Positions 1-40,465 of a stretch of 40,465 nucleotides of DNA are shown in pieces. Within the stretch, counting starts at the first letter, position 1, and each line of letters begins with the position of its first letter. This DNA comes from Gammaproteobacteria bacterium (GTDB lineage Bacteria; Pseudomonadota; Gammaproteobacteria; Steroidobacterales; Steroidobacteraceae): the NCBI GenBank assembly GCA_030037905.1, contig JASHPX010000014.1, positions 1-40,465 of the forward strand, written 5' to 3'. A program made the translations under genes and the position numbers. Below the pieces are notes generated by a model, which was given only the letters and a program-made list of their open reading frames with translations, had not been told where the DNA came from and did not search any database.

Positions 1-7
1 CGGTTGC

Positions 8-35
8 TTGTAATTTTGCAACGCGTGTATATACT
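8..35 (+). promoter_or_regulatory. Sigma-70-like promoter of the lysine-rich micro-gene
   Basis: A -35-like TTGTAA (8-13) and a -10-like TATACT (30-35) are separated by 16 bases. The predicted start near base 42 gives a leader of about 29 bases that holds GGAG at 59-62, eight bases before the ATG at 71. Read by eye; not scored. Confidence 0.5.
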
Positions 36-70
36 CGGGCACCGGACTAACCTGATATGGAGATCCTGTC

Positions 71-121
71 ATGGCGAAAGCAAAGAAGAAGGCCAAGAAG
101 AAAGCTTCAAAAAAGAAGTAA
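71..121 (+). CDS. 16-residue lysine-rich micropeptide ([16 protein letters not shown])
   Basis: This small frame encodes [16 protein letters not shown]: eleven lysines, three alanines, a serine and the initiator methionine. It has a GGAG ribosome binding site at 59-62, a plausible promoter at 8-35 and a strong hairpin at 181-206, so it looks like a complete monocistronic gene. The composition resembles the tails of bacterial histone H1-like proteins, which bind nucleic acid through lysine/alanine repeats. At 16 residues it could be a minimal nucleic-acid-binding peptide, a leader peptide, or a remnant of a longer H1-like gene. No fold or motif beyond composition is visible. The function is unknown. 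It precedes rpiA on the same strand by 173 bases. Confidence 0.55.
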
Positions 122-180
122 GGCCTTCGGCAGCGGCGGGCGCGGATGATCTCCACGCTCGCCGCGCTTCGAAACTACAG

Positions 181-206
181 ACAGTGCCCGCGCCAGCGGG
201 CATTGT
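181..206 (+). terminator. Hairpin after the micro-gene
   Basis: An 11-base stem (181-191 with 196-206, one G-U pair) closes a 4-base loop, between the micropeptide stop and rpiA. There is no long U-tract after it (cgcttc follows), so termination would be weak or factor-assisted. It could also be a 5' structure of the rpiA message. Confidence 0.45.
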
Positions 207-294
207 CGCTTCAGGGGTCCGAAAAAGCTCTCGCCACCGCCCTGAAGCGCCGCTCTCCCCAATTCGTTCCGGCCGTAAGGTCCGCCGCAAGGTC

Positions 295-960
295 ATGAGT
301 GACCCCGCACTTCCGAACAAGCAGCGTGCCGCGCGGGCGGCGCTCGCGTGGCTGCGGGACGACATGATTCTCGGCGTCGGAACCGGCTCGACCGTCAACG
401 CGCTGATCGAGCTGCTGGTGTCGGAGGGCGCGGCGCGGCGCCTGCGCGGCGCGGTCGCCAGCTCCGAGGCGAGCGCGGCACGCCTGCGCGATGCCGGCGT
501 CGCGCTGCTGGACCTGAACGAGCTGGACGGTCTGGCACTGTACGTGGACGGCGCTGACGAAGCCACGCGCGGCCGGCAGCTCATCAAGGGCGGAGGCGGC
601 GCCCTGACGCGCGAAAAGATCGTCGCGGCCGCGGCGCAGCGCTTCGTGTGCATCATCGACGAGGGCAAGTTGGTCGATCAGCTGGGACGCTTTCCGCTGC
701 CGGTCGAGGTGATCCCGATGGCCCGCGCCTACGTCGCCCGCCGTCTCACAGCGCTGGGGGGCCACCCCGTGTGGCGCACCGGGGTCACGACCGACAACGG
801 CAACCAGATCCTGGACGTTCACGGGCTCGCGATCACGGATGCCGTCTCGCTCGAGACTGCCGTCAACCAGATCGCCGGCGTGGTGAGCGTGGGACTGTTC
901 GCGGCTCGTCCGGCCGATGTGCTGCTGGTCGGCGGCGCACGCGGCGTCGAGACGATCTGA
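295..960 (+). CDS. rpiA: Ribose-5-phosphate isomerase A
   Basis: RpiA interconverts ribose 5-phosphate and ribulose 5-phosphate in the non-oxidative pentose phosphate pathway, in the cytoplasm. The 221-residue product matches the family length (about 220). The phosphate-binding loop GVGTGST is near residues 27-33, the catalytic DGADE near 85-89, and the conserved [12 protein letters not shown] near 98-109. The ATG at 295 is chosen because family members begin about 10-15 residues before this region; the frame is open upstream to base 4, but that part is low-complexity and overlaps the micro-gene. A weak AAGG lies just before the start. The gene is monocistronic by position, since the next gene is on the opposite strand and convergent. 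Confidence 0.95.
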
Positions 961-983
961 CCCCCGGGCGCAAAGAGCCGGCG

Positions 984-1046
984 GGCAGTCACCGCCGGAC
1001 AGTCAGCGCCCGACAGTCAGCGGCAGTCACCGCCGGACAGTCAGCG
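984..1046. repeat. 25-bp direct repeat between convergent genes
   Basis: The unit starting GGCAGTCACCGCCGGACAGT occurs at 984-1008 and again at 1022-1046, a period of 38 bases; the core GACAGTCAGC also occurs once between them. It fills the gap between rpiA and the convergent DUF4097 gene and overlaps that gene's stop codon at 1041-1043. Confidence 0.8.
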
Positions 1047-2021
1047 ATCGCACAGAGAGATATCCCCGCTCAGAGTTTTGATGTGCACGTCGCCATCGCC
1101 GGCGCCGCGGGTACCCGTCATGTGCACGCCTGGGCCGTACTGGCTGTTACGCTCCGCGGGCTGTCCAAAACAGTCGTCGATGTTGCCGCTGAACGAGGAT
1201 AAGTCGTAGGCGAAACCCTCGGGGGCATGCGCCTGGATACGGATGTGGCCGCTCAGCGTCTCCCCCTGCAGCAAAGCGCCGCGCCCCAATGCACCGCTGA
1301 GGCTGATATCACCGGAGGTGGTGTGTAGCCGCACCGTCTGTGCCGGATCGAGCGAGGCCTGCAATGAACCGCTGATGCTTGCCGCCTGCAGGTCGCCGCC
1401 ACCGTTGGTCAGCGTCACATTGCCGCTGACGCTGCTGGCCGTCACATGCGAGCTCTGGCCATTGCCATGCAGGAGGATGTCGCCGCTGACCGTCTTGACG
1501 TCGGCGTCAGCGGACGCGAGCTCGGCGCGTACCTCGCCGCTCACGGATTGCAGACGTTGCGCGCCGGTCATGCCGGTCGAGCTCACATCTGCGCTCACTG
1601 CGGTCACGCCCAGGCGGCTCATGCGCGGCACATGCACCGTGAGATGCGCCTCTTCGCCGCCGGCGGCACCGAACGGGTTGAACGAGAATCCCCGGTCACC
1701 AAAACATATTCCGAAGCAGAACCCTCCCGTGCCATATCCGGTAACGCGTACGCTCGTACGTCCTCCCTCTGAGGTCACATCCAGTCCGAGGCTATCGCCC
1801 TGCAGATCGGCCGTGACCGCCACCTGCGGCCGGTCCCATGCCGACACATCGATCGAGCCGGCGACGTTGCTGATGAGAACCTCGCCGCCTGGCTGGGCCG
1901 CTACCTGCCGCTGCACGGTGCGCCCGCCCGCCGCCTCGGTCACCGCGGCGGCAAGCGTACCGACCGCGAGCAGCATGGCCGCGGCCAGAATCGCAGGCGT
2001 GCCCCGTGCTCGCGAGCGCAT
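1041..2021 (-). CDS. DUF4097-type beta-repeat secreted protein
   Basis: A 326-residue protein with an N-terminal signal sequence (basic MRSRARG, then a hydrophobic run to about residue 30). The remainder is rich in short repeats of the type SVSGEV, TVSGDI, SISGSL, TTSGDI and TLSGDI, typical of the DUF4097 right-handed beta-helix-like family. These are envelope proteins of unknown function. Start ATG 2021 lies two bases after the anti-sigma-like gene's stop, with AAGGGA as a possible ribosome binding site inside that gene's end; an upstream ATG at 2063 would lose the clean signal peptide. It is the last gene of the sigma / anti-sigma operon, so it may be an envelope component made under that sigma factor's control (inference). 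Confidence 0.85.
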   Translation of the reverse strand: MRSRARGTPAILAAAMLLAVGTLAAAVTEAAGGRTVQRQVAAQPGGEVLISNVAGSIDVSAWDRPQVAVTADLQGDSLGLDVTSEGGRTSVRVTGYGTGGFCFGICFGDRGFSFNPFGAAGGEEAHLTVHVPRMSRLGVTAVSADVSSTGMTGAQRLQSVSGEVRAELASADADVKTVSGDILLHGNGQSSHVTASSVSGNVTLTNGGGDLQAASISGSLQASLDPAQTVRLHTTSGDISLSGALGRGALLQGETLSGHIRIQAHAPEGFAYDLSSFSGNIDDCFGQPAERNSQYGPGVHMTGTRGAGDGDVHIKTLSGDISLCDR

Positions 2022-2023
2022 GG

Positions 2024-2662
2024 TCAGATGGATCCCTTGCCGATCCCGGCTTCCCGTGTCCACGTCCCTGCCTCCTGCACCGTCGCGATCAGCTGCTGCT
2101 CGTCCTGATACGATTCCAGCAGCATCTCGCGCAGCAGCGCGTTGCTGGGATCGCGTCCCAGCGCGGACTGGATATCGCGCATCGATTTCTCGATCACGGC
2201 CAGATCCGCGAGTACTTTCTGTCGCGACGGCGGCGGCAGGGCCTCGAGCCGCGCATTCAATGAACGCAGCAACGCTGCGTTCTCGCGCGCATCGACCGGG
2301 CCGGGCAGCGCATGAGCCCGGTCGACTGCCGCGTCCCGCGGCAATGGATCACGGATCGCGCTGCCGTGCGTGATCCATACGCCCAGCGTCAGCGCGGCAC
2401 CCAACACGAGCAGTACCGCCGCGGCAGCAAGCTGTAGGCGCCAACCCGCGCGCGCGCCCCCCTGTGTCTGTGTCTGCGCCTGCGTGTGCGCCTGTTGCGC
2501 CTGCGTGTGCGCCTGTGTCTGCGCCTGCGGCGCCTCGCTCAGCCGTGCCTGAATCTGGGGCCACAGGTCGCGCTCCGGCATCATCTCCTGCGGCAGCTCG
2601 CGCAGCGAGCGCGCACGGCGCACGGCGGCGTGCCGAGGGTTTCCCGGGCGATGTTTACTCAT
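2024..2662 (-). CDS. Putative membrane-bound anti-sigma factor / DUF-type regulator
   Basis: A 212-residue protein with a cytoplasmic N-terminal part, a Gln/Thr/Ala/His repeat linker at about residues 46-68, one membrane segment (about 74-96, LQLAAAAVLLVLGAALTLGV) and a periplasmic C-terminal half that looks helical. This plan, and a 4-base ATGA overlap with the ECF sigma gene, fit an anti-sigma factor. No zinc-binding HxxxCxxC motif is visible, so the call rests on context and topology. The linker is coded by imperfect hexanucleotide repeats at 2461-2530. Confidence 0.65.
   Translation of the reverse strand: MSKHRPGNPRHAAVRRARSLRELPQEMMPERDLWPQIQARLSEAPQAQTQAHTQAQQAHTQAQTQTQGGARAGWRLQLAAAAVLLVLGAALTLGVWITHGSAIRDPLPRDAAVDRAHALPGPVDARENAALLRSLNARLEALPPPSRQKVLADLAVIEKSMRDIQSALGRDPSNALLREMLLESYQDEQQLIATVQEAGTWTREAGIGKGSI
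2461..2530. repeat. Imperfect hexanucleotide array inside the anti-sigma-like gene
   Basis: Alternating TGTGTC / TGCGCC / TGCGTG units on the plus strand encode, on the minus strand, the QAQTQAHTQAQ-type linker. Unit length is a multiple of three, so copy-number change would alter linker length without breaking the frame. Confidence 0.75.
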
Positions 2663-3240
2663 ACCGATGTCTCCGGATCCAGCCGGCTGCGCAGCAGCGA
2701 GCGTGCGCGGTGCAGCTGCGCCTTGCAGGTGCCCTCTGCAACACCCAGCATTCCCGCCACCTCTGCGTGTGAATACCCATAGATGCCGCTGAGCACGAGC
2801 ACGTCACGCGCCCCCGCAGGCAGCTCACCGATCGCCTGCTCGATCTCCTCGACTTCCACCGGAGTATCCAGTGTCCAATCCGCCTCGGCCGGCGCAGGGG
2901 TGGCCCCGTGCACCGGCGCGGCCTCCGCGGCCGCATCCGTCCCGATCGCCGAGCGACGCCGACTGAGCACCACGTTGACGGCAATGCGGTGAAGCCAGGT
3001 GCCGAAGGCGCTGCGGATCTCGAAGCGCCCGATCGCTCGCCAGGCATGGATGAATGCCTCCTGTGTGCAGTCCTCGGCGCTCGAGGGATCGCGCGTCAAT
3101 CGCACGCACAGCGCGTAGACACGGCCCACGTTCTGCCGGTACAGCCGCTCGAAGGCGTGCACGTCGCCGTCGCGGGCGCGCTGCACCAGCGCCGGCTCCC
3201 ACTCGACGTGTTGACTCTGCGCGGCGGCCATCCGTCTCAT
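2659..3240 (-). CDS. ECF-type RNA polymerase sigma factor
   Basis: A 193-residue sigma factor. Region 2 carries the usual pattern (ALVQRARDGDVHAFERLYRQ, then the SAEDCTQEAFIHAW core). Region 4 carries the helix-turn-helix (YSHAEVAGMLGVAEGTCKAQ, then LHRARSLL). It directs RNA polymerase to a small regulon and is normally held by the anti-sigma factor encoded next to it. I chose the ATG at 3240; one at 3231 is also possible, and the frame is open further to 3336 through a repeat-rich stretch. The stop overlaps the anti-sigma start as ATGA, indicating translational coupling. The hydrolase gene upstream on the same strand ends 99 bases earlier. Confidence 0.92.
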   Translation of the reverse strand: MRRMAAAQSQHVEWEPALVQRARDGDVHAFERLYRQNVGRVYALCVRLTRDPSSAEDCTQEAFIHAWRAIGRFEIRSAFGTWLHRIAVNVVLSRRRSAIGTDAAAEAAPVHGATPAPAEADWTLDTPVEVEEIEQAIGELPAGARDVLVLSGIYGYSHAEVAGMLGVAEGTCKAQLHRARSLLRSRLDPETSV

Positions 3241-3339
3241 TGGACTCACGCGACACCCCGACGGTTTGAACGCGCCGTAAATCAGCCCTTGAACCGGCTC
3301 CGGACCGGCGCTGGACCGGCGCTGGACCGGCCCCACAAC

Positions 3340-4632
3340 CTAAACCGCCGGGGCCGCGTGGCCGGACCGGCCGGTCCGGCCGCGTGTACCGGGCCGTGCA
3401 GACGTGTCGTCCCGCCGTGGCTGCCGGGAAAGCGCGAGCGGACGCACACGCTCGAGGAGGAGCCGCAAAAATTCATCCGAGTGCGTGAACACGGCGTAGT
3501 GTCCGGCGTTGGGGATCGTCACGAAGGCCTTCATCGGCGCCTCCAGGGTGTTGACGTATTGCATCGCCAGCGAGGCCGGGGAGCTGCAGTCGTGCGCGCC
3601 CTGGAAGACGAACACCGGCACGGCAAACGTTCCGGCCAGGCGCCGCGGCGCGAGCTCGTGCTCCTCCTTGTCCAGATCCTGGGCGCTGAGCGTGCGGCCG
3701 TCGATCCACTCGTCGACGTCCTGCAGCGTATAGCCCGGCGCGGTCAGCGCCAGACCGATACGTCCGCTGAGAAACGCATCCGCCGAGCTGCCCTCGCACG
3801 CCCGCAGCCAGCGATCGTAGAGCTGACTTGCGGAGGTGCCCTGTCCATACGGCGGCGGTCCGATGGCCTTCAGACTCGCGAGCGCCTGGCTGTCACCGGC
3901 CGCTTGCGCGGTGGCGAGCACCGCCTGATAGGCTGCGCGCTCGTCTGCCGGCGGATCGACGATCTGTCCCGTGCCCACGAAAGCGGAGAACAGCTCGGGC
4001 CGCGCCTTCACCATGAGTACGGCCAACACCGCACCCCAGGACTGACCTACCAGGATGATCTTTCCCTGGTGCAGGTGGCCGCGCAGGTATTCGGATAGCT
4101 GCAAGCCATCCTGTACGAGCTGCGCGATGGTCAGGGTGCCCGCCGCCGGCGCACCGTTGCGCTCGAGGGTACGGCCGGCGCCGCGCTGATCCCACTGCAC
4201 CACGGTGAAGGCCTTCTCCCAGGCCGCGAGGTACGGATAGGACCACGGGTTGGTCGCATCTCCCGGTCCGCCGTGCAGGAACAGCAGGACCGGATTGTCG
4301 CGGTGCTCGCCGCGGATCGTGACCCATTGATCGATGCCGTCGATGGGCACATAGGCCGCTTCCTCGATGGCATCAGCGGAGCTCAGCGCGTACTGGCGCT
4401 CGTGGTTCCTGCTGCGCGTATCGAGCCAATCCTGGAACTGCTTCTCCTGCGTGGCGCTCGCGTTCGGCAGCGCCTGCTCGATGCGCTCGAGGCGCACCGC
4501 GGTCGTCAACGCGGCGGACTGCACCGCGGTCAGCTGGGCATCCGTATTCAGCAACTTGGCCGCCACGAACGCGAGGCCCACGAGAATCACCAGTCCGACC
4601 AGATTGACCTCGAGCCATTTGTCCGCTCTCAT
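3340..4632 (-). CDS. Membrane-anchored alpha/beta hydrolase (peptidase S33-like)
   Basis: A 430-residue protein with one N-terminal membrane segment (residues 9-26), a helical linker and an alpha/beta-hydrolase domain. The oxyanion motif HGGPG is near residues 120-124, the nucleophile elbow GQSWG places Ser at about 198, and GAHDCSS and NAGHYAVF supply the likely Asp and His. HGGPG with WDQRGAGRT is typical of proline iminopeptidase-like S33 enzymes; the substrate is unknown. ATG 4632 is preferred over ATG 4644 because GGAGG (4638-4642) sits five bases upstream. It lies directly upstream of the sigma operon, same strand. The last codons contain a 22-bp palindrome, and the C-terminus is a low-complexity basic tail. 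Confidence 0.85.
   Translation of the reverse strand: MRADKWLEVNLVGLVILVGLAFVAAKLLNTDAQLTAVQSAALTTAVRLERIEQALPNASATQEKQFQDWLDTRSRNHERQYALSSADAIEEAAYVPIDGIDQWVTIRGEHRDNPVLLFLHGGPGDATNPWSYPYLAAWEKAFTVVQWDQRGAGRTLERNGAPAAGTLTIAQLVQDGLQLSEYLRGHLHQGKIILVGQSWGAVLAVLMVKARPELFSAFVGTGQIVDPPADERAAYQAVLATAQAAGDSQALASLKAIGPPPYGQGTSASQLYDRWLRACEGSSADAFLSGRIGLALTAPGYTLQDVDEWIDGRTLSAQDLDKEEHELAPRRLAGTFAVPVFVFQGAHDCSSPASLAMQYVNTLEAPMKAFVTIPNAGHYAVFTHSDEFLRLLLERVRPLALSRQPRRDDTSARPGTRGRTGRSGHAAPAV
3360..3381. repeat. Perfect 22-bp palindrome at the end of the hydrolase gene
   Basis: GGCCGGACC-GGCC-GGTCCGGCC reads the same on both strands. It lies about 20 bases before the hydrolase stop and upstream of the sigma gene, followed by tandem GGACCGGCGCT units at about 3300-3335. 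It could terminate or attenuate transcription between hydrolase and sigma gene. Confidence 0.6.
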
Positions 4633-4741
4633 GGCGACCTCCATATTGCGCCCGCGCGGTCGGGGGCGAACAATAGCTTCATCGCGCTCATCGAGCCGGG
4701 CCCTCGTCGACCCACTAAATATTCAACCATAGTATTCAACC

Positions 4742-5551
4742 ATGCCGATCCGCGCCGCAAACCTTTGCAGCATGCTGCTTACCCTGGCTGTCACGGTCCT
4801 GCCCGCGACATGGCCGGCTCACGCGCAGCCGGCGCAGGCCGGCCCGAGCGGGCAGCCCCTGCACATCCTGGTGTACGGCGGCACGGGCATGATCGGCAGT
4901 CGAATCGTGGACGAGGCGTTGCGCCGGGGCGACTTCGTCACCATTGTCGTGCGCCATGCGCAAGGCGTGGCGCCTCGTCAGCGGCTGACGGTTCTGCAGG
5001 GCAACGTGCTGGACGGCGTACAGGTCGAGCATCAGATCGCCGGACAGGATGCCGTCATCGAAGCGGTACGCGCAAGCATCTCGAGTCCCCCAGCCGCTCA
5101 GTCCTCCGGCAGCGCGCCGCCTCGACGCGGCGGCGCCCAGGTGCCGCACTTCTATCGGCGTGTCGCGCAGATCCTGGTCGAGGACAGCCGCGCCCTGGGC
5201 GCGCGGGCACCGCGACTGCTGTTCGTAGGCGGAGCGACCACCCTCGAGGACTCCAACGGCAGGCCGGTGCTCGACGAGATGCCGAGTGTGCCCAAGACCT
5301 CGGAGTTCTACACGATCAGGGAGGCGCTGGAGTACCTGCGCACTGTCCACGACGTCGCCTGGACCGTGCTCACGCCACCGCTGCAGATCGCTCCGGGCAC
5401 CCGTACCGGAGTGTTCCGTCTGGGCGGCAATCGGCTGATCCGCGCCGCCGACGGCAGCAGCCATATATCGGCCGAGGATTTTGCGGTGGCCATGCTCGAC
5501 GAGGCGCACCATCCGGCGCACGTGCGCGCACGCTTCACGATCGGCTATTGA
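4742..5551 (+). CDS. Exported NAD(P)-binding (NmrA/SDR-like) protein
   Basis: A 269-residue protein. Residues 1-29 form a signal peptide (hydrophobic LLTLAVTVLPATWPAHA, cleavage after AHA). A Rossmann dinucleotide motif GGTGMIGSR follows at about residue 45. The remainder resembles atypical SDR / NmrA-like proteins. A secreted Rossmann protein is unusual because free NAD(P) is scarce outside the cytoplasm; the leader might be a TM anchor. No classical YxxxK catalytic pair is evident, so a reductase activity is not assigned. The start is preceded by an 11-base duplication (TATTCAACCAT at 4720-4730 and 4733-4743) instead of a clear ribosome binding site. It is divergent from the hydrolase gene. 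Confidence 0.7.
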   Translation: MPIRAANLCSMLLTLAVTVLPATWPAHAQPAQAGPSGQPLHILVYGGTGMIGSRIVDEALRRGDFVTIVVRHAQGVAPRQRLTVLQGNVLDGVQVEHQIAGQDAVIEAVRASISSPPAAQSSGSAPPRRGGAQVPHFYRRVAQILVEDSRALGARAPRLLFVGGATTLEDSNGRPVLDEMPSVPKTSEFYTIREALEYLRTVHDVAWTVLTPPLQIAPGTRTGVFRLGGNRLIRAADGSSHISAEDFAVAMLDEAHHPAHVRARFTIGY

Positions 5552-5580
5552 ACGAGCATGGAACCTGGCTCAATCCACTG

Positions 5581-5647
5581 AAGAGAGCTTGGGGCAACGT
5601 GGCGTGCTACGTCTGACGTAGCACGCCGCGCGGCCCCAAACTCTCTT
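5581..5647. terminator. Long two-part hairpin between convergent genes
   Basis: An outer stem (5581-5594 with 5634-5647, one mismatch) encloses an inner perfect stem (5601-5611 with 5617-5627). It sits between the convergent stops at 5551 and 5681, the position of a bidirectional terminator. No U-rich tract follows on either strand. Confidence 0.7.
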
Positions 5648-5680
5648 GGCGGGTTCCGCCACGCCGCGCGCTCGAGCTGC

Positions 5681-8134
5681 CTACCGAGGCCGGCTCGCGA
5701 ACCTGCGAATGCCCTCGAAGATCGAGCTCTCATCCAGATGAGCCTCGGCGATGACGTCGGCCTCGAGCCCACCGGTCAGCCATTCATCATGCCAATCGGA
5801 CGTGAGGGAGTACTCATCCGTCTGCGGACCCAGATTGCGGATCGGCCACATGCGCCGCGTGCCCGTGCTGATGACCATGGCGTCACAATAGGCCTCCGGC
5901 GGCAGCACCGAACGACGATAGTCGGAAGGCTGCCGATCGAAGAGCTCTTCGCTGACCACCGCGATGACCTTGACGTTCAGGCCGGCCTGCTCGATTCGCG
6001 GCAGCTGCTTCACCAGATTCACGGTCGAGCTGGACCCCTGGACGAGCACATAGCCCTGCTGCGGCCGCCCGGCAGCGAAATCGCGGATCACATACAGCCC
6101 CTTGGCGGCGGCCTTGATGTCCTGGTCCGCGAATGCGCTGCGATCGCAAACGGCGAAGTCGGGACGAGCGACCTCGATGGAGATGATGCCGACCCTGGGA
6201 TCACGCGCCGCGATTTCCGCGGCCGCGAAATAGCCCGGAGCGACATCGTTGTAATCCCAGAAGTTCAGATGAATGGTGTGGCCCCGGGGAAAGAGCTTCC
6301 ACACCTGCGTGGCGAAGATGCCGAAGTGAGTGCGTCCGTCGGCGGCCGTTTCCGGACCCGAGTGGCCGGCGAGGATGTGCAGCACACCCATGCGGAATTT
6401 GCTGTCCTGATTCTGCTGACTCCACACGCGTGCAGGCGTATACATCAGTGGCGTGAAAGCGCCATAGGTTCCGCTGATGGCCCACAAACCGGCGAATTTG
6501 CCGGGATCCAGGCTCGCGCTCTGCCCTACCAGCCCGATGGCGCTGGAGACGTTCCCGGCCTCCTCAATCGCGGCCTTGACGCGCGTTCCGAGCGGATTGG
6601 TGTCCGGATCGTAGTGTCCCCAGATACTGCCGTGCTCGAGATTGATGGATTCGGACAGATCCGCCGCCAGCGTGATCATCCGGTTGTCCGTAACGTAGTT
6701 CAGCCACCTGATGATCTCCGAGATCGCCCGGCGCGTGCCGGCGATTTCTCCAGGCTTGCGGAACAGCCTGACGGAAATCTGCTTTTCGGCTCCGGAAAGC
6801 CGATTGATCGCCGTGACCGTCTGCGGCTCGGTGGGCAGATTGCTCACGCGCAGCCGCTCATCGAGAAACGGGTCCTGCGTGATATCGATGCGAACGGGAA
6901 AATCGTCCCGCACGCTGTCGCCGATTTCGACGATGCGATCGGCCAGCCAGTCGCCGAGCCCATTCTGGTCGAGAACCGACATCACCACGTCGATATTCGT
7001 CTTGAACTGGATCAGCCGCTCCCGTGCGTCGCTCACGGGCCCGGCACGAATCCCCTGAAACTCCACGCCGTAGCGCTCTTCGAACGTTCTGGCCAGTGAG
7101 ACGAAATAGTCCGAATTCATCTTCATGCCGTACGGGTGGCTCTGATAGCTGACCACCTGTCGCTCCACGGTCCGCGGCCAATATCCCTTCGTCGTCCGGC
7201 CGATGACGATCATGGGACGCCGGTCAGTCGGGTCCCAGCGCTCCATGGCCGTCAAGATCCCGATGATCTGCGCATAGTCATTGCCGTCCGCCAGCGGCAG
7301 GACGTTCCAGCCGTACGAGGTCCATTGTTTGGCCAGATCGTATTCACGATATTTGGCGGGAATGACCCCACCGAGCAGTACGTCATCGATGCCGGCGTTG
7401 TTGTCCGAGAGCAGGATACGCAGACGCTTTCCGACCTGCAGAGCCAGGGCCTGAGTCTTCAGTTCCTGGGCATGACCTTCGGTCATGGCAAACTCGCCCT
7501 CGAGGGCAATGACCTTGAGGGAATGGGGCGCCCCGAGCATGTCCCAGAAAGCGGCCTTGCCGCCGGCGGTTGCGATGCCGACGCCCGAGGGACCGCCATT
7601 CACGTCGTTGGTGACGTCCGTGCTCTCGGCATGTCCGGCCAGGGCCTTGATGCCGCGCAAGCGGGCCTGTTGAAACAGAGCGTGCCCTTCCAGGCCGCAG
7701 TCGCGCAGCAGCGTTCGCAGAGCGCCCGCGCCGCGGCGGAACCCGAGTGCGTCGATCGGCAGAATGGCGACCTTGGGGTCCGTGTAATAGCGCTTGTCGC
7801 CGGTGAGCCTGTAGCGCCGTTCCATCGCCTGCCCGAGGATCATCCACAATGCGTAGCCGGTTGGGACGTTGTGTCCGCCTGCCAGCATGAATTTATCGGC
7901 GAAGGGATGTTTGGGCCGGCGGTAGTCGTATCGGAGACCTCCGAGGTCGGGCCCCGCCAGATGTATGCATACGTTGTAGGGCGTATAGGCGAGCGGCCCG
8001 CCGAAGTGACCGGTCTGTGCGTAGTTGCCGAGCAGCACGACCGTCATGCAGGTCATGAAGCCCACATCGTCGAGGCGTTGCTGCAGCTCGTCCTCGTGGC
8101 GCGGCTCTATCGGCGAAAGCACTGTCGTGGACAT
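5681..8134 (-). CDS. Transketolase-family thiamine-diphosphate enzyme, 817 residues
   Basis: A large ThDP enzyme with the order seen in transketolase / pyruvate dehydrogenase E1. The N-terminal half holds the cofactor region LEGEFAMTEGHAQE followed by LLSDNNAGIDD, in place of the classical GDG(x~25)N motif. A pyrimidine-binding middle domain and a C-terminal transketolase-like domain follow. Conserved-looking stretches include FMLAGGHNVPTGYALW and GGPSGVGIATAGGKAAFW. At 817 residues it is longer than transketolase (about 660) and closer to phosphoketolase (about 790) or AceE (about 890). The donor and acceptor are unknown. It is followed on the same strand by nothing; the carboxylesterase gene is 39 bases upstream, so the two may be co-transcribed. 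Confidence 0.75.
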   Translation of the reverse strand: MSTTVLSPIEPRHEDELQQRLDDVGFMTCMTVVLLGNYAQTGHFGGPLAYTPYNVCIHLAGPDLGGLRYDYRRPKHPFADKFMLAGGHNVPTGYALWMILGQAMERRYRLTGDKRYYTDPKVAILPIDALGFRRGAGALRTLLRDCGLEGHALFQQARLRGIKALAGHAESTDVTNDVNGGPSGVGIATAGGKAAFWDMLGAPHSLKVIALEGEFAMTEGHAQELKTQALALQVGKRLRILLSDNNAGIDDVLLGGVIPAKYREYDLAKQWTSYGWNVLPLADGNDYAQIIGILTAMERWDPTDRRPMIVIGRTTKGYWPRTVERQVVSYQSHPYGMKMNSDYFVSLARTFEERYGVEFQGIRAGPVSDARERLIQFKTNIDVVMSVLDQNGLGDWLADRIVEIGDSVRDDFPVRIDITQDPFLDERLRVSNLPTEPQTVTAINRLSGAEKQISVRLFRKPGEIAGTRRAISEIIRWLNYVTDNRMITLAADLSESINLEHGSIWGHYDPDTNPLGTRVKAAIEEAGNVSSAIGLVGQSASLDPGKFAGLWAISGTYGAFTPLMYTPARVWSQQNQDSKFRMGVLHILAGHSGPETAADGRTHFGIFATQVWKLFPRGHTIHLNFWDYNDVAPGYFAAAEIAARDPRVGIISIEVARPDFAVCDRSAFADQDIKAAAKGLYVIRDFAAGRPQQGYVLVQGSSSTVNLVKQLPRIEQAGLNVKVIAVVSEELFDRQPSDYRRSVLPPEAYCDAMVISTGTRRMWPIRNLGPQTDEYSLTSDWHDEWLTGGLEADVIAEAHLDESSIFEGIRRFASRPR

Positions 8135-8173
8135 GGTGGATCTGGGACCCTCGCGCGCGAGACATCTATGTAA

Positions 8174-9790
8174 TCAGAAATCGTGGTACTTATCCAATAG
8201 CGTAAGGGCGCCTCGGTTGGGAAGCTCGCCGGCAACGAAAGTATCGCCCATGTCCAGAATCTGCTCGGACTCATCGTTGAATGCCGGCCACGTCGGCAGG
8301 CCGGGGCCATTCGGGTCCCCAGTCTTGGCGAAGTTGGTCCAATAGGATTGGATTTCCTCTTCGATTCTGGTGTGAAGGGCCGCCTTCTGGGCGGGCTCGA
8401 ACTTCTTCAGCAGTTCAATCGGCGGGTAGCCGAAGACGTACGGCAGTTCTGCGCCATGTCCCGCTGCGTGTAACTTTACCCACGGAAGAAACGGCGGAAT
8501 GGTCGAAAAGCGATACAGGTAAACGTGCCGGACCCCCCGCCTCGCCTGAAATCTTGCCCAACTCACCATCCGCCAGCTCATGTCATCCGACGCGAGGCGC
8601 AGCTGCGACTGCCTGGCTTCGGCATCGGTGCGGCCCGGGTATAACTTCAAAAATCGCTCTGCAAAATCGCCATAGCGTGCCCGCACCTGCGCTCGATACG
8701 CAGCGGCGGACTCCGGAGGCCCGAACGCAAGGTTGACGCCTTCGTCGGCATTGGAGCCGACCAGCAGGTCCACAGGAACCTGCTTTCCGCGGCTGTAAAG
8801 GGCGCGCACCTGCGCGGGAATCAGGTGATCATCGATGTTCGCCCGCAGAGCGCTGACCCCGTCCTTCTCCATCGCACTATCCAAGGCCACGATCTTGGCG
8901 GCAGGAACGTTGCGCGCGTCAGCGATGGTGGAGGCGCCAAGCTTCTTCAAGAAGGCGATACCAGCCCGTTCTGCCTCAATGAGCGTCGGATCGGCATCGT
9001 GTCTGGCCTCTGTGCCAAACTCGCCACCGCTCGAGGCGATGACACGCCGGAATAGACCCTGCGCGGCCGGGCACACCATGAGCACGGATTCGCGATAGGC
9101 GCCCGCGGATTGCCCGAAGAGTGTCACGTTCCCAGGATCTCCGCCGAAGGCTGAGATATTTGCGTGTACCCACCTCAGTGCGGCGATCGCGTCGAGAAGG
9201 CCATAGTTGCCGGACGTTCCCGCCTCTTTGGTGAGCTGCGGATGCGCCAGCTGCCCGAACGCCCCTACCCGATAGTTGAACGTGACGACGACAACCCCTT
9301 TCCTTGCGAGCCTGTCTCCCCAGTAAAGTCGCAACGAGCCAGACCCGCTGAGCCCTCCGCCGCCATAAAGATAGACCATCACGGCAAGCCGTTCACCCGC
9401 CGTTTTGGCCGGGGTCCATATATTCAGATAGAGGCAGTCTTCGCTGTAGCGCTCCATCATCCCCGGCAGTGTGGGGCCGGCCTGCATGCAGGCCGGCTCG
9501 AACATCGTCGCGTCGAGAACGCCGGACCACGCGGCCGCAGGCCGAGGCGCTCTCCAGCGCAAATTGCCGACGGGAGGGGCAGCAAACGGAATCCCACGAT
9601 AGACCACGAGGCCATCATCGGCCACGCCCCGCACCAGACCCGACTGAGTGCGAGCCTGCAGGATCGGAGAAACGCTTTGCGGACTCGCGGCGCCCGTCGC
9701 CCCGATCGCAAGGCTAACGAATGCACCAAGCGCTATTCGGCGCGGCGCCCGCAGGCCCCAGTGATAGCTCCGGCCCAGGGACTCGTCCAT
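8174..9790 (-). CDS. Type B carboxylesterase, exported
   Basis: A 538-residue carboxylesterase/lipase-family serine hydrolase. A leader with a hydrophobic segment (about 19-35) suggests export. Family marks are YRGIPFAAPPVG, the EDCLYLNIWTP motif and the nucleophile elbow GQSAGA with Ser near 228; SNADEG and HGAELPYVFG supply the likely acidic residue and histidine. The oxyanion loop reads YGGGG where most members have HGGGF, a His-to-Tyr change. The start has a strong AGGAGGG site eight bases upstream. It faces the erythromycin-esterase remnant across a short divergent region, and the transketolase-like gene lies 39 bases downstream. Confidence 0.9.
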   Translation of the reverse strand: MDESLGRSYHWGLRAPRRIALGAFVSLAIGATGAASPQSVSPILQARTQSGLVRGVADDGLVVYRGIPFAAPPVGNLRWRAPRPAAAWSGVLDATMFEPACMQAGPTLPGMMERYSEDCLYLNIWTPAKTAGERLAVMVYLYGGGGLSGSGSLRLYWGDRLARKGVVVVTFNYRVGAFGQLAHPQLTKEAGTSGNYGLLDAIAALRWVHANISAFGGDPGNVTLFGQSAGAYRESVLMVCPAAQGLFRRVIASSGGEFGTEARHDADPTLIEAERAGIAFLKKLGASTIADARNVPAAKIVALDSAMEKDGVSALRANIDDHLIPAQVRALYSRGKQVPVDLLVGSNADEGVNLAFGPPESAAAYRAQVRARYGDFAERFLKLYPGRTDAEARQSQLRLASDDMSWRMVSWARFQARRGVRHVYLYRFSTIPPFLPWVKLHAAGHGAELPYVFGYPPIELLKKFEPAQKAALHTRIEEEIQSYWTNFAKTGDPNGPGLPTWPAFNDESEQILDMGDTFVAGELPNRGALTLLDKYHDF

Positions 9791-9811
9791 CTGCGGCCCT
9801 CCTTATAAGAT

Positions 9812-9829
9812 CGCTATGATAGAAGATAT
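9812..9829 (-). repeat. 18-bp element, copy 1 (partner at 14885)
   Basis: On the minus strand this reads ATATCTTCTATCATAGCG, 21 bases upstream of the carboxylesterase start. A 17/18 match lies on the plus strand at 14885-14902. Candidate shared operator or promoter element. Confidence 0.6.
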
Positions 9830-9884
9830 CCGCGAGCGGTGCGAGTACCCGATAATTCGAAGCGGAAGGCTCGGTAACTCTGGA

Positions 9885-10271
9885 ATGGCCGCTGCACTCA
9901 GATATGGCCTCGGCATCGTTCTCCTGCTGTCCCCGGCGATTGCCCATGGTGGGGACGATGCCTCTATCAAATGGGCCTCCGGCCACGCGAACCCGGTAAA
10001 GACACTCGATCCCGGAGCGAATTTCCAGGATCTGCTTGCACTGAAATCAATGATCGGCACGGCTCGTGTAGTCGCCCTCGGAGAGAACATACACGGCGCT
10101 CACGAGCCGATGGCCTCTCGGAATCGGCTGTTTCGCTTCCTGGTCCAGCAGATGGGATTCACCGCCATCGCCCTCGAGTCCGGATTCACGGAATCGAGGC
10201 TCGTGGATTCATTCGTCGGCGGGGGGCCGGGCGACTTCAGCAAGCGTCATCCTAGCGTGGCCGTAATGTAG
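9885..10271 (+). pseudogene. Truncated erythromycin-esterase-like protein (N-terminal fragment)
   Basis: The 128-residue product begins with a signal peptide (MAAALRYGLGIVLLLSPAIA) and then matches the start of the erythromycin esterase family: ARVVALGENIHGAHEP with the conserved Gly-Glu and His, and FLVQQMGFTAIALESGF. Full-length members are roughly 400 residues, and here the frame stops at 10271 after the first quarter. No continuation was recognised downstream, where a transporter gene begins at 10378. The catalytic region is therefore incomplete. The frame is open from 9816, but 9885 gives the clean signal peptide. Either a decaying gene cut by insertion of the transporter island, or a domesticated short version; decay is more likely. 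Confidence 0.7.
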
Positions 10272-10301
10272 TTGTAATCATTGGTGGAAGATTGCTAGAA
10301 T
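10272..10301 (+). promoter_or_regulatory. Candidate promoter of the first permease pair
   Basis: TTGTAA (10272-10277) and TAGAAT (10296-10301) are separated by 18 bases. The stretch is AT-rich against its surroundings and lies 76 bases before the permease A1 start. Confidence 0.45.
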
Positions 10302-10377
10302 TTTTTCTGGTCTACACTGAAATCTTCCAACTCCAACGATTCACAGCGCCGCAAGGGCGCCGCGTAGGCCATGCCGT

Positions 10378-11520
10378 ATGAAGTACTGGCCGCTGATCTG
10401 GTCCGGCATCTGGCGCAAGCCAGGCCGCACCCTGCTGATGTTCCTGCAGATCCTGGTCGCCTTCCTGCTGTTCGGCGTGCTGCAGGGGGTCAAGTCCGGG
10501 GTCGATCAGGCCGTTGGAGCTATTCGTGCGCAACTGTACTGGGTCTATCCAGCCGACGCAGGTACAACCCTGCCTCTGGGCCTGGAGCAACGCATCGCGG
10601 CCGTACCGGGCGTCAAGCACATCTATCCTGACAACTTTTTTGGCGCCATCTATCGACTCCCCACCCAGCAACTGCTCGTCGTGGCTACCAATTTCGATGC
10701 CGGGTGGGCCGGCAATCTGGACGTGGCAGCCAGCCCCGAGGCGATCGCCGCCCTCGCGCACACCCGCACCGGAGCGCTCGTCAGCACGGCGCTGCAGGAC
10801 CAGTACCACTGGAAGGTGGGCGACCAGATTCCGGTGTTATCGGGCACGGCGCAAAAGGATGGCAGTACGAGCTGGACCTTCGAGGACGTCGGCACATTCC
10901 GACCGCCGGATAGTGGCGCCCTGAGTCACGACCTCATCGTGCGCAACGACTATTTCGATGAGGCGCGTCTGAGCGGACGCGGTACCGTGGACCAGTACAT
11001 CGTCGAGGTCACCGACGCTGCGCAGGGCGAGCAAATCGCCCGCCGCATCGACGCGCTGTCCACGAACTCACCATTCCCGACGCGCACGGAATCCGTCCGT
11101 GCCGTCAACCAGTCGAACTATCAGAGGCTCGGGGACCTGAATTTCGTCGTGCATTCGATTGTCGGCGCGGCGCTGTTCGCATTGCTGATTGCGACCGCCG
11201 CACTAACGATGCAATCGGTGCGCGAGCGCACCACGGAACTGGCCGTCCTCAAGACCATGGGGTTTTCCGACCGCAAGCTGTTCGTTCTGCTGCTGCTCGA
11301 ATCCATTACGTTGTCCCTCGGCGCGGCGCTCATTGGACTGCTCGTCGCCTCGAAGATGATGCTCTGGGCTAACCGGTTCACGAATCTTCGTCTGAGCATG
11401 CCGTACGCGGTGCTGGCGGTAGGACTGGTGCTTGCATTTGTTCTCGCGCTGGCCAGTGCGAGCCCGCCGGCATGGCGCGCACAGCGTCTACAGGTTGCCG
11501 AGGCACTGGCGGGACGATGA
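10378..11520 (+). CDS. ABC transporter permease, MacB/FtsX type (A1)
   Basis: A 380-residue inner-membrane permease of the MacB/LolC/FtsX family: one N-terminal membrane helix (about 18-38), a large extracytoplasmic domain, and three C-terminal helices (about 258-280, 305-330, 345-365). The FtsX segment includes VRERTTELAVLKTMGFS. Such permeases work in pairs with an ATPase to move substrates by periplasmic mechanotransmission rather than as classical channels. It is followed after 13 bases by B1. It is a full-length paralogue of A2 (15469), with identical length and a matching N-terminus (MKY-PLIW-GIWRKP). No LolD/MacB-type ATPase gene is adjacent. Confidence 0.9.
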   Translation: MKYWPLIWSGIWRKPGRTLLMFLQILVAFLLFGVLQGVKSGVDQAVGAIRAQLYWVYPADAGTTLPLGLEQRIAAVPGVKHIYPDNFFGAIYRLPTQQLLVVATNFDAGWAGNLDVAASPEAIAALAHTRTGALVSTALQDQYHWKVGDQIPVLSGTAQKDGSTSWTFEDVGTFRPPDSGALSHDLIVRNDYFDEARLSGRGTVDQYIVEVTDAAQGEQIARRIDALSTNSPFPTRTESVRAVNQSNYQRLGDLNFVVHSIVGAALFALLIATAALTMQSVRERTTELAVLKTMGFSDRKLFVLLLLESITLSLGAALIGLLVASKMMLWANRFTNLRLSMPYAVLAVGLVLAFVLALASASPPAWRAQRLQVAEALAGR

Positions 11521-11533
11521 GGAGCCCGGATCC

Positions 11534-12706
11534 ATGAGGGCCCTCCGTCAGATTGCCCTGTTGCTGCAGATGAGCCTCGCGGGTGCCCGCGGTCACCCGG
11601 GTTCCTACTTCGTCGCCGTCATCTGCATCACCACCGTGGTGGGCGTACTGGTGGCGATGCTGTCGATGGGTACCGGAGTGCAGGCTCTGGCGGTGCGGGG
11701 CGCGCGTGCGGATCGGGCCCTGGTGGAATCGAGCGGGGCGCAGAGCCCCTTCACCAGCAACATCAACCCCTCCGACGTCGGCACGATCGAGAGCATACCG
11801 GGCGTCGAGCATGGGCCCGGCGGTGCGCCACTGGCGACGGCCAATTCCATTGTGCCCGCCACAGTGGAGAGGCGCGGCGATCATATGTTCGTCGCGATTC
11901 CGCTCTATGCAGTAGATCAACGCTTCTTCGCGGTGTATCCCGAAGTGCACGTGGTCGAAGGGCGCATGTTCCGACCGGGTCTTGACGAGTTGATTGTGCA
12001 AAGTTCCCGCCGATCGCAGTTTCAGGGTCTGCAGATAGGCGATCGCATACACTTGCACGGCGTGAATTGGACCATCGTCGGTGCATACGAAGTGCCAGGG
12101 GGCAACTGGGACGGTCTGATCGGCGATCTGAATACCGTCACGTCCGCGTTCCGGCGCAATACACGTCAGCTCGTCAGCGTAGTGCTACAGCCGCCGCTGG
12201 CCGCGAGCTTCGCATCCATCGCTGCGGGCCTCAAGGCGAATCCAACCTTTGACGTCGAGGTGCATCACGAGGTCCAGCTTCTCGATCAGCAGAGCAAGCC
12301 CTTTCGGGGCATCCTGGATTTCGTGAGCTACTTCGTCGGGGTGGTCATGGGGCTGGGCGCGACTCTGGGTGCCGTCAATATCTTCTACTCGATCGTCGAT
12401 GCACGACGGCGCGAGATGGCGACGCTGCGGGCAATCGGCTTCGGAGCTGGATCAATAGGGATTGCGACACTGCTCGAGTCACTGATGGTGGCACTTCCCA
12501 GTGCCATTCTGGGGCTGCTGGCCGCCTGGATATTCTTCAACGGCAATCAGGTCAGTTCGGCGGGCCAGAGCTTCCAGCTGGTGATCTCGACCCGCCTGGC
12601 ATTGCTGGGGATCGCCTGGGCACTCGTCATGGGATTCATAGGCGGTCTATTGCCGGCGCTTCGCACCGCGCGCGCATCGGTCACCGTGGGCCTGGGCGCT
12701 AGCTGA
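11534..12706 (+). CDS. ABC transporter permease, MacB/FtsX type (B1)
   Basis: A 390-residue partner of A1 with the same topology: an N-terminal helix (about 24-46), a periplasmic domain, and three C-terminal helices ending in FIGGLLPALRTARASV. The FtsX stretch includes REMATLRAIGFGAGSIG. The start ATG 11534 is chosen because GAGGAG (11518-11523), overlapping the A1 stop, gives a well-spaced ribosome binding site; the open frame upstream overlaps A1. Paralogue of B2 (16622). A1 and B1 form one translation unit. The substrate is unknown. Confidence 0.9.
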   Translation: MRALRQIALLLQMSLAGARGHPGSYFVAVICITTVVGVLVAMLSMGTGVQALAVRGARADRALVESSGAQSPFTSNINPSDVGTIESIPGVEHGPGGAPLATANSIVPATVERRGDHMFVAIPLYAVDQRFFAVYPEVHVVEGRMFRPGLDELIVQSSRRSQFQGLQIGDRIHLHGVNWTIVGAYEVPGGNWDGLIGDLNTVTSAFRRNTRQLVSVVLQPPLAASFASIAAGLKANPTFDVEVHHEVQLLDQQSKPFRGILDFVSYFVGVVMGLGATLGAVNIFYSIVDARRREMATLRAIGFGAGSIGIATLLESLMVALPSAILGLLAAWIFFNGNQVSSAGQSFQLVISTRLALLGIAWALVMGFIGGLLPALRTARASVTVGLGAS

Positions 12707-12811
12707 GGGCACGCCAATCCTGCTCACGCCGGACCAAATGCTCCTCCGATCCATATACCTCATCCAGCCGTCCCGCCGCCGATACATGCCGCTCCCGGAG
12801 AGTGTGCGGCC

Positions 12812-12940
12812 CTGGTTGAAGGCGTGGGCGTGCAGCCGGATGTGGCAGTGTCACCGTGCATCCGTTTCTGTCGCGGCAACGATCCACAGTTGTCCGCAGC
12901 CCTGCAGCTGGTCCGAAGACATATTTCCCGTTCAAGTTGA
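12812..12940 (+). pseudogene. Possible C-terminal remnant of an S41-type processing peptidase
   Basis: In one frame the gap between B1 and the next gene reads LVEGVGVQPDVAVSP followed by GNDPQLSAALQLV and a stop. This strongly recalls the end of C-terminal processing (S41) peptidases, which carry an L-EG-GV-PDV segment and then DPQL..AL. No start or catalytic part is present. The preceding 100 bases (12707-12811) show nothing else I recognise. Short length keeps confidence low. Confidence 0.35.
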
Positions 12941-12976
12941 TACGTGACCGCGCGACGATTCGGCCGAGGCTTCACG

Positions 12977-14038
12977 ATGCCTATCATTCCGGGAGCTTGG
13001 ACGGACCAGCAACCCTCAGTGCGCGTCTGCTGGCTCGAACTCCATAACGCGATGCGACGATGGCCGCTCTTGGCGCCGGCCTTCGCTCTCTCGCTCGCCG
13101 CAATCGGCGCATTCGTCGGTTTCTCGCCGGTGCGAGTTGGCGTGGCAGAGGCGGCAAATCATCCGATTCTGGTGGTCGCGATTACGGGTCTCTTGTTCGC
13201 GATGATGATCCAGCGACGTCGCCGGCGGCTCGCGCGCAATCGCCATCGCGATTGGCTGGCGACGCTCCCGAGAGAGTTTCCCCTGAGCGCCAGAGCGGCC
13301 TACTTCCCCTTTCTGGGGTGGGCATGCGCCGCCTTCGCGCTCTTCACTGCGGGCATCATCTCGAGGCTGGCGGTGGTTTCCGCGGGAAAGGTCGTATTCG
13401 CGTCCGGTGTGGGCCTTCTGGCTGCGGTCACGGCAGTTGCCGCCGCTGCAGCTCTGCAGCGCCGGCCGGGACTGAATCAGAAACGAGCAAGACGGCCATC
13501 TCGATTTGCACCGCCGCCGTCGCGGTATGCGGCCGTGCGCAAGCCGCGCACTGGGTGGGCGACGCACGCGAGCCTCGTTCCACTGGGGTACTGGCCAATG
13601 GCCCAGGCGAAGTTCTGGGAGAGACCGAAGGTGCGCGCACGCGCACTGCTCCCGCTTCTGCTCAGCCTACCCGACGTTGTCGGCGCGGCCGCTCTGGCGG
13701 CGGTCTTGGTCTGGCTGGTCACTATACACCTCGGCAATCTCTTGGTCGGAGTGGTGCGTGTGGCGTTCGCGGCGGCATGCTGGCTTGCACCGACACCGGT
13801 CGGGGCAGCGCAGTTCACATTTGCAGTCTCGCATCGCGCACTCGTCGGAGTGATCGCAAGCTGTGCGCTCCTGGTCTTCATGGTCGCGTTAGCGGGTGGT
13901 ACTCGCGCTCTTCGCGTTTCCGTTGAATCCGTTGTCATCTGGATCGCGGTGGCGTGCATTCTGAGCACAGCAGCATGTCTGATTGCCCTTCGAAGCAAGT
14001 CGGTTGCTCGTTCCGTGGTGCATCGATGGTTACGCTGA
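12977..14038 (+). CDS. Polytopic membrane protein, probable ABC exporter membrane subunit
   Basis: A 353-residue protein with about seven to eight hydrophobic segments (for example LLAPAFALSLAAIGAFVGF, ILVVAITGLLFAMMI, VVGAAALAAVLVWLV) and arginine-rich cytoplasmic loops (QRRRRRLARNRHR). No family was recognised. The next gene encodes an ABC-2-style ATPase and overlaps this one by 13 bases, so it is probably that ATPase's membrane partner (inference). Start ATG 12977 has GAGG seven bases upstream; the frame is open to 12944. The sequence shows no FtsX signature, so it belongs to a different exporter from the flanking permease pairs. Confidence 0.65.
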   Translation: MPIIPGAWTDQQPSVRVCWLELHNAMRRWPLLAPAFALSLAAIGAFVGFSPVRVGVAEAANHPILVVAITGLLFAMMIQRRRRRLARNRHRDWLATLPREFPLSARAAYFPFLGWACAAFALFTAGIISRLAVVSAGKVVFASGVGLLAAVTAVAAAAALQRRPGLNQKRARRPSRFAPPPSRYAAVRKPRTGWATHASLVPLGYWPMAQAKFWERPKVRARALLPLLLSLPDVVGAAALAAVLVWLVTIHLGNLLVGVVRVAFAAACWLAPTPVGAAQFTFAVSHRALVGVIASCALLVFMVALAGGTRALRVSVESVVIWIAVACILSTAACLIALRSKSVARSVVHRWLR

Positions 14039-14835
14039 CGGCAGCGACGGAGCCGGCACCGGTGAACGCGGCGGCCGTGCTGCGCATGGCTGCCATCACC
14101 GCCGGATATGGCGACGAGGCTGTTCTTCGCGATGTGAGCCTCGAGATACAGCTGGGGGAATGGGTCGCGCTCCTCGGGCCGAATGGCAGCGGAAAATCGA
14201 CGCTGCTCTACTGCGTCGGCGGAATGCTGCAACCGACGGCGGGGGAGATCGACATCTGCGGTTGCGCGCTCGCGCGCGATGCTCGCGCCGCAAAGCGCTT
14301 ACTGGGCTATGGATGCCCACCCGAGCGGTTACCGGGCCTGCTGACGGGCCGGCAGTGTCTGGAGGTCTATGCTGCGGCCAAGGGAATTCGGGAGATCGAC
14401 GCCGACGTGCTCGAGCTCATGAAGACCTTTGCGCTCGAGCCATTGCTCGATCAGTTCGTCGATACCTATTCGCTGGGTACACGCCAGAAGCTCGCGGCGC
14501 TTCTCGCGCTGATCGGTGCACCAAAGCTCATCGTGCTCGATGAGGCGTTCAACGGGCTCGACCCGGCCAGTGGACGGGCACTCAAGCGCCATCTTCTCGC
14601 CCTCGTCGCGGCTCGGCGCGTCAGCGTGCTCCTCGCCACACATGCGCTCGATATCGTAGAGCGCCACGCCGACCGCGCGGTGCTGCTCCTTGCCGGAAGA
14701 ATCGCTCACGTCTGGAACGCCGTGGAACTTTCCTCATTGCGGAGCTCTGGGGATGGCTTGGAAGAAGCGATTGCCCTCGCATCCGAGGCGCATCTGGGAC
14801 GGGAAGCTCTTTCCCTCCACCATCGAGACGAGTAG
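14026..14835 (+). CDS. ABC transporter ATP-binding protein
   Basis: A 269-residue ATPase with Walker A GPNGSGKST near residues 51-59, Walker B LIVLDEAF and the switch histidine in LLATHALD. The signature loop is degenerate, YSLGTRQKLA in place of LSGGQ, as in many ABC-2/CcmA-type exporters. It couples ATP hydrolysis to export through the membrane protein encoded just upstream, whose 3' end it overlaps. ATG 14026 is chosen over ATG 13954 since it begins just before the conserved first strand. It could in principle also energise the A1-B1 and A2-B2 permeases, but MacB-type ATPases carry a canonical LSGGQQQR, which is absent here. Confidence 0.88.
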   Translation: MVTLTAATEPAPVNAAAVLRMAAITAGYGDEAVLRDVSLEIQLGEWVALLGPNGSGKSTLLYCVGGMLQPTAGEIDICGCALARDARAAKRLLGYGCPPERLPGLLTGRQCLEVYAAAKGIREIDADVLELMKTFALEPLLDQFVDTYSLGTRQKLAALLALIGAPKLIVLDEAFNGLDPASGRALKRHLLALVAARRVSVLLATHALDIVERHADRAVLLLAGRIAHVWNAVELSSLRSSGDGLEEAIALASEAHLGREALSLHHRDE

Positions 14836-14884
14836 TTAGCGCGCTCGCACTCGACCTATCCGGTAGAACTCGCGTGACCGACGA

Positions 14885-14902
14885 ATATCTTCTATGATAG
14901 CG
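14885..14902 (+). repeat. 18-bp element, copy 2 (partner at 9812)
   Basis: Reads ATATCTTCTATGATAGCG, inverted relative to copy 1 with one mismatch. It lies in the gap after the ATPase gene, 112 bases before the LprI-like gene; in both cases the element points toward the downstream gene. Confidence 0.6.
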
Positions 14903-15014
14903 GTATTAAGAGATCCGGTCAATGTCAGCCAATTCGTGCATCGAGACCGCTACGGCACCGCTCCTGGCGCGAGCATAGGCTCTGATCAGCATCCGACGCA
15001 GGCTCGACCTCGTT

Positions 15015-15428
15015 ATGGAGAAGTATCCTTCACGGCGTCTCGGCATTGCTATTCGAATTGCCTTCGTTATCACTGTGAGTCTCGTCATTTGGCGTTGGCC
15101 GAAGGCCGTTCACGTCTCACCCAGCTTCGATTGCGCCAAAGCCACCATTCCCACGGAAAGGACAATCTGTGGGGATCCAGACTTGGCGAAAGTCGATGTG
15201 GACTTCGCCATCTACTATGCGGACAACCTTGCAACGGCTGCCATCAATGGCGATAGGCCGACCCTGGCTGCGCTCGTGGCAGGACAGCGGGACTTTATGA
15301 TTGCTCGCAATCGATGCGGCAGAAATAAGCTCTGTGTGATGCGCGTATATGGTGATCGGGAGAAGCAGCTGACGAAGCTGAGCGGTCTGCCGGCGCCCGA
15401 CTTTTTCGGTGAAGTCACTGTCTATTAA
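15015..15428 (+). CDS. LprI-like (DUF1311) small exported protein
   Basis: A 137-residue protein with an N-terminal hydrophobic segment (about 10-27), either a signal peptide or an anchor, and then the lysozyme-inhibitor LprI N-terminal-like pattern: PSFDCAKATIPTERTICGDP, a DLAKVDVDFAIYY helix, and QRDFMIARNRCGRNKLCVMR. Four cysteines (in FDCA, TICG, NRCG, LCVM) fit two disulfides. Family members are periplasmic; some inhibit lysozyme, but most are uncharacterised. It stands between the ABC exporter and the second permease pair on the same strand, suggesting an envelope-defence or envelope-maintenance role (inference). Confidence 0.75.
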   Translation: MEKYPSRRLGIAIRIAFVITVSLVIWRWPKAVHVSPSFDCAKATIPTERTICGDPDLAKVDVDFAIYYADNLATAAINGDRPTLAALVAGQRDFMIARNRCGRNKLCVMRVYGDREKQLTKLSGLPAPDFFGEVTVY

Positions 15429-15430
15429 CC

Positions 15431-15449
15431 CAGGGGCAGCTCGCCCCTG
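15431..15449 (+). terminator. Short hairpin before permease A2
   Basis: CAGGGGC pairs with GCCCCTG around a 5-base loop, immediately after the LprI-like stop and 19 bases before the A2 start. No U-tract follows. It could be an attenuator or simply a 3' end. Confidence 0.4.
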
Positions 15450-15468
15450 AGCAGCGGCAGGCTGTCGC

Positions 15469-16611
15469 ATGAAATATGTTCCTCTCATCTGGCTCGGTAT
15501 CTGGCGCAAGCCGGTGCGCACCACACTCATCCTGCTGCAGGTCGCCGTGGCGTTCGCGCTGTTCGGAGTTCTGCAGGGCATGAAGACGGGCGTGGATCAG
15601 GTGGTGGCCGATATCCGCCCGGATCTACTCTTCGTCCGTGTATCCTTGGACAGCGCATCGCCCCTGCCTGTCGCCTACGCTGATCGAATCAGATCGATTC
15701 CTGGCGTAAAGACCGTAACATTCGCCAACGAACTGGTCGGCACCTATCAGCGGCCGACTCAGCTGGTGGCTGTGATCGGAATCGAAAACAACGAGGTGTG
15801 GAAAACACTTTTGCCGCAAATAGTAACGATTCAGCCCAAAGACCTTCACGCCCTGCAGAATGCCCGGATCGGCGCGCTCATCACCCCCTACGATGCCAGG
15901 AAATACGGCTGGCGCATCGGGGATCGTATCCCCATAACATCGACCACCCTGCAGAACGACGGGTCGGGAACCTGGATGTTCGACATCGTAGGCTTCGCCA
16001 CGCCAGGTGCGAAACGGTCTACCAACATCTTCGCCAACTACGACTACCTCGATACAGCTGGAGCGCAGAACAAAGGGACGGTAGCATTCTTCCTGGTCGT
16101 CGTTTCCGATCCGCAGCGGGCGACGGCAGTAGGCGCCGCGATCGATCGGACGTTCGCTAATTCACCCGATGAGACCACAACGCAGCCGTACAGCGTGCTC
16201 GTAGAACAAGCGGTACGGCAAATCGGCAACCTGAACTTCGTGATCCGTTCCGTCGTCAGCGCGGTGCTCGTGGCGCTCGTGTTTTCGATCGCGACCATGA
16301 TGATGCAGACGGTGCGTGAGCGCACTCCGGAGTTGGCAGTGCTGAAGACTCTGGGCTTCAGCGATCCTGCGGTTTTCCTACTGGTGGTGGTCGAGGCGCT
16401 AATCGTGTGCATAGCCGGGGCGCTCCTCGGACTGGGGCTGGCGACGAGGATCTTCCCGATTGCCGCGAGATTCCTGCCAGGTCTCTCCATGCCCGGGATT
16501 GTCCTCGCGCTCGGGCTGATCGGAGCGGTGCTGGTCTCGTTGATCAGTGTTTCTCTGCCGGCCTCGAGGGCAGCCAGGCTGCAAGTGATCGATGCGCTTG
16601 CGCGCCGGTGA
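15469..16611 (+). CDS. ABC transporter permease, MacB/FtsX type (A2)
   Basis: A 380-residue paralogue of A1 with the same plan: an N-terminal helix (about 18-38), a periplasmic domain rich in Tyr/Pro/Asn motifs, and three C-terminal helices. The FtsX stretch includes VRERTPELAVLKTLGFSDPA. The start is ATG 15469 with GGCAGG about eight bases upstream. B2 follows after 10 bases. Divergence from A1 lies mostly in the periplasmic domain, suggesting that the two pairs handle different ligands (inference). Confidence 0.9.
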   Translation: MKYVPLIWLGIWRKPVRTTLILLQVAVAFALFGVLQGMKTGVDQVVADIRPDLLFVRVSLDSASPLPVAYADRIRSIPGVKTVTFANELVGTYQRPTQLVAVIGIENNEVWKTLLPQIVTIQPKDLHALQNARIGALITPYDARKYGWRIGDRIPITSTTLQNDGSGTWMFDIVGFATPGAKRSTNIFANYDYLDTAGAQNKGTVAFFLVVVSDPQRATAVGAAIDRTFANSPDETTTQPYSVLVEQAVRQIGNLNFVIRSVVSAVLVALVFSIATMMMQTVRERTPELAVLKTLGFSDPAVFLLVVVEALIVCIAGALLGLGLATRIFPIAARFLPGLSMPGIVLALGLIGAVLVSLISVSLPASRAARLQVIDALARR

Positions 16612-16621
16612 GAGCGGACCC

Positions 16622-17797
16622 ATGAGCCTCGCAAGGCAGTTCGGTGCCCTCCTGCGCATGAACCTTGCAGGCGTTCCGCAACGCCTCGGACTCGTGTGCA
16701 CCATTGTCGTGGGGGTGACGTGCGCGGTCGGGGTGCTCGTATCCATGCTCGCTATGGGAATGGGAGCCCGACGGGAGGCCATGGGCAATGTGCGTCCCGA
16801 CCGAGCCATTCTAACGAGCCTCGACGCTCCGCGGGCGCTGCCCATACTCAGCAGCATCCCGAAGGACACCGTTGCGCTGATCCGTACGCTGCCCGGCATA
16901 CGACGCAACGCCAGAGGTGAACCGATCGTCGTGGCTGAGTCGCTGGTAGTCATCCCCGTCGTTAGCAAGGCCGATCGGGAGCAGGTAACCGTTCAGATAG
17001 TCGGCGCGACCTCCGGTCTCACCGATTATGCGCCCGAGTTGCATCTCACTTCGGGGCGCGTGTTCCGGCCTGGGTTGCGGGAACTGATCGCGAGCAACAC
17101 GTGCGTGCAGCAATTCCCGGATTTCGCCGTTGGCGACAGGAGGCGCATACGCGGCGGTGAGTGGCTCGTGGTCGGAAACTTCGATCTCGGACGGGTGGAG
17201 GGCGTCTGTACGGTCTACGCGGATGCCGACACCATTCTGTCCAGCTTCGGCCGCACGAATTACAACGAAGTGAATGTGATGCTGCAATCGACTGCGTCCT
17301 TCAGGGACTTGACCACTGCGCTCAACGCAAACCCGACGCTTCGGGTTCGGGCCAGGTCTGAAGCGCAGGTGGTCGCGGATGAAACGCGGCAAGTCAACGG
17401 CATCCTGAACTTTGTCAGCTACTTCGTGGGAGGCATTATGGCGCTGGCAGCAACCATCGGAGCGGCCAACTCGTTGTATGCGATCATCGATAGCCGCCGA
17501 CTCGAGCTGGCCACGCTGCGCGCGATGGGCTTCGGCGGTACATCGATCATTGCATCCGTTCTGTCGGAGTCGATCCTTCTTGCGCTGCCGGGTGCCCTGA
17601 TCGGCGCCCTCTTGGCGCGGTTGCTTTTCAACGGATTGCAAGCCAGCCCTTTTGGAACAACCATTCACCTCGCCGTGACGGCTTCACTGGCTTACCTGGG
17701 TGCCGGCTGGGCCCTCGGCATCGGCGTACTCAGCGGGTTCCTGCCGGCCCTGAGAGCCGCGCATGTACCCGTAGCCGTCGCATTGCAGGCGATATGA
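16622..17797 (+). CDS. ABC transporter permease, MacB/FtsX type (B2)
   Basis: A 391-residue paralogue of B1, partner of A2. It has an N-terminal helix (about 24-45), a periplasmic region and three C-terminal helices ending FLPALRAAHVPVAVAL. Conserved parts shared with B1 include ILNFVSYFVGGIMAL and ELATLRAMGFGG. ATG 16622 is taken because it matches the B1 start and follows A2 by 10 bases; the open frame from 16592 lies inside A2. The next gene is on the opposite strand and convergent. Confidence 0.9.
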   Translation: MSLARQFGALLRMNLAGVPQRLGLVCTIVVGVTCAVGVLVSMLAMGMGARREAMGNVRPDRAILTSLDAPRALPILSSIPKDTVALIRTLPGIRRNARGEPIVVAESLVVIPVVSKADREQVTVQIVGATSGLTDYAPELHLTSGRVFRPGLRELIASNTCVQQFPDFAVGDRRRIRGGEWLVVGNFDLGRVEGVCTVYADADTILSSFGRTNYNEVNVMLQSTASFRDLTTALNANPTLRVRARSEAQVVADETRQVNGILNFVSYFVGGIMALAATIGAANSLYAIIDSRRLELATLRAMGFGGTSIIASVLSESILLALPGALIGALLARLLFNGLQASPFGTTIHLAVTASLAYLGAGWALGIGVLSGFLPALRAAHVPVAVALQAI

Positions 17798-17907
17798 TCG
17801 CCGAGCAGCTGGAATCCGGAGGCGAGGGGTCCGCCCGACGTCGACATGGCTTCGACAGCGGCGCTCGCGTCGCGAATGAACCTCGGGCACCCGATGTGGC
17901 AATGCAG

Positions 17908-18639
17908 TCAGCTGAACGACGGCGGGCGTTTCGATTCGGATCGGAATTTCATCGAGCTGCGATATTTCATCCACGCAAGCGGGACCAGCGCGGGGATCGC
18001 CTTGCTCAAGGTTCGCGCGATCTCTTGCGGAAGCAGCTTCGTCCCAAAGCCGATACCCGCCTCGAGGAACAGCGGCTTGGGTCCGCCTCGGACACCGAAC
18101 CCCACATTGACGAGTGCGACCACGATGCAGAGCAGCAGTATCCCTACTATGGGCCAGCGCAAGGAAATCCGCTGGCGATACGCGAACAATCCGAATCCCA
18201 TGGCCAGCGAAATGGGCAAGATCCAAAGAAAGAGCGCGACCAGGCCGGCGTTGATGTCCGCCGCGAGAACCGCGGAAACTCGAGCATCCTGAGGATGAGG
18301 CCAGATTGCGTGCGTCGCAGCTGCCACCGCCGCCATCAGCCCGATTCCCAAGCCGACGAAGCACACTATCGGTGCAAGCCCATAGGCAACGGGAAAGCGG
18401 TGCGACCAGCTTTGCAGTTCCTCCCGGCTCGCGAACCGTTCGATGATCGCGTCACTCGATCCGATGGCCGCATCGGCCCCGCGTCGTGCCTCCTCAGCCG
18501 ACTCTCCGCGAGCGAGCGCCTGTTCCAGGAGATCACGATGGTGGGCCTCGATCTCGATCTCTGCGCGCTGCGCGTAGCGCCGCGCCACACCGCGCCGCAC
18601 GAGTGCCTCACCGAGGTTCCGAAAACGGCGTTCACTCAT
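17908..18639 (-). CDS. PadR-coupled membrane protein
   Basis: A 243-residue protein. The N-terminal part is helical and charged (MSERRFRNLGEALVRRG, then HHRDLLEQALARGESAEEAR), resembling the prefix segment found on proteins coupled to PadR regulators. It is followed by about four membrane helices (for example GLAPIVCFVGLGIGLMAAV, FLWILPISLAMGFGLFAY, WPIVGILLLCIVVALVNVGF). The function is unknown. The ATG at 18639 overlaps the padR-type gene's end by 8 bases, so the two are translationally coupled. In related arrangements such proteins accompany permeases whose expression PadR controls. Confidence 0.7.
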   Translation of the reverse strand: MSERRFRNLGEALVRRGVARRYAQRAEIEIEAHHRDLLEQALARGESAEEARRGADAAIGSSDAIIERFASREELQSWSHRFPVAYGLAPIVCFVGLGIGLMAAVAAATHAIWPHPQDARVSAVLAADINAGLVALFLWILPISLAMGFGLFAYRQRISLRWPIVGILLLCIVVALVNVGFGVRGGPKPLFLEAGIGFGTKLLPQEIARTLSKAIPALVPLAWMKYRSSMKFRSESKRPPSFS

Positions 18640-18970
18640 GACTCGTCGCCCCCAAAATGAGTTCGACGCCGGCACTGACGTGCCGCCAGTTCTCGATCAG
18701 GCGCTCGAGTCGCCGGCGGCCGCGCGCGGTCACGGCGTAATAGATCCGTGTGCGCCCGTCGACTCGCTCGGAGCGGGCGCGTAGCAGCCCGCGCGCTTCC
18801 AAGGCGTGAAGTGCCGGATAGAGTACACCCTCGCCGAGATCCAGCGCGCCGCGACTGCCGAGCTTGAGCGCCCGAGCGATCTCGTAACCGTACATCTCCT
18901 GCTGCGCGAGTAGCCGCAGCACCACCAGCTCCGGCACGCCGGGCATCAGCGTCGGGATTCTCTCGCCCAC
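18632..18970 (-). CDS. PadR-family transcriptional repressor
   Basis: A 112-residue winged-helix protein with the full PadR pattern: LVVLRLLAQQEMYGYEIAR, GEGVLYPALHALEARGLL and RIYYAVTARGRRRLERL. The GTG at 18970 is the upstream start; the TATAAT of its promoter ends only five bases before it, so translation from GTG would be nearly leaderless. An ATG at 18946 (104 residues) would leave a leader of about 23 bases and is a real alternative. PadR proteins repress their own operons and nearby transporters by binding short dyads; a dyad overlaps this promoter. Confidence 0.9.
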   Translation of the reverse strand: MGERIPTLMPGVPELVVLRLLAQQEMYGYEIARALKLGSRGALDLGEGVLYPALHALEARGLLRARSERVDGRTRIYYAVTARGRRRLERLIENWRHVSAGVELILGATSHE

Positions 18971-18975
18971 GTGCC

Positions 18976-19003
18976 ATTATACCTTGCCAAGCGAGGTATG
19001 CAA
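18976..19003 (-). promoter_or_regulatory. padR promoter with overlapping dyad operator
   Basis: On the minus strand TTGCAT (19003-18998) and a perfect TATAAT (18981-18976) are separated by 16 bases. An inverted repeat ATACCT-N9-AGGTAT at 18979-18999 covers the spacer and part of the -10, where a repressor would block polymerase. It also lies upstream of the degenerate permease module that starts at 19086 on the other strand. Confidence 0.6.
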
Positions 19004-19085
19004 CGCATACGCTCCGCTCGATGTTGCAGCCGGCGCTTCTGTTCGCAGACAGGTCTCCGGTAGAGATGACACGCATGCATACCCA

Positions 19086-20051
19086 ATGAATCGAATCGTG
19101 CTGGACGCCCTGCGCCGGCGGTGGTTACGGACCCTGCTCGTGGGGCTGTCCACGCTGATCGCGTTCGTGCTGCTCGGCTTCTTTCTGGCAATTCGCCACG
19201 GATTTGCGACCGGACTGACGCAGGTGGGTGCTGATCTGCTGCTGCTCGAGCCAGTCGCCGGCAGCTCTCGGCTGACGATCGCGGTGTTGTCGGCCGTAAG
19301 ATCTTTCCCCGGAGTACGCTCAGCCGTTGGAGATCGACAGCGTGCTCGGCAAGCGCCGCGGCGTAAGCCCGTCGAGCGATGTCAACCTGCACCTCGAATA
19401 CATTCGCCGCTGGGCACATGACGATTTCATCGACTTTATGTTCGTGCGGGTAGAGGAAGCGCAACAGGCCGATGCAATGGCCCGCGCAATCGAGCTGAAA
19501 TTTGTCAATAGCGCGACGCCGCTGAGCACGCAGAGCTTCGAGTCGCTGCTGCAGGGGATGGCCGAGCGACTCGCCGATGTCAACGCACTGACCTTCGTGG
19601 TCATCGGGGCGAGCCTGTTCGGTCTGTTCCTCATCTGTTTCAATACTTTGATCCATTCGGTATCGGAGCGGTTGGGGGAGTTTGCGCTGCTGAGGGCGGT
19701 TGGATTCGCTCCGCGGCGGCTCATAGGAATGGTGTTTCTCGAGGCGCTAGTTGTGATCGTCCCCGCCGCCTCCGTTGGCACGCTCTGCGCCCTGCTCGTC
19801 ATCCGGGCATTCGCCGGGCAGAAACTGAACCTTCCGGGCATCATGCTGACACCCGCCGCAGTGGCGCAGTGCGCGCTCACCGCGCTTGGGCTCGCGATCC
19901 TCTCTTCGGTGTTGCCCGGGCTGCGGATCGTGCGTATGAACTGCGCCCGGGCGCTGCGCAAGGGGCCCTCGGCATGGGATTGATCGGAGGACTGTATCCG
20001 GCCCTGCGGGCCGCGCGTCTGCCGATCGCGGCGGCCTTGAAGGACATTTGA
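19086..20051 (+). pseudogene. Collapsed third permease module (A3 with tail of B3)
   Basis: Three permease pieces lie in order. Bases 19086 to about 19325 encode an N-terminal helix (LLVGLSTLIAFVLLGFFLAI) and the start of the extracytoplasmic domain, up to FPGVRSA. About 19321-19983, in the next frame, encodes the end of that domain and all three FtsX helices (LGEFALLRAVGFAPRRLIGM). Bases 19974-20051, in a third frame, encode only the last 25 residues of a B-type permease (MGLIGGLYPALRAARLPIAA). Compared with A1/A2 (380 residues) roughly 130 codons of the middle are missing, and nearly all of B3. Two deletions, each with an out-of-frame junction, explain this. Not expected to give a working transporter. 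Confidence 0.8.
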
Positions 20052-20063
20052 GATCGTGCCTGA

Positions 20064-21167
20064 CTACTCAGCGCCCCTGCGCGTCTCGACGTGGTGGTCG
20101 ATCCAGGCGATCAGCAGGTCCGCGATCTGGTTGCTGTTCTTGTCCTGCATCAGCATGTGGCTGTTGCCTTTGATGCCGAGGTCGGGCAAGTGCATCATCT
20201 CGGCATCTCCGCCGGCCTGCTCGAGCTGCGCGACGAACCTGTTGCAGCTCTCGAAGGCGCCCATCCAGTTGAGGGGCTTCGTCACATCGGCGAGGTGATC
20301 GCCGAACATGACGAGCGTCGGGATCTTTGCGAGCTTTGCGAGCTGCGCCTGCGTGAGAGGCGGGCAGCCCGTCTCGATCGTGACGAGCCCTCGAATGCCC
20401 GTGGGATCGATGAGGGCCGCTTGCTCGGGAAAGAAGCCGGATTCCGAGTGCCCCACGAGGATCGCTCCGTGCAGCTTCACACCAAGAGCCGCCATCTGCG
20501 TCCAGGTCGGATTCGCGTTCTGCGGCAGTGTCGAGTTGAGGTCCGGGATCATCTGCTTGTAGAGCTCGTCCACGGCCTCGAGCGGGAACTGCTCATCGGG
20601 GAACGCCTCGCCGAACTTGGGGCCGAAGCGGAACACCGTCCAGGCGAGCTGGTGGGTCGCATCGAGGATCGCCGGCATGCGTGCACTGGCAAGCGTCCCC
20701 GCGCGCACCGCGCTGAAGTCCGACGGATCAAAGCCTGAGCGGGCGCGGGAAACCTGGTCCACCAGGTAGACCGAGCGACCCTTGCGAAGGAAGTACTCGC
20801 TCCAGCCCATGCGTCCATCGGGGGTCGTCTCCCAGGTCTTGCTGCTCAGGCAGCAGCCATGCACGAACACGACCGGCACGTGCCGAGCGCCCGCCATCGG
20901 GATCTGGTACTGCACGTACATCTGATTGACGGTGATATCGCCGGTCTGCGCCGGGGCGGGGCCGTTCGAGGGCTGGCTCACGGTCTTGGTGACGCCGCCG
21001 ACGAAGAAGCTGCCCTGCTCCTTCAGGACGAGTGGCCCTGTGAGTTGCGCAAAGGCCGGCGGCGCTGCAAGCAGCGCAGCGGCGGCGCACACGCGCAGCG
21101 CGATGAGGAGTCTTCCGTCGCCGGACAGCCCGAATGGTCGCCTGATCGTGCCGAGGTGAACGCGCAT
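20064..21167 (-). CDS. Exported alpha/beta-hydrolase esterase
   Basis: A 367-residue hydrolase. It has a signal peptide with likely cleavage after AFA (residue 40), the oxyanion motif VHGCCLSSKTWE near residues 92-103, the nucleophile elbow GHSESG with Ser near 241, an acidic residue in VMFGDHLAD and a histidine in GNSHMLMQD. The CC pair beside the oxyanion hole is uncommon. ATG 21167 is chosen since AGGAGGT lies eight bases upstream. Substrate unknown; periplasmic or secreted. The 289 bases between its start and tRNA-Gln show no further gene. Confidence 0.85.
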   Translation of the reverse strand: MRVHLGTIRRPFGLSGDGRLLIALRVCAAAALLAAPPAFAQLTGPLVLKEQGSFFVGGVTKTVSQPSNGPAPAQTGDITVNQMYVQYQIPMAGARHVPVVFVHGCCLSSKTWETTPDGRMGWSEYFLRKGRSVYLVDQVSRARSGFDPSDFSAVRAGTLASARMPAILDATHQLAWTVFRFGPKFGEAFPDEQFPLEAVDELYKQMIPDLNSTLPQNANPTWTQMAALGVKLHGAILVGHSESGFFPEQAALIDPTGIRGLVTIETGCPPLTQAQLAKLAKIPTLVMFGDHLADVTKPLNWMGAFESCNRFVAQLEQAGGDAEMMHLPDLGIKGNSHMLMQDKNSNQIADLLIAWIDHHVETRRGAE

Positions 21168-21456
21168 GAGCTGTACCTCCTGTAGTAGCTGCCATGGCGC
21201 TGAAATTGATCGACGTGTCGGCGGCAGAACTTCTGATTGAGCCCTGCATCGCCGCAGTTTCACCTGATCGCACTCCCAAATTCGGCAACGGCCGAATCCG
21301 GGCTTGCTTGTGGCGATGCGGCTACTGATGGTCCTCTCGCCGCCGGTGGTATCTCTTCGGATTCGTCATCGTCCTAACGACCGTCCGTCCATTTATACCA
21401 TGTCGCTTGCATGGTGCACCGCATTCAGCCCGCCGGTGTCTTCGCCGATGCTGAAA

Positions 21457-21530
21457 TGGCTGGGGGACTAGGATTCGAACCTAGGTTAACGGAGTCAGAG
21501 TCCGCTGTCCTACCACTGGACGATCCCCCA
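21457..21530 (-). tRNA. tRNA-Gln, anticodon CUG
   Basis: Read on the minus strand this is 74 bases including encoded CCA. A 7-bp acceptor stem (TGGGGGA with TCCCCCA), discriminator G, an anticodon loop CTCTGAC giving CUG at 34-36, and a T-arm with GTTCGAATCC are all in place. The T/Gln-style 5' TGGGG start is typical for tRNA-Gln. It lies downstream of rpsI on the same strand beyond a long hairpin. Confidence 0.95.
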
Positions 21531-21589
21531 GTAACACAGTGCAGGCGCCGGGGCTGGCCATCCCCGCGCTGCAAGGATACGGATTACGT

Positions 21590-21656
21590 TGGAGGTATCC
21601 AACCCTCCTGAAGATGTTCGTCAGATGAACATCTTCAGGAGGGTTGGATACCTCCA
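21590..21656 (-). terminator. Perfect 30-bp hairpin after rpsI
   Basis: Arms 21590-21619 and 21627-21656 are perfect complements around a 7-base loop. It sits between the rpsI stop and tRNA-Gln, so it probably ends the rplM-rpsI message, but no U-tract follows on the minus strand (aacgtaatcc). Longer than a normal intrinsic terminator. Confidence 0.8.
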
Positions 21657-21677
21657 GTGCAGTACGTCTCCTTGAAC

Positions 21678-21713
21678 GGCGGCCCAGGCGGCCCCGGCGG
21701 CCCAGGTGGCCCG
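21678..21713. repeat. Four 9-bp GC repeats after rpsI
   Basis: GGCGGCCCA-type units occur four times in tandem, starting three bases beyond the rpsI stop codon (21717-21719). Non-coding on the rpsI strand. Confidence 0.8.
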
Positions 21714-21716
21714 ATG

Positions 21717-22109
21717 CTAGCGCTTCGAGTACTGGGGTCCGCGCCGCGCCTTGCGCCGGCCGACCTTCTTGCGCTCCACCTCGCGGGCATCCCGCGTCAC
21801 GAAACCTGCCTGTCGCAGCGGCTTGCGCAGCGTCTCGTCGTAACGTATCAGAGCGCGCGCTATGCCGTGACGGATGGCGCCGGCCTGCCCGGTGATGCCC
21901 CCGCCGTCCACGTGCGCCACGATGTCGAACTTGTCGGCGAGCTGCACCGTCTCGAGTGGTTGGCGCACGATCATGCGCCCGGTCTCACGGCCAAAAAACT
22001 CCTCGAGCGGCCGATCGTTGACGGTGATGTGACCGGTGCCCGGCTGCAGGTAAACGCGCGCCGTCGAGGTCTTGCGCCGGCCGGTGCCATAATGTGAATT
22101 CTCTGGCAT
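21717..22109 (-). CDS. rpsI: 30S ribosomal protein S9
   Basis: S9 binds 16S rRNA in the head of the small subunit, and its C-terminal tail reaches the P-site tRNA. The 130-residue product has the family start [14 protein letters not shown], the [19 protein letters not shown] segment and the invariant basic C-terminus [18 protein letters not shown]. Full length, with no oddities. It lies 38 bases after rplM and forms the conserved rplM-rpsI operon. Confidence 0.98.
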
Positions 22110-22147
22110 ATCCCTTGAACCCCGTCTCGCGTGAGCCGTATCTCGCG

Positions 22148-22576
22148 TCAGATCTGCAGCGGCTTGGGCTGCTGCGCGCCGTGCGGATGCTTGTCGCCGG
22201 CGAACACATGCAGCTTGCGCAGCATGCGCCGCCCGAGCGTCGTCTTGGGCAACATGCCCTTGACCGCGAATTCTATCGCCCGCTCCGGATGTTCCTGCAG
22301 CAGCTTGCCGAGCGCGATCGACTTGAGATTGCCGAGGTAGCCCGTGTGGTGGTGGTAGAACTTATCGTCGAGCTTGTTGCCGGTCACCGCGATCTTCTCG
22401 GCGTGCAGCACGACGATGTGATCGCCCATGTCCACGTGTGGGCTGTAGTTGGCCTTGTGCTTGCCCTTCAGTCGCAAGGCAATCTGCGACGCGAGCCGGC
22501 CGAGCGTCTTGCCGCTGGCATCCACGACGTACCAATTCCCGCGCTCGGTCGCGGGCTTTGCGAACTGCGTCTGCAT
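22148..22576 (-). CDS. rplM: 50S ribosomal protein L13
   Basis: L13 is an early-assembling large-subunit protein that binds 23S rRNA. The 142-residue product is full length, with [19 protein letters not shown] at the N-terminus, [18 protein letters not shown] in the middle and [20 protein letters not shown] near the end. GGAG lies four bases before ATG 22576. It is the first gene of the rplM-rpsI operon, with a good promoter at 22630-22658. Confidence 0.98.
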
Positions 22577-22629
22577 GATCTCCGGGTCTTCCGGCGCGCG
22601 CGGGCGGACCGCCTTTGGAAGGGCGCGGA

Positions 22630-22658
22630 AGTGTACTCAAGGATCACCACCATTGCAA
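22630..22658 (-). promoter_or_regulatory. rplM-rpsI promoter
   Basis: On the minus strand TTGCAA (22658-22653) and TACACT (22635-22630) are separated by exactly 17 bases. The predicted leader to the rplM start is about 47 bases. Confidence 0.6.
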
Positions 22659-22784
22659 AAGCGTACCGCGCGTGCCCGTGGCCGCCCCTGCCCGTCCTGC
22701 ACCCGCCCCTGGCACCCGCAGCCGCGGCCGCACCCGCAGCCCGCGCCGCTTCGCAGCATGAGGCGCGCGCAGCTCTGAGGCATA

Positions 22785-22790
22785 TATAAT
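22785..22790 (+). promoter_or_regulatory. -10 element of coq7
   Basis: A perfect TATAAT stands six bases before the first coq7 ATG. The -35 region is GC-rich and has no good match. The transcript would begin at or within a few bases of that ATG, so either coq7 is leaderless or the second ATG (22806) is used. Confidence 0.45.
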
Positions 22791-22796
22791 CCCTCC

Positions 22797-23426
22797 ATGC
22801 CAGCCATGAGTCTGGTGGACCAGCTGCTCGTCGTTGCCGATGAGACGCTGCGCACTCTGTTCGCGCCGGCGCAGAGTGCCCGTGTGCTGCCCCTGCCCCC
22901 CGATGTACCGCTCACCGAGCCGGAGAAGCGCCATATCGCGGGCCTCATGCGTATCAATCATGCCGGTGAGGTCGCCGCGCAGGGGCTGTATCGCGGCCAG
23001 TCGCTCCTGTCACGCAGGGAGGCGACGCGGGAATTCCTGCGGCGTGCCGCTCGCGAGGAGGGCGATCATCTTGCCTGGTGTGAGACGCGACTGGAGGAGC
23101 TCGGCTCGCATCCGAGCCGCCTGAACGCCCTCTGGTATCTCGGCTCCTTCGCAATCGGCGCCGCGGCTGCAGCTCTGGGGGACGAGGTGAGCCTGGGATT
23201 CGTCAGCGAGACCGAGCGGCAGGTCGAAGGCCATCTCGCGTCCCATCTGGAGCGCCTGCCGGTCGGCGATGTCCGCTCCCGCCAGATCCTCCAGCAAATG
23301 AAATCGGATGAGACCGGCCATGCCCAATCCGCCCGCTCACACGGGGGGAGCGACCTGCCCGAGCCAATCCCGTGGCTGATGCGCTCGGTTGCCCGGCTGA
23401 TGACCAGCAGTGCCTACTGGATCTGA
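22797..23426 (+). CDS. coq7: Demethoxyubiquinone hydroxylase (Coq7/UbiF-type di-iron)
   Basis: Coq7 performs the penultimate step of aerobic ubiquinone synthesis, hydroxylating the demethoxy-quinone ring at the inner membrane. The 209-residue product has the family's two carboxylate-histidine repeats: MRINHAGEVAAQGLY with AREEGDHLAWCE, and EVSLGFVSETERQVEGHL with MKSDETGHA. Hydrophobic stretches (WYLGSFAIGAAAAALG, and the C-terminus) fit the interfacial membrane association of the family. ATG 22797 or 22806 may be the start. Divergent from rplM. Confidence 0.95.
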   Translation: MPAMSLVDQLLVVADETLRTLFAPAQSARVLPLPPDVPLTEPEKRHIAGLMRINHAGEVAAQGLYRGQSLLSRREATREFLRRAAREEGDHLAWCETRLEELGSHPSRLNALWYLGSFAIGAAAAALGDEVSLGFVSETERQVEGHLASHLERLPVGDVRSRQILQQMKSDETGHAQSARSHGGSDLPEPIPWLMRSVARLMTSSAYWI

Positions 23427-23451
23427 TCTGCAACACCACACCCGGCTCAAC

Positions 23452-23481
23452 CTCGGCCGGCGCGCTCTCGGCCGGCGCGCT
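23452..23481. repeat. 15-bp tandem repeat after coq7
   Basis: CTCGGCCGGCGCGCT occurs twice head to tail (23452-23466, 23467-23481) with a partial third copy. It starts 26 bases after the coq7 stop, in the 223-base gap before the crp-like gene. Confidence 0.8.
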
Positions 23482-23649
23482 CTCGGCGAGCCCGCCTTCG
23501 GCCGGATTGCCTCGGCCAAGCGCCGCAAGGCTGCCGAACCGTGACGCAACCCGCATTCTGTTGCGCGCGTCTCTTGCAGCCGACAGGCTTTATGTAATAA
23601 ATAGCGCCACCGTCCGGAATATGGATAACGACAGGGGCAGTCCAACACC

Positions 23650-24414
23650 ATGGAAGAGAATGTCAGACCGCTGAGCGACATTCCTGCGATCAACCGATTT
23701 CTGAGCTACTGCCGCATCCGCACGGTGCCCTCGAAGACCGTGCTGATCCACGCGGGCGATCTGCCCGACGTGCTGTACTACGTCATCAACGGCTCCGTCG
23801 AGGTGATGATCGAGGACGAGGAAGGCAATGAGATGGTGCTCGCCTACCTCAACAAAGGTCAGTTCTTCGGGGAGATGGGCCTGTTCCACGAGCAACCGAC
23901 GCGTAGCGCCTGGGTGCGCACGCGCAGCGCCTGCGAGCTGGCTGAAATGACGTATCCTCGCTTCCGCCAGGTGGCCACCGAGAGCCCCGGGCTGATCTTC
24001 GAGCTCGCCACCCAGCTCGCCACGCGTCTGGACCGCACCAACCGCAAGCTGGGCGACCTGGCCTTCGTCGACGTCACCGGCCGCGTCGCGCATGCCATCA
24101 ATAATCTGTGCGAGGAGCCCGATGCGATGACGCATCCGGAGGGCATGCAGATCAAGGTATCCCGTCAGGAGCTGTCGCGCCTGGTGGGCTGCTCGCGCGA
24201 GATGGCGGGACGGGTGCTGAAGGTTCTGGAAGAGCAGGGCCTGCTGCGTGCCACCGGCAAGACCATAGTGGTCTTCAATGCGCGGCCGAAGATGAAGACC
24301 CGCCCGGTGATCGTGCCCGCGCGCGCTACCGGCGCCGGCCCGACCGCACTGGCTGGCCTTGCGGCCAGGACTGCCGAGCGCCCCAAGGCCGCATTCGCCG
24401 ACGAAGACGATTAG
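23650..24414 (+). CDS. crp: CRP/Vfr-type cyclic nucleotide-responsive regulator
   Basis: A 254-residue regulator closest in pattern to Pseudomonas Vfr and Xanthomonas Clp. The cyclic-nucleotide-binding barrel includes FGEMGLF and the phosphate-binding Arg-Ser in TRSAWVR. The dimerisation helix follows, with RLDRTNRKLGDLAF (Thr present; the next residue is Asn where E. coli has Ser). The DNA-binding domain holds RQELSRLVGCSREMAGRVLK. About 45 residues follow the usual end (VVFNARPK), an Ala/Thr/Arg-rich extension absent from Vfr. Binds cAMP or, as in Clp, possibly c-di-GMP; the ligand cannot be told from sequence. Monocistronic; convergent with rpe. Confidence 0.93.
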   Translation: MEENVRPLSDIPAINRFLSYCRIRTVPSKTVLIHAGDLPDVLYYVINGSVEVMIEDEEGNEMVLAYLNKGQFFGEMGLFHEQPTRSAWVRTRSACELAEMTYPRFRQVATESPGLIFELATQLATRLDRTNRKLGDLAFVDVTGRVAHAINNLCEEPDAMTHPEGMQIKVSRQELSRLVGCSREMAGRVLKVLEEQGLLRATGKTIVVFNARPKMKTRPVIVPARATGAGPTALAGLAARTAERPKAAFADEDD

Positions 24415-24416
24415 CC

Positions 24417-24461
24417 GCGCTCAACCGCGCAGCGCTCAACCGCGCAGCGCTCAACCGCGTG
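24417..24461. repeat. Three 15-bp tandem repeats after crp
   Basis: GCGCTCAACCGCGCA is repeated at 24417, 24432 and 24447 (the last imperfect), beginning two bases after the crp stop and filling most of the gap to the convergent rpe stop. Confidence 0.85.
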
Positions 24462-24487
24462 CAGCGCAGCCGCGCTCAGCGCAGTGC

Positions 24488-25285
24488 TCAGCCGCGCCGC
24501 GCGCCGAGCTCGCGGCTCCCAGGCTCCGGCCGCGCAGCGCCGGCACGCGCTATCTCGGCGCGCATCGCCCGGATCGTCGCCGCATAGTCCTCGCTACCGA
24601 AGATCGCCGAGCCTGCGACCAGTGTGTCGGCCCCCGCGCTCACGACCTCCGCGACATTCTCGACCTTGATACCGCCATCGACCTCGATGCGCACCGCTCG
24701 TCCGCTCGCCTGCACCCTGCGGCGTACTTCGCGGATCTTGTCGAGCACCGAGGAGATGAACTCCTGGCCTGCGAAACCGGGATTGACCGACATCAGCAGC
24801 ACCAGATCCAGCTTCTCCAGTGTGTAGTCGAGCCAGTCCAGTGATGTGGCGGGGTTGATCGCGAGGCCCGGGCGGCAGCCGTGCTCACGGATCAGGTGGA
24901 TGGTGCGATCGACGTGATCGCTCGCCTCCGGATGGAAGCTGATATAGGTCGCGCCCGCGGCCGCGAAGTCCGGCACGATCCGATCGACGGGTCTGACCAT
25001 CAGGTGCACATCGATCGGCGCGCCGATGCCGTCGCGCCGCAGCGCCTCGCAGACCACCGGCCCGACCGTCAGGTTCGGAACGTAATGGTTATCCATCACG
25101 TCGAAATGAATCAGATCCGCTCCAGCCGCGAGCACCGCCTGCACCTCGGCGCCCAGCCGCGCGAAGTCCGCGGACAGGATCGAGGGCGCGATCCAATGCG
25201 CAGAGCCCGGCGGCGGCTGCAGGGTCGGGGGTAGTGCCTGCAGCGGGACGTTTGTCCGCATCCGATTCTGCTTTGCCTGCGACAT
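24488..25285 (-). CDS. rpe: Ribulose-phosphate 3-epimerase
   Basis: Rpe interconverts ribulose 5-phosphate and xylulose 5-phosphate, a cytoplasmic TIM-barrel metalloenzyme. Motifs are [14 protein letters not shown], the metal-binding [31 protein letters not shown] and VDGGI with the phosphate loop AGSAIFG. It has 265 residues against the usual 220-230. About 30 extra residues precede the barrel (Pro/Gln-rich), and a short Arg/Gly/Pro-rich tail ends it. An internal ATG at 25261 would shorten the front by eight residues; neither start has a clear ribosome binding site. It lies 12 bases after djlA on the same strand. Confidence 0.95.
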
Positions 25286-25297
25286 GCGATCGGCAGT

Positions 25298-26185
25298 CTA
25301 GCGCATGCCGCGCCGGGTGCGGATCAGCTCGTACGCAGCCTGAATCTCCTGTGCCTCCTCCTTGGCACGCTCGAGCATGGAGTCCGGTAATCCGTTAGCC
25401 GCCAGCTTATCCGGGTGGTGGCGACTCATCTGCCGCCGGTAGCACTTGACGACCTCCTCATCGGACATGCTGGGTTGAGCGGCGAGCACGCTGTAGGCAT
25501 GGGCCAGCCGCTGCTCATCGCTGATGTTCTCCCCGCGTGCCCCGGAGCCGTAGCCTCCCCCGGCGCCGCCCGTGGTGCCCCCAGCCCCGGCTCGGAAGTA
25601 AGCGCCTCCGTACCCCGAGGCCCCGGCGCGCATACGAAAACGCAGCACGCCCTCTAGCCGCTCGAAGTCGGCTGCCCCCACGCCCAGCAGCCCCGCCAGC
25701 CGCTTGAGCCGCGCTCGCAGCAGCGGCGGCAGCCCATTGCCGGCCAGCGCTGCCTGCAGCTGGATTTCCACGAAAAAATACGCGAGCTGCGGATAGCCGG
25801 CGATCGCGACGCGCAGCCGCTTGAGGGCTGCATCCGCGTCGAAGCCTGACTGTTTGCCCTCGGTGAAATGCGCGATCGCCGACTGGATCTGCGCCTCCTG
25901 CAGGTGCAGCGCCTGCATCACTGCGCGTGCGGAGGCAATCTCCTGCTCCGAGACGCGGCCGTCGGCCTTGGCCATGTGACCCATGATGCGAAAGGTGGTC
26001 GGAAAGAACAGCTGATTGACCAGCCTGGGATCCGAGCCCGTGCCAAACAAACCGCCGCCGAGCAGATTCGACTGTGCCGCTCCCGAGTCGAACTGGTGAC
26101 CAATGAACACGCCGATTGCCGCGCCGATGGGCCCGAGCGCGAGCATTCCGAGCGTGCCTCCGATGAGTTTGCCACCCCAGTTCAT
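25298..26185 (-). CDS. djlA: DjlA-like membrane-anchored DnaJ co-chaperone
   Basis: A 295-residue protein with the DjlA layout: a glycine-rich N-terminal membrane segment (KLIGGTLGMLALGPIGAAIG), a TerB-like helical domain (MGHMAKADGRVSEQEIASAR), a Gly/Ala-rich linker at about residues 190-220, and a C-terminal J domain with the invariant HPD (SRHHPDKL). It stimulates DnaK ATPase at the inner membrane. ATG 26185 gives the normal N-terminus; the open frame to 26314 is not family-like. Probably co-transcribed with rpe. Confidence 0.92.
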   Translation of the reverse strand: MNWGGKLIGGTLGMLALGPIGAAIGVFIGHQFDSGAAQSNLLGGGLFGTGSDPRLVNQLFFPTTFRIMGHMAKADGRVSEQEIASARAVMQALHLQEAQIQSAIAHFTEGKQSGFDADAALKRLRVAIAGYPQLAYFFVEIQLQAALAGNGLPPLLRARLKRLAGLLGVGAADFERLEGVLRFRMRAGASGYGGAYFRAGAGGTTGGAGGGYGSGARGENISDEQRLAHAYSVLAAQPSMSDEEVVKCYRRQMSRHHPDKLAANGLPDSMLERAKEEAQEIQAAYELIRTRRGMR

Positions 26186-26352
26186 GATCGATCGTGACCG
26201 TCCTGACCTACCGAGGGTCGCGGCGTCTGCGTCGCAGTCCGCTCGAGGCTCGCGGCTGACCGCCACGCCTGGCTTGACCACGCCGTCGCACGGGCGGCAA
26301 GATGCCCGCCCCACCCGGCGCTACCGCTCGCGCCACGGTATGGTAGCAAGCC

Positions 26353-27360
26353 TTGGCCAGAACACCCGCCACGTCCACCGGGAGTGCGACGCCGTCACCT
26401 TCCGCGGCAGCAGCGGCAGCAGCGGCAGCCGCCGCCGCCACCGCAACCGCCACCGAGCGGCCGCTGTTCGAGACGCAGCTCTCAGGCCTCACTCCCCTGC
26501 ATCGCGGTAAGGTGCGTGACCTCTACCGGGTAGACGACGATCACATGCTGATCGTCACCACTGACCGGTTCTCGGCCTTCGACGTGGTGCTTCCCGATCC
26601 GATTCCCGGCAGGGCCCACGTGCTGCAGGCGATCTCGCTGTTCTGGTTTGAGCGCACGCGTGATCTGGTGCCCAACCATCTCACCGGACGACCCCTCGCG
26701 GACGCCGTACCCAATGCGCGCGAGCGCGCCGCGCTCGAGGGACGTGCAATGATCGTGCGGCGCCTGCGAGCGCTGCCGATCGAGGCGGTGGTGCGCGGCT
26801 ACCTCGCGGGCTCGGGCTGGCGCGACTATCAGACGAGCGGTCGCGTGTGCGGCATCCAGCTGCCGCCGGGCCTGCTCCAGGCGCAGGCGCTGCCCGAGCC
26901 ACTCTTCACCCCTGCGACCAAGGCGGCGCTTGGCGAGCATGACCAGAACATCAGCTTCGAGGTGGTCGCCGGTATGCTCGGCGCACCGCTCGCCACACAG
27001 CTGCGCGATATCTCGCTCGCGCTCTATCGGATGGCCAGCGCGCACGCGCTCGCGCGCGGCATCATCATCGCCGACACCAAGTTCGAGTTCGGGCTGGACC
27101 CCGAGGGCCGCCTGACCTTGATGGATGAGGTCCTGACGCCCGACTCCTCGCGCTTCTGGCCCGCCGACACCTGGAAGATCGGCACCAGCCCGCCCTCCTT
27201 CGACAAGCAGTCTGTGCGCGACTATCTCGAGACGCTCCACTGGGACAAGCGCCCGCCGGCGCCCCACCTGCCGCGTGAGGTCATCGAGGCCACGAGTGCC
27301 AAGTACCGCGAAGCGCTCCAACGGCTCACCGGCGCGGAGAACGGGCGTCGCAGGGACTGA
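26353..27360 (+). CDS. purC: SAICAR synthetase (phosphoribosylaminoimidazole-succinocarboxamide synthase)
   Basis: PurC ligates aspartate to CAIR in purine synthesis, using ATP. The protein is the longer (about 300-residue) yeast-like type: GKVRDLYRVDDDHMLIVTTD, RFSAFD, EAVVRGYLAGSGWRDY, IIIADTKFEFG and DEVLTPDSSRFWP are all present. It is preceded by about 35 extra residues including a run of roughly 12 alanines. An in-frame TAG at 26344 forces the start to 26350 or later, and the only reasonable start before the conserved core is TTG 26353, with no strong ribosome binding site. Divergent from djlA. Confidence 0.95.
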   Translation: MARTPATSTGSATPSPSAAAAAAAAAAAATATATERPLFETQLSGLTPLHRGKVRDLYRVDDDHMLIVTTDRFSAFDVVLPDPIPGRAHVLQAISLFWFERTRDLVPNHLTGRPLADAVPNARERAALEGRAMIVRRLRALPIEAVVRGYLAGSGWRDYQTSGRVCGIQLPPGLLQAQALPEPLFTPATKAALGEHDQNISFEVVAGMLGAPLATQLRDISLALYRMASAHALARGIIIADTKFEFGLDPEGRLTLMDEVLTPDSSRFWPADTWKIGTSPPSFDKQSVRDYLETLHWDKRPPAPHLPREVIEATSAKYREALQRLTGAENGRRRD

Positions 27361-27418
27361 GCAACGCGTTGTTCTGAGGTAGGAGAGTCAGCGCCAATCA
27401 CGGCGCGGCGGTGAGGGA

Positions 27419-27478
27419 AGCGATCGAACCTGGCGAGGGCCTTATGTATACATAAGGCCCTCGCCAGGTTCGATCGCT
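27419..27478. terminator. Perfect 60-bp palindrome between purC and pmbA
   Basis: Bases 27419-27448 and 27449-27478 are exact complements, with no unpaired centre (the middle is CTTATGTATACATAAG). It sits between convergent stops at 27360 and 27566. No U-tract follows in either direction. Confidence 0.85.
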
Positions 27479-27565
27479 CCCTTCGTCACTGCTCCGATGA
27501 GCGCTGCCTGTCCTACCCCGAGCGATCGCGACGCTCAGTCCCGCATCGCTCAGTCCCTGCGACGC

Positions 27566-28909
27566 TCACTCCCCCGCGATGGTCATCGACTCGAGCAGCA
27601 GCGAGCCTGTCTGGATCGCACCCTTGGTGTCGACATCGCTGCCGACCGCAACGACCTGACGCAGCATGTCGCGCAGATTGCCGGCGATGGTCAGCTCGTG
27701 CACTGGATATGTGATCTGCCCGTGCTCGACCCAGAAGCCGCTCGCGCCGCGTGAATAGTCGCCGGTCACGGAATTGACCCCCTGACCCATGAGCTCGGTG
27801 ACGTACAGACCCGTGTCCATGCGCGCCAGGAGCTCCTGGAAGCTGCCTGCTTGCCCCGACGCGACCAGCAGGTTGTGAATGCCGCCGGCATTGCCCGTGG
27901 TCCGCAGCTTCAGCTTGCGCGCCGAATAGCTGCCGAGCACGTATCCCTGCAGCACGCCGGCGCGCACCAGGTCGCGATCGCGTGTCGCCACTCCCTCGGC
28001 GTCGAACGGGCTACTGGCGATACCCTGCAGAATGTGCGGCCGTTCCACGATGTCGATGAACGCGGGGAAAACGGCCTGGCCCGCAGCGTCCAGCAGGAAT
28101 GAGGCGCGCCGGTATTGGCTCGGTCCGCGGATGGCGCCCACGAAGTGACCAAAAATGCCGCGCGCGAGCTCGGCAGCGAACAGCACCGGCGCACGGCGCG
28201 TTGCCAGTCGTCGCGCGCCCAGACGCGCCAGCGCTCGCTCGGCGGCACGCTGCCCGACCGACGCGGCCGCCTCCAGCGCCCGCGGGTTGCGCGATACGGT
28301 GTACCAATAGTCACGCTGCATATCGGTGCCGTCCTGGGCCACGAGCGCGCAGCTCAGCGAGTGACTCGTACTGGCCAGCCCCGCGAGGAAGCCGTGGCTG
28401 TTACCGTAGACGCGCACGCCGCTGTGGGTGGTGAGGGTAGCGCCTTCGGAATTTTTCAGCCGCGCATCGCAGGCGAGGCCGGCGGCCTCGCACTCGCGCG
28501 CCAGTGTGATCGCCCGCTCGGGCTCGATGTCCCAGGGATGATGCAGCTGCAGATCCGGGATATCTCGCGCCAGTTCCTGTGGGTCAGCCAGTCCGGCGCA
28601 CTCGTCTTCCGCGGTCTGACGTGCAATCGCCGCGGCTTTCAGCACCGTCTCACGCACCGCCGTGGGCGACAGATCCGCGGTGCTCGCTGAGCCCTTGGCC
28701 TTGCCGAAATACAGCGTGACCGCGAGCCCGCGATCGCGGTGATACTCCACCGTATCGACCTCGCCCAGGCGCACCGTGGCGGTGAGCCCACGCTGCAGGC
28801 TCGCGTCAGCCTCCGCCTGGCTCGCGCCGCTGCTCTCGGCCTCATCGAGCGCACCGGAGACTGCCTCCTTGAGCTCGCCGATACGCGACGCATCGACCTG
28901 CTGTGGCAT
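27566..28909 (-). CDS. pmbA: Metalloprotease-related PmbA/TldE
   Basis: PmbA (TldE) pairs with TldD to form a cytoplasmic protease that degrades unfolded peptides and processes microcin B17 and the CcdA antitoxin in E. coli. The 447-residue protein matches family length. Recognisable stretches are YHRDRGLAVTLYFGKAKGSA, GIASSPFDAEGVATRDRDLV, LGSYSARKLKLRTTGNAGG, VTGDYSRGASGFWVEHGQI and YPVHELTIAGNL. As expected for the TldE half it lacks the HExxxH of TldD. ATG 28909 is chosen by family start and a GGGTG upstream; the frame stays open to 29263 through non-family sequence. TldD is encoded nine kilobases away at 36814. Confidence 0.95.
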   Translation of the reverse strand: MPQQVDASRIGELKEAVSGALDEAESSGASQAEADASLQRGLTATVRLGEVDTVEYHRDRGLAVTLYFGKAKGSASTADLSPTAVRETVLKAAAIARQTAEDECAGLADPQELARDIPDLQLHHPWDIEPERAITLARECEAAGLACDARLKNSEGATLTTHSGVRVYGNSHGFLAGLASTSHSLSCALVAQDGTDMQRDYWYTVSRNPRALEAAASVGQRAAERALARLGARRLATRRAPVLFAAELARGIFGHFVGAIRGPSQYRRASFLLDAAGQAVFPAFIDIVERPHILQGIASSPFDAEGVATRDRDLVRAGVLQGYVLGSYSARKLKLRTTGNAGGIHNLLVASGQAGSFQELLARMDTGLYVTELMGQGVNSVTGDYSRGASGFWVEHGQITYPVHELTIAGNLRDMLRQVVAVGSDVDTKGAIQTGSLLLESMTIAGE

Positions 28910-28939
28910 GCTGCACCCTATGCCATCATTGAGCCACCG

Positions 28940-28945
28940 ATTGTA
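28940..28945 (-). promoter_or_regulatory. -10-like element of pmbA
   Basis: TACAAT on the minus strand, about 31 bases before the pmbA ATG. No convincing -35 partner is seen. Confidence 0.3.
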
Positions 28946-28984
28946 GCAGCGCGAGCCGCCTGTACCGGATCCGCGCAAGCCCCC

Positions 28985-29338
28985 GTGACGCGACCCCGAA
29001 GCCGCCAGCCCTCCGCAACCCCGCCGCGCCTGCCAGCGCCGGCTCGAGCCGCCGACTCGCAGGAGGAGCACCAGGAGCGTCAGGAGCACCCGAGCCGCAG
29101 CGCGCGCAAGCGTGCGGCACTGGCCGCGCAGAGCCTGGGTGTGCAGCTCACGCGCCTCACGAGCGCGCAGCTGCAGACTCTGGCACTGCCCGATGAGCTG
29201 TTCGAGGCGCTGCTGACGGCGCAGCGGCTGCGCAGCCGCGCGGCGCTGGCGCGCCAGCGACAATACATCGGCCGGCTGATGCGGCAGGTGGACCTGGAGC
29301 CGGTCCGACGCGCGCTGGATGCTAAACTGCGCCGATGA
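28985..29338 (+). CDS. Short DarP/YjgA-like (DUF615) ribosome biogenesis factor
   Basis: A 117-residue protein from GTG 28985. The second half matches the central part of Dar[40 protein letters not shown] and the signature [20 protein letters not shown]. DarP (about 180 residues) helps late 50S assembly. Here the protein stops right after LDAKLRR, so the usual C-terminal third is absent, while the N-terminus is Pro/Arg-rich. The stop overlaps the purE ATG (ATGA), so translation is coupled. Its position beside pmbA is conserved for DarP. The start is uncertain. Either a naturally short form or a C-terminal truncation. Confidence 0.65.
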
Positions 29339-29829
29339 AAACGCTGGTAGGCATCCTCATGGGGTCTGCCTCCGACTGGGAGACGATGTCGGCCGCCGCC
29401 GATGCGCTCGCTCAACTGGGCATCGGCTTCGAGACACGCGTCGTGTCCGCGCACCGTACGCCGGATCTACTGTTCGAGTATGCCGCCGCGGCCTCCGGCC
29501 GTGGGCTCGAAGTGCTGATCGCTGGCGCGGGCGGCGCGGCACACCTGCCGGGCATGACGGCCGCGAAGACACTGTTGCCGGTGCTCGGCGTACCGGTGCC
29601 CTCCCGCGCGCTGAGCGGTATGGACTCGCTGCTCTCCATCGTACAGATGCCTGCTGGAGTGCCGGTCGCAACCTTCGCGATCGGGGCCGCAGGCGCTACC
29701 AACGCAGCCTTGTTCGCCGCCGCCCTGCTCGCGCCACGCTATCCCGAGATCGCCCGCGCGCTGTCCGCGCAACGTACCGCACAGACCGCCGCGGTGCTTG
29801 CCAAGCCCGATCCGCGCCAGCAGGGCTGA
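29335..29829 (+). CDS. purE: N5-carboxyaminoimidazole ribonucleotide mutase
   Basis: PurE converts N5-CAIR, the product of PurK, to CAIR in purine synthesis; it is a cytoplasmic octamer. The 164-residue protein has the class I pattern: [13 protein letters not shown], the catalytic [46 protein letters not shown] and the [12 protein letters not shown] helix. Full length. The ATG overlaps the DarP-like stop, and purK starts 46 bases downstream. Confidence 0.97.
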
Positions 29830-29875
29830 GTGCTGGTGCTCCTCTGCGCACCATGCACATTTGCGCGACTCAACG

Positions 29876-31162
29876 ATGACCATAGGAATCGTCGGCGCCG
29901 GACAGCTCGGGCGCATGTTGGCGCTGGCAGGCTATCCCTTGGGGCTGGACTTCCTGTTTCTCGATCGTGGACCCGACACGCCGGCCGGACGGCTGGCGCC
30001 AGTGCTCGCTGGACCACTGGATGATCCGGCGCTGCTCGGCGAGCTCGCGCGTCGCTGCGACATAATCAGCTTCGATTGGGAGAACGTGCCGGTCGAGGCG
30101 ATCGAGCGCGCCGTGAGCTCGGCGCGCGGCGGGAGCGCCGCGCGCATCGCGCGCATCGCCCCTCCACTGCGTGCGCTCGCCGCCGCGCAGGACCGCCTGG
30201 CCGAGAAGCGCACGTTCGAGCGGCTGGCAATCCCCACCACGCGCTTCGCGGCGGTCGACAGCCGCGCCGCCCTCGAGCGCGCCGTGGCGAGCATCGGCCT
30301 GCCGGGCATGCTCAAGACGCGGCGGCTGGGCTACGACGGCAAGGGGCAACAGGTCCTGCGCCGGCTCGAGGACCTGGACGCGGCGTGGCAGCGGCTGGGC
30401 GCCGTGCCGCTGCTGTATGAGCAGTTCGTGCCATTCGACTGCGAGGTGTCGATCATCGGGGCACGTGCGCGTGACGGCAGCATTGCGATCTATCCCCTCA
30501 ATCGCAACTTTCATCACGCAGGCATTCTGCGCCTGACGCTCGCTCCGTGGCCCGCGCCGCGTCTCGAGCGCGCCGCGGCGGCTGCGCTGCGCCGCGTGCT
30601 GCAGGCATTCCGCTACGTCGGAGTGCTCGCCATCGAATTCTTCGTGCACCGTGGACGGTTGCTCGCCAACGAGATGGCCCCGCGCGTACATAACTCGGGT
30701 CACTGGACCATCGAGGCATCGGTCACGAGCCAGTTCGAAAACCACTTGCGCGCGATCACGGGGCTGCCGCTGGGAAGTACCGGCCCGCGCGGCCACGCCG
30801 CGATGATCAACCTGATCGGCGAGATGCCCCCGGCACGCATGCTGCTCGCCGAGCCGGGGCTGCATTGGCACGACTACGGCAAACCTCCACGCGAGGGCCG
30901 CAAGCTCGGACACTGCACCATCGTGGAGGCGAGCGCTGCGCGCCGCACTGCGCGTGCGCGCGCGCTGCTGGCGCGCCTCTATCCGGATCTGGTGCCGCTG
31001 GTCGCACGGGCTCGGGCAGGTCGCGTACCGCCTCGGGCAGGTCGTGCCCCTCCGCCGCCACGGGATAGGGGGCGCATGCGGCGCGGCGCAGGCGCTCAGC
31101 GCGCCGCGGGCGAGCGGCCCGGTTCACGAGCGGCGCCGATGCGGCGTCCGCCGGGCCCGTAG
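29876..31162 (+). CDS. purK: N5-carboxyaminoimidazole ribonucleotide synthase
   Basis: PurK carboxylates AIR with ATP and bicarbonate, feeding PurE. The ATP-grasp enzyme begins IGIVGAGQLGRMLALAGY and contains SFDWENVP, LKTRRLGYDGKGQQVL, EQFVPFDCEVSI, GVLAIEFFV and NEMAPRVHNSGHWTIEA. The catalytic core ends near residue 380 (GKLGHCTIVE-like region at about 345). About 45 further residues are Arg/Pro/Gly-rich (VPPRAGRAPPPPRDRG), giving 428 residues against the usual 355-385. ATG 29876 follows from family alignment. Same strand as purE. Confidence 0.95.
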   Translation: MTIGIVGAGQLGRMLALAGYPLGLDFLFLDRGPDTPAGRLAPVLAGPLDDPALLGELARRCDIISFDWENVPVEAIERAVSSARGGSAARIARIAPPLRALAAAQDRLAEKRTFERLAIPTTRFAAVDSRAALERAVASIGLPGMLKTRRLGYDGKGQQVLRRLEDLDAAWQRLGAVPLLYEQFVPFDCEVSIIGARARDGSIAIYPLNRNFHHAGILRLTLAPWPAPRLERAAAAALRRVLQAFRYVGVLAIEFFVHRGRLLANEMAPRVHNSGHWTIEASVTSQFENHLRAITGLPLGSTGPRGHAAMINLIGEMPPARMLLAEPGLHWHDYGKPPREGRKLGHCTIVEASAARRTARARALLARLYPDLVPLVARARAGRVPPRAGRAPPPPRDRGRMRRGAGAQRAAGERPGSRAAPMRRPPGP

Positions 31163-31174
31163 TATCCTTCCAGG

Positions 31175-32602
31175 ATGTACGCCGAGCTGTTCAGACTGCG
31201 GGAACTGCCGTTCCGACTGACGCCGGATCCGGAGTTTCTGTACCTCAGCAAAGCGCACGCCCGCGCCAAGGCGTACATGGAGTCGACTCTGTGGTTCACG
31301 GACGGCTTCGTGGTAATCACCGGGGAGATAGGTTGCGGTAAAACGACGCTCATAGAAACCTTCCTACACGAGATGCAGGAGGACGTGCTCGTCGCGCAGA
31401 TCAATCAGACGCAGGTCTCTGCAATCGAATTCCTACAGACGCTGCTTGCACAGTTCGGCTTCAAACCATTTCAGATGCGCAAGGCCGAGCTGCTGGCGAC
31501 AGTCAGGGATTTCCTGCTCGAGCAGCATGAGCAGGGCCGCAGAACCGTGCTGGTGATCGATGAGGCTCAGAATCTCTCGCAGCGCGTGCTCGAGGAGATC
31601 CGGCTGCTCTCGGGCATCGAGACCACCAAGGAAAAGGTGCTGCGCATCGTCCTGGCGGGACAGCCCGAGCTGAACGACAAGCTCGACGCCCCCGAGCTCG
31701 AGCAGCTCGCGCAGCGCATACGGCTGCGCTTTCACCTGCAGGCACTGTCCATTGCCGACACCACCGCTTACATCCTGCATCGGCTCGATGTGGCCGGCTC
31801 GGACCGGCGCGAGATCTTCGCCCCCGCGACCTTCGATCTCATCTACCGTTACACCGGTGGAGTGCCGCGGCTGGTGAACACGCTCTGCGATACGGCGATG
31901 CTCGCCGCTTCCAACGCCAATCGGGATACCGTCGGCCTGGAGGATGTGCAGGCAGCCATCAACGAGCTGCAGTGGGTCGAGTACGCTTCTCGCACCGGGA
32001 CACGTCTGATGCGCCTGCGAGGCGACGGCAGCCCCGCCGTGTCGCACTTCGCCAGCCCCGGCAGCGTGGATGATCTCGGGGGCGATACCGGGACAGGTGC
32101 CGCGGCCGCCGACGGTGCAGACGCCACGCCGGGCGCGGCGGCTGCCCGTGGCCGGGAGCGCGCCGGCAACCACGACGGTCCTGCCTATGCGCGCATCCTG
32201 CTCGCCAGCGCGGGCCACACGATCAGCACCCACCTGCTGTACGCAGGCCGGCTGATCATCGGCCGCACCGCCGCCAACGACCTGCAGGTCGATAGTCGCT
32301 TCGTCAGCCGCCATCACTGCCAGATCGTGACCACACCGCGCAGCTGCATCATCGAGGACCTCAACAGCACCAACGGAATTTTTGTGCAGGGAAAGCGCGT
32401 GCGCTACCACCATCTGAACGACGGCGACGTCGTCACGATCGGCCAGCATGAGCTGCTGTACGTCGACGAGCGCTCTCAGCTGCCGACGCCGTCCGAAGAG
32501 CATGCCGCAACTACCGTGCTACCCGAGCACGGACAGCATGAGCACGGACATGAGCAGCTCGGCGAACCGCACACTCAGCTCACCGACACGCCGCAGGACT
32601 GA
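31175..32602 (+). CDS. ExeA/GspA-type AAA ATPase fused to an FHA domain
   Basis: A 475-residue fusion. The N-terminal part is an ExeA-like ATPase: RELPFRLTPDPEFLYLS, Walker A GEIGCGKTT near residues 50-58, Walker B TVLVIDEAQNL, and sensor stretch LAGQPELNDKL, with TGGVPRLVNTLCD. ExeA ATPases assist assembly of type II secretion secretins through peptidoglycan. A low-complexity Ala/Gly/Asp linker (about 285-335) leads to a C-terminal FHA domain, a phosphothreonine-peptide reader: IIGRTAANDLQVDS, FVSRHHCQI and LNSTNGIFV. The tail is His/Glu/Gln-rich. There is no ExeB-like peptidoglycan-binding partner nearby. It starts 12 bases after purK. Confidence 0.9.
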   Translation: MYAELFRLRELPFRLTPDPEFLYLSKAHARAKAYMESTLWFTDGFVVITGEIGCGKTTLIETFLHEMQEDVLVAQINQTQVSAIEFLQTLLAQFGFKPFQMRKAELLATVRDFLLEQHEQGRRTVLVIDEAQNLSQRVLEEIRLLSGIETTKEKVLRIVLAGQPELNDKLDAPELEQLAQRIRLRFHLQALSIADTTAYILHRLDVAGSDRREIFAPATFDLIYRYTGGVPRLVNTLCDTAMLAASNANRDTVGLEDVQAAINELQWVEYASRTGTRLMRLRGDGSPAVSHFASPGSVDDLGGDTGTGAAAADGADATPGAAAARGRERAGNHDGPAYARILLASAGHTISTHLLYAGRLIIGRTAANDLQVDSRFVSRHHCQIVTTPRSCIIEDLNSTNGIFVQGKRVRYHHLNDGDVVTIGQHELLYVDERSQLPTPSEEHAATTVLPEHGQHEHGHEQLGEPHTQLTDTPQD

Positions 32603-32619
32603 GGGCCGGGCGAGATTGC

Positions 32620-32649
32620 AGGCTGAGGCTGAGGCTGAGGCTGAGGCTG
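32620..32649. repeat. Five AGGCTG hexanucleotide repeats
   Basis: Five perfect AGGCTG units lie 18 bases after the stop of the ATPase-FHA gene, in the gap before the convergent hydrolase gene. Confidence 0.85.
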
Positions 32650-32677
32650 AAGGCGAAGGGCTGCAGCGCTGGTCGGG

Positions 32678-33463
32678 TCAGGGCATCCACGTGTCGGGCA
32701 CCAGCTCGAGATGCGGAAAGTGACCGCAGTCCACCAGCTCGACGGCGGCCGCGGGCAGCAACGTATGCCACCTTGCCACGTCGGACTCCTCGGCCAGAGG
32801 GTCATACCTGCCGATCAGCACCCGGGCCGGCACCCCGGCGCGTATCGGCGCCCACACCTCGCGTGACAGCAACTCGTTCATGACGGCCTGAACAGTGGGT
32901 AGATCGAACAGGGGACCCTCGGCCGCCAGCGTTCGCATCACCGCACGCTGCTGGGTCGAGGAGGGACCCCAGTAGTGATCAAATAAATTCGGCACGGCGG
33001 CGATCTGGCCGAACAATGTCCAGAACGCCTGCCGGTCGGTAGAAGCTTCGGCTTCCTGGCTGGCCGCCTGCAGCTGCGTGTTCGAGAGTTGGCGCCCGAG
33101 ACGTCGGCCCAGGCGCACGAACGGCAACCGCATCTCCAGGATGCCTGCACTGAAGGTCACGGACTCGATGCGCTGCGGGACGGCGACGAGCAGCTCGTGG
33201 GCCAGGAACGCCCCGAACGAGCTGGCGAGCAGCGCGATCGGCGCACCACGGCGCTCCGACAGCGCCACCAGTTCCGCGCGCGCCGCGGTAACGAGGGTAT
33301 CGAAGGGCTGGGCAGCATCGGCCGCCACGCGCGGCTGATCCCACCAGTGTACCGGCAGGCGCTCACCATACTGGCGCCGCTCCAGCTCGGCGCTGAAGCC
33401 CGGCCCGCCGTGCAGAAACATCACCCGAGGGCACTGAGACCTGTCTCGCAGTTGCACTTGCAT
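32678..33463 (-). CDS. Cytoplasmic alpha/beta hydrolase
   Basis: A 261-residue hydrolase without signal peptide. The oxyanion motif FLHGGPGFSAE lies near residue 17-27, and the nucleophile elbow reads ASSFGAF (near 108), an ASSFG in place of the usual GxSxG, so the first glycine is replaced by alanine. Asp is likely in IGRYDPLAE and His in DCGHFPHLE. ATG 33463 is supported by GGAGAGAG upstream; the open frame to 34270 is antisense to the regulator gene and not used. Divergent from the LuxR-type gene at 33518 across 54 bases, suggesting shared control. Confidence 0.78.
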   Translation of the reverse strand: MQVQLRDRSQCPRVMFLHGGPGFSAELERRQYGERLPVHWWDQPRVAADAAQPFDTLVTAARAELVALSERRGAPIALLASSFGAFLAHELLVAVPQRIESVTFSAGILEMRLPFVRLGRRLGRQLSNTQLQAASQEAEASTDRQAFWTLFGQIAAVPNLFDHYWGPSSTQQRAVMRTLAAEGPLFDLPTVQAVMNELLSREVWAPIRAGVPARVLIGRYDPLAEESDVARWHTLLPAAAVELVDCGHFPHLELVPDTWMP

Positions 33464-33517
33464 TTGCTCTCTCTCCGCGTCATCTATCGGGTACACTTCG
33501 CCCAGCGCCGCCGGCTC

Positions 33518-34249
33518 ATGAAAGCAACCGACAGCACAGCCCAGCGTAGCGCACAGGAAGTGCCGGACATACATCCAGATCCACTGCAGCCGTGGATCCT
33601 GGAGCTGTACGCGGCCGCGCTGCAGACGCCGGTGGAGGACTTCCCCGCGTGGGCCGCAGCGATGATGCGGGCGCTGCCGCCAGGCACTCCTGCAGCGCAG
33701 ACCTCGTTGTTCATGGCGCATCTTCGGGAGGCAACGCGTATCAACGCGCGCCTTCATCACGCTGTCGTGCGCGACCAGGCCGTGCGGGAACACGCCGTCG
33801 TGCGGGAACACGCTGCCGTGCGCGACGCGTCGGTGCCCGTGGGCCGCGCGCTGGTGGACTCGCGGCGCCGGCTGGTGCATTGGACAGAGCAGTTTGCGGT
33901 GCTGCTCGCGGGCTGCTCGACGGTGCTGCGGGACGGAGCCGTGCCGCGCACGTGGTTGCGAGCGAGCTCGAGGCGACCGATCGGGACTGCGAGCATCGAG
34001 CTGCGTGCGACCCACATCGGCGCCCACTGGACCCTGCGCGCCACGCCCCTGCCCGGCTGCGAGCAGTTGACGCTGCGCGAGCGCGCAATCGCCAGCGCAT
34101 TCGGGGACGGCAAATCCTACCGCGAGGTCGCTACGGATATGGGATTGAGCCCCGCGGCCGTGCGCAATGGCCTGCAGCGCGCGTATGCGAAGCTGGGCGT
34201 CTGTAGCAAGGCGGAGCTGGCCGGTCTGGCCTTTCTCGCTGATACGTGA
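33518..34249 (+). CDS. LuxR-type helix-turn-helix regulator (first of a tandem pair)
   Basis: A 243-residue protein. The C-terminal LuxR-type domain includes LTLRERAIASAFGDGKSYRE, VATDMGLSPAAVRNGLQRAY and KLGVCSKAELAGLA. The N-terminal two thirds resemble no domain I know; they include a tandem VREHA / VREHA repeat coded by a duplicated 15-base unit near 33780-33815. The frame is open upstream to 33089 but that is antisense to the hydrolase. ATG 33518 gives a normal start. It is followed after 25 bases by a second LuxR-type gene. Confidence 0.8.
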   Translation: MKATDSTAQRSAQEVPDIHPDPLQPWILELYAAALQTPVEDFPAWAAAMMRALPPGTPAAQTSLFMAHLREATRINARLHHAVVRDQAVREHAVVREHAAVRDASVPVGRALVDSRRRLVHWTEQFAVLLAGCSTVLRDGAVPRTWLRASSRRPIGTASIELRATHIGAHWTLRATPLPGCEQLTLRERAIASAFGDGKSYREVATDMGLSPAAVRNGLQRAYAKLGVCSKAELAGLAFLADT

Positions 34250-34274
34250 GCACTGCGACCTGGAATCCATCGAG

Positions 34275-35258
34275 ATGAGCTCGCTGTCCGCCGATACTCT
34301 GCAGCTCTACCGGGAGGCCCAGCAGCGCTCGCCCGCGGAGTTCGAGCCCATCCTGTTCCGCCTCATCGGCGCATACATCCCGCTGTCCTCTGCCGTGTTT
34401 GCCGAAATGCAGTTCGGCCCTGCAGGAGTGCGCCCCTACGGCATGCAGCTGCATAACGAGCCCGAGCGTATCGCCGAGGAGCTGCCGCGCCTGAATCAGC
34501 GGCACGACGCGGTGATGCAACTCGTCACCAACCGGCCGCGCAGAGCTCATGCGGTGCTGCAAAGGCAGCTGTTCAGCCGGCCGGATCAGCGCGAGATGCT
34601 CGAGTACGTCCGCCGCTACGGGCATGCGAACGTGATGGCGATCGCCGATATCGCGCATCCGCGGGCGCGCGGCGCTTGGGTGTCGCTGTATCGCGCGCGC
34701 GAAGATCACGTGTTCTGCCCGGCAGAGCAGCGGCTGCTCACTGTGCTGATGCCGCACCTGGTGCAGGCGAACAGTGTCAATCGCGAGATCAATGCGGTAC
34801 CCCGGATGCTCGGCGGCTCGATGGGTATGCGGGCCCTGGTCACGCACGCGGGCGTGGTGATTGCCGCCGGCAGCGGTTTTCGGCAGGCGGTGCGCAGGCA
34901 TTGGCCGGATTGGCGCAGCGCGCGGCTCCCTGGCGATCTGATCGAGACCTTGCGTTCCAGCGGCGCGCCGGCCCAGGGCGCGACCGCCGGTATCAGCGTC
35001 GTGCAGCATCCCTTCGAGCGCCACCTGCTACTCGAGGCACGTCCAGCTCAGGCTGCCGCGGACCTGCTCAGCGTGCGGCAGCGGCAGATCGCCGTGCTGT
35101 TCGCACGCGGCTTCAGTCACAAGCACATTGCCCGCATGCTCGAGCTGTCTCCCGCCACCGTACGCAACGTCGTGCCGCACGTCTACCGCAAGCTGCACGT
35201 CAACAACCGGGTCGCGCTCGCGCGGCTGCTCCCGATCGAGACCGACCAGCCGCTGTAG
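34275..35258 (+). CDS. LuxR-type helix-turn-helix regulator (second of a tandem pair)
   Basis: A 327-residue protein. The C-terminal LuxR-type domain is clear: LLSVRQRQIAVLFARGFSHK, HIARMLELSPATVRNVVPHV and YRKLHVNNRVALARLL. The N-terminal region is GAF-like in length and predicted alternation, but carries no motif I can name; it is not an AHL-binding domain by its conserved residues. ATG 34275 is chosen since the upstream open frame lies inside the previous gene. The two regulators may act together or as heterodimers on the hydrolase and lipoprotein genes (inference). Confidence 0.85.
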   Translation: MSSLSADTLQLYREAQQRSPAEFEPILFRLIGAYIPLSSAVFAEMQFGPAGVRPYGMQLHNEPERIAEELPRLNQRHDAVMQLVTNRPRRAHAVLQRQLFSRPDQREMLEYVRRYGHANVMAIADIAHPRARGAWVSLYRAREDHVFCPAEQRLLTVLMPHLVQANSVNREINAVPRMLGGSMGMRALVTHAGVVIAAGSGFRQAVRRHWPDWRSARLPGDLIETLRSSGAPAQGATAGISVVQHPFERHLLLEARPAQAAADLLSVRQRQIAVLFARGFSHKHIARMLELSPATVRNVVPHVYRKLHVNNRVALARLLPIETDQPL

Positions 35259-35303
35259 CTTCGCAGACGAGCCGCGCCACTTCCCGCCTGGCGAGCTTTC
35301 GCC

Positions 35304-35347
35304 TGCGATCTCTGCGGGCAGGACTTGCGATCTCCGCAGGCGGTACT
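35304..35347. repeat. 22-bp imperfect tandem repeat upstream of the lipoprotein gene
   Basis: TGCGATCTCTGCGGGCAGG at 35304 and TGCGATCTCCGCAGGCGGT at 35326 begin adjacent 22-base units with 18 identities. They lie in the 223-base gap between the regulator pair and the lipoprotein gene, a place for activator sites. Confidence 0.6.
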
Positions 35348-35481
35348 TACGCCGCCGGCATGATGCATTTGCATCCTTGCGCTGATCGGCGAAACCGCAG
35401 CCGATTCACGGAACCTCACAGCGCGCCTCCCTACGATGCGGCCCGAACGGTAACTCACGGGGTCACGAGAGAGACGAGCGT

Positions 35482-36705
35482 ATGCACACACAGCTTCACG
35501 GCCGGGCACTGCCCGCATTCTCACGATTGTCCTGGTCGGTGCCGGCGCTGGCACTGGCGCTGATGCCGGCGCTGCTGGCGCTGTTACTGGCCGGCTGCGG
35601 CGGTGGAGGCGGGAGCGACAGCAGCACCAGCAGCAACGACCCCGGCAACCCCAGCGGCGGTCAGGCCACCGAACAGAGCGGCACCGTCGTGATGCCCAAC
35701 GGCAGCAGCGGCGTCGCGATCGTGCACATTGAAGACGCTGACGGCAACCTCCTCGCTACCCCAACCAGCGTCAACCTCGCGGCCGCCGAGCCGGTGCTGC
35801 TCGTGGCAGAGCCGCCCGACTTCTCGCAAGGCGTCATCGCCGGCGCGCAGAGCATGCAGACGCTCAATACCGCCACCAGCTCGCCGCAGATCACCGACGA
35901 TCTGGCGCTGCCCTCGGGCAGCGGCGCACCGATCGCGGTGTCGGTGATCGCCGATACGACCTTCTCCGTCCTGCAGACCTCGCAGCTCACCGGATTCCTG
36001 TCCACGTGCTTCACCGGGGGGCTCCATCTGGCGAGCCAGCCCACCGGTCAAGGCAGTGCCCAGGCGCTTGGCTATGTCGTCTCGCCCGACGGCACCGGCA
36101 TGGTGGCGGCGATGGCAACGGGCGGTCTGCAGTTCTCCGCGCTCTCGCCCATGACCGGCGTGCACGGCGAAAACATCGATGGGACATTCTTCGTACCCGC
36201 TACAGCCCCGACCGTCACCGGCCGCGGAGCCATGGCCTGGGATCCGGGCTCGGACACCGTGCTCTACGGCGGCCCGGACGGGTCACTGACGGGAGTCGTA
36301 GGACTGAAGAGCGCCACTCAGCAGTACGCCACCATCTATCTGCCGAACACCCCCGCCGTCGCGTCCATCGCCTACGCACCCAGTGGGCAATATGCCGTGA
36401 TCGCGACCGCGTCCGGCCTGTTTACGGTCACGGTCGATGCCGCCACCGGCACCGCCACGGTGGTCGCCGGTCCCATCGACGCCTCGTACACGCTCAACGG
36501 CGCGCAATACGAGATCGATCAGGCCCAGTCGATCGCGATCACTGCCGACGGCAACTATCTGGTCGCGCTGACCGACGAGCCGAGCGCCACCGCGGGGACG
36601 CTCGTGGTCATGCCGGTCGATGCCGCGGGCAACGTCGGCGCGGTGGGCGCGACGCTGAGTGGCTTCCTCGCGACCCAGGGGGTTGACGATCTGTTCGTGC
36701 ATTGA
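35482..36705 (+). CDS. Secreted lipoprotein with WD/NHL-like repeats
   Basis: A 407-residue protein with a lipoprotein signal: a hydrophobic run then LLAGC, Cys near residue 39, followed by GGGGGSDSST, a typical tether linker. The mature part repeats beta-rich blocks such as LGYVVSPDGTGMVAA, SIAYAPSGQYAVIATASG and IAITADGNYLVALTDEP, suggesting a beta-propeller. No enzymatic motif is visible. Its function is unknown; placement downstream of the regulator pair suggests it may be a regulated envelope protein. The ATG at 35482 is taken; ATGs further in would cut the signal. Confidence 0.75.
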   Translation: MHTQLHGRALPAFSRLSWSVPALALALMPALLALLLAGCGGGGGSDSSTSSNDPGNPSGGQATEQSGTVVMPNGSSGVAIVHIEDADGNLLATPTSVNLAAAEPVLLVAEPPDFSQGVIAGAQSMQTLNTATSSPQITDDLALPSGSGAPIAVSVIADTTFSVLQTSQLTGFLSTCFTGGLHLASQPTGQGSAQALGYVVSPDGTGMVAAMATGGLQFSALSPMTGVHGENIDGTFFVPATAPTVTGRGAMAWDPGSDTVLYGGPDGSLTGVVGLKSATQQYATIYLPNTPAVASIAYAPSGQYAVIATASGLFTVTVDAATGTATVVAGPIDASYTLNGAQYEIDQAQSIAITADGNYLVALTDEPSATAGTLVVMPVDAAGNVGAVGATLSGFLATQGVDDLFVH

Positions 36706-36813
36706 GTGGCCGGCGTTCGCATGGAGTGATCTGCTTGCGCATACCGATTCAGAGCGGGCTGGGCCCTGAAGCTTCAATAGCGCTTCGCCATCGCGCTATC
36801 GCGCGCTCGCACC

Positions 36814-38367
36814 TCACGCGCCCGTGCCACCGACCGTCAACCCATCCACCCGCAGTGTCGGCTGACCTACACCCACGGGCACGCTCTGCCCTTCCTTGCC
36901 GCAGACACCCACGCCCTCGTCGAGCTTCAGATCGTTGCCCACCATCGCCACGCGCGTGAGCACGTCGGGGCCGTTGCCGATCAGCGTCGCGCCCTTGATG
37001 GGAGCACCGAGCTTGCCGTTTTCGATCAGGTACGCCTCGCTCGCCGAGAACACGAACTTGCCGGAGGTGATGTCCACCTGGCCACCGCCGAAGTTCACCG
37101 CGTAGATGCCTCGCTGTACCGAGGCGAGGATCTCGCCCGGATCATGCGGTCCGGGACGCATGTAGGTGTTGGTCATGCGCGGCATGGTCACGTGCGCGAA
37201 GGATTCGCGCCGGCCGTTGCCCGTGGGCTGCATGCCCATGAGCCGCGCATTCAGTCGGTCCTGCATGTAGCCTCGCAGCACCCCGTCCTCGATCAGCGTC
37301 GTGCACTGGGTGGCAGTCCCTTCGTCGTCGATGTTCAGCGAGCCGCGCCGGCGCGGCAGCGCGCCGTCGTCCACGACGGTACAGCCCGGCGCCGCGACAC
37401 GCTCGCCCAGCCGGTTGGTGAACGCCGAGGTACCCTTGCGATTGAAGTCGCCTTCGAGCCCATGGCCGATCGCCTCGTGCAGCAACACCCCCGGCCAGCC
37501 CGGGCCGAGCACCACGGTCATGGGCCCCGCGGGAGCCGGCACTGCCTCGAGATTCACCAGGGCCTGACGCACCGCCTCGCGACCGAGCGCGAGCGGCCTG
37601 TCGGCCGCGACGAGCTCGTCGAGTGTGTAACGTCCGCCGCAACCCGCATAGCCCTGCTCGCGTCGCCCGGCCTGCTCGACGATGACGGTGACATTCATGC
37701 GCACCAGCGGTCGCACGTCCGCGGCGAGCACGCCGTCGCTGCGCGCCACCATCACCAGGTCGTACGAGGCGCTCACGCTCGCCATGACCTGGATCACGCG
37801 GGGATCGATACGTCGCGTCTCGCGATCGATGCGCTCGAGCCAGGCGATCTTGTCCGCGTCGGCGAGCGTCGTGCGTGGATCGATCGGCAGGTACAGCTGG
37901 TGTCCGCTGACGTGATGCCAGGCCCGCACCGGATGTGGGTTGCCCGTGCTCGCGATGGCGCGTGCGGCGCGCGCCGCCTCCTCCAGCGCCGGCAGCATGA
38001 TCTCGTCGGAGTAGGCGAAACCGGTCTTCTCCCCCGCGAGCGCGCGCACCCCGACGCCCTGCTCGATGCTGGCGTTGCCCTCCTTGACGATGCCATCTTC
38101 CAGTGCCCAGCTCTCATCGCGCGACAGCTGGAAGTACAGATCCGCCGCGTCCACGCTGGCCCCGAGCACCAGCTCGAGGGCTCGCTCCACGCGTCCTTCG
38201 TCGAGCCCTGCGGGCACGAGGATGCCCTCGCGCGCCAGGCGCAGCGGATCGCCTGAGGAGCCGCTCGGCGAATCGGCGCCGCTGACCGAACCGGCGCTCG
38301 AGGAGTCGTCGCCGCTGGACGTGGTGCCGCTGGTCATGGTGCCGCTGGACGTGCTGGTGCTGGACAT
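36814..38367 (-). CDS. tldD: Metalloprotease TldD
   Basis: TldD is the catalytic half of the TldD/PmbA protease, which digests unfolded peptides in the cytoplasm. The 517-residue protein carries the HEAIGH motif at about residues 297-302, [48 protein letters not shown] and [20 protein letters not shown]. Family length is about 480; about 40 residues rich in Ser/Gly/Thr ([17 protein letters not shown]) precede the core. AGGAG four to five bases before ATG 38367 makes that start real, so the extension is probably translated. Ends 61 bases after the nitrilase gene on the same strand. Confidence 0.96.
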
Positions 38368-38428
38368 GGTGCTCCTGGGCGGTGCCGCCCTGACCAGGCG
38401 CCGCCGGTGGAGGGCAGCGCCTCGAAGC

Positions 38429-39253
38429 TCACAATACTCGATGCGACAGGGCAGGGAAACGCTGCCGGGTCTCTTCCTGCGCGGCCGAATCCAGCGCCGC
38501 AGTCACGATACCCGTGCCCTCGGGCAGCCGCCCCAGCACCATGCCCCAGTAGTCCGCGATCAGGCTGTCCCCATAGGTATCGCGACCGTTGGCGTGCCGT
38601 CCCCACTGCCCCGCCGCAACCACATAGCACAGGTTTTCGATGGCGCGCGCGCGCAGCAGCGTCTCCCAGTGTGCCCGCCCGGTGGGCACCGTGAACGCTG
38701 CGGGCACCGAAAACCACTGCGCACCCGCAGCCGCCATCAGCCGATAGAGCTCCGGGAAACGCATGTCATAGCACACTGACAGCCCGAGCAGGCCGGCTGG
38801 AGTGGGCACCAGCGCCGGGCGCGCGCCCGGCGCGATGTGGGCCGATTCACGGTAGCTCTCTTCGCGCCCCGGGATGTCCACGTCGAACAGGTGGATCTTG
38901 TCGTAGCGCGCCACGCGCCGGCCCTCGTCGTCGTACACCAGGCAGGCTGCCGCCACGCGCTCGCCGGGAGCGGGAGCGATCGGCGTGGTGCCGCCGATGA
39001 TCCACAGGCCAAGCTGCCGCGCCCGTTCGCAGAGGAAGCGTTGCACGGGACCATCACCGTCGGGCTCGGCGATCGAGCGCTTGTCCGCGTCTCGCCGTCC
39101 CATGAAGGAGAAATTCTCCGGCAGCACCGCGACGCGCGCGCCCGCGTCGCAGGCCTGCTGCAGCAGGCCTGCGGCAACCTCGAGGTTCGCGGTGACGTCC
39201 GGCCCGGAGGTCATCTGCAGGGCCGCGACGCTGACCGGCGCAGCAGAATTCAT
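38429..39253 (-). CDS. Nitrilase-superfamily amidohydrolase (Nit/YbeM type)
   Basis: A 274-residue carbon-nitrogen hydrolase. The Glu-Lys-Cys triad is visible: E46 in VLPENFSF, K119 in [10 protein letters not shown]161 in [11 protein letters not shown]. Nearest relatives include deaminated-glutathione amidase (Nit1/YbeM) and omega-amidase; the [15 protein letters not shown] segment fits the deaminated-glutathione group. ATG 39253 with GGAGGCGAGG just upstream is chosen over an earlier GTG. The maf stop overlaps this start (ATGA), so the two are coupled. Confidence 0.93.
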
Positions 39254-39861
39254 CCTCGCCTCCACATCGGTACGCCCGCTTCGGCCAGCAGCACCGCCGT
39301 CTCGAACAGCGGCAGGCCCATGACTCCGGAGTAGCTGCCACGCAGCTCCTCGACGAACACCGCTCCGAGCCCCTGAATGGCGTAAGCCCCGGCCTTGTCG
39401 CAGGGCTCGCCGCTATCCCAGTAGGCGGCACACTCGGCGGCGCTCAGCCGCCGCAGTCGCACCTCGCTCTGCGACAGCAGCGAGCGTACCCCGTCGGTGC
39501 CGGCCAGCGCCACCGCCGTGAGCACCCGGTGCGTTCGTCCCGACAGTCGCGCCAGCATGGCGAGCCCCGCCGCGCGATCCGCTGGCTTGCCCAGCATCTC
39601 ATCGTCGAGCAACACGGCCGTATCGGCCCCGAGTACCGGCAGGGCAGCTTCCAGCGCAGCCCGCACCTGCAGCGCCTTCTCGCGGGCCAGTCGCACGACG
39701 CACTGCTCGATCGGCTCGCCGGGCGCACGCCGCTCCTCGAGCGCGGCGGGTAGGGCGTGGTAGGTCACGCCGATCTGCGACAGCAGCTGCGCCCGCCGCG
39801 GCGAGGCCGAAGCCAGAATTACGGCTGGTGGCGGCTGCCCGAGCACGGCAGACTCATGCAC
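39250..39861 (-). CDS. maf: Maf-type nucleotide pyrophosphatase
   Basis: Maf proteins hydrolyse non-canonical or modified nucleoside triphosphates (YhdE type: dTTP/UTP; YceF type: 7-methyl-GTP) in the cytoplasm. The 203-residue protein has LASASPRRAQLLSQIG, VLGADTAVLLDDEMLGKP, SGRTHRVLTAV and the AYAIQGLGAVFVEELRGSYS core with the catalytic residues. It reads more like the YhdE (Maf) type. The start is uncertain: GTG 39861 overlaps the rlmH stop by 8 bases, and GTG 39846 is also possible. The open frame to 39924 starts with a non-family segment. Coupled at both ends. Confidence 0.92.
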   Translation of the reverse strand: MHESAVLGQPPPAVILASASPRRAQLLSQIGVTYHALPAALEERRAPGEPIEQCVVRLAREKALQVRAALEAALPVLGADTAVLLDDEMLGKPADRAAGLAMLARLSGRTHRVLTAVALAGTDGVRSLLSQSEVRLRRLSAAECAAYWDSGEPCDKAGAYAIQGLGAVFVEELRGSYSGVMGLPLFETAVLLAEAGVPMWRRG

Positions 39862-40327
39862 GATGATAGGGATGTCCGGCGAGCAGACTCGCCGCCCGGT
39901 AGAGCTGCTCGAGCAGCAGCACACGCGCCAGCGCGTGCGGCAGGGTCAGGCGCGATAGCGACCAGCGCAGCCGGGCGCGGCCGAGCAGCTGCGCATCGAT
40001 GCCGTCCGCTCCGCCGATGATAAATACCAGCTGCTCGCCGTTGCCGCGCACATCGCCGAGCCAACTGGCCAGCTCGCGCGTGCTCCACTCGCTGCCCTGC
40101 TCGTCCAGGGCCACGATGTAATCGCGCTCGCCGAGCAGCCCGCCGATCGCACGCGCCTCCAGCGCGCGCGCCTGCGCGGCCGCACCACTGCCGGCGCCGC
40201 GCCGCGCCGGGGTGACTTCCGTCATCGTCAACCGCCAGGGCGCGCGCAGGCGCCGCCGGTAGTCCTCGCACGCCGCATCCACCCAGCCGGGCATGCGCGT
40301 GCCGACGGCGATCACCCGCAGGCGCAA
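39854..40327 (-). CDS. rlmH: 23S rRNA pseudouridine-1915 N3-methyltransferase
   Basis: RlmH methylates pseudouridine 1915 in helix 69 of 23S rRNA, using SAM, in assembled 70S ribosomes. The 157-residue SPOUT-family protein matches the usual 155. It begins MRLRVIAVGTRMPGWVDAAC and has YIVALDEQGSEWSTRELASW, the SAM-binding FIIGGADGID and the C-terminal RLTLPHALARVLLLEQLYRA. TTG 40327 is the only start at the family position. The gene before it, on the same strand, ends about nine bases upstream. Full length. Confidence 0.97.
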   Translation of the reverse strand: MRLRVIAVGTRMPGWVDAACEDYRRRLRAPWRLTMTEVTPARRGAGSGAAAQARALEARAIGGLLGERDYIVALDEQGSEWSTRELASWLGDVRGNGEQLVFIIGGADGIDAQLLGRARLRWSLSRLTLPHALARVLLLEQLYRAASLLAGHPYHRA

Positions 40328-40336
40328 TCGCAGGGC

Positions 40337-40465
40337 TCACTGTCTGGCGGCACGCACGCGCCGCGGCCGCGGCCGCGCCGTGCCTGCGCCGCGCGCTTGC
40401 CTTGCACCGGCACCGTCGCCGTCCTTCGGTCGTCCGGAGGCCGTACCGCCGTGCCCCGCGCCACC
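40337..40465 (-). CDS. 3' end of a gene upstream of rlmH, possibly rsfS
   Basis: One minus-strand frame is open from the window edge to a TGA at 40337-40339 and gives a Gly/Arg/Ala-rich tail ending RPRPRRVRAARQ. In gammaproteobacteria the gene before rlmH is usually rsfS (ribosomal silencing factor). The visible 42 residues show no RsfS core motif, so this is position-based only. If correct, the protein would have a basic C-terminal extension. Confidence 0.4.
   Translation of the reverse strand, partial: GGAGHGGTASGRPKDGDGAGARQARGAGTARPRPRRVRAARQ

What the first reader, a model, noticed from the sequence alone, without database searches (positions are those of the whole stretch)
10378..20051. 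Two intact and one collapsed MacB/FtsX permease pairs without a matching ATPase
A1-B1 (10378-12706) and A2-B2 (15469-17797) have the same order, near-identical lengths (380/390 and 380/391 residues) and spacing; a third pair survives only as fragments at 19086-20051. MacB/LolCDE systems normally carry a LSGGQ-type ATPase, and usually a periplasmic adaptor, in the same operon. Neither is present. The only ATPase (14026) has a degenerate signature loop and belongs with another membrane protein. The pairs may share one remote ATPase or use the local one.
Basis: partly seen in the sequence, partly recalled or inferred. Interest (0 to 1): 0.62.

Follow-up and report, generated by a model that had tools for sequence, protein, structure and literature searches.

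The report
Permease pairs sharing a distant ATPase
This bacterium carries several two-gene membrane pumps that have lost their own motor gene but stay intact, and comparison with relatives suggests that one motor encoded elsewhere in the genome drives them.

Summary
In detail: two intact MacB/FtsX-type permease pairs (A1-B1, A2-B2) and the wreck of a third, with no cognate ATPase or adaptor beside them. They are not isolated. The same genome has two more such pairs (contigs C207, C290) and one complete operon of the family (C104: outer-membrane factor, adaptor, LolD/MacB-type ATPase, A, B), holding its only cognate ATPase. Among 134 A copies examined, 77 have the ATPase directly upstream, 48 have none in the fetched neighbourhood, 7 sit in rearranged or extended operons, 2 are cut. 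A and B trees agree, so pairs moved together. ATPase-less pairs keep their frames, the ATPase-docking helices and purifying selection. Two near-complete relatives (G004, G061) have an adaptor-ATPase operon with no permease beside it, and A-B pairs on other contigs without ATPase. Most likely one ATPase (and adaptor) serves several permease pairs in trans; this is inferred, not shown. The local ATPase (13954-14835) belongs to a different two-gene transporter. ATPase sharing is known for importers, and ATPase-less permeases are known as ADOP. Split MacB-type pairs with a free-standing energising module look like a new variant.

The parts
10378..11520 (+). A1, MacB/FtsX-type permease subunit (ATPase-less pair 1)
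   Evidence: PF02687 47 bits, PF12704 32 bits; A-family profile 546 bits
11534..12706 (+). B1, second permease subunit of pair 1
   Evidence: PF02687 50 bits, PF12704 40 bits; start codon seen at 11534; predicted MacB topology
15469..16611 (+). A2, permease subunit (ATPase-less pair 2)
   Evidence: PF02687 47 bits; A-family profile 558 bits; predicted MacB topology with helix 286-294 between TM2 and TM3
16622..17797 (+). B2, second permease subunit of pair 2
   Evidence: PF02687 49 bits, PF12704 33 bits (frame from 16592); start codon seen at 16622
19092..19325 (+). A3 remnant, N-terminal part
   Evidence: A-family profile positions 5-83, 41 bits
19387..19962 (+). A3 remnant, C-terminal part, other frame; about 106 model positions are missing between the parts
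   Evidence: A-family profile positions 190-384, 133 bits
19965..20045 (+). B3 remnant, last 27 model positions only
   Evidence: B-family profile positions 367-393, 30 bits
18632..18970 (-). PadR-type regulator divergent from the A3 remnant; possible regulator
   Evidence: PF03551 72 bits; TIGR03433 78 bits, below its cut-off of 101.8
17908..18675 (-). membrane protein overlapping the PadR gene, probably co-transcribed with it
   Evidence: no Pfam or NCBIfam match at E 0.01
12944..14038 (+). M, membrane subunit of a separate ABC transporter (not part of the pairs)
   Evidence: no Pfam match at E 0.01; homologues in 3 other genomes, each beside a local-type ATPase
13954..14835 (+). ATPase of the separate M transporter (not cognate to A-B)
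   Evidence: PF00005 81 bits; 63-64% identical homologue beside M in G018, G137 and G038; 63.5 bits to the cognate ATPase profile

Best explanation
A1-B1 and A2-B2 are two-subunit Type VII (MacB-like) permeases that descend from an adaptor-ATPase-A-B operon and have lost the energising genes. Each A-B dimer probably recruits a dimer of the single cognate ATPase encoded in trans on contig C104 through its conserved cytoplasmic coupling helices. It probably also uses that operon's adaptor and outer-membrane factor to push a substrate out of the periplasm by mechanotransmission. Shown: family, pairing, absence of ATPase and adaptor, conservation, and existence of one cognate ATPase elsewhere in the genome. 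Inferred: docking of that ATPase, use of its adaptor, and export as the function. The substrate is unknown.
For: One cognate ATPase in the genome, in an OMF-adaptor-ATPase-A-B operon on C104. The cognate class is sharply separated from other ABC ATPases in 17 genomes: 372 bits or more against 262 or less. In G004 (97% complete) and G061 (100%) an adaptor-ATPase pair stands with no permease beside it; their A matches (6 and 2) lie on other contigs that carry no ATPase match of that search. A and ATPase occur together: 96 genomes both, 4 A only, 2 ATPase only, 48 neither, of 150. ATPase subtypes track A subtypes: 17 of 17 subtype-1 complete operons have a subtype-1 ATPase. Genomes with subtype-1 ATPase-less pairs have a subtype-1 ATPase in 11 of 13, against 11 of 56 others (Fisher p 2e-5). 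The coupling-helix consensus is nearly the same in 47 ATPase-less and 83 other A copies and among the least variable segments. dN/dS of A2 and B2 against G137 is 0.25 and 0.14. A and B trees agree (r 0.94, 0 of 1000 permutations). In G125 a complete operon nests in the ATPase-less clade.
Against: No direct test of ATPase-permease contact. G080 and G107 hold subtype-1 ATPase-less pairs but only a subtype-2 ATPase; G061 has one subtype-2 pair and only a subtype-1 ATPase. G026 and G059 have such pairs and no cognate ATPase found; they are 87% and 62% complete. Genomes are related, so the Fisher values overstate independence. A third pair has decayed, and A1 has a long branch and no close orthologue (50% identity at best). 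Mean column entropy is somewhat higher in ATPase-less copies. Seven of 48 ATPase-less copies have some more distant ABC ATPase match (44-97 bits, one of them a remnant) in the fetched DNA, two of these being the window's local one. The assembly has 403 contigs, 93.5% completeness and 5.2% contamination, so a second ATPase cannot be excluded.
Confidence: 0.6

Rival explanations
1. The pairs are relics: after losing the ATPase they no longer transport and are on the way to decay, as the third pair already is.
For: A3-B3 is broken. A probable erythromycin-esterase fragment lies upstream. G080 keeps a 54-position remnant of the cognate ATPase just upstream of an ATPase-less pair.
Against: 31 of 33 rows of one clade of the A tree lack the ATPase, from 14 genomes (support 92, not starred), with full-length frames. 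dN/dS of A2/B2 (0.25/0.14) lies within the range of seven ATPase-bearing pairs, 0.09-0.29. Coupling helices are kept.
Confidence: 0.15
2. The pairs work without any ATPase, as membrane-embedded sensors or scaffolds, as might be imagined for ADOP proteins.
For: Weak sequence kinship to ADOP (TIGR03434, 36-44 bits). PadR-type genes near 3 of 48 such copies.
Against: The ATPase-docking helices are about as conserved as in ATPase-bearing pairs. 96 of 100 genomes with A have the cognate ATPase, and free-standing adaptor-ATPase pairs persist.
Confidence: 0.12
3. The pairs are driven by a non-cognate Type VII ATPase such as LolD, YbbA or a MacB domain.
For: Nine ATPases in the genome match the cognate profile at E 1e-60; the eight runners-up score 210-247 bits. 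G026, G059, G080 and G107 lack a subtype-1 ATPase in the data.
Against: All eight runners-up lie beside FtsX-type permease genes of their own or are fused to them. The subtype match between ATPase and A argues for a dedicated partner.
Confidence: 0.1
4. The pairs use the local ATPase 13954-14835.
For: It lies between the two pairs on the same strand.
Against: Its homologues sit beside M in 3 of 3 other genomes; 63.5 bits to the cognate profile.
Confidence: 0.03

Closest known systems
MacAB-TolC and split MacB-like systems (Type VII ABC; S. pneumoniae 5xu1)
   Same: Predicted topology of one TM helix, periplasmic domain, three TM helices, and helices where MacB has its major and minor coupling helices; top structural matches are LolCDE, MacB 5gko and 5xu1. 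Complete relatives have an adaptor in 64 of 77 and in a few an OMF homologue.
   Different: Window pairs are two different permease subunits with neither ATPase nor adaptor beside them; MacB has an N-terminally fused ATPase (PMC5985334, passages).
LolCDE
   Same: Two different permease subunits plus a LolD-type ATPase as building plan.
   Different: Far below the LolC/E cut-off (51.9 bits at best against 362); in most complete relatives an adaptor precedes the ATPase; a separate set on C56 is probably the genome's LolCDE (inference).
ADOP family duplicated permeases (TIGR03434)
   Same: MacB/FtsX permeases without adjacent ATPase, several copies per genome (ADOP traits recalled).
   Different: ADOP carries two permease domains in one protein of about 800 aa; here two genes. 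Scores 36-44 bits against a cut-off of 622.
Shared ('housekeeping') ATPases of importers, e.g. FhuC in S. aureus (also MsiK in Streptomyces, recalled and seen only in a reference title)
   Same: One ATPase energises several permeases encoded elsewhere (PMC10147376, passages).
   Different: Those are importers; here a MacB-type family, with the adaptor apparently shared too.

Membership tests
Type VII (MacB-like) ABC permease | FtsX-like C-terminal domain PF02687 above cut-off | tested here: met
   4 of 4 proteins
Type VII (MacB-like) ABC permease | MacB-like periplasmic core PF12704 above cut-off | tested here: inconclusive
   3 of 4; A2 gave no match at E 0.01, though its model matches LolCDE and MacB folds
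Type VII (MacB-like) ABC permease | Four TM helices, large periplasmic domain after TM1, coupling helix between TM2 and TM3 | tested here: met
   Predicted models of A2 and B1, mean pLDDT 79 and 78, pTM 0.57; best PDB matches E 1e-18 and 5e-19
MacAB-TolC tripartite exporter | Cognate ATPase in the same operon or protein | tested here: not met
   None upstream of A1 or A2
MacAB-TolC tripartite exporter | Periplasmic adaptor in the same operon | tested here: not met
   No adaptor match for 48 ATPase-less copies, window included
MacAB-TolC tripartite exporter | Assembly with adaptor and outer-membrane channel | not testable with these tools
   Adaptor and OMF exist on C104; assembly needs experiment
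LolCDE | LolC/LolE model TIGR02212 above cut-off | tested here: not met
   A2 51.9 and A1 21.8 bits, cut-off 362
ADOP | TIGR03434 above cut-off, two permease domains in one chain | tested here: not met
   36-44 bits against 622; single-domain proteins of 380-391 aa
ADOP | No ATPase gene of its own adjacent | tested here: met
   the local ATPase is assigned to M
Shared-ATPase transporter (works like) | One ATPase energises several permeases in trans | tested here: inconclusive
   Genomic evidence from G000, G004, G061; no biochemical test

The most novel reading that the evidence does not exclude
Bacteria of this family run a plug-in export system: one adaptor-ATPase module, in some genomes encoded entirely on its own, energises a fleet of exchangeable MacB-type permease pairs scattered over the genome. 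Each pair would carry its own substrate specificity, as in shared-ATPase importers but for tripartite export.
Probability: 0.5. Interest if true: 0.68.

Novelty: new variant of a known kind. Interest (0 to 1): 0.5.

Why it matters
MacB-type pumps are usually recognised by their operon, so permease pairs without an ATPase are easily dismissed as orphans or broken. If one ATPase and adaptor serve many pairs, export capacity can diversify by duplicating two genes only, and deleting one ATPase gene would silence many exporters at once. The natural split in G004 and G061 gives a direct test of whether Type VII permeases can share a motor, and may bear on how the ADOP permeases of Acidobacteria are powered.

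Tried and rejected
Local ATPase as partner: rejected. Simple 'broken operon' reading: disfavoured by constraint and by the large ATPase-less clade. LolCDE and ADOP membership: rejected on scores. A recurrent neighbour that would reveal a substrate: clustering of neighbours gave none apart from the pair itself and a group that in ATPase-less loci holds distant ABC ATPases (5 loci). ATPase remnants upstream of other ATPase-less copies: 1 clear case in 48 (G080); the only other hit is the window's local ATPase. PadR association: 3 of 48 copies with a narrow 3-seed profile that did not grow, so weak.

Fission of its own operon as the origin of the G061 split: not supported. The free ATPase of G061 is closest by score to the free ones of G001 (80%) and G004 (76%), with operon ATPases of other genomes nearly as close (76-77%); those beside the sister pairs of its own A-B (L110, L114, L133) are not among the eight best. 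The three free ATPases are not one clade in the best tree, though strongly supported branches do not exclude it. G025 and G076 at first looked like further free ATPases, but their contigs end within 200 bases of the ATPase, so they are not counted. Seven literature searches, seen as listings, showed no paper on ATPase-less MacB-type pairs with a shared ATPase; one search listed one species description (PMC11573002, listing only) that holds the phrase 'duplicated orphan permease', and one search found no paper at all.

Dropped rows and limits: L031 is the same contig as L074 and was counted once. The dN/dS row L130-L131 compared non-orthologous copies and is ignored (20 pairs tried). I fetched 120 regions of the longer list, which was itself cut off and scored at most 12 candidates per genome; I kept the multi-copy genomes and left out several single-copy ones, so 48 of 134 overstates the share of ATPase-less copies. 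Of the 48, 43 have B directly downstream; 4 end at the contig edge and 1 (G111) has no B found. Regions fetched later are outside the 134; of these, pairs in L198, L199 and L201 (G043, G004) have no ATPase or adaptor match in the fetched DNA, L201 starting at a contig edge, and L200 (G137) is a complete operon cut within A.
Full report
WHAT IS THERE. The window is contig C320 of a 4.51 Mb, 403-contig genome (93.5% complete, 5.2% contamination). The stretch L074 of G135, a genome of the same family group, is contained letter for letter in a Steroidobacter MAG contig (L031), so the family is most likely Steroidobacteraceae, Gammaproteobacteria. A1, B1, A2 and B2 are open and of the stated lengths; all match FtsX above cut-off. 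A third pair is broken: two A3 pieces in different frames and the last 27 positions of B3. No adaptor or cognate ATPase is near.

THE LOCAL ATPASE. M (12944-14038) and the ATPase (13954-14835) overlap. M has homologues in 3 of 97 other genomes searched, and in all 3 a 63-64% identical ATPase lies beside it. This is a separate transporter. Its ATPase scores 63.5 bits to the cognate ATPase profile; accepted cognates score 319 or more.

THE WIDER FAMILY IN THE SAME GENOME. The genome has 51 FtsX matches at E 1e-3 and 58 ABC_tran matches at E 1e-6. Five A copies match the A profile at E 1e-40: A1, A2, C207, C290 and C104. C104 is the only complete set: OMF, adaptor, ATPase, A, B. C207 and C290 lack the ATPase. 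C207 is 58% (A) and 66% (B) identical to A2-B2.

RELATIVES. The A profile matches 100 of 150 family genomes at E 1e-30. I fetched 120 regions. With the window's genome and three outside loci this gives 134 distinct A copies: 77 with the cognate ATPase within 900 bases upstream, 2 cut by contig ends, and 55 without (L031 counted once). Of the 55, 7 have the cognate ATPase elsewhere in the same locus, leaving 48 in 17 genomes; 43 of the 48 have B directly downstream. Adaptors precede 64 of the 77. In other families of the order, 46 of 52 A copies have the ATPase directly upstream; three do not but have a complete set elsewhere in the genome, one is rearranged, one is near a contig start, and one weak match (G268) has no cognate ATPase. 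ATPase-less copies are thus concentrated in the window's family.

CO-OCCURRENCE. Of 150 genomes, 96 have A and cognate ATPase, 4 A only (G026, G059, G068, G070), 2 ATPase only (G025, G076) and 48 neither. The single A of G068 starts at base 18 and that of G070 lacks its start, so I take both to be cut by contig ends; the contigs of G025 and G076 end just after the ATPase. Of the 17 genomes with ATPase-less copies the cognate ATPase is present in 15; the two without are 87% and 62% complete. G004 (97%) and G061 (100%) have adaptor plus ATPase alone; the next gene downstream is unrelated in both. The 6 A matches of G004 at E 1e-40 and the 2 of G061 lie on other contigs without an ATPase match; a seventh, weaker G004 match was not located. 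G001 has, besides a complete operon, a second ATPase alone beside a methyltransferase-like gene in a cluster with a condensation-domain-like protein (labels recalled from sequence).

TREES. ATPase-less copies cluster: one clade of 33 rows (support 92) has 31 without ATPase, from 14 genomes, and the label needs 8 changes against a shuffled mean of 34.5 (FastTree, 118 rows). C290 and one G061 pair are separate cases beside ATPase-bearing sisters. In G125 (same genus) a complete operon nests in the ATPase-less clade. A and B distances correlate at 0.94 over 118 pairs (0.90 for 42 ATPase-less ones), 0 of 1000 permutations reach this, and 82 of 115 splits are shared. A cognate ATPase clade (SH-aLRT 96) matches one half of the A tree: all 17 complete operons in that half have an ATPase in it. 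Of the 42 ATPase-less pairs in the tree, 39 are of this subtype 1 and 3 of subtype 2. Eleven of 13 genomes with subtype-1 ATPase-less pairs have a subtype-1 ATPase, against 11 of 56 others (p 2e-5; 11 of 15 if G026 and G059 are counted as lacking it, p 2e-4). Genomes are related, so these p values are optimistic. G080 and G107 are exceptions, and G061 has one subtype-2 pair with only a subtype-1 ATPase.

CONSTRAINT. The coupling-helix consensus is VRERTPELAVLKTLGFSDR in ATPase-less and other A copies alike (47 and 83 sequences), and ARRREIATLRAIGF against ARTREIATLRAIGF in B (42 and 76); these are among the least variable segments in both groups. Mean column entropy is slightly higher without ATPase (A 1.83 against 1.72; B 1.79 against 1.55). 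A2/B2 against G137: dN/dS 0.25/0.14; seven ATPase-bearing pairs run from 0.09 to 0.29 and eleven ATPase-less pairs from 0.10 to 0.30.

STRUCTURE. Models of A2 and B1 (mean pLDDT 79 and 78; pTM 0.57 each; six-sequence alignments) show the MacB topology including helices at the coupling positions. Top PDB matches are LolCDE, MacB and 5xu1. TM-scores normalised by the query are moderate (0.31-0.73 in the top 50). Only single chains were predicted.

MECHANISM. In MacB, ATP-driven dimerisation of the ATPase domains pushes the major coupling helix up on TM2 (PMC5985334, passages). The window pairs keep that helix and lack the motor; the genome has one matching motor. I therefore propose docking in trans. 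Known precedents are importers such as those energised by FhuC (PMC10147376, passages).

NOVELTY. Seven literature searches, read as listings apart from passages of the two papers above, showed no report of ATPase-less MacB-type pairs with a shared ATPase. The library lacks most subscription papers. The account of ADOP as orphan permeases is recalled, apart from the family name and scores.

Noticed in passing
L040-L041 (G000 contig C135): An adaptor-like gene and an ATPase are followed on one strand by a long array of another MacB-type permease kind, 18 FtsX domains in alternating frames of about 440 and 410 aa, with a second ATPase near the far end: apparently one or two motors for many pairs in cis.
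   Followed up: partly
L196:7689-8384 (G001 C185): A cognate-type ATPase stands alone beside a methyltransferase-like gene in what looks like a condensation-domain (NRPS-like) gene cluster, with a PadR-like gene nearby.
   Followed up: partly
L155:6273-6557 (G080): A 54-position remnant of the cognate ATPase lies directly upstream of an intact A-B pair, a snapshot of ATPase loss.
   Followed up: yes
window 9816-10271: Frame matching only the first 34 positions of erythromycin esterase (PF05139, 19 bits, below cut-off): probably a truncated remnant.
   Followed up: no
window 6000-22000: G+C is lower here (0.57-0.65 per kb) than in the flanks (mostly 0.66-0.71), with tRNA-Gln at 21457-21530 near the edge: possibly an acquired region.
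   Followed up: no
L131, L154, L136, L130: Extended operons with a further A copy after the first pair behind a single ATPase (G111, G102, G018, G080).
   Followed up: partly
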